This document shows, in pieces, positions 1-64,000 of a DNA stretch of 64,000 nt. The stretch is from Terriglobia bacterium (GTDB lineage: Bacteria > Acidobacteriota > Terriglobia > Terriglobales > Acidobacteriaceae). The stretch lies in assembly GCA_020072585.1 (NCBI GenBank), contig JAIQGL010000024.1, positions 1 through 64,000 of the forward strand, given 5' to 3'. The translations under genes and the position numbers were made by a program. The notes beneath the pieces were generated by a model. That model did no database searches and was not told the DNA's origin. It was given only the letters and a program-made list of their open reading frames with translations. Position 1 is the first letter of the stretch. Each line of letters begins with the position of its first letter.

Positions 1-240
1 CTTCCCCGAACCCCAACCCCCTGCTGGAGAACACCGAGCGTGCACTATGACACTGCGGACTGTCTCAGATCAGGGGTTCACCGTTCTCAATCACGTCTGT
101 GGGATAAATTTCCTGTCTCACCTCAGGGGTGCACCTCATGCACCTCAGAACTTACGCCAATCTGGGATGCCTTGGGATGTCCCCCTCGCAAACCCACGCC
201 AATCTGGGACGGGTATCGAGGGGGAGGGGCGAAGATCCGG

Positions 241-274
241 TGATCGCGCGTGATCGGGTGATCGCACGTGATCG
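241..274. repeat. Short direct repeat cluster, 4 x TGATCG (GTGATCGCGCGTGATCGGGTGATCGCACGTGATCG), upstream of metH
   Basis: Read directly: TGATCG at 241, 251, 259 and 269. Confidence 0.7.
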
Positions 275-453
275 AAAAGCCAAAGGCCTTATCGCAGATG
301 ATTGCGGAACACGCGGTTGGTGATTCGGAAAACCCTGAAACCATACCGTTCAAGATGCTGATTGCCCCAATTAAGGTGAATTAGTCGAGTAAGAGGAAAT
401 ACGTAAGTAGAATACTAAAAGCGGGAACCCGGAAGGGTCTCGACTAGAAGACC

Positions 454-3400
454 ATGAAACCATTCCTTGAGACAGTTCGCGAACGGGTCGTCATCTATGA
501 CGGCGCGATGGGTACGGAGATACAGGAACGGCATCCTTCCATGGATGACTTCTGGGGCAAGGAAAACTGCTCTGAAGTGCTGGTCCTGAGCCGGCCTGAC
601 ATTATTAAGGACATTCACGCCGCATACTTCAAGGCCGGGGCCGACGTGGTTGAGACCAACACGTTTGGCGGCACACGCATTGTGCTGGGCGAGTTTGACC
701 TGGCAGACAAAGTCCATGAGATCAACAAGCGCGCAGCCGAACTGGCTTGCGAGGTAGCGCGGGATTTTTCCGGCAATGGCAAGCCGCGCTATGTTGCGGG
801 GTCGATGGGGCCGGGCACCAAGCTGCCTTCGCTGGGACAGATCAGCTATGACGACATGTTCCAGGCGTATCTGGAGCAGTCACTGGGTTTGATCGACGGC
901 GGAGTGGACATTCTGCTGATCGAGACCTGCCAGGACATTCTCCAGACCAAGATTTCCGTGGCTGCGGCATTTGAAGCCATGAGGCAGAGGGGCAAACGTA
1001 TCCCTGTGCAGGCGCAGGTGACTTTGCAGGAATCCGGCACGATGTTGCTGGGCACGGAGATTGGCGCGGCTGAAACCGCGCTTGAGCCTTTTGACTGCGA
1101 AATTCTGGGTCTGAACTGCGCGACCGGTCCCAAAGAGATGAATGACGCGGTGCGCTACCTGGCGCACAATGCGCCGCAGGAGATTTCCGTCCTGCCCAAC
1201 GCCGGGTTGCCGGAGAACGTTGGCGGCGTTGCCCACTATCGGCTTACACCGCCGGTATTGGCGGAGTACCACAAGAAATTCATCACCGAATATGGCGTCC
1301 GCATTGTGGGCGGATGCTGCGGTACAACGCCGGTCCACATCAAGGCCGTGGCCGATCTCTGCGCGAACCTGGAGCCGGCAAAACGCAACGTGCAGATCAC
1401 CCCCGCAGCATCAAGCGCCTATAGCACGGTGCCGCTGGATCTTGATCCCAAGCCGCTGATCGTGGCGGAAGAGATGAACACCACCACGCGGGTGGAGCAT
1501 TTCAAGAACATGGTCCGTGAAGGAAAGTATGACGACATTCTGGCGCTGGCCAAGAAGCTGGTGGCGGAAGGGTCACACATGCTGGACCTGTGCTGCGCCA
1601 TTGTGGGCGAGGACGAGAAGGGCTACATGAGCACGATTCTGGAGCGTGTGGCTACCCGCGTGCCCGCGCCCATTCTGGTGGATTCAACTGAGGCGGACGT
1701 AATTGAGGAAGCGCTGAAGCGCATTCCGGGCAAAGCCATCATCAATTCCATCAATCTTGAAGACGGCGAAAAGCGCACATCCAAAGTGCTGCCCATGGCC
1801 AAGAAGTACGGCGCAGGGGTGATTGCGCTGACCATTGATGAAGACGGCATGGCGCTGACGGCGGAGAAGAAAGTCGCAGTCGCCAAGAGGATCTTCAAGC
1901 TGGCCACGGAGAAGTACGGGATTCGTCCGACAGACCTGATCTTTGACGCGCTGACGCTTCCGATCTCTACAGGCCAGGATGACTATCGCCTGGCGGGCGT
2001 GGAGACCTTGAACGCTATCAAGGGGATCAAGACGGAGCTGCCTGAGGTAAAGACGATCCTGGGCGTAAGCAATATCTCATTTGGGCTCAACACCTACGCG
2101 CGGCGCGTGCTGAACAGCGTGTTCATGAAGGAAGCGGTGGATTACGGGCTGGATATGGCGATTGTGAACTACGCCAAAATCTATCCTTTATATAAGATCC
2201 CCCAGGTTGAGGTGGACCTGGCGCGGAAGCTGATCTACTTTGACAAATCCGCGGGAGATCCGCTGCAGGTTTATATGCAGCACTTTACCGGGCTGGACAA
2301 GCAGCCGCAGGCGGACGTCGCGCCGCTGGAGTCGCTCTCAGTCGAAGACAAGCTGAAGCGGTGCATCATCAACGGCGAGAAAGCGCTGGGTGACGGTGCG
2401 CAGAAGCAGACGCTGGAGCAGATCCTGGAAGAAGCTTTGCTCAAGTATTCACCGCTGGAAATCATCAACACCGTATTGCTGGACGGCATGAAGACCGTGG
2501 GCGAGCTTTTTGGCGCGCGCAAGATGCAGCTGCCTTCCGTGCTGGATTCGGCGGGCGTGATGAAGCAGGCCGTCGCCTATCTTGAGCCCAAAATGGAGAA
2601 GAAAGAGGGCACCCAAAAGGGAACGCTGGTGCTGGCCACGGTGAAGGGCGATGTCCACGACATTGGCAAGAACCTGGTGGACATTATTCTTACCAACAAC
2701 GGCTACAAGGTAGTGAATCTGGGTATCAAGCAGCCATCGGATTCGATTATTGCCGCGGCGAAACAGCACAATGCGCATGCCATTGGGCTGAGCGGGCTGC
2801 TGGTGAAGTCGACACTGGAAATGAAGTATGTGATCCAGGACCTACAGGCGCAGGCGCTGGATTATCCGGTGATCTGTGGAGGCGCAGCGCTGACGCGGAA
2901 GTATGTTGAAGATGATCTGCGGCGCGAATACGCAAACTCAGTGTTTTACGCTGACGACGCTTTTACCGGTCTGCACCTGATGGACGATTTGACTTCAACC
3001 AACGGAGCGCGGGAAAAAACGCTGGAAGAAGGACGCAAGGTCAAGGAGTTCGCCAAGACCACGGCGATTGCCGGTGGTGAGAGTTCCACAAGCACAGAGC
3101 GGTCGCCCGTGGTGCTGCCACCGCCGAACATTCCCGTACCGCCGTTCTACGGCGTGCGTGTGCGCAAAGACTTTGATCTGAACGAAGTCTTCAAGTACAT
3201 CAACCACACGGCGCTGTTCAAGAACCAATGGCAGTTAAAGACAGCGTCGCAGGCGGATTATCTGCGCCTGGTGGAAGAAAAGTATGTTCCGGTGCTGGCT
3301 GAGCTACAGAGAGAAGTGGTGGCCAAGGGCTGGTTTGAGCCCAAGGTGGTGTATGGCTACTATGGCTGCTATTCCGAAGGCAATGATGTGCTACTTTTCG

Positions 3401-3921
3401 ACCTGCCGGAGACAAGGAACGTAATCCAGCGGTTTACATTTCCGCGGCAGCGTGAAGGGCGGAAACTTTCCATCGCCGACTTCTTCGTGCCGAAGGACGC
3501 GGGCAAATTTGATGTGATCGGGCTTTCAGTGGTCACAATCGGTGAGCGCGCTTCAGAGGAAACCAAGAAGCTCTTTGATGCCGGCGAGTTCACCAAGTAT
3601 CTCTACCTGCATGGGCTGAGCGTGGAAACGGCGGAAGCGCTGGCCGAGCTGTTCCACAAACAGGTCCGTGAAGAGCTGGGGATCGCCGGAGAAGATGCGC
3701 CACGCGTTGGAGACCTGTTCCACCAGAAGTACAGAGGTTCTCGCTATTCGTTTGGCTATCCTGCCTGCCCGAACCTGGAAGACCAGACAAAGCTTTTTGC
3801 TCTGCTTAAGCCGGAGGAGAACATCGGCGTGCGCCTGACCAGCGGGTTCCATATGGAGCCGGAACAGTCGACGTCGGCGATTATCGTGCACCATCCGCAG
3901 GCAAAGTATTTTGTGGTGTAA
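454..3921 (+). CDS. metH: Cobalamin-dependent methionine synthase
   Basis: 1155 aa. N-terminal homocysteine-binding domain (YDGAMGTEIQ, GGCCGTTP), pterin-binding domain (LILVDSTEADVIEEAL), B12-binding motif DVHDIGKN and C-terminal activation domain. Confidence 0.96.
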   Translation: MKPFLETVRERVVIYDGAMGTEIQERHPSMDDFWGKENCSEVLVLSRPDIIKDIHAAYFKAGADVVETNTFGGTRIVLGEFDLADKVHEINKRAAELACEVARDFSGNGKPRYVAGSMGPGTKLPSLGQISYDDMFQAYLEQSLGLIDGGVDILLIETCQDILQTKISVAAAFEAMRQRGKRIPVQAQVTLQESGTMLLGTEIGAAETALEPFDCEILGLNCATGPKEMNDAVRYLAHNAPQEISVLPNAGLPENVGGVAHYRLTPPVLAEYHKKFITEYGVRIVGGCCGTTPVHIKAVADLCANLEPAKRNVQITPAASSAYSTVPLDLDPKPLIVAEEMNTTTRVEHFKNMVREGKYDDILALAKKLVAEGSHMLDLCCAIVGEDEKGYMSTILERVATRVPAPILVDSTEADVIEEALKRIPGKAIINSINLEDGEKRTSKVLPMAKKYGAGVIALTIDEDGMALTAEKKVAVAKRIFKLATEKYGIRPTDLIFDALTLPISTGQDDYRLAGVETLNAIKGIKTELPEVKTILGVSNISFGLNTYARRVLNSVFMKEAVDYGLDMAIVNYAKIYPLYKIPQVEVDLARKLIYFDKSAGDPLQVYMQHFTGLDKQPQADVAPLESLSVEDKLKRCIINGEKALGDGAQKQTLEQILEEALLKYSPLEIINTVLLDGMKTVGELFGARKMQLPSVLDSAGVMKQAVAYLEPKMEKKEGTQKGTLVLATVKGDVHDIGKNLVDIILTNNGYKVVNLGIKQPSDSIIAAAKQHNAHAIGLSGLLVKSTLEMKYVIQDLQAQALDYPVICGGAALTRKYVEDDLRREYANSVFYADDAFTGLHLMDDLTSTNGAREKTLEEGRKVKEFAKTTAIAGGESSTSTERSPVVLPPPNIPVPPFYGVRVRKDFDLNEVFKYINHTALFKNQWQLKTASQADYLRLVEEKYVPVLAELQREVVAKGWFEPKVVYGYYGCYSEGNDVLLFDLPETRNVIQRFTFPRQREGRKLSIADFFVPKDAGKFDVIGLSVVTIGERASEETKKLFDAGEFTKYLYLHGLSVETAEALAELFHKQVREELGIAGEDAPRVGDLFHQKYRGSRYSFGYPACPNLEDQTKLFALLKPEENIGVRLTSGFHMEPEQSTSAIIVHHPQAKYFVV

Positions 3922-4142
3922 AAACTCGTGTCAGTGACGACACGGGTGTCTACGATTTGACACGCGGAATCTGCATTTAGCTCGCGAACTCTGCGCCATT
4001 TGCGGTACCTGCACTGGCCGCGCGCTTGCAAGTTGCAAGCGCGGAGCAGCACATGAGCAACACAGCGGAGACGAAAGCAAAAATTCTTTCTAAGCTTGGC
4101 TTGCAAGACACGTTGAGATGTATAGTCTCATTTTCAGCCAAG

Positions 4143-6065
4143 ATGAAAATTCTCTCCCGATTTAAGTGGCGCTACGCGATTGCCGCCGTTGTGCTCGTTG
4201 CTCTGGGCAGCGCTGGTTTGGTATTTTGGCGTGCACAGCGTGCCTTGCGGACTGCCACGGCGGAAGTGCATTCACAAGAGACGCTGCGCTTTTCGATCCG
4301 CAACCTTACTCCAGTAAGCAGTAGTTTCGAATGGATCAATGCTCCAGAGGCGTTTACAGGAGCGACCGTCTTTAAAGGCGAGTTTTACCTCTGTGGCGCA
4401 TCCGGCCTGTTTCGTTATGACAGCCAAGGAACGCAGCTCAAACACTATCGTCCGGGACAAGACCTGCCTTCTACGCCGCTGCTGCGGATGTCCACCGGCG
4501 TATTAAAGGACGCGAAAGAACCCGAACTGCTGATTGCCACGCTTTCAGAAGGCGTGTTGGCGTTCAATGGAACCGCCTTCCGCCAGCTATTTCCCGCAGA
4601 TGCTGATGCAAGGTCGATTACTTCACTGCTGCCGCTCAGCTCCGGGCAGTTGCTGATTGGAACGCGCAAACGCGGTGTGCTGGCCTATGACGGCCATTCA
4701 CTCCAGAGCTTCCATCCGGCATTAGCGGGCTTGCATGTTACCGAGCTTGCTGGCAGTGAAAGTGACCTCTGGGTTGGCACACAGGACCAGGGAGTTGTGC
4801 ACTTGCAGGCCGGACGCGCGGAGACTTTCGCGGAAGCGCAAGGCATGCCTGACGCGCAGGTCTTCTCCATCGCGCTGGTCAATGACAAAGTTTATGCCGG
4901 CACAGCGGTCGGCATTGCCGAGTTTGACGGCGGACGGTTTGTTCGCGTGCTGGCGCCTGGGGCCTTTGCCCGAACGCTCTATACGAACGGCATAACGCTG
5001 CTTTCCGGCGGAAGTGGAGATGGCATCCTGGAGATTGACCCCCAGCCAAAACGCATGCAGGGGCTTCTTCATCCGGCCACACGCTCCATGTCTGACGTGC
5101 AACAGATTTTTGCCGAGGGAAGCACGCTCTATGTGGTCACGCGGAAGGCACTCTACCAGAAAGAAGGCCAGCGTGGCGGCTGGCGGCGCGTTCTCACCTC
5201 TGCGGACGGGACACTGGCGGACCGCAATATCTCTGCGCTTGCCTTTGACGGCGCTGACCAGCTTTGGGTTGGATATTTTGACCGCGGCCTTGATCTTTTT
5301 GAGCCCAGTCTCCGTAACGCCATCCATATAGAAGACGACAATGTTTTCTGCGTCAATCGTATTTTGCCCAACGCGGCCGCGGGAACTGTTGCCGTAGCCA
5401 CTGCGAACGGTCTGGTCATGTTTGATCACTCTGGACAGAAGCGGCAGGTCCTTGGCCGTGCTGACGGGTTGCTTGCCGACCATGTGACGGACGCCGCTCT
5501 TTACGGCAGCGGCATGGTGCTGGCCACGCCCGCGGGGCTCACGTTTCTGGATTCAGCTGGCCCGCGCAGCCTTTACGCTTTTCACGGCCTGGTCAACAAT
5601 CATGTGTATTCCGTCGGAGCAGCGGGGAAGGAAGTGGTTGCCGGGACGCTCGGCGGAATCTCCGTGCTGGAAAATGAAAATGTGGCCGCCAATTACACTG
5701 TGGCTACTCGCGGACTCACACACAACTGGATCTCCGCAATCGCGCGCACCGGTGATGATTGGATCGTCGGCACCTATGGTGGAGGAATTGTGCGCCTGCT
5801 GGCCAACGGACGCTTTGAGCCCTTTGATGTCGCGACTGGAAAATTTGAAGTCTATCCTAACGCCATGCTCGCCACTGAGCAGCACGTGCTGGCGGGAACG
5901 CTGAACAAAGGTCTTTATATCTACAATCGCGGTACGAACCACTGGAGCGTAATCACGGATGGATTGCCATCCCGCACCGTGACCGCGCTTGCTGCAGGTA
6001 AGGGATTCATTTACGTAGGCACAGACAATGGTCTGGTGCGGATTCCGGAGCAAAATCTGCCATGA
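4143..6065 (+). CDS. Membrane-anchored beta-propeller (two-component-regulator-propeller-like repeats) protein
   Basis: ORF 4026..6065. Internal ATG at 4143 precedes an N-terminal TM helix (WRYAIAAVVLVALGSAGLVFW). Repeated motifs such as LWVGTQDQGVVHL, LWVGYFDRGLDLF, IVGTYGGGIVRL, IYVGTDNGLVRI. Confidence 0.75.
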   Translation: MKILSRFKWRYAIAAVVLVALGSAGLVFWRAQRALRTATAEVHSQETLRFSIRNLTPVSSSFEWINAPEAFTGATVFKGEFYLCGASGLFRYDSQGTQLKHYRPGQDLPSTPLLRMSTGVLKDAKEPELLIATLSEGVLAFNGTAFRQLFPADADARSITSLLPLSSGQLLIGTRKRGVLAYDGHSLQSFHPALAGLHVTELAGSESDLWVGTQDQGVVHLQAGRAETFAEAQGMPDAQVFSIALVNDKVYAGTAVGIAEFDGGRFVRVLAPGAFARTLYTNGITLLSGGSGDGILEIDPQPKRMQGLLHPATRSMSDVQQIFAEGSTLYVVTRKALYQKEGQRGGWRRVLTSADGTLADRNISALAFDGADQLWVGYFDRGLDLFEPSLRNAIHIEDDNVFCVNRILPNAAAGTVAVATANGLVMFDHSGQKRQVLGRADGLLADHVTDAALYGSGMVLATPAGLTFLDSAGPRSLYAFHGLVNNHVYSVGAAGKEVVAGTLGGISVLENENVAANYTVATRGLTHNWISAIARTGDDWIVGTYGGGIVRLLANGRFEPFDVATGKFEVYPNAMLATEQHVLAGTLNKGLYIYNRGTNHWSVITDGLPSRTVTALAAGKGFIYVGTDNGLVRIPEQNLP

Positions 6066-8437
6066 AACGGCTGCTTAAACTTCTGGTTGTTCTGTGCGCG
6101 CTGGCATCCATCACCTGGGGCGATGCCGGCGTCCTTATCCCGCGCGATAAAGCGCAGCCCGATCCGGCGGTCCTCTCGCTGGAGGAGATGGAGATCACCA
6201 TCCGCATTGATAACTCTGATGCGCGGATCTTTGTGAAGCAGATATTTGCCAATCACACCAGCGGCATTCAGGAAGGAAACTACGTCTTTGCGCTCAACAG
6301 CCACTCCGTGGTTTCTGATTTTGCTACATGGGATGGTCCGGTACGCATTCCCGCGGTGATTCTTGAACGCAAACGCGCGGAAGAAATTTATAACGAGCTC
6401 AAGCAGCAGTCGATTGATCCCGGTCTGCTACAAATGGGCGAGCGCACTGCCAGTGAAGCGCGCCACACCTCCACCTTCAGCGCCAGGATCGTACCCATTC
6501 CGGCATTCGGTACCAAGCGCCTTGAATTTGAATATCACGAAAGTATCCCAGTGGAAGGCTTCAAGTCATATTTCGGGATTGGATTGAAGCCAGAGGCGTA
6601 TCACTCCCAGACAGCACGCCATTTGATCATCCATTTTGAGTTGCGGTCAGAGCACCCGATTCATGATTTCAAGCTCGGCAGCGCGCTCTATCCTTTGAAA
6701 ATCAGCCAGCAGAATGCGCACCTGGTAACGGGCGAATTTGCGGGTGACAATGTGGCCCTCACGCAGGATTTCAGCGTCCAGTATGAACTGGACCAGGCCG
6801 CCGGCGATTCACTGCATGTGCTCACCTATCGCAATCCTGACTCCGGCCAGCCCGACCCAACAGAGATGTCGCCGCAGCGCAGCACGGATGAGCCGGGCTT
6901 CGCCGAGGTGGAAGCGTTGCTTGCAAACAAGAAAGCTGCTGCCGCCGCTGGACCGCAGACACGTCCACCCCACAACGTAATTGTGCTCTTTGACAACTCT
7001 CTTTCCATGCAGTGGGACAAACTGGAGCGCAGCTATGAAGCCATGCAGAAAGTTTTGCACTCACTCTCCGGCGATGACCATTTCAATCTGCTGATGTTCA
7101 ATAGCAAAGTGACTGCCTTCCAGCCAGCCATGAGCGGTGCTGCTCCGGTGAGTTTGCAGAAGGTGACGGATTTCGTCCGCAACAGCCGGTTGCGCGGCGG
7201 CACCGATCTACAGCGGGCCCTGGAGGCAGGACTGGCACAGTGCGCGCCGGGTTCGGCGAACAACTATCTCGTTCTCTTGACCGATGGCGCCGCCACTCGG
7301 GGCCCGATCCTAAGCGGCAAACTTTCCGCCTGGTACGCAGAAAAATGGAAGTCCCTTCCGGATGCCAGCCGGCCTAAGCTGTTCGTCTTTGCCGTGGGTG
7401 ACGATGCCAACCTGCCTCTGCTCCGCCTGCTCACTCGCAATGATGGTCTTTTGGAAAACGTTCTTTCCACGGAGCCGACTGAGTTCAAGCTGAATGCATT
7501 CATCGCCAAGATGAATATGAATCCCATCGGCCAGCTTGGGCTCACTGTGTCGCCGCAACCGGCGCTCGACCTTGTTTATCCTTTGCAGGACACATCGTTC
7601 GCCGGTTCCATGGCTTCATGGGTCGGGCAATACAAGACCGCGCAGAAGGGTGTGAGCTTTGATGTCCGCGGTGTCCGCGATGGTGACGCTTTCAGCATTC
7701 ATGGTTCTGCTGATCTGCCGCAGAAATCTCTTGAGCATGACCAGCTGCCTCGACTCTGGGCCAAGGCAAGGGTTGACGCGTTGCTGGAGAAAATTGAGCG
7801 CGAAGGCGAAGACAAAGCCAGCATCGATGAAATTATCCGCCTGGCGCGCAAATACAAATTCGTTACGCCTTACACTTCATTCCTGGCTGTGCCTCGCGCC
7901 CTGCTCCGCCCGCGCGTGATCCGTCCCGGTGATCCGGTGATCCGTGTGCGTACAGATCCATCCATCGTCTCCGTGGTCGCGCTCTTTCCTTTCGGGCTGA
8001 CCAAGCCTCTGCGCTATCTGGGCAAAGAAGATATCTGGCAGACGCGCTTCCTCGCGCCGGTAGACATGGAAGATGGCACGCACACGGTCCGTCTGGTGCT
8101 GCGTGACCGTAATGGCGCTACGTACCGCGAGGCCAAGACGTTTGTTATCGCCAGCAAGCCGCCAATGCTAAAGATCATTCTTGCTCGAAAGCAGTTCAGA
8201 AAGGGCGAGGCGATTCAATTGAGGGTTCATGCTTCGTCCAGCACGCGTACTTTGCTGGCACAACTTGAGGGCGCGGCGCCGGTGAGCCTGCGCTGGAACC
8301 CTGATGAGTCAGCGAGCACGGGTGAGATCACGGTGCCTGGAGAAATGTCCCCTGGCCGCTACCGCTTGACGGTAACGGCGGAAGATATTGCACACAACAT
8401 TGGCGCGCAGGAGGTGCAAATTGAAATTATCCCGTAA
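6062..8437 (+). CDS. VIT domain + von Willebrand factor A domain secreted protein
   Basis: 791 aa. Signal peptide; VIT-like region (FVKQIFANHTSGIQEGNYVFALNSHSVVSDFATW); MIDAS-like DNSLSMQ with LLTDGAA. ATGA overlap with the upstream gene. Confidence 0.85.
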   Translation: MKRLLKLLVVLCALASITWGDAGVLIPRDKAQPDPAVLSLEEMEITIRIDNSDARIFVKQIFANHTSGIQEGNYVFALNSHSVVSDFATWDGPVRIPAVILERKRAEEIYNELKQQSIDPGLLQMGERTASEARHTSTFSARIVPIPAFGTKRLEFEYHESIPVEGFKSYFGIGLKPEAYHSQTARHLIIHFELRSEHPIHDFKLGSALYPLKISQQNAHLVTGEFAGDNVALTQDFSVQYELDQAAGDSLHVLTYRNPDSGQPDPTEMSPQRSTDEPGFAEVEALLANKKAAAAAGPQTRPPHNVIVLFDNSLSMQWDKLERSYEAMQKVLHSLSGDDHFNLLMFNSKVTAFQPAMSGAAPVSLQKVTDFVRNSRLRGGTDLQRALEAGLAQCAPGSANNYLVLLTDGAATRGPILSGKLSAWYAEKWKSLPDASRPKLFVFAVGDDANLPLLRLLTRNDGLLENVLSTEPTEFKLNAFIAKMNMNPIGQLGLTVSPQPALDLVYPLQDTSFAGSMASWVGQYKTAQKGVSFDVRGVRDGDAFSIHGSADLPQKSLEHDQLPRLWAKARVDALLEKIEREGEDKASIDEIIRLARKYKFVTPYTSFLAVPRALLRPRVIRPGDPVIRVRTDPSIVSVVALFPFGLTKPLRYLGKEDIWQTRFLAPVDMEDGTHTVRLVLRDRNGATYREAKTFVIASKPPMLKIILARKQFRKGEAIQLRVHASSSTRTLLAQLEGAAPVSLRWNPDESASTGEITVPGEMSPGRYRLTVTAEDIAHNIGAQEVQIEIIP

Positions 8438-11400
8438 AACCCTCGCGAAAGCCTCCTTACTGGTGGTCTGCGTTGCTGCCGGCCTGGTAGCAGCGCGCGC
8501 CGCGATGCCGGAATGGATACAGAACATCGAAGTGCGCTCTCTGGTTGAGGTCGCGATCTTTCGCACCGTTCCTTTGCCCACAGGACCGATTACTATCCGC
8601 CGTCCTCCGGCAGAGTCAGTGCCGGCGCTCGGCGAGCTGGTGAAGCAACATCCGCAGCAGGCCGACCTCTATTCACTGAAAGCTCTGGAAGAAGAACAGA
8701 AACTTGATTTTGCCGCTGCAGAAGCTGACTGGAAGCTCTACCTGCAAAATGCCTCTGACAAAGCTGCGGCGCAGACCGATCTGGCTGACTTCTATCACCG
8801 CCGACATCAGCCGAAAGAAGAAGTGAACGCGCTCTCCGCGGCTGGGCGAATGCCTTCGCCGCCGTCAGAAAGGTTCACCGCCGTCGCTGATCAGCGCGCA
8901 TGGCAGGCGTTTGAGAGGTCATTCCAGGTGATTCAGGCACAGGCGCTTGGGAAGAATGCGTCCATCGATCAGTACAACGCGTGGATTGCGCGCTATCCGC
9001 AGGAGCCTGGACTGTATGGCCGGTATTTCGAATTTCTGCTGAATGAAAAGGATTTCAAGGCTTCAGCCGACCTGATCGCAAAATATCACGCCAGATTTCC
9101 CAACGATGAAATATTTCCCACCAAGGCACGCGCCCTCCTGGCCTATAGGCAGGGATCGGTGGAGGAAGGGCTGGCGGTTTATGAAAAAAACTTCCAACCG
9201 CTGTGGCCTCCTGAGCTGATCACGAACTATTTTGATCTGCTGCGTGAGACGCGCAGCCTGCGCAAATTTCTTGACCAGGCGCATGCGGCTTTGGCCCGCA
9301 ATCCTGACGATCTGAATGCCGCAGTCCGCGTCTTCTATTATCACCAGCAGCAGGGCAATCTTCAGGCGGCGCAGCAGGCGATCACGGAATACCGTCTGCA
9401 AAAAGATTCACGCAATGCCGCGTGGACAACACAGGAGCTTTACACTTTTGCACGGTTGCTGGATGCAGTGCATCTTTATCCAGAGGCCGCGCGCTATTAC
9501 TTTGCGCTTTATAACAGCCCGGGCGCGGATGCGCCGGAAAAAGCACTGGCTGGTCTGGCAAACATTCTGCTGATTGCTCCCGAACAACAGGTCCGCTTCG
9601 GCGCCGGTGATATCTCCATGTACAAAGATATTGCCACCATGGATTCAGGCCCGGGCTATCTGAACGGCATCCTGTCATTGATTCTGAACACCAGCTCGCC
9701 CGCGTATCACTATTCTGAAGAAGAGCAGCGAGCGCTGCCGTATTTTCACCGTTCGCGCACCGCTGAACTTGTGGCGCTCTTTGATGAGCGTTTCCCCAGC
9801 GCTGCTTCGCGCGCTGAATTGCATGCCCGCTTGATTGAAGCTTATGCCGGCTATGGGGAAGATGCGGCGGTACTTAGCGCCGGCAGCGATTTCCTGGCCG
9901 CGTTTCCCTCCGCGCCGCAACGCAACCAGGTTGCCCTGCTCATGGCGGATAGTTATGCCCGCGGCGGCAATACCAAAGCAGAGTTCGCCTTGTATGACAC
10001 TCTGCTACAGGAGCTGGCGCGCAAAGCGGACGGCGTGCCTTTGGGAGAAAGTCAGGAGCCGGTCGGTCGCGTCTATCAGCTCGTTCAGCCGGTAACCCAG
10101 CGCAGCGGCGAGAATGATAGCGATGAGGGTGAGCAGCAATCTCAATCCGCAAGCAGAGGGGCAGACCGCGCGGCATTTTCTGTACAGAAGACGGCCACAC
10201 AATCTCAAGTGAGCGGCCCACGCTCGGCTGAATATCAGCACGTGCTCGATCGCTACATCTCAAGACTGGTATCGCTACGGCAGGTCCCCGCTGCGCTGAC
10301 TGTGTGGCGGCAGGAGCTGGATCGCAATCCAAACGATCCGGGCCTTTATGAGAAGTTTGCCGCTTTTCTAGAAAGCAATCAGCTGGGCACGGAAGAAGAA
10401 GCCGTGTTCAAGCGTGCAATCCAGCAATTTCAGGGTACAAGCTGGTATCACAAACTGGCGCGCTGGTATCTGAGAAAAAAACGCGACCAGGACCTGGAGA
10501 ACCTCTCGCAACAGGTGCTGAAGATTTTTTCGGGCAGCGATCTTGAGGCGTATCTTCGCGGTGTCTCTGGAATGCCCCAGCAGCTTGATTTGCGCTTCAA
10601 TCAGCTTGCGCATGAACGCTTCCCGCATAACCTGACGTTTGTGCACAACCTGCTGGCGCTTTATCAAAGCAAGCGCTTCTATAACCAGGTGGCGTGGGAG
10701 GGCCTGCTGCGGCAACATTGGTTTGCCGACGAAAATCTGCGCAATCGTTTCTTTGAGTACCTGTCCCGTAACGCCAAGCTTGAGGCGGAATTGCAGAGCC
10801 TGCGCTCTACGGTGGCTGCTAATGCTGATTGGGCGGTGGAGGCCAAGTCAAACCCGGCGAGCGCGCGTTTCATCGGCGAAGCGGAGCTGTGGCGGTCGCA
10901 CTTTGAAGCTGGTGCGCCCGTTATCTGCGCCGTGGCCCGGCAGTATCCGGCGGATGCCGAGTTGGGCGAGCGCGCTTCTTCCGTGTATCGGTCGCTCGCC
11001 TATTTCGATCCAAAAAATACCGGACCGGCCGTGGAGATTGAATCCAACTTATTGCGGTCAGCGCCCGGTGACCGGCAGAGGCTGGCACGCATCGGGGACA
11101 TCTATTCAGACCGTGAGCAGTTTGCCAAAGCCGCGCCGTATTGGAATAAAATGCCTGAAACGGAGCCTGGCCGGGCACAGAGTTACGAAGATGCGGCCAC
11201 GGTTTTCTGGGATTATTACTTTTTTGAGGATGCACTCCGCCTGCTTAACCAGGGGCGAAGCAATCTGCACGACGATACACTCTATAGCTACCAGGTGGGC
11301 GCGATTTATGAAAATAAGCGCGACTTCACGCGCGCGGTGGCGGAGTATGTGAAGGGCGCTTTGGCTGCAGCCCCAAATCCGCAATCCCGGGAGCGCCTGC

Positions 11401-14400
11401 TGCATCTGGCCACGCGGAAGACGGCACGCGATGCAGTGGACGCTGCGAGCGACCGCGCGGTGGCGGCCAGCAAGTACTCTCTGGGTGCAATCCAGTTGCG
11501 CCTGGAGGTGCTGGAAGCCCAGGGGCGGAAACAAGAGATGGCGACGTTGCTCCTTGCCGCTCTGGATAACAGCAACTCAGTGGAGACACTGGAGAGCATT
11601 GAGAACACAGCCAGGGAAAAATCTCTGGAAGCGGTCCGTCAGCATGCTTTGGAAAGGCAGGCTGCGGTCAGCACTGATCCCATTCGCCGGCTCGAACTGC
11701 GCTATGCGCTGGTGAATTTTTACGAACAGAAAAAAGACCTTGCCGCCGCGCAGCAAAATGTCGAAGCGCTGTACAAGGAAAATCCCAGGGTCATGGGCGT
11801 AGTCCGCTCGACCGTGGACTTCTATTGGCGCAACAAGCTGCAGCAGCGCGCGATTGATGTTCTGGCGCAGGCGGCAAAAGATTCCTACCCGGCGCTGAAG
11901 GCGCAGTTTACTTTTGAAGAGGCCCGCAAAATGACGGAAACGGGCCAATACGAACCTGCGCGCAAACTTCTGGCCGGGCTGCTGGCCGGCTCTCCCTATA
12001 ACGCTGAATATCTTGCCGCCACCGCGGAAACCTACGCGCGTGCCGGTGACCAGGCTGGTCTGCGCGATTTTTATCAGGAGAAAATCAAGCTCTTCCAGAA
12101 AGCAAGCATGGCGTCTGACGAGCGCAAGGAGCGGATCGCAGGACTACGTCGCGGGCTCATTCCCGCGCTTACTTCGCTGAAGGATTACGCCGGCGGCGTG
12201 GACCAGTACATCGAGATCATTAATGCCTATCCAGAAGACGCTGGCCTGACCGGTGAAGCGGCATTCTATGCGCAACGTTACCAGCGCAAAGAACAACTGC
12301 TCAACTTTTACGCAAAGACGGTTGCCGCTTCGCCCAAGGACTCTCGCTGGGCCGTGGTGCTGGCCAGAGCGCAAGCCAGCCTGGAAGATTTTGACGCTGC
12401 TGTTCGAACCTACGGGCAGGCGATCAAGGTCCGTCCTGACCGGACCGACCTGCTGACGGCGCGCGCCGCCATGGAAGAGCGACTCATGCGTTTCGACGAG
12501 GCTGCTGCCGACTACACGTCACTGTATGAACTTGCTTATCACGATGCCCGGTGGATGGAAAAAGTCGCGGAGATCCGTGCCCGGCAAAACAAGCCGGAAC
12601 AATCCATCCAGGCGCTCAAGACCGCATTAATCGATGGCCGTCCGGAAGCCCCGGGAAAATATTTCACGGCGGCGGAGCGGTTTGAAGGTTGGGGCATGCT
12701 GGCGCCGGCCCGCGAATACGCGGAAAAAGGCGTGGCTGTTGCCGAACAGGACCTGCTGGCAAACTCTGACAATCATGCCGGAGCGCAGACCTACACGCGC
12801 ATCATGACTCGTCTGCGACAGCAGGAAGCGGCCTATCAGAAGTTGCAGGCTGCCATGGCTGGAGCCAAACAACTTCCTTCTCTGGCGCAGCAAGTGGCGA
12901 AGAACGGGCTTGAAGCCGTTACCAACACCGAACTGAAGAAGAACCTTCTTGCCCGCCGTACCTCTACTGCGCGCGATGGACTGATGGCATGCATGCGCGA
13001 GATGGGCACGGCCGTGAACAAGTATTTCACGCCGGAAGAGCGCGCTGCGTTCGCAAAGTCACTGGAAACCAAAAGCGCCGCCATGACGCGCACTGAAGCC
13101 AATGACTACATTCTCCCTGCGGCGGAAAAGGCCGTAATACCAGAGCTACAGGTCAAGCTCATCACTGCGGCGCTGACAGCTCGGCCCATGGACGGCGCTT
13201 CTTCATCTGCGCTGGAATTTCTGCAGATTGACCGTTTGAAGCTGATGGAATTAGGTAAGCAATTGGAGCAGATCGCCGGCGCGGGCAGATCGACCCATAC
13301 AATCAGCTATCTGACACGAGCGCTGGAGATTTACGCAAAGGCCGGCAGTCCGGATGATGAATTGCGAGTCCTGGAAGCGATGAAGCAATATCAGGCGCTG
13401 GCGGGACGGCACCAGGAGCGCTACTTTGAGCTGCTGCTGGCCAGAAGCCCGCAACAACTCGTCCAGTTGGCGGCTCAACCGGATGGCCGGGGCGATGCCG
13501 CTGTGAATTTCCTGCTTGCCCACGCTGACGCCAAGCTGGTTTTGCCCGCAGTGGATGTGCGTAGCGCATCAGAGCCGGCGGTCTGGCGTTCGGCGTACAT
13601 CGCTCTTGCGGGGCTGTATTTCGCGGACGGGAGCGTGCCCGTACAGAACGCTTTCGCCACAGCTCTGGCGGATGGAACCATCGGCCAGCGCCTCTCCCGG
13701 ACGGGGGATCGCAAACAAGGTCTGGCCGGCGATGTGTGGTTCTACTATGGTTCCAGATACGGCGAATATCTGGGCACGGTGAAGAAAAGTGATCCTGAAG
13801 ATTTCCTTCCGGCGGAAATTGAGCATATGCCCACGCGCGCCGCAGCTTACTTCACCACCGCTCTCTACTATGAAGATTCCGGTGATCTGCCCCGTGCCGT
13901 TGCTGACTACCAGCATGTGCTCGACCTGAGTCCCGAACGCATTGACGTGCATAACCGGCTGGCAGGAATCTACTGGAAGCAAAAACATCAGGACCTTGCA
14001 CTCAACGAATGGAAGAGAGCGCTGGAGCTTCTAAAGGTCCAAACCACAACCGGCAAGACACAGGAGACGTTCTGGGGAGATTTTGCTGCCACCCTAACCA
14101 ATTTGGGAAGCCGCAAGCTGGTGCCGCAATTCCAGGCAGACGTCAATGAAGTCCTGCACAACTATGTGAAGAGAAACGGAACATATCGCGTCGATCCATT
14201 GCTGCGTAGCGTGTTGCCACGACTGGAAGGCCCAGCCGCAGCCACAACGCTTGTCCTTGAGCTTTCAACCGACGCGCCCGAGAAGATTTCTTTCCTACGT
14301 CAATTCGTTGCAGAGAACTCCACTCTCAAGCTGGACCAGGAGCCCATTTATCGCCGCCTGCTCGAGTTGCAACAGGACAAAGCCGATAAATCTGAAGGCG

Positions 14401-15782
14401 TGGCACACGAATATGCCCAGCAGGAGTTCGAGCAACTAGAGCAGGACTGGTTGCAGTATCTCCTGGACAACAAACAATATGAGCGCGTGCGCAGCGGGCT
14501 GAGCGCTCTGCCTGCGCCGATGTGGGAGCGTAAGCCGCAACTGTTTCAAATCCAGCTTAAGACGGCCGCGCAAACAGGCGGATTGGACGCCATCATAGCT
14601 GGCTACCGTGCCGATCCTGAGCATGCTCCGTCAGCGGAGGTGTTGCGAAAAACGGCGACGGACCTCCAACAATCCGGGGACAAGGCATCCGCGCGCAAGA
14701 TCCTGGAATTCGTTTTCACGCGTGAAATTGATAACCACAATCTGACCGTCCCCAACATGCTTGGTCTGGCCGATATCCGGCTGCAATCAGGTGATGTTGA
14801 GGGTGCGATGGCGCTCTTGCGGCGCATGACTCTGGTGGTTGGCAATCCGTTTGAAAATCATGATTCCGCAGCCACGCTGCTGATGCATGCCGGACATCCA
14901 ACAGAAGCCGCCGCTTTTCTTGATGAACTAGTCAGGGCTATTCCCTGGAATGCCAATTATCGCCTGCGTTTCTCACAGGCCCGCATTGCAGCCAAACAAA
15001 CCTCAGATGCTGCAAGCAAAGACTTGATCGCCGTGGCCTCTACTCCGCATATTTCTTACGACACACGGCTCAGCGCCGCCAGGTCTCTTTCCGGCGCTGT
15101 ACCAGATCTGGGCAGTAAAGAGCTGGACCTTATGGTGGAAGGCCGCCTGGCGAGTGTGACTGATGCCAACCAGCCATACTTCTTTGCCGCCCGCTTGAAG
15201 GCCGCGGAGAACGCTCCGGCCGCTGCACGCGTCGCACTGCTGCGCGCTGCGCTGGAAGATAATCCTGCGGGCCAGGCCGCTCGAGTTCCATTGCTAAAAG
15301 CGGCTACAGAGACGGGAGATTACTACCTAGCTATCGCAGCCATGAAGGCAGATCTGCTGAACGGACTGGAACCAGCGGCTGAATCTGAACCAGTCCCGAA
15401 TGCTGAAGATGAAACAAGCCCGCCCGATGGGCAAGCAGACGGTTCTGTGCTGGCGTTAGCTACGCTACCTGTGAAAGAACGCGCTGAAATCAGCCGCGAC
15501 ATGGGAATGGCCTTTGCCAGAACCGGTTCACTGGTACAAGCGTTGCCGTATCTGCAAAAAGCGTATCGATTGGAAGCCGATCCCGCGGTAAAGACGCAGA
15601 TCAATCAAGAAGTTCAGCAGATACGGTTGCTGCAAAGAAGGCGTGCTGCGAATCGTCTCCGGCGTCCCGATGTCCACTCAGAGCTTGAGCAGGAGCACAC
15701 GGTTCGTCCGCGCTTGCCTGAACCGGCACTGTCCAGCCCGCCAGATCAGCAAAGTCCCGTACGGAAAGGAGCCGGACTATGA
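8421..15782 (+). CDS. Giant tetratricopeptide-repeat protein (about 2450 aa)
   Basis: ORF track 8388..15782. TTG at 8421 follows AGGAGGTG (SD) at about 8409-8416 and precedes KLSRKTLAKASLLVVCVAAGLVAA (signal/TM). Many helical TPR-like repeats. Confidence 0.85.
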   Translation: MKLSRKTLAKASLLVVCVAAGLVAARAAMPEWIQNIEVRSLVEVAIFRTVPLPTGPITIRRPPAESVPALGELVKQHPQQADLYSLKALEEEQKLDFAAAEADWKLYLQNASDKAAAQTDLADFYHRRHQPKEEVNALSAAGRMPSPPSERFTAVADQRAWQAFERSFQVIQAQALGKNASIDQYNAWIARYPQEPGLYGRYFEFLLNEKDFKASADLIAKYHARFPNDEIFPTKARALLAYRQGSVEEGLAVYEKNFQPLWPPELITNYFDLLRETRSLRKFLDQAHAALARNPDDLNAAVRVFYYHQQQGNLQAAQQAITEYRLQKDSRNAAWTTQELYTFARLLDAVHLYPEAARYYFALYNSPGADAPEKALAGLANILLIAPEQQVRFGAGDISMYKDIATMDSGPGYLNGILSLILNTSSPAYHYSEEEQRALPYFHRSRTAELVALFDERFPSAASRAELHARLIEAYAGYGEDAAVLSAGSDFLAAFPSAPQRNQVALLMADSYARGGNTKAEFALYDTLLQELARKADGVPLGESQEPVGRVYQLVQPVTQRSGENDSDEGEQQSQSASRGADRAAFSVQKTATQSQVSGPRSAEYQHVLDRYISRLVSLRQVPAALTVWRQELDRNPNDPGLYEKFAAFLESNQLGTEEEAVFKRAIQQFQGTSWYHKLARWYLRKKRDQDLENLSQQVLKIFSGSDLEAYLRGVSGMPQQLDLRFNQLAHERFPHNLTFVHNLLALYQSKRFYNQVAWEGLLRQHWFADENLRNRFFEYLSRNAKLEAELQSLRSTVAANADWAVEAKSNPASARFIGEAELWRSHFEAGAPVICAVARQYPADAELGERASSVYRSLAYFDPKNTGPAVEIESNLLRSAPGDRQRLARIGDIYSDREQFAKAAPYWNKMPETEPGRAQSYEDAATVFWDYYFFEDALRLLNQGRSNLHDDTLYSYQVGAIYENKRDFTRAVAEYVKGALAAAPNPQSRERLLHLATRKTARDAVDAASDRAVAASKYSLGAIQLRLEVLEAQGRKQEMATLLLAALDNSNSVETLESIENTAREKSLEAVRQHALERQAAVSTDPIRRLELRYALVNFYEQKKDLAAAQQNVEALYKENPRVMGVVRSTVDFYWRNKLQQRAIDVLAQAAKDSYPALKAQFTFEEARKMTETGQYEPARKLLAGLLAGSPYNAEYLAATAETYARAGDQAGLRDFYQEKIKLFQKASMASDERKERIAGLRRGLIPALTSLKDYAGGVDQYIEIINAYPEDAGLTGEAAFYAQRYQRKEQLLNFYAKTVAASPKDSRWAVVLARAQASLEDFDAAVRTYGQAIKVRPDRTDLLTARAAMEERLMRFDEAAADYTSLYELAYHDARWMEKVAEIRARQNKPEQSIQALKTALIDGRPEAPGKYFTAAERFEGWGMLAPAREYAEKGVAVAEQDLLANSDNHAGAQTYTRIMTRLRQQEAAYQKLQAAMAGAKQLPSLAQQVAKNGLEAVTNTELKKNLLARRTSTARDGLMACMREMGTAVNKYFTPEERAAFAKSLETKSAAMTRTEANDYILPAAEKAVIPELQVKLITAALTARPMDGASSSALEFLQIDRLKLMELGKQLEQIAGAGRSTHTISYLTRALEIYAKAGSPDDELRVLEAMKQYQALAGRHQERYFELLLARSPQQLVQLAAQPDGRGDAAVNFLLAHADAKLVLPAVDVRSASEPAVWRSAYIALAGLYFADGSVPVQNAFATALADGTIGQRLSRTGDRKQGLAGDVWFYYGSRYGEYLGTVKKSDPEDFLPAEIEHMPTRAAAYFTTALYYEDSGDLPRAVADYQHVLDLSPERIDVHNRLAGIYWKQKHQDLALNEWKRALELLKVQTTTGKTQETFWGDFAATLTNLGSRKLVPQFQADVNEVLHNYVKRNGTYRVDPLLRSVLPRLEGPAAATTLVLELSTDAPEKISFLRQFVAENSTLKLDQEPIYRRLLELQQDKADKSEGVAHEYAQQEFEQLEQDWLQYLLDNKQYERVRSGLSALPAPMWERKPQLFQIQLKTAAQTGGLDAIIAGYRADPEHAPSAEVLRKTATDLQQSGDKASARKILEFVFTREIDNHNLTVPNMLGLADIRLQSGDVEGAMALLRRMTLVVGNPFENHDSAATLLMHAGHPTEAAAFLDELVRAIPWNANYRLRFSQARIAAKQTSDAASKDLIAVASTPHISYDTRLSAARSLSGAVPDLGSKELDLMVEGRLASVTDANQPYFFAARLKAAENAPAAARVALLRAALEDNPAGQAARVPLLKAATETGDYYLAIAAMKADLLNGLEPAAESEPVPNAEDETSPPDGQADGSVLALATLPVKERAEISRDMGMAFARTGSLVQALPYLQKAYRLEADPAVKTQINQEVQQIRLLQRRRAANRLRRPDVHSELEQEHTVRPRLPEPALSSPPDQQSPVRKGAGL

Positions 15783-17485
15783 GATCACGCAAAAAATTGT
15801 CTGTGCTTGGTTTGCTGGTGTTGTTCGTTACCGGCATCATTGGCTGGAGTCTTTTCCGTCCGCAGGCCGGACCGAAGCACACGCTCGATCAGATCATGCC
15901 GGAAGGTTCATTGCTCTACATTGAAGCCAAAGATTTTTCCGGGTTGCTGAAGGATTGGAACAGCTCTCCGGAGCGCGCTGAATGGCTTAAGAGCGACGAC
16001 TACCGGGTGTTTTCCAACTCCAGGCTGTTTCTGCGGCTGGGCCGCGCTTCAGACCAATTCGCCGCTGTGGCCGGGCTTCCGCCTGACATGAAATTTTTAG
16101 TCGATGCCGCTGGCAAGGAAAGCGCCGTGGCTGTGTATGATATTGGCAATCTTGAATTCCTGTACATTACCCGGCTTTCTTCAGGAGACTTCCTTCAGTC
16201 CGCGTTGTGGCAGTCACGCAATAAATTTCAGCCGCGCATGGCGGGCGGCAAACAGTTTTTCACGCGCAAAGACGAAGAATCCGGCCGCGTGGTTGCGTTT
16301 GCCATTGCGGACGACTATCTGATTCTGGGCACGCGTGAAGATCTGGTGGCAGGCTCACTGGAGTTGATGTCCGGCAGCAAAGGACACATGCTGAGCCAGG
16401 AGGGCTGGTATACGCAGGCCCGCACCGCCGCATCCGCCGTTGTGGGAGATCTGCGCATGGTGATGAACATGGAAAAGATCGCGGTAGCGCCGCACTTCCG
16501 CACTTACTGGATACAGAACAACATCACTGAAATGCAGAGCTATAGCAGCGCGATCTCTGATCTTTATCGTGAAGGCCAGGTGTATCGCGAAGAACGCGTA
16601 GTCTTGCCGAAGAAGCAGGGTGACGAAACTGCGCTGGCGCAATCAGCACAGGCGGCAACGAACTTACTGAGCGCTGTCCCCAAAGATTACGGTTTTTATC
16701 AGGTTGGGCCCACTGACGTAAAGGGCAGCCTGGCCGCTCTGGAGCAAAAGATCCTGGCGCCGCGGTTTGGCGCCGCTCGCGCAGAAAAGCTGGCTCCTCA
16801 GGTTCAGCTGGCCGGCGGCCAAACAGGCTCCGGTACTGATCTGGAAACCCGCATTGACGTGGAGCCGGCATCGCGTGTGACCAGGCTGAATGCCGCGGAA
16901 GTTTTGCAGATGCAATTGGAAAAGTGCGGTCCCCAGGCCCTTTTGGTGGTGCAGGCCAGCCGCAAAAATGCTGACGGCGTACTGATGAATATCCCTGCTG
17001 TTGTGGCGGTGGCTGCCGTGACAGAGTGGGATATTCCATCCATGCAGAGAGCGGTGCAGGAGATGATTGCGCCCGCGTTGACCACTGCGCGCCTGGGAGT
17101 GCAATGGCGAGAAGTGAAAGAAGCAGGCGGATATTATGAACTTGATGGGCTCTCACCGGTGCAGATGGCGGTGCGTGGCAAGGTGCTCTACCTGGCCAAC
17201 GATGCCGGGCTATTGAGTTCTATTTTGCAGACCAAAAATCAGTTGCTTTCGCAACCCGCAAGTTATGCTGCCGGCTTTAGCCATTCGCGCGAACGCCAGA
17301 ATTTCTATAAGTTCTCCAGCCTGGTTGATCAACCATCGGGAGGCCAGGGTTCGGAACCGCAATTCTTTTCGCAGAATATGGCTGGTTTCAGCCGCGCTTT
17401 TGCCAGGCTGGATTCAGAAGAGATCATTACACGCCAGACAAAGGATAAAATCCAACAGACGGTAACGTATCGTTGGATGCAATAA
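15779..17485 (+). CDS. Membrane-anchored conserved hypothetical protein (DUF3352- or DUF2138/YfaA-like; not resolved)
   Basis: 568 aa, N-terminal TM helix. Starts in an ATGA overlap with the stop of the TPR gene. Confidence 0.7.
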   Translation: MRSRKKLSVLGLLVLFVTGIIGWSLFRPQAGPKHTLDQIMPEGSLLYIEAKDFSGLLKDWNSSPERAEWLKSDDYRVFSNSRLFLRLGRASDQFAAVAGLPPDMKFLVDAAGKESAVAVYDIGNLEFLYITRLSSGDFLQSALWQSRNKFQPRMAGGKQFFTRKDEESGRVVAFAIADDYLILGTREDLVAGSLELMSGSKGHMLSQEGWYTQARTAASAVVGDLRMVMNMEKIAVAPHFRTYWIQNNITEMQSYSSAISDLYREGQVYREERVVLPKKQGDETALAQSAQAATNLLSAVPKDYGFYQVGPTDVKGSLAALEQKILAPRFGAARAEKLAPQVQLAGGQTGSGTDLETRIDVEPASRVTRLNAAEVLQMQLEKCGPQALLVVQASRKNADGVLMNIPAVVAVAAVTEWDIPSMQRAVQEMIAPALTTARLGVQWREVKEAGGYYELDGLSPVQMAVRGKVLYLANDAGLLSSILQTKNQLLSQPASYAAGFSHSRERQNFYKFSSLVDQPSGGQGSEPQFFSQNMAGFSRAFARLDSEEIITRQTKDKIQQTVTYRWMQ

Positions 17486-18309
17486 CCAAACGGAATCTTT
17501 TAACGGCTGTGATCCTTGTGCTCTGTGTTGGGCAGCGTGCCGTGCCCGCCTGCGCTCTATCCCAGGACCTGCACACACAAGCGGCCGCAGCTTTATTGGC
17601 GCGTGATTTCAACGATCCCGATCTGTCTTACCTCTTGCTGGATGAGAATGGGCAGGTCGTCGCCCAGCGCTGGGAGAACCCGGAGCGTGATGTGCCGGTT
17701 GGCTCTCTGGTGAAACCCTTTCTCGCCGCGGCTTACGGGCAGACGCATCCGGCTTTTCCAGAGTTTCGATGTACAGGAAAGAAGACCTGCTGGCTGCCGC
17801 GTGGACACGGAATGCTCCAGATTCGTGACGCGATTGCTTTTTCCTGCAACTCATATTTTCATCAGCTCGTCGCCAGCGCTGGTCCGGGCTTTACGCGGGC
17901 CCTCAACGGTTATGATTTGCACGGGGCGGCGGCGCTTCCGGAAAGTAGCCATGCTTTAAGTTCAGCTGCGCCTCTGGCGTTGGCGCAGGCGTATCTTGAA
18001 CTCACGCGTCACCCACACGACGCGAAGATTGCTCCCGTGCTGCAAGGGCTGTCGCTGTCGGCGCAAAAAGGTACTGGAAAGGCCGCTGGCGCCGAGCTGC
18101 CGCACATTTTTGCCCTAGCCAAGACCGGCACAGCGCCATGCACGCACCTAAAGAAAGCTCCGGGTGATGGGTTTGCCATGGTGATGGCTCCTGCTGATCA
18201 TCCGCGCACCGTGGTGTTGGTGAGGCTACATGGCAAACCTGGATTCATGGCCGCCGGCGTTGCCGGACGCATCATTGCCGCGGTAGAAGGAAGTGGGGCC
18301 GGCAAATGA
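17473..18309 (+). CDS. Secreted serine transpeptidase/beta-lactamase-fold-like protein (DUF2300/YfaQ-like candidate)
   Basis: TTG start. Signal peptide; SxxK in VGSLVKPF, SxN in AFSCNSYF, KTG in ALAKTGTAP. Confidence 0.7.
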   Translation: MDAITKRNLLTAVILVLCVGQRAVPACALSQDLHTQAAAALLARDFNDPDLSYLLLDENGQVVAQRWENPERDVPVGSLVKPFLAAAYGQTHPAFPEFRCTGKKTCWLPRGHGMLQIRDAIAFSCNSYFHQLVASAGPGFTRALNGYDLHGAAALPESSHALSSAAPLALAQAYLELTRHPHDAKIAPVLQGLSLSAQKGTGKAAGAELPHIFALAKTGTAPCTHLKKAPGDGFAMVMAPADHPRTVVLVRLHGKPGFMAAGVAGRIIAAVEGSGAGK

Positions 18310-19337
18310 AAAAAATCTGGATGGCCACAGCATGGGTTGTACTTGGCGTATGCGTCGCGCAGGCGCAGCAAAAAGAGGTCCGCATAGGAGTTTTGGGACT
18401 GTTTCATTCAAAACAGATTGTGGTTGCGCCTGTCCTGGGCCAGCCGCTCCAATGCAGCGCTGGTGGCGGACCATGGCCGGTACGCAATCAGATGTTGGTA
18501 GAGCTGGCAGTACCAAAGCTGAGGATTGCCGGTACAGACAACTCTCTCGACGGGCCGATTACGTGCGACAACAGCCAAGGCGGCGCCGCAGAGATTGTGG
18601 TGAGTGTGCCGGGAAAGATTTCGCGTCGCTATAGAGGCAAGTTGGAGATCAGGACGGAATCCCGCGAGCTGCGCGTTGTGGTGATTATGGCGCTGGAGGT
18701 CGCGGTGGCATCCATTGTTGCCGCTGAAAGTCCTTCCCATGCGCCCACGGAAGCGCTGAAAGCGCAGGCGGTGGCAGCGCGGTCCTATTTGCTGGCAGGG
18801 AAGGGGAGGCACAGCGGCTATGATTTTTGCGACACCACGCACTGCCAGTTTTTACGCGAGGCTCCCGCGCCCGGAACGCCCGCATTTCAGGCAGCGGCGG
18901 CCACCCGCGATCTCGTGCTGCGGTACAAAGAGGAAGTGTTTGCCGCTATGTATAGCAGGAGCTGTGGTGGCCAAACGCACACACTCAATGAACTTGGTAT
19001 TTCCACACGCGGTTATCCGTATTTTGGTGTTACCTGCGATTACTGCCTGCGCCATCCTGAGAAGTGGGTTGTACAGATTCAATCCGCGGATGCAGCGGGG
19101 CTGGCGCCAACAGAGAACTCACGCCTCAATCTTGCCCGCAAGCTGGGATGGAAGAGTGTGCCGAGCAACTCCTATTCATCGCGCGCACAGAATGGGGCCG
19201 TCGTGCTGGAAGGCGTTGGTGTAGGCCATGGAATCGGACTATGCCAGCGCGGTGGCGCGGATATGGCACGTCATGGCGCATCATTTTTGCAGATTCTCGC
19301 GCACTACTATCCCAACACTGAAGTGAAGCAATATTAG
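18306..19337 (+). CDS. SpoIID/LytB domain protein
   Basis: 343 aa. Signal peptide; ALKAQAVAARSYLLAG, CDTTHCQFL, SRSCGGQT, GHGIGLCQRGG motifs. ATGA overlap with previous gene. Confidence 0.88.
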   Translation: MKKIWMATAWVVLGVCVAQAQQKEVRIGVLGLFHSKQIVVAPVLGQPLQCSAGGGPWPVRNQMLVELAVPKLRIAGTDNSLDGPITCDNSQGGAAEIVVSVPGKISRRYRGKLEIRTESRELRVVVIMALEVAVASIVAAESPSHAPTEALKAQAVAARSYLLAGKGRHSGYDFCDTTHCQFLREAPAPGTPAFQAAAATRDLVLRYKEEVFAAMYSRSCGGQTHTLNELGISTRGYPYFGVTCDYCLRHPEKWVVQIQSADAAGLAPTENSRLNLARKLGWKSVPSNSYSSRAQNGAVVLEGVGVGHGIGLCQRGGADMARHGASFLQILAHYYPNTEVKQY

Positions 19338-19828
19338 CTGCCAAGCTTCGTGTTCAGAGCTTTTAGATATCCGTCCAAGGTGGCCGTGTGACCAAAGATA
19401 AAGCGTGACACGAAGCGAAACAGAGGATTGTAGACTTCGCCATCTTCAGTAATGGTGAGGGTGCAGGAGTTGCCTACAGGCACGATTTCATAAGTCCAGG
19501 CGCCCCCAAAAGGCAAGCTGGTGTCTGTGATCCGCGTAACCAGGTGACGCGGCGGCGTGGCTTCAACGGCCTCATAAGGAATCGTCTGGCCGTGCTTGTC
19601 TGTTTCACGCCACATGCGGTGGCCTTCGTGCGGAGGCAGCTCTTGATAGTTGGTAATCTCGGGCCGCCATGTTGGCGGACCTGAAATCAAGGCCCAAACC
19701 GTTTCTGCTGGATGATGCAGGGACACCGTGCGTGAGACCCGGTGTTTCTGCGGCAGAAGCGCCCCAATTACAACGACTAGAATCAAAAGGCCCGCAATCG
19801 CCAGCGCGACGACCAATAACCATTTCAT
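19334..19828 (-). CDS. SRPBCC (polyketide cyclase/dehydrase-like) membrane-anchored protein
   Basis: 164 aa. N-terminal TM then RTVSLHHPAETVWALISGPPTWRPEI. Confidence 0.75.
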   Translation of the reverse strand: MKWLLVVALAIAGLLILVVVIGALLPQKHRVSRTVSLHHPAETVWALISGPPTWRPEITNYQELPPHEGHRMWRETDKHGQTIPYEAVEATPPRHLVTRITDTSLPFGGAWTYEIVPVGNSCTLTITEDGEVYNPLFRFVSRFIFGHTATLDGYLKALNTKLGS

Positions 19829-20310
19829 GCATAGCTCCTGTTCTTCTTTACTCGCGTTTTTTTGTTCTGCATGGCCTTGTGTGCTGCATGGGCCAGAAGC
19901 CCAAGCCCGTGGAGTGCCTGCTTGCGCTCGTTGGCGCCGAGTTGTTCCAGCAAAGCATTGACCAGGGCCGGATCCAGCACGGATTTTTCTGACTTGATGC
20001 GTACTCCCGAGGGCGTCAACAAAAGATGGACTTGGCGCGCATCCTGTGTTGCTCTTTTGCGGACTACGTACCTTTGTCTTACGAGCCGATTGATGGTGAT
20101 CGACATGGTGGAAGCGGTTACTCCCATATGCCCCGCCAGCGTCCGCAGGTTCGTGGGTTCAATTTCATCCAGGTGGTCCAGAACGCTGGCCTGGTGCGCG
20201 CTCAGGACGGTATTACTCCGTGGATCGCGTACATGCCGGGTATGGCAGGCAAAGTAAATCTGCGGATAAAACGTCATGAGCTGGCGAACAGAGTCCTGCA
20301 TTTTCGGCAT
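19825..20310 (-). CDS. MarR family transcriptional regulator
   Basis: ORF extends to 20340 but ATG at 20310 (MPKMQDSV) is more likely. wHTH VLSAHQASVLDHL...TLAGHMGVTASTMSITINRLVRQRYVVRKRATQDARQVHLLLT. Confidence 0.85.
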   Translation of the reverse strand: MPKMQDSVRQLMTFYPQIYFACHTRHVRDPRSNTVLSAHQASVLDHLDEIEPTNLRTLAGHMGVTASTMSITINRLVRQRYVVRKRATQDARQVHLLLTPSGVRIKSEKSVLDPALVNALLEQLGANERKQALHGLGLLAHAAHKAMQNKKTRVKKNRSYA

Positions 20311-20320
20311 AATTATGATG

Positions 20321-20353
20321 AATATAGTTTGATTTGTCAAATCAAATTATATT
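20321..20353. promoter_or_regulatory. Near-perfect 33-bp palindrome, candidate MarR operator
   Basis: AATATAGTTTGATTTG-T-CAAATCAAATTATATT: 16-nt arms with one mismatch, immediately upstream of the MarR ATG and facing doxX. Confidence 0.75.
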
Positions 20354-20462
20354 CCCATAAACAAGAAAGCCGAAACCGCGCTGCTATGGCCCAATTAACG
20401 GGAGCCGCTGTTGTTATAATTCGTGAGCTTGCAATCTGCCCGCAACAAAAAGGACCTCAAGC

Positions 20463-20846
20463 ATGAATGCTCTTAAGAAGCTGGAACCAACTGCCTACGC
20501 GGCGCTGCGCATTGTCTTTGGTTTCCTTTTTGCCTGCCATGGCGCCAGCAAGGTTTTCGGAGTCTTGGGCGGGGAGAAACCGCACGATGTTCTGATGTGG
20601 ACTGGAGCGGGCATAGAATTGGTTGGCGGCGTGCTGATCATGCTGGGCCTGCTGACACCACTTGCCGCCTTTATTGTCAGTGGAGAGATGGCGGTTGCCT
20701 ATTTCAAGTTCCATTATTTGGGCGGCCCGCCCCCGCATAAGTTCTTTCCTCTTCAGAACCATGGGGAGCTGGCTGTCATTTATTGCTTTGTCGCGCTATT
20801 GATCGCCTGCCACGGCGCGGGTAAGTGGGGAGTGGACAAGGGTTGA
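20463..20846 (+). CDS. DoxX family membrane protein
   Basis: 127 aa. RIVFGFLFACHGASKVFG...GAGIELVGGVLIMLGLLTPLAAFI. Confidence 0.85.
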   Translation: MNALKKLEPTAYAALRIVFGFLFACHGASKVFGVLGGEKPHDVLMWTGAGIELVGGVLIMLGLLTPLAAFIVSGEMAVAYFKFHYLGGPPPHKFFPLQNHGELAVIYCFVALLIACHGAGKWGVDKG

Positions 20847-20859
20847 TGTGCGCTCCAGC

Positions 20860-21972
20860 CTACGCCCCAGTTTTTGGGGAAGTCCGATAGCAGTCCAGCC
20901 CCCGGCCCAATTGCCGCAATGCGTCGTTTACAGACTCCGTCGGAGTGCCCACGCCGATCCTGAAGCGGTTCGGACTTTCAAAAAAGCTCCCGGGAACCAT
21001 GGTCGTATCAAAATCACGGCGCAGCAAGTTGCACATTGAATCAACGTCTCCGCTTTTCAGGCGCGGAAAGACAACAGTCCCATATTCCGGCCAGAAATAA
21101 TCCAGGTCGTCACGCGAAAGCAGGAAGTTGTGCAGCAGTTTGCGATTTGCATCCAGCATGGTTTTCGCGCGCGCCGCTATCTGCGGAAGTTTCTTGAAGG
21201 CCACAACGCTCAGCAGCTCGGCTGGATGCGCAAATGTCGCGCCGTGCAGGTCATTGATGTGGAACATTCGCTGGGCCAGATCGGGCGGGGCCAGCACCCA
21301 TCCGCAGCGCAGTCCGCTCAGGCCATACGCCTTGGTGAGGCTGTTGGTGACGATGAAACGATCTGGGTCGATATGAAACGCGCTCGCGGGCGCAGCCTCA
21401 AATAGCATCTCACGGTAGACCTCGTCCACCAGTATGTAAGCTCCTACTTTGCGCGCTAGCTCTCCCACTTCGCGCAGCGTGGCATCGGGGACCAATGCTC
21501 CGCTGGGGTTGTGAAGGTTGCAAATTACAATCAATCGTGTGCGCGCCGTGAGGTTGCGCTCAACCTCGGCCAGATCAATGGCAAAGTTGTTTTCCGCGCG
21601 GCGTGAAAAGCGTTTGATTTCCAGACCCAGATATTTTGCCGCGCTCAGAATGGGTTCGTAAGTAGGTTGCTCCACTAGAATCTCATCGCCGGGCTCCGTG
21701 GTTGCAGCCAGAGCAAGGTAGTTGGCCAGCGATGTTCCCACCGCGCTTACCACACATGCCTGTGGTACGCGATAGCGCCCGGCAATTGCCTGTAGCAGCG
21801 GTTCATAGCTATAAATGGACGGGCCATTGATCTCCAATTGATCAATGGTCACGCCGAGATCTGATAAAGGGAAGCTGGCCATGCCGCTAGTGGCGAGATT
21901 GAATTTGGCAATGGAGTGCAGCTTGGCCCACTCCATATAAGGCGAGTGCGCAGTGCTCCTGGAGAATGTCAT
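20860..21972 (-). CDS. PLP-dependent class I/II aminotransferase
   Basis: ATG at 21972 (MTFSRSTAHSPYMEW). ICNLHNPSGALVPD, NSLTKAYGLSGLRCGW (PLP lysine). ATGA overlap with upstream permease. Confidence 0.88.
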   Translation of the reverse strand: MTFSRSTAHSPYMEWAKLHSIAKFNLATSGMASFPLSDLGVTIDQLEINGPSIYSYEPLLQAIAGRYRVPQACVVSAVGTSLANYLALAATTEPGDEILVEQPTYEPILSAAKYLGLEIKRFSRRAENNFAIDLAEVERNLTARTRLIVICNLHNPSGALVPDATLREVGELARKVGAYILVDEVYREMLFEAAPASAFHIDPDRFIVTNSLTKAYGLSGLRCGWVLAPPDLAQRMFHINDLHGATFAHPAELLSVVAFKKLPQIAARAKTMLDANRKLLHNFLLSRDDLDYFWPEYGTVVFPRLKSGDVDSMCNLLRRDFDTTMVPGSFFESPNRFRIGVGTPTESVNDALRQLGRGLDCYRTSPKTGA

Positions 21973-23312
21973 GTTCTTGAGGTCCGCTTCCAAATGTAAT
22001 ACATGGGAACACCAGCTGCCAGAATGGCCATCCCGATCAGCGTGTTTCCGGGGTACGTGTATACGGTATTGGCCACGACTCCGGAGCAGGCCAGGCAGAA
22101 GAGCGCTGTGGTGTAGGGATGGCCGGGCATACTGAAAGCGGATCGTTGCGTTGTTCGGCGTCGCAGAATAAACAGGCAGCCTGCGGTGAGCGTCCAGAAA
22201 ATGGCGTCCATCGAGGTCACATAGTTCAGGATCGGCCCGTAGCTGCCGGAAAGCAGAATCACCATGGTCCACACGCTCTGAGCAATAATGGCAATCACCG
22301 GAACGCGGGTGCGCGGGTGCACCCAGGCAAGCTGCCGGAAGAAAACACGATCGTTCGCCATGGCAAAGTAAACACGCGGAGCGGTAAGCACGCTTTGGCT
22401 GAGAAAACCCAGAGTCGAGATGGCAATGCCCAACGCGATGATCGTGGCCCCTTTGGGTCCCAGGGCCATGCGCATTACCGCGGAGGCGGGTGTTTTTGTT
22501 TCTGCCAATGTGGCCACACCAAGGGTGCGTACGCACACAAAGTTTACCAGGGTGTAGAGCAGGGCTACGCCCGCTACACCAAGCACCAGCGCGCGAGGAA
22601 GGTCACGACGCGGGTCTTTCATCTCACCGGCCACGAAGCTTGCGGTCTGCCATCCGCCATAGGCGAACACCACGGGGATCATAGCTGCGCCGAATGTGGA
22701 GAGAAAAGAGGGCGAGACCGGCTGATCAAGGAGCGGCCGCCATGCGGTGTGCGTTCCGCGAATGAAGAACGCTCCAGCGCCAACCAGCAGTGCTATGGCC
22801 AGGATTTTAGTTGCCATCAGCACGCTCTGTAGCGTTCCTCCGGCGCGCACGCCCAGACAATTCACAATGGTGAGCAACAACAGAGTGACCACGGCAATCT
22901 GCCACTCGGCCGCGTGCCAGCCCGTAAGTTCCAGGAAGTATCGTGAGAAAGTCACGGTGACCGCAGCCATTCCGCCTGTTTGAATTACCAGCAGCAGCAC
23001 CCAGCCATAAAGAAACGCGACCAGCGGATGATACGCCTCACGCAGATAGGCATATTGACCACCCACTTGGGGCATGCGGTCCGCCAGTTCAGCCCAGATA
23101 AAAGCGGCTGCCAGCGCAAGCAGGCCGCCAGCAATCCATGCACCCAGCACAAGCGCCGGCGTATGCACACGCTGGGCGACAACATAGGGATTAATAAAGA
23201 TGCCGGCGCCAACAATGCCGCCCATGACAAGCATGGTGGCATCAAAGAGGCCGAGGCGGCGGGCCAATGGCTGGGAGGAAGCTTCGCCGGTCTGCGGGAC
23301 AGATGTGTTCAA
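21969..23312 (-). CDS. APC superfamily amino acid permease
   Basis: 447 aa. LGLFDATMLVMGGIVGAGIFINPYVVAQ, about 12 TM segments. Confidence 0.9.
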   Translation of the reverse strand: MNTSVPQTGEASSQPLARRLGLFDATMLVMGGIVGAGIFINPYVVAQRVHTPALVLGAWIAGGLLALAAAFIWAELADRMPQVGGQYAYLREAYHPLVAFLYGWVLLLVIQTGGMAAVTVTFSRYFLELTGWHAAEWQIAVVTLLLLTIVNCLGVRAGGTLQSVLMATKILAIALLVGAGAFFIRGTHTAWRPLLDQPVSPSFLSTFGAAMIPVVFAYGGWQTASFVAGEMKDPRRDLPRALVLGVAGVALLYTLVNFVCVRTLGVATLAETKTPASAVMRMALGPKGATIIALGIAISTLGFLSQSVLTAPRVYFAMANDRVFFRQLAWVHPRTRVPVIAIIAQSVWTMVILLSGSYGPILNYVTSMDAIFWTLTAGCLFILRRRTTQRSAFSMPGHPYTTALFCLACSGVVANTVYTYPGNTLIGMAILAAGVPMYYIWKRTSRT

Positions 23313-23431
23313 TGCGTATAGTCCGAATGGATACTAAACGAGCAGATCGGAAAACATTGTAACGTTGGTGCTAAAAGCAATTGACTGCAAGCGAGCCAGC
23401 CGGACAGTCGCTAGTTACGTACGAACAATCG

Positions 23432-24751
23432 TTACACGTGGACGATCTTTCTCTTGCGGCCGGTTGTGATGCGCGCCAGCAGACGTTGCCCCAGGCATCC
23501 ACACAGGAAGGCTATAGCGAGCACAGCGCTGATGTGCCGTTCGCCGGAATGGAAAGTCAGAAAGGCCATATATTCGTAAATGGCATATCCAGCCAGACCG
23601 GCGACAGCCCCGAAAAGGACTGGTGTGAGCGTGGTGAAAAGGTTCGCAATCCTGGACTCATTGCGCCCCATGATAAGGGACTGTGCGCCGCAAAACGCAG
23701 AACCGAAAAGCCCAAAGAGCACCACCGCTGCCACCATTGGAATGCGCCCGGAGAGCAGCATGAAAGGGGCCACAGCCACGGCGGACAACCCGCAAACAAT
23801 GATAAGAGTGCGAAGCTGGTTTTCCGTCAGCCGTGCTGTGTAGGATTGGTTGCTGAAATCTTCATTGCGAAGAGACATAGCGTCTGCAACCAGCTCGGCG
23901 GTAAGACGGTCGTCGCTGACGGACAGCAGTCGTTCGATCGCTTCCGCGCGCCACGATGCGTTTTTCAGGTTTTCTTCGCGAAGAACATGGGCCCGATTCG
24001 CCAGTTCCGTCTGGTTCATGCCAAAGACCGCGTATCGTTGTGCCGCGCGCAAGCCAAACCAGCCGCCTTCAATGTCGTCGCTTTCCAGAGAGCGCTGCAC
24101 GTTGTTGAGCTGCTCGTGTGCCGCTTCCGCCCAGAAATTGTCTGCGCGCGGGTTGCGACGCTCCAGGAACCCCAGTTCCACACGGAATGCCTCGCATTCC
24201 CGCAGAAGGCGCAATTGGGCCTGATGGTTGTCTACAGAAGATTTCCCGCTGGCCGCCGTAAAAGTCACCGCGGGGCGGCTCTCCACGCGCACAGCTGGTT
24301 CTGCTGATGCCTGTGGCTGCCTGGCAAGGCTGCCAATCCGTGAAAGCAACGCTTTTTCCTGTGCATGCGTCAGCCGTTCTATTGCGGCTGGAACCGGCAA
24401 CCATAGCGCTTCGCCAATTTCCTCGTTGTTCTTCGCGCCTTTGTCTTCGATGAGGGTCATCTTCCAGAAAAGGACGACCTTGGGCACGCCATTGTCAGAA
24501 TAGCTGATGGTGCCCAGGTAATTTCCAATGCGGCAGGAGCAGCCTGTTTCTTCCTGCACCTGGCGCGTGGCCGCTTCCTGGAAGGATTCACCATCTTTAA
24601 CTTTTCCGCGGGGAAGGGTCCAATCCTGGTGGCGTTTGCGGTAAACCACCATCACTTCATCGCCACGGGGGGTACTGCGCTGCAGAATTCCGCCGGCGGC
24701 TTTGATGACCGGCGGGTCTACCGGAGCAATCGGAGCAATTGATGTCGCCAT
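23432..24751 (-). CDS. NUDIX hydrolase domain fused to a C-terminal multi-TM membrane domain
   Basis: 439 aa. NUDIX box GKVKDGESFQEAATRQVQEETGC; C-terminal hydrophobic segments LRTLIIVCGLSAVAVAPFMLL, MVAAVVLFGLFGSAFCGAQS, VLFGAVAGLAGYAIYEYMAFL, ISAVLAIAFLCGCLGQRLL. Confidence 0.82.
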   Translation of the reverse strand: MATSIAPIAPVDPPVIKAAGGILQRSTPRGDEVMVVYRKRHQDWTLPRGKVKDGESFQEAATRQVQEETGCSCRIGNYLGTISYSDNGVPKVVLFWKMTLIEDKGAKNNEEIGEALWLPVPAAIERLTHAQEKALLSRIGSLARQPQASAEPAVRVESRPAVTFTAASGKSSVDNHQAQLRLLRECEAFRVELGFLERRNPRADNFWAEAAHEQLNNVQRSLESDDIEGGWFGLRAAQRYAVFGMNQTELANRAHVLREENLKNASWRAEAIERLLSVSDDRLTAELVADAMSLRNEDFSNQSYTARLTENQLRTLIIVCGLSAVAVAPFMLLSGRIPMVAAVVLFGLFGSAFCGAQSLIMGRNESRIANLFTTLTPVLFGAVAGLAGYAIYEYMAFLTFHSGERHISAVLAIAFLCGCLGQRLLARITTGRKRKIVHV

Positions 24752-25004
24752 AGTTGAAGAATTCTAATTTCGGATTGTAACCCGTATCAGGCAAAATGAA
24801 AGAAATGATTTTTGGGGGCCGCGATTTGCCGACGTCTTAGTCTGGCCGGCACTTGAACGCAACGTAGACGCAGCATATTCCTGGTATCCGCGCAGAACCT
24901 TGCCTTTGTTGTGATGCTTCCATTCCAGTCGGTTCCCTGATGCGTCCCGAATGCGCCGCTCAGTGCTTAACAAACCTTAGCTCCACGGAGTTAAGTATTG
25001 TGAG

Positions 25005-26249
25005 TTGATGAAAAAACCGTCAATTCTTAAGCCAACTAGAGAGAACCGGTCTGACTCAAAGACTCAAGAGGTACAAAGGACCTTGAGACGAGTATGTCTG
25101 TTTTTTTTAAACCCTTTACTTCTGGCCTTCACGATTGGCTGTGGCGGCGTGAAAGGTGCGTCTCCTTCACCTTCGCCCTCACCAAGCCCAACAGGGCAAG
25201 GTGTGCCGATCAAGCATGTAATCGTAGTAATCATGCAGAATCGTTCATTCGACCATCTTTTTGGGACTTTCCCTGGCGCCAACGGGATCCGTCCTGGTGT
25301 TCCCGGATTTACGCAGACAGATGCAAGCGGAGCCACAGTTACGCCGCAGCTGCTGACCGCCACCGCCACCTCTGACCTGCCACATTCACACAATGACTAT
25401 GTACGCGTTTGGGATTCAGGCGCGATGGACAAGTACGCCTTTTACAACGGGGTGGTGTCCTTGGGGCACTATGACAACACCACTCCCGGAATGAGCACTT
25501 TGTGGAATTGGGCCCAGCAGTTTGCGCTGGCTGATAATTTCTTTCCTTCGGCCATGGGCGATGCCCCAACGAACCAGCTTTACCTGGTGGCCGCCGACGA
25601 TAACAATAACCCTGCTAGTCTGCAGCCATTCTTTGCTCCCTGCAACACGGATGTTAAAGCAAGCGCGGGTTATACGTTTTCCCACGTAGGCGATCAGCTT
25701 GCCAGCAAGAACCTGACGTGGGCGTGGTACCAGGAAGATCTTGGCGTCTGCTCTTCATACGTTCCGCAGGAAAACCCATTCCAGTTCTTCACAGACGCGC
25801 ATGATTCTCCCAACGTGCGTGACCTTACCAAATTCTCCACGGACCTTGCCGCAGGGAAACTGCCCGCTGTTTCATTTGTGCAACCTGGGCCGGTACACAG
25901 CATGCACCCGGCGCCCGGTGTTCCCATAGCCACAGGCATCTCATGGCTTGATGGTTTTGTCCGCCAGGTCCAGGCTGCTCCAGAGTGGACGAATACGGCC
26001 ATCGTAGTCATCTGGGATGCAAGTGGCGGATGGTGGGACCATGTTCCTCCCCCGCAAGTTGACGGCCAGGGCTACGGACCACGAGTGCCGATGCTGGTCA
26101 TTTCTCCGTTCGCCAAGAAAAACTACATCTCACACATTCAAATGGATGACGTCTCGGTTTTGCGCTTCATCCAAACCACGTTTGGTCTGCCTGCTCTCAA
26201 TGCAAGAAACCAGTTAGGAAATGATCTCAGCGACATGTTCACATTCTGA
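25005..26249 (+). CDS. Phosphoesterase family (phospholipase C / acid phosphatase-like) lipoprotein
   Basis: 414 aa. Lipobox-like LAFTIGCGG; IKHVIVVIMQNRSFDHLFGTFPG; GPRVPMLVISPFAKKNYISH. Confidence 0.88.
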   Translation: MMKKPSILKPTRENRSDSKTQEVQRTLRRVCLFFLNPLLLAFTIGCGGVKGASPSPSPSPSPTGQGVPIKHVIVVIMQNRSFDHLFGTFPGANGIRPGVPGFTQTDASGATVTPQLLTATATSDLPHSHNDYVRVWDSGAMDKYAFYNGVVSLGHYDNTTPGMSTLWNWAQQFALADNFFPSAMGDAPTNQLYLVAADDNNNPASLQPFFAPCNTDVKASAGYTFSHVGDQLASKNLTWAWYQEDLGVCSSYVPQENPFQFFTDAHDSPNVRDLTKFSTDLAAGKLPAVSFVQPGPVHSMHPAPGVPIATGISWLDGFVRQVQAAPEWTNTAIVVIWDASGGWWDHVPPPQVDGQGYGPRVPMLVISPFAKKNYISHIQMDDVSVLRFIQTTFGLPALNARNQLGNDLSDMFTF

Positions 26250-26257
26250 AGGACGAG

Positions 26258-26284
26258 TGGGCTACTGTAAAAGTAGCCCATTTT
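26258..26284 (+). terminator. Rho-independent-like terminator after the phosphoesterase gene
   Basis: TGGGCTACT-GTAAA-AGTAGCCCA followed by TTTT. Confidence 0.7.
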
Positions 26285-26371
26285 CAAACGCAGGCATTAA
26301 ATTGATATCCTAGAGACGGCAGTTAGAAAGACCATTCGCTGATAACTAGAGTTAGTCCGCGAGGAACTGAT

Positions 26372-27190
26372 TTGCTTCCTCATTTTGTGCGCCGTTTTTC
26401 GTACTCTCCCAAGGTTCGTCGCGTGATACGCGCGCTGGGACTGAAAAAGAGCGCTCAGAGTCTTTATTACCGTTTCGTCCAGAGGGGCGGCTTTATTCAA
26501 ATCTCTGCTGGAGGAGTGACCGGACGGTTTTTCTCGGCCAGCGCTCGCGACCTGCGGATCGTGGAGTCGTGTGCTCAGGAGCAGGCCCTGGACCGCTTAC
26601 TCTCTGAAGTACGTCCAGAAGATGTGGTTTATGACATTGGCGCCCATCATGGTCTTTACGCCGTCCTGCTGGCGCAAAAGGTAAAGCGCGTCATCGCTTT
26701 TGAACCCGAGCGGGAGTGCCACGCGCGTCTGGAACGGAACCTCGAAAGCAATGGCTTGTCAAACGTTAGTTCCTATCGCAAGGCCATGGGTGACCGCGAT
26801 GCCGAGGAGATCCTCTATTTGGGAGATGGGGTTGGGGCGATGAATAGCGGTCAGCTTGGCCCTGACTGGATGATGGGAGCACAACAAACGATCAGCGTCG
26901 TCCGTGGCGATACTTTTCGTCAATCTCAGAATCTCCCGGTTCCTACTGTTCTTAAGATCGATGTCGAAGGACATGAGGGCGCCGTACTTGAGGGGCTTCG
27001 TGAGTCTTTAAGCCTTCCCGAATGCCGTTTGGTTTGCTGTGAGATTCATCCTTTGCTCTTGCCCCATCCCGTGACCAAGGAAACCGTGGTGCAAGCCTTG
27101 AAAAGCTCGGGGTTCCATGACATTCAGCTTTTTCCCCACAACACCGAGTTCCATGCGTTTGCTTACAAGAAGCCAGGCGGGAGTGGGTGA
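26372..27190 (+). CDS. FkbM family methyltransferase
   Basis: 272 aa. DVVYDIGAHHGLYAVLLAQKVKRVIAFEPE; VPTVLKIDVEGHEGAVLEGL. Confidence 0.85.
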   Translation: MLPHFVRRFSYSPKVRRVIRALGLKKSAQSLYYRFVQRGGFIQISAGGVTGRFFSASARDLRIVESCAQEQALDRLLSEVRPEDVVYDIGAHHGLYAVLLAQKVKRVIAFEPERECHARLERNLESNGLSNVSSYRKAMGDRDAEEILYLGDGVGAMNSGQLGPDWMMGAQQTISVVRGDTFRQSQNLPVPTVLKIDVEGHEGAVLEGLRESLSLPECRLVCCEIHPLLLPHPVTKETVVQALKSSGFHDIQLFPHNTEFHAFAYKKPGGSG

Positions 27191-27267
27191 GGCCGCTTAG
27201 CTCTGATACGGTCCGGCTCGAAGGGTCCGTTCCCAGGGGCAGTTGACGGGCCAGGACAGAATGCCGT

Positions 27268-28056
27268 TTAAAGCGGTTCTTTTGTTTGCGGTTCTTTTGT
27301 TTGTGGTCCCTCGGCGACCCCCAGATAAGCATGGCGCACGAACTCATTGTTCATCAGCATCTCCGTGGGACCTTCCAGGGTGATGCGCCCGGTTTCCATT
27401 ACGTATCCGTAGTGGGAAATCTGCAATGTGTAATTCACGTTTTGTCCCACCAGCAGAATCGTTACGCCCTGTTGCGCGATGTTGACGATGAATTCAAAAA
27501 TCTCGTCAACGAGTTTGGGAGCGAGTCCGAGCGAGGGTTCGTCCAGCATGAGCAACTGCGGTTCTGCCATGAGCCCCCGTCCAATGGCGCACATCTGTTG
27601 CTCGCCACCGGAGAGAGTCCCAGCCATCTGGTGACGGCGCTCTTTAAGCCGCGGGAAGAGTTCATAGACTCGCGCCAGCCCGGCTTGCGACCGCTGCCGA
27701 AACTGCGGAAGGAAGCATCCCATCAGCAGGTTTTCTTCTACTGACATGCCGGGCCAGAGCTGTCTGCCCTCAGGCACAAGGCTGATGTGGCGCTTGACGC
27801 GTCCACGCGTGGAGATCGCGGTTATGTCGTCCCCGTTGAGCAGGAGCTGGCCGCGTTTGGCGCGCAGCACCCCGGCAACCGTGTTGAGGGCGGTTGTCTT
27901 GCCCGCGCCGTTCGCCCCTATGATGCAGGTGATCTTTCCGCGCGCCACGGAAAACGTAACGCCCCAGAGGACCTGTGTGGCTCCATAGCTCACCTCAAGG
28001 TTCTGTGCGGAGAGAAGCGTTGCCGATCGATCGGTGGAAGTCTGGGGCTCAGCCAC
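27268..28056 (-). CDS. livF: Branched-chain amino acid-type ABC transporter ATP-binding protein (LivF-like)
   Basis: Walker A IGANGAGKTT, signature LSGGEQQM, Walker B LLMLDEPSLGLAP. GTG at 28056 overlaps livG stop; ORF track extends to 28098. Confidence 0.85.
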   Translation of the reverse strand: MAEPQTSTDRSATLLSAQNLEVSYGATQVLWGVTFSVARGKITCIIGANGAGKTTALNTVAGVLRAKRGQLLLNGDDITAISTRGRVKRHISLVPEGRQLWPGMSVEENLLMGCFLPQFRQRSQAGLARVYELFPRLKERRHQMAGTLSGGEQQMCAIGRGLMAEPQLLMLDEPSLGLAPKLVDEIFEFIVNIAQQGVTILLVGQNVNYTLQISHYGYVMETGRITLEGPTEMLMNNEFVRHAYLGVAEGPQTKEPQTKEPL

Positions 28057-28795
28057 GCTTCTTGTCCCTGAAGGTGCTCTTGCCGAGGTAGGCTTCAATC
28101 ACTGACGCGTCATTTTGAACTTCTTCCGGCTTTCCTTCCGCCAGCTTCTGGCCAAAGTTCAATACCGTGATACGGTCACAGACAGCCATAATCGCTTTCA
28201 TATCGTGTTCCACGTACATGATGGTGGTTCCACCTTCCCGGATGCGGTGAAGCAGTTCCATCATTGCTCCGGTCTCAGATCCCGTGAGGCCGCCACAAAT
28301 TTCGTCAAGCAGCAGCAGCTCCGGCGCGGTGGCCAGAGCGCGCGCTACTTCCAATCGCTTTTGTTCCCCAAGGGAGATTGCGGACGCGAGCACGTTGGCC
28401 TTGCGGTCCAGACCAACGAGTTTCAACGCCTCCATGGCGTGCTCCCTGGCCACGGCCGTGCGCGTTACGGCATGGCGGCCATAATGCACGGCGACCTGCA
28501 CGTTTTCCAGCACTGACATAGCTTTAAACGGGCGCACCACCTGATGGGTCCGGGCCACGCCTCTCTTCACCAGGGCCGCGGAGGACATGCCGGTAACATC
28601 TTTTCCGCGGAAATGGACCTGTCCGGCGGAGGGACGTACCGCGCCGGTAATCAGGCTGAACAGCGTCGTTTTGCCCGCGCCATTCGGTCCAATAAAGCCG
28701 CAAATCTGGTTTTCCGGGATATCAAAACTTACGTCCTTCAACGCCGCCACGCCCCCAAAGTATTTGGTCAGCGTCTGGACTTCCAGAATCTTCAC
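28049..28795 (-). CDS. livG: Branched-chain amino acid-type ABC transporter ATP-binding protein (LivG-like)
   Basis: GTG start at 28795 preceded by GGAG. FIGPNGAGKTT, ISLGEQKRLEVARAL, LLLLDEICGGL, MYVEHDMKAIM. Confidence 0.85.
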   Translation of the reverse strand: MKILEVQTLTKYFGGVAALKDVSFDIPENQICGFIGPNGAGKTTLFSLITGAVRPSAGQVHFRGKDVTGMSSAALVKRGVARTHQVVRPFKAMSVLENVQVAVHYGRHAVTRTAVAREHAMEALKLVGLDRKANVLASAISLGEQKRLEVARALATAPELLLLDEICGGLTGSETGAMMELLHRIREGGTTIMYVEHDMKAIMAVCDRITVLNFGQKLAEGKPEEVQNDASVIEAYLGKSTFRDKKRG

Positions 28796-29738
28796 GTTTT
28801 CTCCTAAACAGCCGGAAGAGACGCCGCAAGAGTCCAAGCAGGCCATCAGGCTCCAGCAAAATGATGACTATTAATAGTGAACCATAAATAAGCAGATGGA
28901 GATTGGGAAAATGCACCACAAGCTCTTCTTCCACCATGCCAAAAACCACGCCGCCCAATACTGCGCCCCATACGGTACCGATCCCGCCGATTACCGGCAT
29001 GAGCAGAATGGAGATGCCGGTCTGGAAAGCAAAGACATCACCGGGGTAAAAGAATGCCGCACGGCGCGCGTAGATGCCACCGGCAATGCCGGTGAGACCG
29101 GCGGCGATGGCATGGATCCAGAGTTTAGAGGTGAATGGATTTACGCCCAGGTCGGCGGCAGCGTCTTCATCCTGTTTGATGGCGCGCAATGCCAATCCGA
29201 ACTTGCTGCCGGCGATCACCATCGATACAACGAACGCCAGCGCCACAGCGGCAATAGCGGTGTAGTAATGCTCCAGAGGGCTAAAAGGCTTGTCTTCAGT
29301 AATGCGATAGCCGCTGGCCCCGCCGGTCACGTCCAGATTATTCATGATGACACGAACGGCCTCCGTTACGCCGATGGTGGCGATCACGAAATAGGGCCCG
29401 CGCAGCCGGAACGTGGGGAGTCCAATCAAGAACGAAGCCAGCATGGCAATAGCGGCGCCGCCCACAAATCCAAAGTAGGGGCTGTGGCCGGCGTGCATCA
29501 GAAGAGCTGTTGTGTACGCGCCCAGCCCAAAGAAGACGGCGAATCCGAAAGAAACCTGGCCGGCCATGCCACCCAGCAGGTTCCAGCCCAGGCTGGTCGT
29601 AGTCCACACTGCGGTGATGAACAGCAACCGGATGAGATTGTCACTGGGGTGGGTTGCAGGCAGAAGCAGCAACCCTGCCAGCAATATCCAGGGGAGAATG
29701 ACTTTGATCCAGCCGGCAGCACCCAAGGGGCGCTTCAT
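28722..29738 (-). CDS. livM: Branched-chain amino acid-type ABC transporter permease (LivM-like)
   Basis: ATG at 29738 (MKRPLGAAGWIKVILPW). Multi-TM; LGWNLLGGMAGQVSFGFAVFFGLGAYTTALL. Confidence 0.85.
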   Translation of the reverse strand: MKRPLGAAGWIKVILPWILLAGLLLLPATHPSDNLIRLLFITAVWTTTSLGWNLLGGMAGQVSFGFAVFFGLGAYTTALLMHAGHSPYFGFVGGAAIAMLASFLIGLPTFRLRGPYFVIATIGVTEAVRVIMNNLDVTGGASGYRITEDKPFSPLEHYYTAIAAVALAFVVSMVIAGSKFGLALRAIKQDEDAAADLGVNPFTSKLWIHAIAAGLTGIAGGIYARRAAFFYPGDVFAFQTGISILLMPVIGGIGTVWGAVLGGVVFGMVEEELVVHFPNLHLLIYGSLLIVIILLEPDGLLGLLRRLFRLFRRKREDSGSPDADQILWGRGGVEGRKF

Positions 29739-30667
29739 GCAGCCTTCCATTTGCGATTGAACAAGCCGGCAAGCCCTTTGGGCATGATCACCAGGACCAA
29801 TACCAGCAGCGCGAAAGGAACCACCGGCTGGTAGCTGGGGGGCAGGTAATAGAAGGACCATTTGTGCCAGTACCACGGTAGTGGAATGGCGGTACTGAAA
29901 GTTTCCAGAACCGCCAGGACGATCGCGCCCAGTGCAACTCCGGAAACCGACTCCAGGCCGCCAAGCACGATGATCACAAAGGACCGCAATAAAAAAGGCC
30001 GGCCAAAGTCAGGGCTGAAGGAATAAAGCATTCCAAGCAGCGCTCCCGCAAATCCGGCGAAGGCCGTTCCCAGACCAAACGTAAGGCGCGCGGTTCTTTG
30101 ATCGTCAACGCCCACAATTTTTGCCGCGTAGGGATTTTGAATCAGGGCCCGCATGGACCGGCCGAACCAGCTGCGGTGCAAGACAATCTGCAACACGATC
30201 ATGCAAACTACAGCGGCCACAAAGACGACCAATTTCACTTTCGCGATCGAAATCTCTCCAATCTGAACCGAAGAGAGAGTGAGTGGAGTCAGGATGGACT
30301 GGTCTTCTGTCCCCCAGAGCAGATAGCCAACATTTTGCAGCACCAGCAAGAAACCAAACATCAGCAGGAGCGACGCGAGCGTGGGCGTATCTGATTTCGG
30401 AAGCCAGCGCACCAGGATCCAGTGCACCAGCATTCCGAAGAGAAAAAAAACCGGCAGGGCCATCACCGCGCCCAGGATTGGGTCAATATGGAAACGCTGG
30501 AACATCTCGAGGGCAAAATACGCGCCCAGCATCAGGAACCCGGCATGGGCCAGGTTCACGATTTTCATGACGCCGTAAATCACCGTCATACCGACGGCCA
30601 TGGCGGCATACACCCCAGCCAGCAGCAGAGCCTTTAATAAGAGGTCGAGATACTCGACAGCGTCCAT
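29735..30667 (-). CDS. livH: Branched-chain amino acid-type ABC transporter permease (LivH-like)
   Basis: 310 aa multi-TM; AVGMTVIYGVMKIVNLAHAGFLMLGAYFAL. ATGA overlap with livM. Confidence 0.9.
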   Translation of the reverse strand: MDAVEYLDLLLKALLLAGVYAAMAVGMTVIYGVMKIVNLAHAGFLMLGAYFALEMFQRFHIDPILGAVMALPVFFLFGMLVHWILVRWLPKSDTPTLASLLLMFGFLLVLQNVGYLLWGTEDQSILTPLTLSSVQIGEISIAKVKLVVFVAAVVCMIVLQIVLHRSWFGRSMRALIQNPYAAKIVGVDDQRTARLTFGLGTAFAGFAGALLGMLYSFSPDFGRPFLLRSFVIIVLGGLESVSGVALGAIVLAVLETFSTAIPLPWYWHKWSFYYLPPSYQPVVPFALLVLVLVIMPKGLAGLFNRKWKAA

Positions 30668-30682
30668 GTAGGTGGCAATGCC

Positions 30683-31945
30683 TTATTTGTTCGGTGTGGG
30701 AGCTACAGGCGGACCCGTGGCCGCGTCCTTGGGGAAAACGATGTCCACTTTGTTATCAGGCTTGTTCTGCGTGATCACAAAGGGATATTCGCTTTGCCCG
30801 TTGGCGCCGAACTTAAGCACCTGGCCCGGCAATACTGAATCCTTGAGCTGCGCTTTCTTCAATGCATCGCGGATGGCGGTTTTGTCTAGGCTACCGGCGG
30901 CCTCGATTGCTTTGGCCAGGATGCGCATGCCGTCATACGCGGGAGCCGCGTACCACGAGTCAACATCATGGCCAGTGAAGGCCTTGTAGTCTTCAGCAAA
31001 CTTTTTGGCCTGTGGATACGGCAGCTTATTGGACCACCAGATACCGGAGAAGATGTAATCCGTGCCGGCGCCCAGCGCCTGCCGTGCGCCAGCCTCAGGC
31101 CCGCGAGCGCCATAGCTCACCATCTGGTGATGCAGGCCGTTCTGCAGATACTGGCGGTGCATGGTGATGTAGTCGGGCAGGTGCGCGTCAGAAAGGAAAA
31201 TATCGGCTTTGCTGGTTTTTACTTTCTGCAGCACGCCGGAGAAATCCGTGGCGTTCAACTCGAATTTCTCATTGAGGACGATTTCGAAATAGCCCGCGTG
31301 CTTATTGGACCACTCGGTGAAGCCCTGCACGTAGTCGACGCCGTGATCGGTGTTTTCCACCACGATTGCGACCTTCAGGCCTTTCTTGAGTTTGCCCTGA
31401 TCGATCAGCGAGCCAAGAAACTCCCCGGTGGTGGTGCCGATCAGGGCCACCGGACTCAGCGTTCCAAAAGCATATTGATAGCCCTTGCCGAAAATGGCGG
31501 TGGCGCCGGCCCCGGTGGTGATCCATGGGGTCTTGTAGCGGTCTGCCATGACCGATTCAGCCGTTCCCAGGGCCGTGGAATATCCGCCCAGCACGGCCAC
31601 TGCATTATCGGAACTCATGGCACGTTCTGTGAGGGAAGCGGATTTCTTTGAATCAGTGCCGTCATCGTAAAAGATTTCGTTAATCTTGAGCTTTTTGCCT
31701 TTGCTCTTCACCATGATGCCGCCGGCATCATTGATCTGCTTGATGGCAAGCTCTATGCCTTCTTTCTGATATTGGCCGGGCTTGCTCTCGCTTCCCGTTG
31801 TAGGCAGGACCACACCGATGGTGATGGTGTCATCGGCAGCCAAGGCCCGCATGGAGCCCGGGAAAAACGTTATTCCACCCAGCAGTATTGCAAGTGCCGT
31901 AATCCGGCGGAAGTGCCCGCCCACGAAAATTTGGCTTTTTCTCAT
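30683..31945 (-). CDS. ABC transporter periplasmic substrate-binding protein, LivK-like
   Basis: 420 aa. Signal peptide; TIGVVLPTTGSESKPGQYQKEGIELAIKQINDAGGI. Confidence 0.88.
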   Translation of the reverse strand: MRKSQIFVGGHFRRITALAILLGGITFFPGSMRALAADDTITIGVVLPTTGSESKPGQYQKEGIELAIKQINDAGGIMVKSKGKKLKINEIFYDDGTDSKKSASLTERAMSSDNAVAVLGGYSTALGTAESVMADRYKTPWITTGAGATAIFGKGYQYAFGTLSPVALIGTTTGEFLGSLIDQGKLKKGLKVAIVVENTDHGVDYVQGFTEWSNKHAGYFEIVLNEKFELNATDFSGVLQKVKTSKADIFLSDAHLPDYITMHRQYLQNGLHHQMVSYGARGPEAGARQALGAGTDYIFSGIWWSNKLPYPQAKKFAEDYKAFTGHDVDSWYAAPAYDGMRILAKAIEAAGSLDKTAIRDALKKAQLKDSVLPGQVLKFGANGQSEYPFVITQNKPDNKVDIVFPKDAATGPPVAPTPNK

Positions 31946-32448
31946 AATTTCCTCCTCTAAGGCAGTCTGCGGTCCCGGATGGCGAAGACCGAAATTTTCA
32001 AGATATTAGCAACATGGCTGGCGAGTAGAAGGCTGCAATAATATTCCTGCCACGTTACAATTAACAAGCGCTGTTTTGCAATCGGCGGCTAAAAAGGCAC
32101 TCAGGTACCTGGCCCGGCGGACTGCATACCGTGAACGATTCATGTTCACCCTTTCATTTCCCCTTGACATCTGCGGTAATCCGACTACCCTAGGGTGCCA
32201 AATGGACGATCCGCTTTTGGCCTGTGTTCCTGGCCAGACCTGACGGACGTTTTTGCTATCCCAGGCCTTTCATAACCCACCGGCGACAAGTGTATGAGCC
32301 GGAAGGCCTGTTATCTTTGGCTCTTTTGCGCAAGACCCTTGGCGGACCGTTTTTTCCGGCTTTATTATGAGTTATTAGATGCAGTACGTAGCTCGATATC
32401 ACAGGGACCAGGTCCGGCCGGCCTGTTTCCCCTTCCAGGAGGGCCACA

Positions 32449-33924
32449 ATGTCTAGCGCTACCGTGCCGATCACGTCATCGGACCAGATTTCGACCTCGA
32501 AAATATGGATGGTGATCTTAGCCTCATCCGTTGGAACGATGATCGAGTGGTACGACTTTTACATTTTCGGAAGCCTGGCAGTCGTGTTGTCCCAGAAATT
32601 CTACCCGCAGGGAAACAACACGTTTGCTCTGATCGCCTATTTGTCCACTTTCGCCGTTGGATTTATGGTGCGTCCGTTCGGCGCGCTGTTTTTCGGAAGG
32701 ATTGGCGACCTGGTAGGCCGCAAATATGCCTTCCTGGTGACGCTTACCATCATGGGATTCGGCACATTTTTGATCGGTTTGATGCCGACGTATGCCACAG
32801 CGGGATGGTTTGCTCCCATTGCACTAATTGCGATCCGCGTGTTTCAGGGGCTGGCGCTGGGCGGAGAGTACGGCGGTGCAGCGATTTACGTGGCCGAGCA
32901 TGTGCCCGACAATAAACGCGGCTACTGGACCAGCTACATTCAGATTACGGCAACGCTGGGCCTGTTCTTTTCCGTCATTACTGTTGTGATCCTCCAGTTC
33001 TACATGACGCCGGCAAATTTCCAGGCCTATGGCTGGCGCATTCCCTTCCTCCTTTCCGTCATCCTGGTCATGATCTCGCTTTACATTCGTCTCAAGATGG
33101 CGGAGTCGCCTATCTTTACGCAGATCAAGAGCACGGGGATGAGTTCGGCACAGCCGCTGAAGGACGCCTTCACCCAGTGGCCCAACTTCAAGTTGGTGCT
33201 TATATCGTTGCTTGGCGCGACCGCCGGACAAGGCGTGGTCTGGTACACCGGCCAGTATTACGCGCTGTTCTACCTGCAAACGATTCTGAAAGTGAACCTG
33301 CGTACCAGTTTCATCATTGTTGCAATCGCCATGTTGCTCGGGATGCCGTTCTTTACGGTTTTTGGAGCGCTCTCCGACAAAATCGGCCGCAAGAAGATCA
33401 TCATGGCGGGCTGTCTGCTGGCCTTTCTCACCTACTATCCGATCTATCAAGCCATGGAGAGTGCCGCAGGCAATCACGTGATCACATTTAAGTCCCAGCT
33501 GAACCCGGTGACCAAGGCCCCGGCCTTGACGCCTTTAACCACGGATCCCGCGGACCCGACTAAGCTAGTCCCGGCCAAAGAGGCACCCAATCCGAACGTT
33601 CCTCTGCTTGTGTTACTGGTGTTCATCCAGGTGCTTTACGTGACCATGGTGTACGGGCCGATTGCCGCGTATCTGGTGGAGGCATTCCCGGCCAAGATCA
33701 GATACTCATCGTTCTCGCTGCCCTACCATATCGGGAACGGAGTTTTTGGCGGGCTGGTGCCGCTGGTCGGAATCTATGTGTGTTACCTCACTGGCAATAT
33801 CTATTCCGGGCTGTGGTATCCAATGGCGATCGCTGCCATGACCTTCGTGGTTGGGTCGCTGCTGCTCAAAGAAACCGTGCACGTGAAAATCTGGACCGAG
33901 GTCGACGAAAAGAAGAAGGCTTAA
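32449..33924 (+). CDS. MFS transporter, metabolite:H+ symporter (MHS) type
   Basis: 491 aa. VGTMIEWYDFYIFGSLAVVL, GRIGDLVGRKYAFLVTLTIMG, RVFQGLALGGEYGGAAIYVAEH. Confidence 0.9.
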   Translation: MSSATVPITSSDQISTSKIWMVILASSVGTMIEWYDFYIFGSLAVVLSQKFYPQGNNTFALIAYLSTFAVGFMVRPFGALFFGRIGDLVGRKYAFLVTLTIMGFGTFLIGLMPTYATAGWFAPIALIAIRVFQGLALGGEYGGAAIYVAEHVPDNKRGYWTSYIQITATLGLFFSVITVVILQFYMTPANFQAYGWRIPFLLSVILVMISLYIRLKMAESPIFTQIKSTGMSSAQPLKDAFTQWPNFKLVLISLLGATAGQGVVWYTGQYYALFYLQTILKVNLRTSFIIVAIAMLLGMPFFTVFGALSDKIGRKKIIMAGCLLAFLTYYPIYQAMESAAGNHVITFKSQLNPVTKAPALTPLTTDPADPTKLVPAKEAPNPNVPLLVLLVFIQVLYVTMVYGPIAAYLVEAFPAKIRYSSFSLPYHIGNGVFGGLVPLVGIYVCYLTGNIYSGLWYPMAIAAMTFVVGSLLLKETVHVKIWTEVDEKKKA

Positions 33925-33988
33925 AAACTGACCTATACTTGCGGAGCAGGTGCGGCGCGGGTGTAGGATAATCCTGTTTCGGACTTGT

Positions 33989-34011
33989 CGGGTGGCAGCC
34001 GTTGCCACCCG
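33989..34011. other. Perfect 9-bp stem hairpin between MHS transporter and acs
   Basis: CGGGTGGCA-GCCGT-TGCCACCCG; no T-run. Confidence 0.6.
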
Positions 34012-34086
34012 CACGTCATTGCGGCCCGCTCCCCACGGCGCCCTTGCTAGTCCTCGACGAATTTCGAGTTCAAGAGGTCAAAGACC

Positions 34087-36204
34087 ATGGCTGACGCTCG
34101 CGTAATGAAAGCAAAAGAACAAGAGACAGAAGTCAATGAGGCGCAGATAGCCGTCCATTGGAAGGAAGAGCAGTATTATTACCCCAATTCCTCGTTCGTC
34201 GGGCAGGCTTACCTGACTGACCCCGCCGTCAACGAGCGCTTCAGCGAAAAGAATTTTCCCGAATGCTATCGCGAATATGCCGACCTGCTGAGCTGGGACC
34301 AATACTGGCACACCACGCTCGACACCAGCGACGCACCATTCTGGAAATGGTTTGCCGGCGGCAAGATCAATGCCAGTTACAACTGCGTGGACCGTCACCT
34401 GGAGAAATACCGCAATAAAGCTGCATTCATTTTTGTGGGTGAATTGGAAGAAGTTCCGCCAGTCGCCATCACCTACCAGGAGCTGTATGTTAGGGTGAAT
34501 GAGATGGCGGCCCTGCTGCGTGATTTTGCCGGACTGAAAGCCGGAGACCGTGTCACCATCCACATGCCGGTGGTCCCTGAGCTGCCCATCACGATGCTGG
34601 CTTGTGCGCGGCTGGGTGTGATCCATTCGGTGGTTTTTGGCGGATTCAGCGGAGAGGCCTGCGGCATGCGCGCCGCGGATTCCGGAAGCAAGGTCCTGGT
34701 CACCATTGACGGCTACTACCGCAGCGGAGCCATGACCGACCACAAGGAGAAAGCCGATCTCGCCGTGGCCACAGCGAAGAACGAAGGCCAGACGGTAGAG
34801 AAGGTGCTGGTCTGGCATCGCGAGGCAGGTAAGTATCACTCCAAAACGCCGATGGTTGAGGGCCGCGACTTCTTTGTTGAAGACGTGCTTAAAAAATATA
34901 CGGGACACAAAGTGGCGCCGGTGCCCATGCCATCAGAGGCGCCGCTCTTCCTGATGTATACCAGCGGCACCACGGGAAGACCCAAAGGCTGCCAGCACGG
35001 CACTGGCGGATACCTGGCCTACGTGGCCGGCACGTCAAAGTACATTCAAGATATTCATCCCACGGATGTTTACTGGTGCATGGCCGACATCGGCTGGATC
35101 ACAGGACATTCTTATATCGTCTACGGGCCGCTGGCGCTGGCGGCGACCAGCGTGTTGTATGAAGGTGTGCCGAACTATCCTGACGCAGGCCGGCCATGGC
35201 GCGTGGCCAAGCGGCTGGAAGTGAACATCTTCCACACATCGCCGACGGCGATCCGCATGCTGCGCAAAGCCGGCCCGGACGAACCGGCGAAATACGACTA
35301 CCACTTCAAACACATGACCACAGTGGGCGAGCCCATTGAGCCGGAAGTCTGGAAGTGGTATCACGAAGTAGTTGGCAAGGGCGAAGCCGTGATTGTGGAT
35401 ACATGGTGGCAGACGGAGACAGGCGGCTTCCTTTGCAGCACCAAGCCGGCCATCGATCCCATGAAGCCGGGCAGCGCCGGCCCCGCGGTGCCGGGAATCT
35501 ACCCTGTGATCTTTGATGAGGAAGGCAAAGAAGTAAAAATCGGTTCCGGCAAAGCAGGGAACATCTGTATCCGCAATCCCTGGCCGGGAATGTTCCAGAC
35601 TATCTGGGGTGACCGCGACCGTTTTGTCGTCCAGTACTACCGCAAGTACAACAAGAATCCTCAAAGCAAAGATTGGCGTGATTGGCCGTATTTTGCCGGT
35701 GATGGCGCAGTCCAGGCCCCTGACGGGTACTTCAGAATTCTGGGCCGCGTAGACGATGTAATCAATGTAGCCGGCCATCGGCTGGGGACCAAGGAGCTGG
35801 AATCTGCGTGCCTGATGGTGAATGAAGTTGCCGAAGCGGCGGTGATTCCGGTGGTGGACGAAGTAAAAGGTCGTGTGCCGGAAGTCTACGTTTCGCTGAA
35901 GCCCGGCCAGCCACACGGTGGCGGCGTGATCGAGGAAAAGGTCAAAGAGGCGATTGAGCACCAGATCGGCAAGATCGCCCGGCCGCGGAAAGTCCATGTG
36001 GTGCCGGATATGCCCAAGACGCGCTCCGGCAAGATCATGCGCCGCGTGTTGGCCGCGATTTCCAACCAGATGGATACGGGCGATGTGACCACGCTCGCCA
36101 ATCCAGATGTGGTAGAGCAGATTCGGGTGATGGTGCAGGGCAATCGTCCGGTGGTGACAAAAGATGTGCCGGAAGACGTGAAACGTTTTGGGGAAGAGCG
36201 TTAA
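34087..36204 (+). CDS. acs: Acetyl-CoA synthetase (AMP-forming; acetyl/propionyl-type)
   Basis: 705 aa. LFLMYTSGTTGRPKGCQHGTGGYL, WWQTETGGF, YFRILGRVDDVINVAGHRLGT, TRSGKIMRRVL. Confidence 0.92.
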   Translation: MADARVMKAKEQETEVNEAQIAVHWKEEQYYYPNSSFVGQAYLTDPAVNERFSEKNFPECYREYADLLSWDQYWHTTLDTSDAPFWKWFAGGKINASYNCVDRHLEKYRNKAAFIFVGELEEVPPVAITYQELYVRVNEMAALLRDFAGLKAGDRVTIHMPVVPELPITMLACARLGVIHSVVFGGFSGEACGMRAADSGSKVLVTIDGYYRSGAMTDHKEKADLAVATAKNEGQTVEKVLVWHREAGKYHSKTPMVEGRDFFVEDVLKKYTGHKVAPVPMPSEAPLFLMYTSGTTGRPKGCQHGTGGYLAYVAGTSKYIQDIHPTDVYWCMADIGWITGHSYIVYGPLALAATSVLYEGVPNYPDAGRPWRVAKRLEVNIFHTSPTAIRMLRKAGPDEPAKYDYHFKHMTTVGEPIEPEVWKWYHEVVGKGEAVIVDTWWQTETGGFLCSTKPAIDPMKPGSAGPAVPGIYPVIFDEEGKEVKIGSGKAGNICIRNPWPGMFQTIWGDRDRFVVQYYRKYNKNPQSKDWRDWPYFAGDGAVQAPDGYFRILGRVDDVINVAGHRLGTKELESACLMVNEVAEAAVIPVVDEVKGRVPEVYVSLKPGQPHGGGVIEEKVKEAIEHQIGKIARPRKVHVVPDMPKTRSGKIMRRVLAAISNQMDTGDVTTLANPDVVEQIRVMVQGNRPVVTKDVPEDVKRFGEER

Positions 36205-36276
36205 AAAAGTAAGTAAGAGCTGAAGTTGAGGTTTTGCGGGTCCAAGAAGAAAATCGCTGAATGACCTGAGGAGGGA

Positions 36277-37620
36277 ATGATGAGCGATAAGAAGGGCAAG
36301 GGAGTATCTCGCAGAGATTTCATCAAAATCGCCGGAGCGAGCGGAATCGCAGCCGGGGCACTGGGGCCCGCTTTCCTGTTTCCTGAACGGGCAGCGGCGC
36401 AGCAAAAGACCTTGAAGATTCTGCAATGGGCCCATTTTGTGCCCGCCTATGATAAGTGGTTCAACGAGACATTCGCAAAACAGTGGGGCGAAAAACACAA
36501 CACCACCGTCACTGTCGACAACATCAATCTAACGGAGTTGAATACCCGCGCGGCATCCGAGGCCCAGGCGAAGAAAGGACATGACATTTTTATGTTCCTC
36601 TCTCCGCCGGCGGCCTATGAAAAGCAAGTGATCGACATGTCTCATGTCTATCAAGAGGTGGAAAAGAAGCACGGGAAGAAGATTGACCTGGCGCACAAAT
36701 CCACTTTCAATCCGAAAACCAAAAAGTATTTTGCGTTTTCTGATTCCTACGCTCCCGATCCGGGCAACTGGCACAAGGATTGGTGGACTGAGGCAGGCTT
36801 TCCCAATGGGCCGGACACGTGGGAAGACCTCCGCGTTGGCGCCAAGAAGATCAAAGACAAAACAGGGATCCCCTGCGGTCTCGGATTTTCGCAGGAGCTG
36901 GATACCAGCATGGCCCTGCGCGCGCTGCTGTGGTCTTTTGGAGGCGCAGAACAGGATGAAGCCGGCAATGTGACCATCAACTCCAAGGGCACCATTGAAG
37001 CCTTGAAATTTGCCAAGGCGCTGTACCAGGAGACAGAAACGCCGATCGTGTTCACCTGGACTCCACCTTCGAACAACCAGGCGATGCTGGGTGGCCAAGT
37101 GTCCTATGTGGCCAATGCCATTTCCATCACGCGCCAGGCTGAGCGGGAAAAGAACCCTCTGAACAGCAAGATAATGATCAGCCGCGCGCTGAAAGGCCCG
37201 GTGCGTCGGATCGCGGCCGAGCACGTGATGAACTGCTACGTGATCTGGGATTTTGCGGAGAACAAGGACGGCGCGCAGCAATTCCTGATCGACTACATTG
37301 ACGCTTTCCATGATGGCTTTGTCGCCGGCCAGTTCTATAACTTTCCCTGCTTTCCCAAGACAGTCCCGAACCTGAAGCAGGAGATCGCGAAAGATGATCG
37401 CGCTGATCCAGCAAACAAGTATGCCGTGCTGGGTGACGTGCTGGATTGGGCGACCAACGTGGGCTATCCCGGATACGCAACCGCCGCGATTGACGAGGCT
37501 TTCAAGACCTGGGTCATTCCGACCATGTTTGCCAAAGTCGCGCGTGGTGATTCCTCACCGGAAGACGCCGCAGCAGCCGCGGAAAAAGAGTACAAGCGCA
37601 TCTTTGACAGGTGGAAATAA
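36277..37620 (+). CDS. ABC transporter extracellular solute-binding protein, Tat-exported
   Basis: Twin-arginine-like signal SRRDFIKIAGASGIAAGALG; family-1 solute-binding features; next to ATPase and two permeases. Confidence 0.88.
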   Translation: MMSDKKGKGVSRRDFIKIAGASGIAAGALGPAFLFPERAAAQQKTLKILQWAHFVPAYDKWFNETFAKQWGEKHNTTVTVDNINLTELNTRAASEAQAKKGHDIFMFLSPPAAYEKQVIDMSHVYQEVEKKHGKKIDLAHKSTFNPKTKKYFAFSDSYAPDPGNWHKDWWTEAGFPNGPDTWEDLRVGAKKIKDKTGIPCGLGFSQELDTSMALRALLWSFGGAEQDEAGNVTINSKGTIEALKFAKALYQETETPIVFTWTPPSNNQAMLGGQVSYVANAISITRQAEREKNPLNSKIMISRALKGPVRRIAAEHVMNCYVIWDFAENKDGAQQFLIDYIDAFHDGFVAGQFYNFPCFPKTVPNLKQEIAKDDRADPANKYAVLGDVLDWATNVGYPGYATAAIDEAFKTWVIPTMFAKVARGDSSPEDAAAAAEKEYKRIFDRWK

Positions 37621-37632
37621 CACGGGGGATTG

Positions 37633-38673
37633 ATGGCTGTCGTTCAGACACGGAATGTAACCAAGGTATTCAAAGAAGGAGAGCTGGGCGCAGTTAACAA
37701 TGTAAATCTGGAAACCCGCGAAGGCGAGTTTCTGGTTTTCCTGGGACCTTCGGGTTCCGGGAAAACCACTCTCCTGCGCATGATCGCCGGACTGGAAACG
37801 CCCACGTCCGGCGAAATTCTGATTGGCGGCAAGGTGGTGAACGATCTTACCCCGCGTGAGCGCCGTATTGCCATGGTCTTTCAGAGTTACGCGCTCTACC
37901 CGCATCTCACCGTATACAAGAACATTGCTTTTCCGCTGAAAGCGCAAAACGTCCCCAAAAACCTGCATAAGGAGAAGGTCGAGTGGGCGTCATCCCTGCT
38001 GGGGATTGGCGCGCTTTTGCAGCGCAAGCCGCGCGAACTCTCCGGCGGTGAGCGGCAGCGCGTTGCCCTGGCCCGCGCTATTGTCCGCGAGCCTTCGGTC
38101 TTCCTGCTCGATGAACCTCTCTCCAATCTCGACGCAAAGCTGCGCCTCTCCGCCCGCGAAGAGCTGGAGCGCTTTCATCGCCGGGTGGGGACCACCACGA
38201 TTTACGTTACCCATGACCAGGTGGAAGCCATGGCCATGGGCGACCGCATCATGGTGCTTAACAAGGGAGTAGTGCGGCAGATCGGCACGCCAAAAGAAGT
38301 CTATGACGATCCGGCAGACACTTTTGTGGCTACATTTCTAGGCTCGCCGCCCATGAACCTGGTCGAAAACGATGGCGTCATCGTGGGCTTCCGTCCTGAG
38401 CATTTCCGGCTGGCAGAGGACATACGGGAAGTGGACAAGCTCACATTCAAGTTTCGCGTGGAGAACGTGGAATACCTGGGCGCCGAGTTCATTCTTTCCG
38501 GCCTTCTGATGGGTGGCAAAGCCGACGGCAAGAAGGTCATTGCCCGTTTGTTGCTGGGGCACAGCTATGAGGCTGGGACGACTTATGATTTTGCGATATC
38601 GGCACGCCAGCTGAAATTTTTCGACCGCACAACGGAGAAGAAAGTTCCGGCGAAGGCGCTGACATGGCAGTAG
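37633..38673 (+). CDS. Sugar-type ABC transporter ATP-binding protein (UgpC/MalK-like)
   Basis: FLGPSGSGKTTLLRMIAGLE, LSGGERQRVALARAI, FLLDEPLSNLDAKLR, TTIYVTHDQVEAMAM. Confidence 0.92.
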   Translation: MAVVQTRNVTKVFKEGELGAVNNVNLETREGEFLVFLGPSGSGKTTLLRMIAGLETPTSGEILIGGKVVNDLTPRERRIAMVFQSYALYPHLTVYKNIAFPLKAQNVPKNLHKEKVEWASSLLGIGALLQRKPRELSGGERQRVALARAIVREPSVFLLDEPLSNLDAKLRLSAREELERFHRRVGTTTIYVTHDQVEAMAMGDRIMVLNKGVVRQIGTPKEVYDDPADTFVATFLGSPPMNLVENDGVIVGFRPEHFRLAEDIREVDKLTFKFRVENVEYLGAEFILSGLLMGGKADGKKVIARLLLGHSYEAGTTYDFAISARQLKFFDRTTEKKVPAKALTWQ

Positions 38674-39578
38674 GCGGAGGGAAGATCAAATCCATTGGCG
38701 CCGCGCAGAGTCCGCTTCTAGGATTTGCCATGTTCAGTCCGGCCCTGCTGTACATTGGATTGCTGATCGGCGCGCCGTTTGTGCTGGCGGTTTTTTATGC
38801 GTTCAGCGATGCTCGAATCGGCGGCGGCGAAATGCATTATGTGGGGCTGGAAAACTTCCGCAGTATCCTGCAGAGTCCCAGCTTCCGCAAAGCGCTGGAA
38901 AATTCCATCATCTTTACGATATGCGCGCAGATCATCGTAATGGTGTGCGCGAACATTCTTTCCATTGCATTGGAAAAGCCATTTCGTGGCCGCGGGCTGG
39001 TGCGCTTCTTGATCCTGTTGCCATGGGTGGCCCCGGTTTCCCTTGGCACCATCGGGTGGAAGTGGATACTGGACTCCATCTACAGCGTGATCACCTGGGT
39101 GCTGGTATGGCTGCACATTGTTAAACCCTATAGCGGCCCTTACTGGCTGGGCGAAGCCAAACTGGCGATGGCTTCGGTCATTCTGGTGCACTGCTGGCGG
39201 CTGATTCCTTTCTCAACCGTGATCCTGCTGGCTGGACGGACCGCGATCCCCAAAGAGATTCCTGAAGCTGCCGCGATTGACGGCGCGGGTTTCTGGCGGA
39301 CCACATTTCAGATTAATCTGCCCATCATGACTCCGATCCTGAGCGTGGCAGTGCTTTTTGGCACGATCTTCACGTTTACTGACATGACTGTGGTTTACAT
39401 CCTGACGGCCGGCGGGCCCTACGATTCCACTCAGACGTTGCCTTCGCTGGCGTTTGCCACCGGCATCCAGGGGAGTGATCTGGCCGCTGGCGCTGCGATC
39501 TCTCTGTTCCTGGTACCTGTTCTGATTGCGATCGCTTATCTCATGTTGCGCGTCGCTCACCGCTCGGAGGTGATCTGA
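38664..39578 (+). CDS. Sugar-type ABC transporter permease (MalF/UgpA-like)
   Basis: Multi-TM; EAA-like loop EIPEAAAIDGAGFWRTTFQINLPIMTP. Confidence 0.88.
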   Translation: MAVGGGKIKSIGAAQSPLLGFAMFSPALLYIGLLIGAPFVLAVFYAFSDARIGGGEMHYVGLENFRSILQSPSFRKALENSIIFTICAQIIVMVCANILSIALEKPFRGRGLVRFLILLPWVAPVSLGTIGWKWILDSIYSVITWVLVWLHIVKPYSGPYWLGEAKLAMASVILVHCWRLIPFSTVILLAGRTAIPKEIPEAAAIDGAGFWRTTFQINLPIMTPILSVAVLFGTIFTFTDMTVVYILTAGGPYDSTQTLPSLAFATGIQGSDLAAGAAISLFLVPVLIAIAYLMLRVAHRSEVI

Positions 39579-40417
39579 TGAAGCGTAAGCTCTCGCATAA
39601 GATTGTCCACGTGGCTGTGCTTGCATTTTTTGTGGTGCTGCTGGCCTTTCCGTTTTACTGGATGGTTATCGCGACGTTTAAGGAGAACCTGGATCTCTAT
39701 AACGTTCAGAACAATCCTTTTCTATTCCACATAAAACCCACCATGGCCAATTTGAACCTGCTTTTTGGCGAAACCAGGTTCCTGCGCTGGCTCTGGAATA
39801 CGGCCCTGGTGGGCGTGCTGGTGGTCATCATCACGCTACTGCTTTCCATTCCTGCTGCTTACGCTCTTGCCCGCCTCACGGGACGATGGGGCGAGCGTCT
39901 GGGTATCGGAATCTTTTTGACATATCTTGTCCCGCCGACCCTGTTGTTCATTCCTCTGTCACGCGTGATTGCTGTTCTGGGCTTGCAGGACACGATCTGG
40001 TCGCTCGTGCTGGTCTATCCCAGCGTTACCATTCCATTTTCCATCTGGCTGCTGATGGGCTTTTTCAAGTCGATCCCCAAAGAGCTGGAAGACGCCGCCA
40101 TGGTGGATGGCCTTACGCGCTTCGGCGCATTCCTGAAGATGGTTGTACCTATCTCTCTTTCGGGCATTCTTACCGTTGTGATTTTCACTTTTACGCTCGT
40201 GACACAGGAATTCGTTTACGCGCTGACGTTTATCTCGCCGGAATCCAACCAGATGGTCGGCGTGGGAATCCCGATCTTTCTTGTGCGGGGCGATGTCTAT
40301 TACTGGGGATCGCTGATGGCGGCCTGTTTGATTGCAAGTTTGCCGGTCGCGTTTATCTATAACCTCTTTCTTGACCGCTTTATCGCTGGTTTTACTGTTG
40401 GCGCGGTAAAAGGCTAG
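39578..40417 (+). CDS. Sugar-type ABC transporter permease (MalG/UgpE-like)
   Basis: Multi-TM; EAA loop SIPKELEDAAMVDGLTRFGAFLKMVVPIS. Confidence 0.88.
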   Translation: MKRKLSHKIVHVAVLAFFVVLLAFPFYWMVIATFKENLDLYNVQNNPFLFHIKPTMANLNLLFGETRFLRWLWNTALVGVLVVIITLLLSIPAAYALARLTGRWGERLGIGIFLTYLVPPTLLFIPLSRVIAVLGLQDTIWSLVLVYPSVTIPFSIWLLMGFFKSIPKELEDAAMVDGLTRFGAFLKMVVPISLSGILTVVIFTFTLVTQEFVYALTFISPESNQMVGVGIPIFLVRGDVYYWGSLMAACLIASLPVAFIYNLFLDRFIAGFTVGAVKG

Positions 40418-40708
40418 CCGCCCATCAACACAGGGCCCAGGTTGCCTCGCCATTTTGCTGGCACATAATCTAATCTTGCGTGCATGGCTGAACCGGTTTT
40501 GATTGGCATAAAAAGACAATTCTTAAATGTGTGCGGGGTGTTTCCCGGGGTTCGCCATAATTCACAAAAGACTTGACAGATCAGCCGCTTAAGGCGGAAA
40601 GTTATCGCGCACTTTTGCGCCTCAGTTCGTCTGCAACTGGCCCGAGGTCGCGTGCGATAGGGTAGTCAAAGTTGGGCCTATGGAAGTTCTCAACTCAGGA
40701 GAGACTTG

Positions 40709-42466
40709 ATGCCGACTTGGACACAAATTTACGACCCCTTTGGACATTGGTGGCTCTCAGCATTCGTCGCCGCCCTCCCGATTATTATTCTATTCACCCT
40801 TATGGCCGGATTCCGGGTCAAGCCGCATTGGTCGGCCTTATCAGCCGCAATCGCGGCTGTGCTGGTTGCTTGCTTCATTTTCAAGATGCCGTTCGGTCTT
40901 GCCGGCGGCAGTTTCTTGTATGGTGTCGCCACGGGTCTGATGAACATCGTGTGGATTGTGGTGGCGGCCGTTTATCTCTATGACATCTCCGTGAGTACCG
41001 GCGATTTCGAGATCATGAAATCCTCAGTAGCCGGTATCACCGCAGACCGCCGGCTGCAATTGTTGCTGGTGGCCTTCTGCTTCGGCGCCTTCATTGAAGG
41101 TTGCGCGGGGTTCGGTTCTCCGGTGGCAATCGCAGGCGCGTTCATGATTGGACTGGGTTTCCGGCCCTTTCACGCCGCGGCTCTGAACCTGATCGCCAAC
41201 ACGGCCCCAGTGGCCTGGGGCGCCATCGGGACACCGGTGCACATGCTGGCCACGGTTACTGCGGGCGGTTGCTCTCCCATTATGACGGCTGCCTGCACAC
41301 CCGAGGCTGACATGAATGCGATGATCGGACGAATTCTGCCTTATACAGCCATCATCGTGCCCTTCTGGCTGGTCCGCGCCATGGTCCCGTGGAAAGAAAC
41401 TTTTGAAGTCTTGCCGGCGATCCTTGTAGTAGGAATCTCCTTCGCATCCATGCAGTTTTTCTGGTCGAACTACATGGACAGCAACCTGGTGGACATAACC
41501 GCGGGATTGTTCTCGCTGCTCTGCACAGTGATCTTCCTTCTGTTTTGGAAACCCAAAAGAATATGGCGATTTGAGGAAGATGGCGGGCCGATTGCTGTTG
41601 GGGCGGCAGGGCAGGCTACTTCCGGCTCGGCCGGACCGGAAGTCCACTCCCACTCTGCTGGAAGGACATTCCAGGCGTGGATGCCCTTTCTCATCCTTTC
41701 CGTGTTTGTCTTCTTGTGGGGCTTCAAGCCGGTGAAGACCTGGATGAATGTTCACACCACACCGGCCTTTCTAACCGCAGACGGCAAACCCAGAGGCGGT
41801 TGGGACACTCCCATTCACAACAAGATCTCTCGCGACAAGCCGGTCGTAGCCAAGCCGACGCCGGAAGGCGCTCGCTTCCCGTTCATCTGGCTTTCGGCGA
41901 CGGGAACCGGCTGCTTCCTGGCCGCGATACTCGGTGGGCTCATTCGTGGTGTGAGTCCCGTCAAACTGATGAAGGTCTTCGGGCACACGCTCTTCCGAAT
42001 GCGCTGGGCGGTGCTGGCCATTTCGTGCATGCTCGGCCTGGGATTCGTCACACGATACTCGGGGACTGACGCCGTCTTGGGGCTGGCATTTACCCATACT
42101 GGCTGGTTCTTCCCGTTCTTCGGGACGTTCCTGGGCTGGCTGGGTGTGGCATTGACGGGCAGTGACACTTCATCCAATGCGTTGTTTGGCAGCTTGCAGA
42201 AGATCACGGCCACGCAACTTAACCTGGATCCCGTGCTCATGACGGCGGCGAACAGCGCCGGCGGCGTGATGGGCAAGATGGTGGACGCGCAATCGATTTG
42301 CGTGGCCACCGCCGCAACCAACCAGGTGGGCAATGAAGGCATGATCTTCCGCTTCGTGGTCTGGCACTCCATCGCGCTGGGCGCGATTGTAGGCTTGATT
42401 GTGATGTTCTATGCCTATGTGGCGCCGCACCTGGTACCGCATGGAGTAAAGCTGCTCTCGCAATAA
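40709..42466 (+). CDS. L-lactate permease (LctP family)
   Basis: TWTQIYDPFGHWWLSAFVAALPI; GCAGFGSPVAIAGAFMIGLGF; TGSDTSSNALFGSLQKITA. Confidence 0.92.
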   Translation: MPTWTQIYDPFGHWWLSAFVAALPIIILFTLMAGFRVKPHWSALSAAIAAVLVACFIFKMPFGLAGGSFLYGVATGLMNIVWIVVAAVYLYDISVSTGDFEIMKSSVAGITADRRLQLLLVAFCFGAFIEGCAGFGSPVAIAGAFMIGLGFRPFHAAALNLIANTAPVAWGAIGTPVHMLATVTAGGCSPIMTAACTPEADMNAMIGRILPYTAIIVPFWLVRAMVPWKETFEVLPAILVVGISFASMQFFWSNYMDSNLVDITAGLFSLLCTVIFLLFWKPKRIWRFEEDGGPIAVGAAGQATSGSAGPEVHSHSAGRTFQAWMPFLILSVFVFLWGFKPVKTWMNVHTTPAFLTADGKPRGGWDTPIHNKISRDKPVVAKPTPEGARFPFIWLSATGTGCFLAAILGGLIRGVSPVKLMKVFGHTLFRMRWAVLAISCMLGLGFVTRYSGTDAVLGLAFTHTGWFFPFFGTFLGWLGVALTGSDTSSNALFGSLQKITATQLNLDPVLMTAANSAGGVMGKMVDAQSICVATAATNQVGNEGMIFRFVVWHSIALGAIVGLIVMFYAYVAPHLVPHGVKLLSQ

Positions 42467-42487
42467 GAAACGGTTAGTTTATAAAAC

Positions 42488-42520
42488 GAGCACCGCCGGT
42501 AAGGGCGGTGCTTTTTTTTA
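42488..42520 (+). terminator. Rho-independent terminator after the lactate permease gene
   Basis: AGCACCGCC-GGTAA-GGGCGGTGCT followed by TTTTTTT. Confidence 0.85.
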
Positions 42521-42567
42521 TACATAGGCCGAAAGATCAAGGAGATAGATCATATAATTCTAGACCT

Positions 42568-42783
42568 ATGGATACTAACAACATTCTTGACGAACTGACG
42601 CAACAGCGGGATCGTATTGTTGCGGCAATCGAAGCTCTGAGCGGAGGACGAATCCATCGCAACTCGTCCTCCAAGCCAGGTAAACCACGAAGCAAGATGA
42701 GTGAAGCAGGGAAAAGAAGAATCTCTGAACGTATGAAAGCCCGTTGGGCAAAGGCGAAGAGGGCCGGCAAGAACGCTCTCTAA
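42568..42783 (+). CDS. Small basic (Lys/Arg-rich) hypothetical protein
   Basis: MDTNNILDELTQQRDRIVAAIEALSG...MSEAGKRRISERMKARWAKAKRAGKNAL; start chosen inside ORF 42508..42783. Confidence 0.6.
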   Translation: MDTNNILDELTQQRDRIVAAIEALSGGRIHRNSSSKPGKPRSKMSEAGKRRISERMKARWAKAKRAGKNAL

Positions 42784-43126
42784 AGCCCTGTCAACCACCT
42801 GGTCAAAATCCAGGCATGGTAGAAAGTCAGATTGTTTCTCTACTTGCCGGTGTACCAGCGTTTGGTCCTGAAAGCCTCAAAGTTCTGGCAAGCTCGACCT
42901 TTATGTAAGGCGGCACGTGAGCGCGGATTCGCAGGGCGCTCAGTTGGCCGAAAAACCGCCGGGACTGCACGACCCACCAATACCATTGAAATGTTTGCTC
43001 TGATCGGTTCCCAGGGTGTCCGGTGCCTTTGCAAGAACATGCTGGTCACCTTGGGGAATGGTTCCAGGGGCTCCGTTGCCTGGGCGAGCCTGCGGAAAGA
43101 ACGAGTCCACTGGCTCATGCAATTAC

Positions 43127-44578
43127 TCAATGTGTGCCCAATGCGACCTGGTCAGGGTTGATCAATTTGAGCATTTGTCCAATGGCACTCTTGTTTAGCG
43201 CGTAGTTATTGTGGGCTTTCGTTGGACTTTCAATGAGCCAAAGCCAATGCCGCGCATTCTTCACCACCATATTGTGCACCTCGACCGTGGCAAGTTCAGG
43301 AACGGTCCACGTAAGTAAATCACTCGGGTCATTCAACGCAATGATTTGCGGACGCGCACACGTCTGTGTTGAACCGGGCAGGGATTTCAGATAATCGCAG
43401 CGGAATCTTCCCCAGGCTTCAAGGTGAGTCACAAGGCTCTTCTCGGATGCTCCATCCAAGCCTGCCAACGCCAGGAGTCGAAGCTGATTGGCGAAGAAAT
43501 AGACCAGAGAGGTATGACCGAGGATCTGCTCAAATGCATCTCCCGATCTTTGCACAGTAAGTGTTTTCGGCGCCGAGGGATTGATATCCAGTGCGGAGAA
43601 GATTAGATAGCTACCAAGGCTGTGCGAGACGATCACATATTCCTGATTGGCGCCTGGAGTGGCGAGGCCTCCCCTGGAACCGTCCGGCGAGACGGCGACC
43701 GACTTAAGAATAAGCTGACGAATACCATCCAGAAGGTAGGTGCGCAAGGGACCAAGCACCAGGAGAGCGTCAGAGACGCCCCAGTTCAGGAGTCCATTCT
43801 TAAGCTTTCTGTTGACGAGCGCTCCTCTGGAGGGAAGAGACAGGAGGTTGGGCACATCACGGTTGGGAATCCAGTCATAGGAGATGAATCTGCCGGGAAC
43901 GCCAGTGTCTGGTTTCAACGCTGAACACGACTTGATTCTGTCCGCGCTGGGACCTACAAGCCATGCATCGCTTTCGACGATCTGCCGGCACTTCAACGAG
44001 AAGATCAGGGGCCACCAATTTATTTCATCCACGTAGATGGTTGGGTTGCTGGAGCGCTTAAGTTTCCAGTGAACCACGAAAGGAGCCGCCGCGTTCCACT
44101 CCTGTGATGATGTGCCCGATGGATCAATCTTCCATGCCGGACGCCCAAGATATTGCAGTGGGGGAGGCGGTGCATTCAGCGCGAACTCATCCTGATCGGC
44201 GTACTCCGTTTTTCCATCGAGCTCCCCGGCAGGCGTGGTGCAATCCTTGAGGAACTTGCAGATGCCTCTCCGAAGGCGCCAGGAATCATGGTCGCCGGGG
44301 CCATCAGACGCGATGCCATGAACGTAAAGAATATGGAGTTGTTTGCCGCCGGTGCGCTGGAGTGAATCGCCCAGCGATGCGGTCTGCTTGTCTGGAGGAT
44401 CGGCAGGAGTGGTCTGTGCGGATGAAGAGCGAGGGCTGCAAGCAAGAAGAACCCCCAAAAGTACTGCACTTACCGTCTGGAGCAGTCCGGATTTAGAAGT
44501 GCGAAAGGAAGCCGTGGCGGCAAGAAGACGAGGATCGAACGACGAACAAATACCCAAAATGCACCTCGGAGACAACAA
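43127..44578 (-). CDS. Secreted hypothetical protein with alpha/beta-hydrolase (lipase-like) motifs
   Basis: 483 aa. LHILYVHGIASDGPGDHDSW (HG motif) and YVIVSHSLGSYLIF (GxSxG-like SHSLGS); N-terminal signal-like segment. Confidence 0.6.
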   Translation of the reverse strand: MLSPRCILGICSSFDPRLLAATASFRTSKSGLLQTVSAVLLGVLLACSPRSSSAQTTPADPPDKQTASLGDSLQRTGGKQLHILYVHGIASDGPGDHDSWRLRRGICKFLKDCTTPAGELDGKTEYADQDEFALNAPPPPLQYLGRPAWKIDPSGTSSQEWNAAAPFVVHWKLKRSSNPTIYVDEINWWPLIFSLKCRQIVESDAWLVGPSADRIKSCSALKPDTGVPGRFISYDWIPNRDVPNLLSLPSRGALVNRKLKNGLLNWGVSDALLVLGPLRTYLLDGIRQLILKSVAVSPDGSRGGLATPGANQEYVIVSHSLGSYLIFSALDINPSAPKTLTVQRSGDAFEQILGHTSLVYFFANQLRLLALAGLDGASEKSLVTHLEAWGRFRCDYLKSLPGSTQTCARPQIIALNDPSDLLTWTVPELATVEVHNMVVKNARHWLWLIESPTKAHNNYALNKSAIGQMLKLINPDQVALGTH

Positions 44579-45072
44579 CAGGCCATTTGTGCGGATCAGA
44601 GAAACGATTCCATGGACCTTAAGACTGTCTGGCGGAGAGGGAGGGATTTGACGTACCCCAAATTTTGCAAGCTATTGATTTCCGACGACATAGCCTCAAA
44701 TACGTATGAATACAGGAGATTCTTTGCTTTCCGCCCTGTCTGCCCTTTCCGCCCTGTCTGCCCAGTAGAACCAATTTCCGCATTTTATGGACAGGATGGA
44801 CAGGAAGCTAGGAATCGGATCGGAATGAAATCCAATTGGGGAGTACTCTCAAAAGACCTCCTGACATTGTGCATAAGATCGCACTCCCTCGCTGAGTCGG
44901 TTCCCGGAGCCCGCCCCGCCGTGATTCCGGTTTCACGCACTTTCCATATCCCACGGGTAAAGAAGTTATGTAGCAAAGGCCTTAAAGAGTTGTTCAAGTT
45001 CTCTCATAGCCGTCACTCACGCTTGTTCCCTTCGCACCGCTTCTGTCGTTCTGGGCCTCGCGCATTTCTGGT

Positions 45073-45420
45073 CTAAATTCCCGATGCTGATTCCCAGGCT
45101 ACCTTGCGTCTCCAGCCCGCTCCAGACCGGAAATCCGCTTGAATCGCGTAGCACCAGGACCTCATCGCCTTTCTTTACTTCAGACGCAACAATGGCGGGA
45201 TGGCCCTCAAAGGTGATTCGCGAGCCCTTGACTTCAATCTTGTCATTGGGAGCAAGCTTTACATCTGATTGTCGATATACCAGCTTGGACCAGGATGGAC
45301 GGAGATTGTTTCTTTGTCGGTCTTCAGCGTGAGGTGAACACCGTATGACATCCCTTCACGGGGTGGAGAATGACCCAGAGGAATTGCTAAGAGCCTTGCA
45401 ACGGGCAATAAAACTTCCGA
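45073..45420 (-). pseudogene. Frameshifted remnant of a small secreted protein gene
   Basis: Minus strand: one frame reads GMSYGVHLTLKTDKETISVHPGPSWYIDNQM*, the next frame continues RQSDVKLAPNDKIEVKGSRITFEGHPAIVASEVKKGDEVLVLRDSSGFPVWSG. Frame switch near 45260. Confidence 0.6.
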
Positions 45421-45537
45421 GGTTCCGTGACGCATCCTAGGGTAGTGCCCGGAGAAAGCGAAATCAAAGAACGAAAGCAAATCCGGACAACTGATTCAGG
45501 CCGAATGCACTAAGATTGACAATGGCTTAGGGGGAGA

Positions 45538-45813
45538 ATGCAGATTTCGAGAGATGCAGATGGACTGAGGTTTATAGGGTATTGTGAGCGCGAAACTGGT
45601 TTTGTCGCTGGCGATATCCTATGTATCCGCTGTGGCCGTCGCATAAACCCTCACGTTGAAACCCGCGACGTCACGCTGACATGTTCAAGTTGCGGTTTTA
45701 AGGCCAAGGTTTTCTGGTCCGAATCCGAACTGCATGTTTATCTTGCGGAGCACTGGGATCATCTGAGAAAGGCATGCACTCATCCCACGGTAACGGCGCA
45801 GGGTTCATCATGA
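45538..45813 (+). CDS. Small zinc-ribbon-like hypothetical protein
   Basis: 91 aa. CIRCGRRINPHVETRDVTLTCSSCG (two CxxC pairs). Confidence 0.5.
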   Translation: MQISRDADGLRFIGYCERETGFVAGDILCIRCGRRINPHVETRDVTLTCSSCGFKAKVFWSESELHVYLAEHWDHLRKACTHPTVTAQGSS

Positions 45814-45817
45814 GTTT

Positions 45818-46225
45818 TTAGCTGGCTGCGTCCTTCACTTTGAATCGGCGTTCGCTGAACCAGTCGCGCAGTCGTACGTTGAGTGTCTGAACAGAATCAA
45901 GCAAGGATTCCATGCCGTTGGTCTGGAGCGTTATTGCCCGCCGGTCAATGTCTACCAACAGGTTTTTTACCATCTGATCGAACCGGCGTAACCGTTCCGC
46001 AGCCAGAAAGGCCAACACGGTATCTGGGTTCTTCTTGGTGTGCTCCGCGTTAATAAGTTCGCTGACGCTCCAGGCGGTCAAGCGCACGTTGTCCACGGTG
46101 TGACGAAATTCGTTCAGAGCTATGGTATCGGGTGCGGTCTCTGATCTAAGCCGATGCTCCACGCGCCGCAATTCGGAAGTCAGTTGCTTGATCTCGAGGG
46201 TCAGGCTTTCGGGAATGTTAGTCAT
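45818..46225 (-). CDS. Hypothetical alpha-helical protein
   Basis: 135 aa ORF with clean heptad-like composition. No family recognised. Confidence 0.5.
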   Translation of the reverse strand: MTNIPESLTLEIKQLTSELRRVEHRLRSETAPDTIALNEFRHTVDNVRLTAWSVSELINAEHTKKNPDTVLAFLAAERLRRFDQMVKNLLVDIDRRAITLQTNGMESLLDSVQTLNVRLRDWFSERRFKVKDAAS

Positions 46226-46392
46226 TGCGCTCGTTCTACCTCATTTATGAAAACTCTAACCTGAGATGCCGCATTTTTTGTGAATTTGATTAGAAAGTCT
46301 TATGACTTTGGTAACGGCGGGGAACGAGCCGTAAGAAATGTTACTTTTCCGGTACTCTTCTATACAACCAATCAGATTCTTAACGTATCTTA

Positions 46393-46695
46393 ATGCGAGG
46401 CAGCTCTCCTCCTTTGTGGGAAGTCAGCTCGGGTTACAAGCTAAGGGCATTCATTTTGGTCGCGGCAAAGCAGGCCCCAGAACCTCCGAACACGAGATTG
46501 TCTGTTGGTAATTACATCGCAGACATCCTGCTTGATGCTCGTCCAGAAGGCACGATTTATCACTGGATCGTGCAGCGTGTCGGGTCCGCCGCCATCATCC
46601 ACTGGGGCCAGGAATACACATTTGAAGACGCCCATGCCACTGTCAAAGCCTATTTGGAAGACCTGACGCGCAACGCAAAACCGAAAAAGGCTTAG
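46393..46695 (+). CDS. Small orphan protein, copy A (VAAKQAPEP...HWIVQRVGSAAIIHWGQE)
   Basis: Shares an extended core with ORF 49565..49807; coding is supported by mostly synonymous differences in the shared core. Confidence 0.6.
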   Translation: MRGSSPPLWEVSSGYKLRAFILVAAKQAPEPPNTRLSVGNYIADILLDARPEGTIYHWIVQRVGSAAIIHWGQEYTFEDAHATVKAYLEDLTRNAKPKKA

Positions 46696-47109
46696 GATTG
46701 TCTGGGTTAGGGGGCTATGGAGTTTTCGCCTTCCTCGTCCAATTCATACAAATAAACACGGAAGGCGTGCTCATTCAGCAGTTCGTCGGCCCGGATAAGC
46801 TCAAATTTCACAGCCTCCCTGCATTTGGCACCCCGCGGGAAAGCTTGACCCCAGACGAGGGTTACTTCATGGGGCAGACGTGGGCGCCTTGTGGATGACG
46901 CGGTAAATCCCGCTCTCCGGAATCGGCTCTCCTGTCCTGAAGGTGGGCTGTTTTCTTATTACTGCTCGGTGCCGATTTTACCCGAATAAATCGTGACGCC
47001 TTGGCCCGCATTTCAGAAATTCCCCGTCTAACTATTATGATGCAAGTCACATTGACGATGAGCGCACAATTCCCGAGTCTCTCCTCCCGATAATTGCATC
47101 GAACGCGTT

Positions 47110-47598
47110 ATGGCGTACAGCCATGCGTCCTCAATTCGAAAGACCAGCCCATACAGCGTGAAAATGCTTGAGTCATATTGTGTCGCCTGTGGGCTGCTCA
47201 TTGCCGCGAGCCCCCGCCGACGAATCCTCTCCGTGATGCGAATACTGTCTGTTGGAAGCGACTACATCCTTATGTCGTCGCGAACTTTGCTTCTGCGCCG
47301 TGCCGGTTATAACCTGGAAGAAGCTCAATCCGTGGCCAAGGCGATAATCCTGGTAGCAGAGGATTCGATTGATTTAACACTCATCTGCCACACCATCTCC
47401 AAGCAGGATCAGCAGTTGCTCGTTGCTGCTGTACGGGAGAAGAGAAGATTGATGCCAGTTCTTTGCATTCGGTCCTATGCCTACGAGATTGCCCCTTACA
47501 CTTGCATTGCCGTTGACAACGAACCTGTCGAGCTGCTGGATGCGGTCCGGTTGGCGACCAAATCTCCGATGCCTGATTCAACTGCGCAAAATGAATGA
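47110..47598 (+). CDS. Degenerate receiver-like protein 1 (core from ATG 47236), preceded in frame by a CxxCG zinc-knuckle-like segment
   Basis: MRILSVGSDYILMSSRTLLLRRAGYNLEEA...IDLTLICHTISKQ; aligns by eye with 51508..51996 and 54450..54812. Confidence 0.6.
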   Translation: MAYSHASSIRKTSPYSVKMLESYCVACGLLIAASPRRRILSVMRILSVGSDYILMSSRTLLLRRAGYNLEEAQSVAKAIILVAEDSIDLTLICHTISKQDQQLLVAAVREKRRLMPVLCIRSYAYEIAPYTCIAVDNEPVELLDAVRLATKSPMPDSTAQNE

Positions 47599-48120
47599 CG
47601 CGGAGGACCCGGATTTTCCGAGCTGGACAGGCGCGGAAGAAGCCGCCCTACGACATCAGGAAGCGGTCACTCGGGTGCCCGCACACATGATCCTGCGTGA
47701 TCTTCTCACGAAAGAAAGCAATCGCTCGCCTATGGTTTTCTGATTCCCGTATTCTTCCTGTGCGGTCATCTGGATCAAGAAGGAGAAGGAAACGCACCGA
47801 GCAGAGCGCACATCGCACAGTCCCCCATTGATTTGACATACCCTTCGAGCATGAGAGCCATCGCCCTGAAATGTGGACTCTCCTTGACAACGGTTGGCCG
47901 TTGCCTCTCTGCATAACTCATGTTTCACGACCTTGTTTGGTCAATTATAAAGCGATGGGACTTTCCTCTGATGGACAGTCTGGTAAGTGTCTGGTTTTTG
48001 TTAATTCATTCCCGATGCCAGCTGCTGGGCTGAAAGGAAGAAGAAAGCAGCAGCGTGATCGGCGCGTTCAAACTTGGCACCACGAAGAAAACAACCCCGT
48101 GGAATTGATTCACGGCGGTT

Positions 48121-48253
48121 CCTTTTACTCGAAAGCTCCAGCGATTATCCGCTCAACCGGCGCGGGCAAATTAGAGGATTTAATGATGGCACCATATATT
48201 TCTCGGCGAGGTTTCGAATCTACTGTTATGAAAGCAGGCTCATCCGTCGACTG
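48121..48253. repeat. Dispersed direct repeat, copy A (133 bp)
   Basis: About 90% identical by eye to 50466..50600: 11 mismatches plus one 2-nt indel. Confidence 0.85.
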
Positions 48254-48260
48254 CTAAATA

Positions 48261-48295
48261 AAGGCCAGGGTTTCCCGAAAGGACTCTGGCCTTAA
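48261..48295. other. Hairpin adjacent to repeat copy A
   Basis: AAGGCCAGGGT...ACTCTGGCCTT, 11-bp stem with one G-U pair. Confidence 0.55.
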
Positions 48296-48574
48296 TTCTG
48301 GTCCCTCTTGTTATATGCAGCAAACCTGTGAGAACCGACGACACTCAACTTTACCGCCGCCTAAAGAAATCGTATTAGCAGGTTGAATCAGAGAACATCT
48401 CTCTTTAATCTAATCTCTTTGATTCAGTTCGGCATTTGCTTGGCGATTATTAAGACCTGATCGATACTACCGTCGAATCCACTCTCCGAGCCGCCCCAGC
48501 AGCCTCTGCCGTTGTTCCGCCTAGGCGCTGGCGGTGCAGCAACATAGTAACCCATAACAAAAAGGAGATTGAAC

Positions 48575-48745
48575 ATGACAAATGAAAGAGACAGCAGAGT
48601 ACTGGTCCGCATTGGCGCTCGTGAGCTGGCGGTCAAGAGACCCAAAGAGTTCAAGGAGGAATCAGAACGGGAGCGCCCTGCACAGGGGCCTAGCCCGGCG
48701 CACCCAAACGGAGACGCGGTGCCGGCAGCCTGCGGCAACGTGTAG
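48575..48745 (+). CDS. Short ORF with strong SD; possible peptide precursor or frameshifted small protein
   Basis: AAAGGAGAT then ATG: MTNERDSRVLVRIGARELAVKRPKEFKEESERERPAQGPSPAHPNGDAVPAACGNV*. Not listed in the ORF track (56 aa). Confidence 0.45.
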   Translation: MTNERDSRVLVRIGARELAVKRPKEFKEESERERPAQGPSPAHPNGDAVPAACGNV

Positions 48746-49188
48746 CGGCAGTCAATGTCTTCAGGAATTGCGCACATCTGTTTCGGTGTGCGATCCGGCG
48801 CGGCCAAACCGTTGAGTCCGATTCCCACAGTCCCAACACTACCGTAGTCATCATCATTAACACTCCTGGGCCCCACCGGCATTGGCCCGATTCTCAGCTT
48901 GCTCCGCAAACAAGCAACCACCACCACGGTAACAAATCATCATTTAGATTCCGGACGCAAAGAACTTATGCGCCGATGCCGCAGAAATTGGCAACAAGGG
49001 TCTATTCCTAACCCATTTGAATTTAAAGCCGAGATCATCTTGGATGCAGTCATCAGCGAACCTGTCTCTGCCGAAAATTCCCGTTAACAGGGAAAAATAA
49101 ATGCCAACGCTGTAACCCACCAAGGCATACAAACCTCGATTGCATCGGCATTTTCAGGGTTTTCTTCTCGGAAGGAGCCAATTTGTAA

Positions 49189-49239
49189 CAGGGAACGAAC
49201 AGGGAAGGAGCAGGGAACAAAACAGGGATTGAATAGGGA
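49189..49239. repeat. Phased short repeats, 5 x (C/T)AGGGA at 11-12 bp spacing
   Basis: Motif at 49189, 49200, 49211, 49223 and 49234. Confidence 0.65.
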
Positions 49240-49564
49240 AATAACACGGGCAGCGCCAAACTCCAATTCTTCTGCTTCAATCCAGGTGAGAATTGTTTTT
49301 TTTCAACACGAGACCGCGGGTGAAGAAGCCGCCCAAGACCACTCACAGGATGAAGGCCCAGGGGCAGCGAGCACGATGATGGCGAGTGCGAGGTACATGG
49401 GGAATTGCCGCCGGACGGGCGGTCTGGAGTTTCTCAAGGGAGAATGGGTGCAGAGGTAAGGGTTTTCATCCACCACGTTCAGAGCAATGTCGGGCATCAA
49501 CGACTTCAGCAAATTCTTTGTCTGACAAATGTGAGCAAGCCCTTATTCCATAGGGTTATTCCAT

Positions 49565-49807
49565 TTGGTTGCTGCTAAACAGGCTCCAGAACCTTCAAAT
49601 ACGCGGTTCACCCATGGTGATTACATCGCAGACGTTCTGCTTGATGCACGCCACCACGCCACAATATTCCATTGGATTGTGCAACGCGTGGGTTCGGCTG
49701 CTATTGTTCATTGGGGACAGGAACACACGTTTGACGAGGCCAAAATCGCAGCACCGAGTTGCCTAGAAAATTTAAACCGCAGCTCACAGAAAAAACGCGA
49801 AGTATAA
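49565..49807 (+). CDS. Small orphan protein, copy B (TTG start)
   Basis: VAAKQAPEPSNTRFTHGDYIADVLLDARHHATIFHWIVQRVGSAAIVHWGQEHTFDEA, paralogous to 46393..46695. Confidence 0.55.
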   Translation: MVAAKQAPEPSNTRFTHGDYIADVLLDARHHATIFHWIVQRVGSAAIVHWGQEHTFDEAKIAAPSCLENLNRSSQKKREV

Positions 49808-49830
49808 CGGCTGCGCGCATCCAACCCAGA

Positions 49831-49998
49831 ATGAAAAATCAACAGCGCCCGCATACGATAGTGCAAAAGCCACCACCTTTGATAAAAGCATATTGTCGTA
49901 AATGCGGCGCATTGATCGCGGCAAGCCCACATCGTGAACTCGTGGCAAGAATGAAAAAACTCCATAAATGCTTGATGCCGTTTCTGACTTTAGACTGA
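49831..49998 (+). CDS. Small zinc-knuckle-like protein
   Basis: MKNQQRPHTIVQKPPPLIKAYCRKCGALIAASPHRELVARMKKLHKC; shares YCxxCGxLIAASPxR with the 47110 ORF. Confidence 0.5.
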   Translation: MKNQQRPHTIVQKPPPLIKAYCRKCGALIAASPHRELVARMKKLHKCLMPFLTLD

Positions 49999-50061
49999 GC
50001 ATAAAAATCTTGCTACACGGGTTGTGATTGACGACCGGACTCGACTCTTATCAGTATGCAC

Positions 50062-50093
50062 ATAAAAAATACCCACCCCCAAGAAGGTGGGCA
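50062..50093 (-). terminator. Rho-independent-like terminator, minus strand
   Basis: Minus strand reads GCCCACC-TTCTTGGG-GGTGGGT followed by ATTTTTT. Confidence 0.7.
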
Positions 50094-50122
50094 TCGTTGT
50101 GTATGCATGGGATATTCATGGC

Positions 50123-50465
50123 TTATGCCACGTTTGGACTTCCTGAGGTTTCTTCGGCCCGCAAAACATATTGTTTCTTGTGCGCACTCGTTTTAGTGGT
50201 GGCCAGCATGTCTACAAAGTTCATGGCGTCTTGCCACGTAAATGATGTCACCGTCATCACTACGTTGCCATCCTGGTAGGGTTCCCGCCTTATTTGCGTC
50301 GAATCGCCATTTCATCATGTAGCTGGCAGAAGTGTCCAAAACAGAGTAATCGGCACTCATCCAAGCCGTGATGCCGTTTTTGCGTTTTTCTTCCTCGCAG
50401 TTCGTTAGTCTAGCTGCGTTGTCTTTCCTGGCGCCTTGGTGTGAGTCGTAAAGCCTATGGACTTC
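50123..50465 (-). pseudogene. Frameshifted minus-strand remnant ending about 30 nt before a terminator
   Basis: One frame: SHQGARKDNAARLTNCEEEKRKNGITAWMSADYSVLDTSASYMMKWRFDANKAGTLPGWQ; the next frame: YQDGNVVMTVTSFTWQDAMNFVDMLATTKTSAHKKQYVLRAEETSGSPNVA*. Confidence 0.5.
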
Positions 50466-50600
50466 CCTTTTACTCGAAAGTTGCAGCGATTATGCGCTCA
50501 ACCGGCACGCGGGCAAATTAGAAGATCCAAAGATGGGACCATATATTTCTCGGCGACGTTTCGAACCTACTGTTATGAATGCAGGCTCATCCGTCGACTG
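50466..50600. repeat. Dispersed direct repeat, copy B (135 bp)
   Basis: About 90% identical by eye to 48121..48253. Confidence 0.85.
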
Positions 50601-51198
50601 TTACCAAAACTGCACGACGGAGTCTGGTAGTTTCTCGCTCATTCATGTTGGCAGAATCAAGACTGCTGCGCGGATAGACGCAGTCAACAAGCGCAAGGGT
50701 TAAGGCACCCATGCGGCGGCGCGAGTATTCCCCGAACTTACTCGAAAATCAGCCTGAGTAGACAGTCGCGATTGGTCGATTTACTGTTGCCTGTACACCG
50801 CCCCTGTTCGTTCATTCCGAACGAAAGCACATCCAGAACAAAGATGGATTACGGGCTCTTTGCGGGCGATTGTTCAATTGTATACAGCGCCCGGTTCTCA
50901 GAATGGAGTATGTTTTGGACTACAGGATCGCACCCGATTCCGATGTTTAGAAGACGAAAGACCGACGCAGCAATCTGGATCAACCCCCGCTTAATGAAGC
51001 GGCTGGGGCATATTGCCTGGGATCGGCGGAAAACCGATGTAGGCAATGCCCGATACCTTGAACTGGCGGACGTAGCCCCTGAATCCCAAAACCGCGAATC
51101 CAAGTACAAAATCTTCAATTGCGTCCAACGATGGCGACGCCGGATCGTCCGACTGACTGTTCCGCATGACGCAAATCATCTTTAAAGGGGTCTATCGC

Positions 51199-51489
51199 GT
51201 GAAAACAACGATACCTATCGACTCGGACCTTGAGCACGAAATTCTGCAATGGGCCATCAATTCAAACATCTTTGAGGACGTGGGGCCCAGAGAGCTTCCC
51301 GACTGGAACTCATGGGATCGTACAGGGGTTCTCACTGCTGAACGGCTCGTAGTGGATTTGGAGACACTGCATATCACGACCTATGCACGGTTCATCTTGC
51401 AGCGCCTCGAAGCTCTCTCTGAAGGTGCCAACGACAGATATGCCCAAGCCGCACAGACTGTCGCGAAAAGAATCCGCCGTTTCCTTTAA
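51199..51489 (+). CDS. Small hypothetical protein
   Basis: GTG start candidate inside ORF 51166..51489: VKTTIPIDSDLEHEILQWAINSNIFEDVG... Confidence 0.4.
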   Translation: MKTTIPIDSDLEHEILQWAINSNIFEDVGPRELPDWNSWDRTGVLTAERLVVDLETLHITTYARFILQRLEALSEGANDRYAQAAQTVAKRIRRFL

Positions 51490-51507
51490 CTGACCTGTGT
51501 CTGTCGT

Positions 51508-51996
51508 TTAGGATGCAGGGTCTCGTGGCCTCGGAAGATTGATTGCCTGTGTCAGGGTATTTAGCAATTCCTCAGGATCATTCTCCACGGCGATGCAGCC
51601 ATCTGCCACGCGCTCAGGGATGCCGTGAGTGAGACACAGAATCGGCATGAGCGTCCTTTTCTCCCGCACATTTGCGACGACCCACCGCCTTTCGGATTTA
51701 GGAACGGTGTGGCAGATCAAGAGCACATCAACGGTATCGCATTGCGCTCGGCTCAATGCAGCGGCGCGATCATACGCTTCGTCAACCACATATCCAGCGC
51801 CTTGCAATAGCAACGTTCGTATGCTCATTAGGCGCGGGTCACGGCCCATCGACAATATACAGAGAGCCATTCGTAGCCTCCAGATAATAAATCGGCAACA
51901 TGTTAGATGCTGGAAATCAAAAGCATGGAGCGGAGAATAAGTATGCCAGTCAGCACGATCCACCTGAAAAACGTTGTTGGATAGTGACGGCCTCAT
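51508..51996 (-). CDS. Degenerate receiver-like protein 2
   Basis: Core MALCILSMGRDPRLMSIRTLLLQGAGYVVDEAYDRAAALSRAQCDTVDVLLICHTVPKSERRWVVANVREKRTLMPILCL. Actual start is probably internal. Confidence 0.65.
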   Translation of the reverse strand: MRPSLSNNVFQVDRADWHTYSPLHAFDFQHLTCCRFIIWRLRMALCILSMGRDPRLMSIRTLLLQGAGYVVDEAYDRAAALSRAQCDTVDVLLICHTVPKSERRWVVANVREKRTLMPILCLTHGIPERVADGCIAVENDPEELLNTLTQAINLPRPRDPAS

Positions 51997-52434
51997 TCAC
52001 TTTTGAGGATCTGATTCAAAGCCGATTTGACAGCATCCACAAGGCGCATGGGGGCCATTAAGCTTAAGGCAAATCTGAATCGGCGATGGGTTGGTGTTGG
52101 ATTGTCCATTGCTGTCGGCATGGCTCTTGGCTTCAGACGCAGCATGAGCTCGCGTGATCCGATCACTGCCCTGGAAACGGCAGAAACTCCCAATCAAGTA
52201 GTGGGGACTGATTTTTAATGATCAGCTAGCCGCGTAGAAAGCTTCTCATTTCATACGCGATTTCCGAGGCCATGAATGCCCAAGAAGAAACCCCTGGCAG
52301 CTTCTGTTGCACTGCGTCCTTTGTACCGACATGGATGAAATCCATCATCCGTACCGTTATCGAAACTCGAAGCACACTGCAATAAATACAAGTTCGAAAC
52401 GGTCAACAAGATCATGAAAGAAGTGTCGTAAGGT

Positions 52435-52944
52435 TTACGCGGCCTTGTCTGCCTCAACATTGATGCGGCTTGCGATCTCCGTCAATAGATGGTCTGCATG
52501 GCCTTCTTCTTTGATTGTCTGATCCAAGAGCGCCGCCTGTTGATTCTTTCCCAGGATCACTGCCCATTGACGGACTGCACCGTATACAGCGATCTCATAA
52601 TGTTCAACCCGCTGAGCAGCCGCAATCAATGCTGCATCGCGCACGGCGTCATCTTTTGCATCCTTAATCATGTCCTCGGCCTCCGTGACTAAAGCCTTGA
52701 GGACTTTGCACGTCTCAGCCTCGACATCTCTCGTTTCTTCTCTCAGGATATTTTGCAGCCGTGTTACATGAACGTTGGTTTCTTGCAAGTGCGATTGAAA
52801 TGCCTGCTTCAATTGCGTATCGGTCGCTTTCTCTATCATCTTGGGCAAGGCTTCGACGATCTGTTGCTCCGTCGATAGCAGCATCCTGAGTTGGTGTTGA
52901 TAAAGCTCGCGGAGCGTCTCCAGATTCGCGGACATAAATTTCAT
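52435..52944 (-). CDS. Ferritin-like DUF892 / YciF family protein
   Basis: LRELYQHQLRMLLSTEQQIVEALPKMIEKATDTQLKQAFQSHLQETNVHVTRL. Confidence 0.88.
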   Translation of the reverse strand: MKFMSANLETLRELYQHQLRMLLSTEQQIVEALPKMIEKATDTQLKQAFQSHLQETNVHVTRLQNILREETRDVEAETCKVLKALVTEAEDMIKDAKDDAVRDAALIAAAQRVEHYEIAVYGAVRQWAVILGKNQQAALLDQTIKEEGHADHLLTEIASRINVEADKAA

Positions 52945-52979
52945 AGCATGTTCTCCCTATTATTAGAATGCTGGCGTTG

Positions 52980-54182
52980 TTACGCAGCTTTCTTATCAAA
53001 TTTGATTAGCACTTTGGTGTAGCCTTCGATGCGCTTATCGAATTTCTCGTATGCGTGCGGCGCATCCTCGATGCGGATGCGATGGCTGACAATTTTGCTT
53101 GGCTTGGCTTTGCCGTTCACGATCAAGTCGCGCAGATATTCGTTATACTTCTTGACGGGCGCCTGACCACTGCCCATCGTGATGCCTTTGTCGAAGAACT
53201 CGGCGATTGGAAAAGGATAAATCCCTTGTTTTGATTCTTTGTCCTTGCCCCCGGGATCCGGGGCAATATAAACGCCGATCAACCCGATGCTGCCGGTGGC
53301 GTTTACCACTCTCAGACAGTTTTCAAGTACTTGAGTGGGATTTTCGGTTTCAGGGCTTTCGTCTGACCGGGCCTGATATCCGACTGCATCGATTGCACAA
53401 TCGACACCTTGCATTTTTTCTTCACCAGGGCGCAAGCTTTCCTGTATACCGCGATTTTTCTTTCGCAGTGTGAAGATTTGCTCTACTGGGTCACCTTCGG
53501 CAAAGTCAATGGGCGTTGCGCCCAGTTCTTCGGCTTTGCTGAGGCGCTCCCTCACATAGTCAACGACATAAATTTCCGACGCACCTTTGAGAATTGAGCA
53601 GTATGCCGATAACAGTCCAACCGGTCCGGCCCCGAACACAGCAACCGTTTTCCCGGCCGAGACATGTGCCAATTCCGTTGCATGAAACGCCGTAGGAAAA
53701 ACGTCTGAGAGCAGCAGGAAATCATCTTCCCACTGATCGTCGGCTGTGCCAGGCAGCTTCAGACAGTTGAAGTCGGCATGCGGAACCAGGACATACTCTG
53801 CCTGCCCCCCTTGATATGGTCCCATTCCCGCATAACCGTAGGCCGCGTGGGGCTGGTCAGGATTCATCGTGAGACATGCTTCCGTGTGTCCGCGATGGCA
53901 ATTGAAACAAAAGCCACAGGCGATGTTAAAAGGAAGGACGACGCGGTTACCTTCTTTGATGCTTGAGACCGCGTCGCCCACCTGTTCGATCACCCCCATG
54001 ATCTCGTGGCCGACGACTGTGCCTTTGTCGAGAGGTGTACGGCCATCGTACATGTGAAGATCACTCCCGCAGATTCCAGTTGTTGTTACTCGCAATAAAG
54101 CATCAGTGGGGGATTTCAATTTTGGTTTCGGATGCTCGGAAACCGACATCTTATATTTGCCTTCATAGCTGACAGCTTTCAT
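52980..54182 (-). CDS. Zinc-dependent alcohol dehydrogenase (formaldehyde dehydrogenase-like)
   Basis: ATG at 54182 (MKAVSYEGKYKMSVSEHPKPKL). TTGICGSDLHMYDGRTPLDKGTVVGHEIMGVIEQVG; structural Zn CGFCFNCHRGHTEAC; NAD-binding VAVFGAGPVGLLSA. Confidence 0.9.
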   Translation of the reverse strand: MKAVSYEGKYKMSVSEHPKPKLKSPTDALLRVTTTGICGSDLHMYDGRTPLDKGTVVGHEIMGVIEQVGDAVSSIKEGNRVVLPFNIACGFCFNCHRGHTEACLTMNPDQPHAAYGYAGMGPYQGGQAEYVLVPHADFNCLKLPGTADDQWEDDFLLLSDVFPTAFHATELAHVSAGKTVAVFGAGPVGLLSAYCSILKGASEIYVVDYVRERLSKAEELGATPIDFAEGDPVEQIFTLRKKNRGIQESLRPGEEKMQGVDCAIDAVGYQARSDESPETENPTQVLENCLRVVNATGSIGLIGVYIAPDPGGKDKESKQGIYPFPIAEFFDKGITMGSGQAPVKKYNEYLRDLIVNGKAKPSKIVSHRIRIEDAPHAYEKFDKRIEGYTKVLIKFDKKAA

Positions 54183-54449
54183 GATGCCCCCGTCTTGTGT
54201 ATATGTTCTTTTTACGATGGAAAAAGGCGGTGCGCAGGATGCCAGTGGAAAAGAGAAACGAAAGCTGGATTTGCACATTGGCGATCACAGGTCTGACAGG
54301 GCAACTCAACTCTAACTGTATGCTTCCCAACCGAAAGGGAGCCGCTCCGGTGACAGTTGGCACAGTGGGCAAATTTTGTACTCCACATGATCTATCACGC
54401 TAAAGGCCAAAGACCGCTGGTTCACATTACTTTTGACTGGAATATCGCA

Positions 54450-54812
54450 ATGATCATCCCGTGCGTACTGTCGGTTGGCTTTGATCCAATCCTGATGCGC
54501 TCCCGCTCGCTTGTGCTGCGGCAGGCCGGCTTCGCAGTGGACGAAGCCTACAACCTTGCCGGTGCGCTGGCTTTGGCGAAGTCGGATGCCGTAGACCTTG
54601 TGCTGCTCTGCCATACGGTTTCCCCAAACGAACAACGCCGATTTATCTCGGCTGTGCGCAAGATCCGACGGCTACTGCCCATCCTTTGTCTCAATTGCCA
54701 AGATTGTGCTTTGCCATTGCCGGGCTGCGTCGTCGTGGACAATGACCCACTCGAACTGGTGAAAACCGTCAAGCTGGCCGTCCAAAGCCCGCAGGCGAGC
54801 CAATTGAGTTAA
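54450..54812 (+). CDS. Degenerate receiver-like protein 3
   Basis: MIIPCVLSVGFDPILMRSRSLVLRQAGFAVDEAYNLAGALALAKSDAVDLVLLCHTVSPNEQRRFISAVRKIRRLLPILCL. Internal start in ORF 54357..54812. Confidence 0.7.
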   Translation: MIIPCVLSVGFDPILMRSRSLVLRQAGFAVDEAYNLAGALALAKSDAVDLVLLCHTVSPNEQRRFISAVRKIRRLLPILCLNCQDCALPLPGCVVVDNDPLELVKTVKLAVQSPQASQLS

Positions 54813-54882
54813 GAGGTTGCTTTTTGTCTTGTCATGAAGCCGTCAGGCTCCTGACGAAATCAGCGCCTGCATCTAAGTTCGT

Positions 54883-55803
54883 ATGGAACATCGACAAAGG
54901 GACTGGAAACGTCTACTCAAGAAGCATGCCCCGCTGCTGCTTCCAGCAGCTTGCGATGCGCTGACGGCCAAACTGATCCAACAAGCAGGTTTTCCCGCTT
55001 ACCAGATTGGAGGATTTGCCCTCGATGGTATGCGCTTCGGATTTCCCGACATGGACGTCAACCGGCTGGGCGAGAAATCGGCTGCCGTTCGAGATATAGT
55101 CCATGCCTGTTCTCTTCCCGTCCTGGTGGATTGTGATGACGGTTATGGTGATGAGAAAAATGTAACCCACACCATTCACACTTACGACGATCTTGGCGTG
55201 GCTGCGGTGTTCATCGAAGATCAACGTTCACCAAAGAAATGCGGCCACATGGGGGGAAAGCACGTCATAGCTCCCAAGGACATGATCAATAAGCTCAAAG
55301 CCGCCATATTGGCGCGGCGAAACGCCGACACGCTCTTCATACTTGCCCGGACTGACGCATTAGCGGTCAATGGCCTGGATGACGCGCTGCGGCGTGCCGA
55401 GATGTATCTGAAGGCTGGCGCAGATGGAATTTACATCGAGGGTCCGGAAAGCGTTCAGCAGTTGCGCACCATTGGCCGTGAGTTCAAAGGCAAACCTCTG
55501 GCTGTGAGCATTCTCGAAGGCGGTGGTAAAACCCCTTGGGTTCCGCCGGACGAGATGCATGCAATGGGCTTCAATATGCTTCTTTATCCAACGACCCTAT
55601 TGTTCCGCGAGACAAAGGCAGTACTCCGCGCGCTCGAAGACCTCAAAGCGGGTCGTCCCATGCCAGAAGATGAAAGCGTAACCATGTTGCAGTTTGAGAA
55701 GTTCGTGGATATCGCATATTGGAAGGCAATTGAACAGAGAATTATTCCTATGGGCGAGCGGATCCGGCAAACCTTCAACAAGATCGTGAAAAAGACAGCG
55801 TGA
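54883..55803 (+). CDS. Isocitrate lyase / PEP mutase superfamily protein
   Basis: LLLPAACDALTAKLIQQAGFPAYQIGGFAL, VLVDCDDGYGDEKNV, VFIEDQRSPKKCGHMGGK. Confidence 0.85.
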   Translation: MEHRQRDWKRLLKKHAPLLLPAACDALTAKLIQQAGFPAYQIGGFALDGMRFGFPDMDVNRLGEKSAAVRDIVHACSLPVLVDCDDGYGDEKNVTHTIHTYDDLGVAAVFIEDQRSPKKCGHMGGKHVIAPKDMINKLKAAILARRNADTLFILARTDALAVNGLDDALRRAEMYLKAGADGIYIEGPESVQQLRTIGREFKGKPLAVSILEGGGKTPWVPPDEMHAMGFNMLLYPTTLLFRETKAVLRALEDLKAGRPMPEDESVTMLQFEKFVDIAYWKAIEQRIIPMGERIRQTFNKIVKKTA

Positions 55804-55819
55804 TTCCCGGGCTCAGCCA

Positions 55820-56743
55820 ATGGCGAAACTAAGCGATCGCATCGAAAATGTGCTGAACGAATCGCGCATGCTGCTCCTGGGCGGCCAGGTGCTGCTTGGT
55901 TTCAGTTACCGCATTTGCTTCGAACCTGGGTTCGAGCGGATCACGAGCGCGGCCAGGCTTGCAGAAGTGTGTGGGGTGGGCATCATGACGGCGGGGCTTG
56001 GCTGGCTGATCTGGCCCGCGGCCTTTCATCAAATCTCTGCCCGCGGCCTGCCGACCGAAGCAGTCGAGAAATTCACGACCCGCATCCTCGATTGGGCTTT
56101 ATTGCCTCTGGCCTTTGGAATCGCGCTCACGGTCTATCCTGTCACCAACGCTTTGCGCCTGCCGCAACCTGCGTGGATTGGGGCAGTAACTGGTTTGTTT
56201 GCGCTCGCTGCCTGGTACGGAGGCCTACTGAGCCAGAGGAGTATTCAAAATCGAAAGCGCGCAAAGAGCAGCCAAAAACCGGACCAGCGCGATCAATCGA
56301 CGTTGTCAGACCGAATCAAGAAAGTACTCATCGAGTGCCGGATGGCGCTGCCCGGGGCGCAGGCGTTTCTGGGGTTTCAGTTCGCGATTGTCTTTGCCCA
56401 ATCTTTCGACCGACTGCCTCGTTCGTCGCAACTCGTACACTTCGCCAGCCTGCTGTCTACTACGATCGCCATCGTCCTTTTAATCGCGCCTGCGGCTTAC
56501 CACCGTCTTGTCGAGGGCGGTGAAGATACGGAACGATTTCACAGGGTAGCAAGCAGATTGTTGCTGGCAGCTCTTGTATTCCTGGCGCCGGGAATGGCCG
56601 GGGACTTATTCGTCGTGATACGCCAGATCACTGGGTCCGGCCCATTGGCCACCTGGATATCTGGGCTTCTGCTGGTTGTCTTCTACTTTCTTTGGTTCGG
56701 CGTATCGGCCTGGAAACGAAAAGCACGCGCAATTGACACGTAA
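55820..56743 (+). CDS. Membrane protein with two tandem DUF6328-like domains
   Basis: LSDRIENVLNESRMLLLGGQVLLGFSYRI and LSDRIKKVLIECRMALPGAQAFLGFQFAI; two sets of TM helices. Confidence 0.7.
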   Translation: MAKLSDRIENVLNESRMLLLGGQVLLGFSYRICFEPGFERITSAARLAEVCGVGIMTAGLGWLIWPAAFHQISARGLPTEAVEKFTTRILDWALLPLAFGIALTVYPVTNALRLPQPAWIGAVTGLFALAAWYGGLLSQRSIQNRKRAKSSQKPDQRDQSTLSDRIKKVLIECRMALPGAQAFLGFQFAIVFAQSFDRLPRSSQLVHFASLLSTTIAIVLLIAPAAYHRLVEGGEDTERFHRVASRLLLAALVFLAPGMAGDLFVVIRQITGSGPLATWISGLLLVVFYFLWFGVSAWKRKARAIDT

Positions 56744-56762
56744 TAAAAGTCCGAGGAGTTTG

Positions 56763-57158
56763 TCAGGCCGCCATATCATCAAGCCGGACCAACAGGTCCT
56801 TGGGATGGACAGGTTTGGCCAATATCTCCCAGTCGTAGCCAGACGCACGCGCCTTGGCAAGCAAATCTGCAGCTGTGGCACTACCGGAGAAAAGCAATAT
56901 CTTGCAGTGAGGAAATTTCTCTCGAAGTTCGGAAGCGACTTCAATCCCGTTCTTATCGGGCATCATGACATCGCTCAGGACCAAGTCTGGCTCTATCTGT
57001 TCAGACAGGCTGATTGCCTGATTGCCGCAATAGGCGGTGTAAACATCAAACCCGCTCTGTTTCAGAATGACCGCTAAAGTATCAGCAATGGCTTGTTCAT
57101 CGTCTACAACGAGAATTTTGAACCGTCTAACCATGGGATGATCCGAACTGAAGTACAA
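56763..57158 (-). CDS. Stand-alone response regulator receiver protein (canonical)
   Basis: ILVVDDEQAIADTLAVIL, DLVLSDVMMPDKNG, LLFSG, LAKPVHP all present. Confidence 0.9.
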   Translation of the reverse strand: MYFSSDHPMVRRFKILVVDDEQAIADTLAVILKQSGFDVYTAYCGNQAISLSEQIEPDLVLSDVMMPDKNGIEVASELREKFPHCKILLFSGSATAADLLAKARASGYDWEILAKPVHPKDLLVRLDDMAA

Positions 57159-57296
57159 GAAACCCGTTGCGATTGTATGTTAGTGAGATCCGTCGGCATA
57201 AGTCAAGTTGCGCCAGCTCTGGATTGGAGCCCGGGATCTTAGGCGGTCCATCTTAGTTGCCTGCGAATTGGCCGCCCATAAGTCCTTTTGTGATTC

Positions 57297-57920
57297 CTAG
57301 GCGGCCCGTTTCGAGGTGCTCTTGCCTGAAGCGGCTTGGCTTCTTTCCTCCTGCTCAGCCGTCATCATCTCGTTCGGCTTCAGCTTCTTGCTGAATCCCT
57401 CCATCTTCTTCAGCGCCGCGCGTTCCTCCGCCAGGTTCTCGCGCAGCAATCGAGCGACCTTCGTGTGGCCCATTTCACCAGCCATTTCTATCAGTGACTT
57501 GTATTCGCAGATCTCGTAGGTCTCGGCCTTGATAGCAGCGCCGACTTGAAAGACGTCCAGGATGTCGCTTTCGGGCTCCTCTTCCATGAAAGCTTTCTTT
57601 TCCGCGATCAATCCCTTGAGCCCCTTGCACTCAGTATCTTCGGGGGTCTCACCAAGCAGCTCAAAACACTGCGTAAGCCGCTCGATCTGCCGTTCCGTTT
57701 CCTTGCGATGGCTGGCAAATGCCTTTTTCAATTGCTCATTGCTTGAATCGTCTGAAAGTTTTTGCAGAGCCTCGACGAGCTGGCGTTCGCCATCAAGCAT
57801 GTCTGTTAATCCGTGAACAAATAATTCGTGCCCCGTTTGCATGATACCTCCCAACATTTCAGATGAGGCGCGCACGGAACGGGTGGCCTTTGGATTGGCA
57901 CTTTTCGCGCGCAATGGCAT
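57297..57920 (-). CDS. Ferritin-like DUF892 / YciE-YciF family protein
   Basis: HELFVHGLTDMLDGERQLVEALQKLSDDSSNEQLKKAFASHRKETERQIERL. Start may be internal (about 57843). Confidence 0.85.
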   Translation of the reverse strand: MPLRAKSANPKATRSVRASSEMLGGIMQTGHELFVHGLTDMLDGERQLVEALQKLSDDSSNEQLKKAFASHRKETERQIERLTQCFELLGETPEDTECKGLKGLIAEKKAFMEEEPESDILDVFQVGAAIKAETYEICEYKSLIEMAGEMGHTKVARLLRENLAEERAALKKMEGFSKKLKPNEMMTAEQEERSQAASGKSTSKRAA

Positions 57921-57947
57921 TCTGTGCTCACTCGGGCCCGTGCGCCG

Positions 57948-58892
57948 CTATGCAGCTGCCGTTTCTCCCCCTAACAGAGTCAGCACTTCACCTGTGATGT
58001 AGCTTGAGTCGGCTTCAGAGGCGAAAAAGACGAACGCCGGGGCGACCTCCTCCGGCTGTGCAGGCCGGCCCATCGGAGTATCTTTGCCGTGCTCTGCCGC
58101 ATCGCCCGCAGGTTTATCAGCGACGTTGAGAGGCGTCCAGACCGGACCGGGGGCCACGCAGTTTACGCGTATCTTCCGTTCAACAAGATTTTGCGCCAGC
58201 GATTTGGTGAATGCGTGGATGGCACCCTTGGTGGAAGCATAATCCAAGAGCTGAGCGCTACCCTCCAGGCCGGTGATGGAGCCGGTGTTCACGATCGCCC
58301 CACCGGCCTTCATGTGAGGCAGAGCGGCTTTGGCCATGTAAAAGTAGCCGAAGATATTCGTGCGGAAGGTATGCTCCCATTGTTCTTCGTCCAGATCTTC
58401 GAGCGACTCCTGGTGTTGCTGAAAGGCTGCATTATTGACCAGAATGTCGAGTTTGCCGAATGTCTCGAGGGTCTCTTTCACGGCCTGCCGACAGAACTCC
58501 GAATCACTGACGTCGCCAGAGATCAGCATGCAACGCCGGCCCTCACTCTCGACCGCTGCAGCCGTTTCTTTCGCGTCTCGCACCTCCTCAGGAAGAAACA
58601 CGACTGCAATGTCCGCGCCTTCGCGAGCATACAGTACAGCAACAGCCCGCCCAATGCCGGAATCGCCTCCGGTAATCAATGCTGTCTTGTCGAGAAGCTT
58701 GTTCGAGCCTTGATAAGCAGGAGCTCTGTAACGAGGCCTTGGTTTGATCTTGGCTTCGATACCGGGCGGCGACTGGTGTTGTTTTGGAAAAGGTGGCTTT
58801 GGCTGCACCTTCTTTCGCTTGTCAATAGACGTTACGTTGTCTTTTCCTGAAGTTCCCGCGACCTTGTGAGACGTAGACGAGCGATGTGACAT
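57948..58892 (-). CDS. SDR family oxidoreductase (YghA-like)
   Basis: KTALITGGDSGIGRAVAVLYAREGADIAVVF; LDYASTKGAIHAFTKSLAQNL. Confidence 0.9.
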   Translation of the reverse strand: MSHRSSTSHKVAGTSGKDNVTSIDKRKKVQPKPPFPKQHQSPPGIEAKIKPRPRYRAPAYQGSNKLLDKTALITGGDSGIGRAVAVLYAREGADIAVVFLPEEVRDAKETAAAVESEGRRCMLISGDVSDSEFCRQAVKETLETFGKLDILVNNAAFQQHQESLEDLDEEQWEHTFRTNIFGYFYMAKAALPHMKAGGAIVNTGSITGLEGSAQLLDYASTKGAIHAFTKSLAQNLVERKIRVNCVAPGPVWTPLNVADKPAGDAAEHGKDTPMGRPAQPEEVAPAFVFFASEADSSYITGEVLTLLGGETAAA

Positions 58893-59041
58893 GCTTCCCC
58901 CAAATTCTGTTCAACAATCAAAGGACTCCAAACCCGGACGCAGGTTGCCACCGGACAAGCAAACCGGACATCGGAGCTCTTGTTTTCTTGCGCGCGCAAC
59001 TTCTTTTGCCGCCGGCGCTTCTCACCAAGAGGGAGTTGAAC

Positions 59042-59251
59042 ATGCCGCAAAGAAAGCGTTCGAGCGGTGGCCGCAAGTATGGCAAAGCCGCGGGCAAAAC
59101 AGTCAAAAGCGCAATGCACCGAAAGAAGAAAGGCACTCTGCGGTCAGGCAAAGGCGGTAAGGGTGGCAAAGTGAAGAGCCGCAAGCAGGCAATCGCAATC
59201 GGATTGTCAGAAGCACGCAAAAAAGGCGCCAAAGTGCCCAAGAAGAAGTAG
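59042..59251 (+). CDS. Small Lys/Arg/Gly-rich protein (DUF6496-like)
   Basis: MPQRKRSSGGRKYGKAAGKTVKSAMHRKKKGTLRSGKGGKGGKVKSRKQAIAIGLSEARKKGAKVPKKK. Confidence 0.7.
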   Translation: MPQRKRSSGGRKYGKAAGKTVKSAMHRKKKGTLRSGKGGKGGKVKSRKQAIAIGLSEARKKGAKVPKKK

Positions 59252-59424
59252 CGGAAGGCTACCAGTGAAAGCACTTCATTATTTCTGTTCCGTATTGATG
59301 GCGGACACATCAAGAATTGGCGAGCATGATGTGAGTCGAAGTGTTCCGTGACGAGACTCGCGGCAACCCGGCGCCCCTCATGGAAATCTCACACAGTAGA
59401 GTCCGCTCTTCGTATCTGACAACA

Positions 59425-62400
59425 ATGCCATTCAATTTCCTTTCTCGCTGGCCGGTAATCCAACAACTAAAGACTGGCGCTCGTGGGACGGGCGCTGAAG
59501 CAATGTCCATTCGGACACATCAAATGAGTCCCCGAAATGCAGATGCTGACGTTGCACGTTCCATTTGCCCCTATTGCGGTGTCGGTTGCGGCCAGTTGAT
59601 CTTTCACAAGGACAACAAGCTGATTTCGATCGAAGGAGATCCAGCCTCTCCAATCTCCCGGGGCAGGCTCTGCCCCAAGGGCGCCGACAGTTATGAACTG
59701 CTCACGCATCCAGGCCGCGAGCTGAAAGCCAAGTATCGGCGGCCCCATGGCACAGAGTGGGAGGACGTAGAACTGGAAACGGCGATGAATATGATTGCCG
59801 AGCAAGTGTGGAAATCGCGGCAAGAGACTTTCGTGGAAGAACAGGACGGTGAGACCCTGATGCAGACGCGGTCGATTGCGCATCTCGGCGGCGCCACCCT
59901 CGACAATGAAGAGAACTACCTGATCAAAAAGCTCTTCACTGGCGGACTGGGTATGGTGTGCGTCAGCAACCAGGCTCGAATATGACACAGCTCGACCGTG
60001 CCCGGTCTGGGCACCTCGTTTGGCCGTGGCGGTGCAACTACGGCACAACAGGACCTACAGTTCTCTGACGCAATTCTGATCATGGGATCGTCCATGGCGG
60101 AAAATCATCCCGTGGGATTTCAGTGGGTGATCGAGGCCCGGGAAAAGGGGGCCAAGGTCATTCATGTCGATCCGCGTTTCAACCGAACTTCAGCGATGGC
60201 CGATTACTGGCTGCCTCTGAGGGCAGGCTCCGACATCATTTTTCTCGGGGCGCTCATCAACTACGTGCTAAGGAACGAAAAGTATTTTCGTGAATATGTC
60301 GTCCACTACACCAATGCATCGACCATTCTGCGTGAGGACTTCCAGGACACGGAGGATCTTGGAGGCTTGTTCTCCGGGTTTGATGCGGAGGCGGCTAGTT
60401 ATAGCCCGGAGACGTGGCTGTACGAAGGCGCGCCGGTCAGGCAACCGCGAAAAGGGAAGCACGCAGGTCACTCGGATGTTGTCGGCGGGCACGGAAAAGA
60501 TCGTGGTGGAGAAGCCGGCGATATCGGCGAGCACAAGAATGATCCGACGCTGATGCACCCGCGCTGCGTCTTCCAGGTATTGAAGAAGCATTTTGCTCGC
60601 TATAGTGCAGAGCTTGTGGAACGCTCCTGCGGGATTCCCCAGGAGAAGTTTCTGCAAGTCGCGGAAGCCTACACGTCGGCCTCCGGACCTGACAAAACCG
60701 GAGCAATTTGCTACGCGGTAGGCTGGACCCAGCACTCGACCGGCGTACAGATCATCCGCGCAGCCGCTATCCTGCAGCTTTTACTGGGAAACATCGGCCG
60801 TCCGGGCGGTGGAATCTTGGCCTTGCGCGGCCATGCCACAATCCAGGGCTCCACGGACATTCCAACGTTGTATGACATCCTTCCCGGTTATTTGCCGATG
60901 CCCTTTTTCGAAAGCGACTCGAAAAAGCTCTCTGAGTATATCGAGAAGCACAGCTCCAAGACCGGTTGGTGGTCGAACTTTGATAAGTACATCGTCAGCC
61001 TGTTGAAAGCGTGGTATGGCGAGGCCGCAATCCGGGAGAATGAGTTCGGGTTCAACTATTTGCCTCGTGTGACCGGTGACCATTCCCATTTTGGCTACTG
61101 GCTCGATATGGCCGATGGAAAACTGCACGGCCTTTTCGTCATGGGACAAAATCCTGCGGTTGGCGCACCCAACGCACGCCTGGAGCGTAGAGCGTTGAGC
61201 AAACTTAAGTGGTTAGTGGTACGCGACTTGGTTGAGACCGAAACAGCATCGTTCTGGAAAGATTCTCCCGAAATTCAGCGTGGCGAAATGAAACCGCAGG
61301 AGATCGCCACCGAAGTATTTTTCCTTCCTGCGGCTGGACACGCTGAGAAAGCCGGGTCTTATACGAATACACAGCGTTTGATGCAGTTTCGCGAAAAGGC
61401 TGTTGATCCGCCCGGCGACTGTCGCGGGGAGACTTGGTTCATGTATCACCTGGGCCGGCGGCTAAAAGCTCGCGCTGAGAGCGAGCAGACTACGCGCAAC
61501 GCCGCCCTCAATGCGCTCACGTGGGATTATCGGACCGGCGGACAGCACGGTGAGCCTGTGGTAGAGGAAATCGTCGCCGAGATCAACGGCTACACAGCGG
61601 CGGATCGCACGCTCGTGCCGGGATACAAGGAGCTTAAAAACGATGGCTCGACGGCGTGTGGCTGCTGGATCTATTCAGGCGTCATGCCCAAGAAGGGGGA
61701 AAACAAAGCCCGGAAGCGCGAACCGCAAGGACGTTACGGACACGGCTGGGGTTATGCTTGGCCCAGCGACCGGCGGATTCTCTATAACCGGAGCTCCGCT
61801 CGTCCCGATGGCAAGCCGTGGAGCGAACGCAAGAAACTCGTATGGTGGGACGAGGATAAAAAGGAATGGACGGGGTTCGACACTCCAGATTTCACCAAGA
61901 CCAAGCCGCCTGACTACCAGCCGGAAAAAGGAGCCAAAGGTGACGACGCTTTGGCCGGCGATGCGCCCTTCATCATGCACCCCGATGGGGTCGGCTGGTT
62001 ATGGGTCAGCAGCGGCCTGAAAGACGGACCTCTTCCGACCCACTATGAACCTCTTGAAAGCGTCACAGCAAACCCACTTTATCCCTCACACGCGATAAGT
62101 CCGGTGGCTGACAAGAAGGAACGCGCAGACAACGCGTATGCTCATCCAGGCGACAAGCGTTTTCCCTACATTCTGAGCACATATCGATTGACCGAGCACC
62201 ACACCGCGGGCGGCATGTCTCGCACTCTTCCTCATCTGGCGGAGCTGCAACCGGAATTGTTTGCGGAGATCTCGCCTCAACTGGCCATTGAGCTGGGCAT
62301 TGAGAACGGTAAGTATATGGTCCTAACGACTCCACGCGGGATTATTGAACTCCGCGCTTTGGTTACAGAGCGAATCAAAACGCTGAAAATCGATGGCCGC

Positions 62401-62610
62401 CACGTCCATCAGATTTTCGTGCCTTACCACTTTGGTTACAAAGGCCGGGCAGTTGGTGATGTTCCCAACGACTTGCTGGCTATCTCGGAAGAACCCAACG
62501 TTCGCATCATGGAGACAAAAGCGCTGGTCTGCAATGCCAAGCCCGGGCGACTACCGAGAAACAAGCGTTCGCTTGCTATATGGAAACAAGACTTGAAGAG
62601 GCCCGCATGA
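59425..62610 (+). CDS. Formate dehydrogenase catalytic subunit, selenocysteine-containing (TGA 59983-59985 read as Sec)
   Basis: N-terminal 4Fe-4S CPYCGVGCGQ...GRLCPKG; ...NQARI-TGA-HSSTVPGLGTSFGRGGATT...; molybdopterin oxidoreductase body 59998..62610 in the same frame. The ORF track splits it at the TGA. Confidence 0.92.
59986..60022 (+). promoter_or_regulatory. Bacterial SECIS-like element immediately downstream of the TGA
   Basis: Apical stem-loop GTGCCC-GGTCT-GGGCAC (59998-60014), loop starting 18 nt after the TGA. Confidence 0.82.
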
Positions 62611-63389
62611 CCACAACCGGCTTTTTAACGGATTCGACGCTCTGTATCGGCTGCAAGGCCTGTGAAGTGGCCTGCAAGGAATGGAACCAGCTCCCAGACG
62701 ACGGTTATGAATGGAGCGGCCACTCCTACGACAACACGCAGGCCTTGGGGCACTCGACCTGGCGGCACGTCAAATTCGTTGAAGATACCCCTGAACCTGC
62801 GGTCGGGGGGAATCTGGGAGAGCAGCTTCCTGCCTGGAGCTTTTCATCCGATGTCTGCAAGCATTGCGAAGTAGCCGGTTGTCTGGAAGCGTGTCCTACC
62901 GGGGCGATTGTGCGCATGGAATTCGGCGCGGTTTTCATTCAGCCGGACATCTGCAACGGCTGCTCTTATTGTGTCGTAAGCTGCCCGTTCGGTGTGGTTC
63001 AACGAAACGAAGAGGACGGCCGGGCATTCAAGTGTACCTTCTGCTCAGATCGTCAGCGAGCCGGCCTCAAACCTGCCTGTGCTCAGGCCTGCCCCACCGA
63101 ATCCATTCGGTTTGGCCCACTCGATGAGTTGAGAGACCAGGCGCAAGACCGGCTGAAAAAGCTAGCCGCACGAGGCATAGAAGATGCCGTCATCTATGAC
63201 CCGACCGAAACCAGTGTTGAAGGCATTCACGCATTGTTTCTGATGCGCGGCGACCCGCGCACCTACAATCTCCCGCAGCAGCCGGAAGTCCCTACCATTT
63301 ATCAAAAGAAAGGCTGGACTTCCGCCGTGATCGCTGCTGGATCGATGCTCGCGCTCGCATTACTTTCATTTCTGGGAGAGAGCAAATGA
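62607..63389 (+). CDS. Formate dehydrogenase Fe-S (4x4Fe-4S) beta subunit
   Basis: CIGCKACEVACKEWNQLP, CKHCEVAGCLEACPTGAI, CNGCSYCVVSCPFGV, CTFCSDRQRAGLKPACAQACPTESI. ATGA overlap with the alpha subunit. Confidence 0.93.
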   Translation: MTTTGFLTDSTLCIGCKACEVACKEWNQLPDDGYEWSGHSYDNTQALGHSTWRHVKFVEDTPEPAVGGNLGEQLPAWSFSSDVCKHCEVAGCLEACPTGAIVRMEFGAVFIQPDICNGCSYCVVSCPFGVVQRNEEDGRAFKCTFCSDRQRAGLKPACAQACPTESIRFGPLDELRDQAQDRLKKLAARGIEDAVIYDPTETSVEGIHALFLMRGDPRTYNLPQQPEVPTIYQKKGWTSAVIAAGSMLALALLSFLGESK

Positions 63390-64000
63390 GCCATACCGGA
63401 GGCCGCGTTCCTGATTACGAGAGTGAACGCCGTCTGGCCGAACTCCGGCAGACGGCATCGCAAACAGGGAGAGTTGAAGGCAAAGGTGTCGCAGTACAAG
63501 GGGCTCCGTTTCCCCAGGCAAGCCCCGCCGACGGATATTACGGCATCCCTTTGCTCAAGGAGCCGCAATGGAAGAAGGAGGTCCCACTCTATTTCTTTGT
63601 AGGCGGCGCGGCAGGAGCCAGTGCAATTATTGCGAGCTCGGCTGGCTGGTTGAGTGCTGATCGCGATCTGGTCCGCAAAGCACGCTGGATTGCAGCGGCG
63701 GGAAGTGTTTTATCGGCTGCTTTGCTCACGAAGGATTTGGGAGTGCCCTCCCGCTTCATCAATATGTTGAGAGTATTCAAACCTCAAAGTCCTATGAGCA
63801 TGGGCGCATGGACGCTCACGGTATTTTCCGCTTCTTCGGTCTCCGCAGCCCTTGCCAACTTCCTGCGAGCGAAAGAGCTGTCGGCGGGACCGCTGATCTT
63901 GCTGGAAAACGGTTCAGGAATGTTGGCCGCCGCCTCCGGCCTGATAATGTCCAGCTATACCGGTGTTCTCATCGGCGCGACTGTGGTTCCGGTCTGGAAC
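63386..64000 (+). CDS. NrfD/polysulfide reductase-like membrane subunit, truncated by window end
   Basis: ATG overlaps the beta-subunit stop; translation MSHTGGRVPDYESERRL...YYGIPLLKEPQWKKEVPLYFFVGGAAGASAIIASSAGWL... stays open to the window end. Confidence 0.8.
   Translation, partial: MSHTGGRVPDYESERRLAELRQTASQTGRVEGKGVAVQGAPFPQASPADGYYGIPLLKEPQWKKEVPLYFFVGGAAGASAIIASSAGWLSADRDLVRKARWIAAAGSVLSAALLTKDLGVPSRFINMLRVFKPQSPMSMGAWTLTVFSASSVSAALANFLRAKELSAGPLILLENGSGMLAAASGLIMSSYTGVLIGATVVPVWN

Follow-up and report, generated by a model that had tools for sequence, protein, structure and literature searches.

What do six overlapping genes for exported proteins, lying at positions 4143-19337 of the window (the whole 64,000-nt stretch of DNA analysed here), do for the cell? 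A preliminary description of the locus had read them as a translationally coupled operon and had inferred a role in envelope surveillance or surface assembly, by a system not described before. The overlaps are confirmed: along the six plus-strand ORFs, successive pairs share 4, 17, 4, 13, and 4 nt. As for novelty, literature searches on the operon and on DUF2138, DUF2300, and DUF2135, which covered few subscription journals, returned no description of such a system. The genes are as follows.

4143..6065, + strand: gene 1, Reg_prop β-propeller (two-component-regulator type) of 640 aa with an N-terminal membrane anchor (Pfam, ORF list)
6062..8437, + strand: gene 2, VIT and VWA domains with an Ig-like C-terminal region, relative of ITIH heavy chains, predicted to be secreted (Pfam, profile match)
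8421..15782, + strand: gene 3, TPR scaffold of ~2450 aa, predicted to be secreted, TTG start (Pfam)
15779..17485, + strand: gene 4, 568 aa, N-terminal membrane helix, α/β fold, family without a Pfam model (predicted structure)
17473..18309, + strand: gene 5, class-B-PBP-like transpeptidase domain of 278 aa, predicted to be secreted, TTG start (PF00905, motifs)
18306..19337, + strand: gene 6, SpoIID/LytB-type protein of a glycan-cleaving family, predicted to be secreted (PF08486, TIGR02669)

Six exported proteins and their domains

Each of the six products starts with a hydrophobic export segment, as the preliminary description had claimed in speaking of a signal peptide or transmembrane anchor on all of them. 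By eye, these segments look like uncleaved anchors in genes 1 and 4 and like cleavable signal peptides in genes 2, 3, 5, and 6. Alternative starts exist for gene 1 (TTG at 4026) and gene 3 (8388 and 8427). Upstream, the operon is separated by a gap of ~220 nt from a gene for a cobalamin-dependent methionine synthase (454-3921), and it is closed downstream by two minus-strand genes, a convergent polyketide-cyclase-type gene (19334-19828) followed by a MarR gene (19825-20340). No Rfam RNA family was found in the window, and none of the six proteins matched a PADLOC anti-phage defence model. Elsewhere in the window, the region 44600-52400 has few long ORFs and contains two pairs of similar short ORFs, 46393-46695/49565-49807 and 47110-47598/51508-51996, the second of which is receiver-domain-like by eye.

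The propeller, VIT/VWA, TPR, PBP-like, and SpoIID labels given previously agree with Pfam and NCBIfam. The searches assign gene 1 to Reg_prop propellers, place VIT and VWA domains in gene 2, and class the repeats of gene 3 as TPRs. The profile of gene 2 matches human ITIH4 over residues 33-605 with an E value of 5.2e-52, and ITIH1 with an E value of 2.6e-48. Its metal ion-dependent adhesion site (MIDAS) is intact (D311-x-S313-x-S315, T381, and D408), and these residues are kept in 91 gene 2 sequences, with a single replacement of T381 by Ser. A segment around 598-632 is nearly invariant (KFVTPYTSFLA..R.LLRPR.I.PGDP), which has to be read knowing that part of it was used for finding the loci described below. 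Gene 2 therefore has the VIT domain, the VWA domain with a MIDAS, and the colinearity that together define an ITIH-like protein, sharing the VIT-VWA core of ITIH1/ITIH4 over 570 residues. However, it is bacterial and ends in Ig-like domains, and its likeness to ITIH is one of sequence; any protease inhibition or ester transfer by it would be conjectural.

These domains can be read as a machinery for surface or exopolymer assembly or for adhesion, in which a VIT/VWA adhesin, a PrsT-like TPR protein, and the propeller would export or hold a surface structure and the peptidoglycan enzymes would open the wall for it. This would fit the NCBIfam results, where, at scores far below cut-off, gene 2 comes near the marine sortase target family (TIGR03788) and gene 3 near PrsT. 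However, none of the six genes is recognised by Pfam or NCBIfam as a sortase, exosortase, outer-membrane barrel, transporter, or glycosyltransferase, and the upstream flanks of the operon are not conserved. We thus consider an assembly or adhesion system quite unlikely.

Conservation of the operon in Acidobacteriota

Within a sample of 247 Acidobacteriota genomes, gene 4 is present in 20 (~8%, the window genome included), which represent 16 genera, and a profile search gives the same 20. In 14 of the 19 other genomes, the VIT/VWA, TPR, and 568-aa genes occur in the same order. These 14 genomes belong to 10 families, and the propeller gene is also found in 13 of them, gene 5 in six, and gene 6 in seven. 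Some genomes have only a stand-alone relative of gene 4 and none of the other operon genes (L030:13313-15226, L031:13240-15153, L034:12913-14856, L036, and L038). At another locus (L027:5865-15141), a TPR gene adjoins the 568-aa gene, and the propeller and VIT/VWA genes are absent upstream.

A scan of named-genome contigs with the single gene 4 protein gave no match, and an alignment of gene 2 served instead. It retrieved 265 relatives, the best 80 of which define the loci analysed here (L075-L154), nearly all of them labelled Acidobacteriota. They include Bryobacterales F-183, which has genes 1-6 (L150), and Bryocella elongata DSM 22489, which has genes 1-4 (L151). One locus (L145) is labelled Betaproteobacteria and carries the operon with a gene 2 identity of 64%; it probably comes from a mislabelled or contaminated assembly. 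Since the loci were chosen by gene 2 motifs, all neighbour counts are conditional on gene 2. Wherever the contig had room for it, the neighbouring gene was found in 72/74 cases for the propeller, 76/76 for the TPR gene, 64/64 for the 568-aa gene, 49/59 for the PBP-like gene, and 11/17 for the SpoIID gene (best 80 of 265). In the same best 80 of 265 loci, the median junctions between the first five genes are -4, -17, -4, and -13 nt. The neighbourhood survey that the preliminary description had proposed thus finds the order of the six genes conserved on about 80 named contigs.

Two further observations concern the integrity of the locus. The pairwise divergence of the operon genes is correlated across loci (r = 0.83-0.96), and no gene family recurs upstream of the propeller in more than 6 of 58 loci. 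The latter finding makes gene 1 the 5' border and the operon a self-contained module. It could be argued that the six genes are mere neighbours that do not act jointly, since some loci lack genes 5 and 6 and stand-alone relatives of gene 4 exist. However, about 80 loci show this order and these overlaps although what lies upstream of them is unrelated, and their genes diverge in step. This rules out a chance grouping, and we reject the explanation as extremely improbable. The operon is real and is widely conserved across Acidobacteriota, in at least 10 families. Some loci have genes 1-4 but not genes 5 and 6, so the operon has no strict need of the peptidoglycan pair.

The peptidoglycan pair and its relation to YfaQ

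Gene 5 matches the PF00905 transpeptidase model (E = 3.4e-6), and its profile matches the class B PBP MrdA across all three motifs (E = 1.7e-14). These motifs are SxxK (S78 and K81), SxN (S124-C-N126), and KTG (217-219). S78, K81, S124, and N126 are found in 55/55 relatives; among sequences with a residue at the position, K217 and T218 are found in 53/53 and G219 in 50/53. By sequence, gene 5 is therefore a class-B-PBP-like domain with the complete set of transpeptidase motifs. It differs from class B PBPs such as MrdA/PBP2 in being only 278 aa long and exported, with no pedestal and no glycosyltransferase domain, and in its conserved Cys100/Cys106.

Gene 6 matches SpoIID with an E value of 1e-17, well above the curated cut-offs of PF08486 (64.8 vs. 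23 bits) and TIGR02669 (142.7 vs. 83.3 bits), and also matches the SpoIID structures 4rwr, 5i1t, and 5txu. Its catalytic-type Glu, E141, is found in all 21 sequences with a residue there, and the window protein has a zinc-like His/Cys cluster (H-x5-C-x3-HC). These features identify gene 6 as a member of the SpoIID/LytB family. In contrast to the SpoIID lytic transglycosylases with which it shares this Glu and cluster, its N-terminal domain is divergent, it is paired with a transpeptidase-like protein, and it occurs in a phylum that is not known to form spores.

The preliminary description had likened the PBP-like ORF to DUF2300/YfaQ. The YfaQ half of this proposal holds: gene 5 aligns to residues 35-196 of Escherichia coli YfaQ (hhalign E = 9.2e-8, probability 94%), whereas the Pfam DUF2300 model does not match it. 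What had not been seen before is that gene 6 also aligns with YfaQ, over residues 185-397 (hhalign E = 1.7e-9, probability 96%). Control comparisons of atoB, SGNH, and MBOAT with the gene 5 and gene 6 families gave p of 0.17 or more. In these alignments, S60-x-x-K63, S108-C-G, and K195-T of YfaQ fall on S78-x-x-K81, S124-C-N, and K217-T of gene 5, and E334 falls on E141 of gene 6. HMMs find YfaQ as well, with E values of 0.002-0.005 for gene 5 and 3e-9 to 9e-11 for gene 6, and E. coli YfaQ has a SpoIID match at 312-374. The PF00905 HMM does not match YfaQ, and BLASTP comparisons of gene 4 or 5 with YfaA or YfaQ are too weak for use alone. Since the alignments are colinear, YfaQ looks like gene 5 and gene 6 relatives fused in one chain, in the same order.

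Two enzymes with intact active-site motifs could also, instead of guarding the wall, remodel peptidoglycan constitutively for cell division, septum splitting, or the shaping of the cell. SpoIID would then act on denuded strands, the PBP-like protein would cross-link, and the TPR and VWA proteins would position both. SpoIID proteins are known as glycan-strand lytic enzymes of sporulating bacteria, which adds to the appeal of such a role. However, the patchy occurrence of the locus in 20/247 genomes argues against a housekeeping task, as does the existence of loci in which both enzymes are missing. Remodelling therefore strikes us as a rather unlikely explanation.

Partial kinship with Mag/Yfa and a proposed function

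The YfaQ relation calls for a comparison with the Mag/Yfa operons, Pseudomonas aeruginosa magABCDEF and E. coli yfaATSQP, which encode a type II bacterial α-2-macroglobulin. Work on the Mag operon has treated it as a protease trap, and we take P. aeruginosa MagF to be the counterpart of YfaQ. Like the present locus, these are short, coupled operons of exported proteins, and both include a protein of ~560-590 aa with an N-terminal membrane helix (gene 4 here, YfaA and MagB there) as well as relatives of genes 5 and 6, fused in the same order in YfaQ. In contrast, our locus has VIT/VWA, giant TPR, and propeller proteins in place of an α-2-macroglobulin, DUF1175 (YfaT), and a stand-alone DUF2135 (YfaP), and its genes 5 and 6 are separate with complete motifs, while YfaQ has SCG for SxN and KTW for KTG. 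The absence of α-2-macroglobulin, already stated in the preliminary description, extends from the operon to the genome, where bMG10 has no match; DUF1175 and DUF2135 are absent from the six genes, and DUF2135 from the whole genome as well. The DUF2300 and DUF2138 families expected previously found no match above the Pfam cut-off in any of the 247 Acidobacteriota genomes, only noise. As α-2-macroglobulin is the defining component of Mag systems, the operon cannot be filed as Mag/Yfa. Judging by its proteins' similarities, it shares the peptidoglycan arm of Mag/Yfa without being a Mag/Yfa operon. A whole yfa-type operon (DUF2138, DUF1175, α-2-macroglobulin, DUF2300, and DUF2135) lies on the Citrobacter portucalensis plasmid NZ_CP134684.1 (L155), typed as mobilizable.

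Gene 4 is less readily tied to Mag/Yfa. It belongs to no Pfam family, with only single weak matches among 56 members. Its AlphaFold model is a confident α/β fold (pLDDT 84.8, pTM 0.81), for which Foldseek returned Treponema TP0453 as the sole PDB match (E = 3e-4, TM 0.47 on target) and nothing viral; a profile search of the PDB gave no match. YfaA had the best score among the families compared with gene 4 by hhalign, aligning N-terminus to N-terminus over 187 columns, with a p of 0.046 that is not significant. The predicted structure of YfaA, made from six near-identical sequences, has a pLDDT of 33.8, too low for use.

DUF2135 provides a second link between the operon and Mag/Yfa, since in Acidobacteriota this YfaP domain is joined to VIT. 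All five complete DUF2135 proteins found in Acidobacteriota (L164:1198-4185, L165:1684-5205, L166:2394-5894, L167:2601-5588, and L168:4049-7324) have VIT at the start and DUF2135 at the end, and three of the five also have TPRs (by Pfam, before DUF2135) and a carboxypeptidase-regulatory-like domain. This fusion, the missing α-2-macroglobulin, and the ITIH4/ITIH1 match of gene 2 would also suit a scenario in which gene 2 is itself an ITIH4-like protease trap or inhibitor that directly replaces α-2-macroglobulin, the other proteins stabilising it as the Mag partners do MagD. However, no bait-like disordered segment was identified in gene 2, and VIT/VWA proteins, most of them uncharacterised, are widespread among bacteria. 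We regard such a trap as quite unlikely. Type I bacterial A2M and PBP1C both presumably belong to protein families other than those of the present locus, and presumably have no SpoIID, TPR, or propeller partner. They nevertheless offer a parallel in which a serum-protease-inhibitor-like protein is paired with a penicillin-binding protein, as described for yfhM-pbpC (PMC5764988).

Our preferred reading, to which we give a probability of roughly 45%, is that the six products would form a periplasmic complex, tethered to the inner membrane, that guards and repairs the cell wall on the Mag/Yfa plan, with ITIH-like and TPR proteins replacing α-2-macroglobulin. In P. aeruginosa, MagD is held at the inner membrane by MagB and has MagA, MagB, and MagF as binding partners (PMC5764988). 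By analogy, genes 1 and 4 would be membrane anchors, gene 4 probably in a MagB-like role, and gene 3 would be the scaffold for assembly. Gene 2 would bind a partner or target via its metal-dependent VWA site, and together with the TPR scaffold it may sense or hold envelope damage or a target. Gene 6 would cleave glycan strands and gene 5 would form or trim peptide cross-links, the two together replacing damaged wall. A guard-and-repair complex is supported by the conserved order and overlaps, the co-variation, the unrelated upstream flanks, the match of genes 5 and 6 to YfaQ, their active-site residues, and the DUF2135-VIT link. It is also supported by the phenotype of MagD, which protects P. 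aeruginosa against the peptidoglycan-targeting T6SS effectors VgrG3 and, to a limited extent, Tae1 (PMC12663445; 2025). Against it, we counted the lack of bMG10 in the genome, the nonsignificant comparison of gene 4 with YfaA, and the loci that lack genes 5 and 6.

These findings have implications for both systems. Judged by how YfaQ aligns with genes 5 and 6, the DUF2300 protein of Mag/Yfa operons would combine a transpeptidase-like and a SpoIID domain in one chain, which offers a direct and testable reason for the MagD-linked phenotype with peptidoglycan effectors. For the uncharacterised family of gene 4, the operon supplies a genomic setting that is conserved in a phylum prominent in soil. 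More tentatively, and with considerable doubt on our part, the locus might encode a second kind of bacterial envelope-immunity complex, one that has no α-2-macroglobulin and relies instead on an ITIH-like VIT/VWA protein working with a dedicated transpeptidase-SpoIID pair. If so, the Mag operon and this complex would together mark out a wider group of periplasmic systems that respond to damage, all coupling a core that resembles immune proteins to one and the same arm for peptidoglycan repair.
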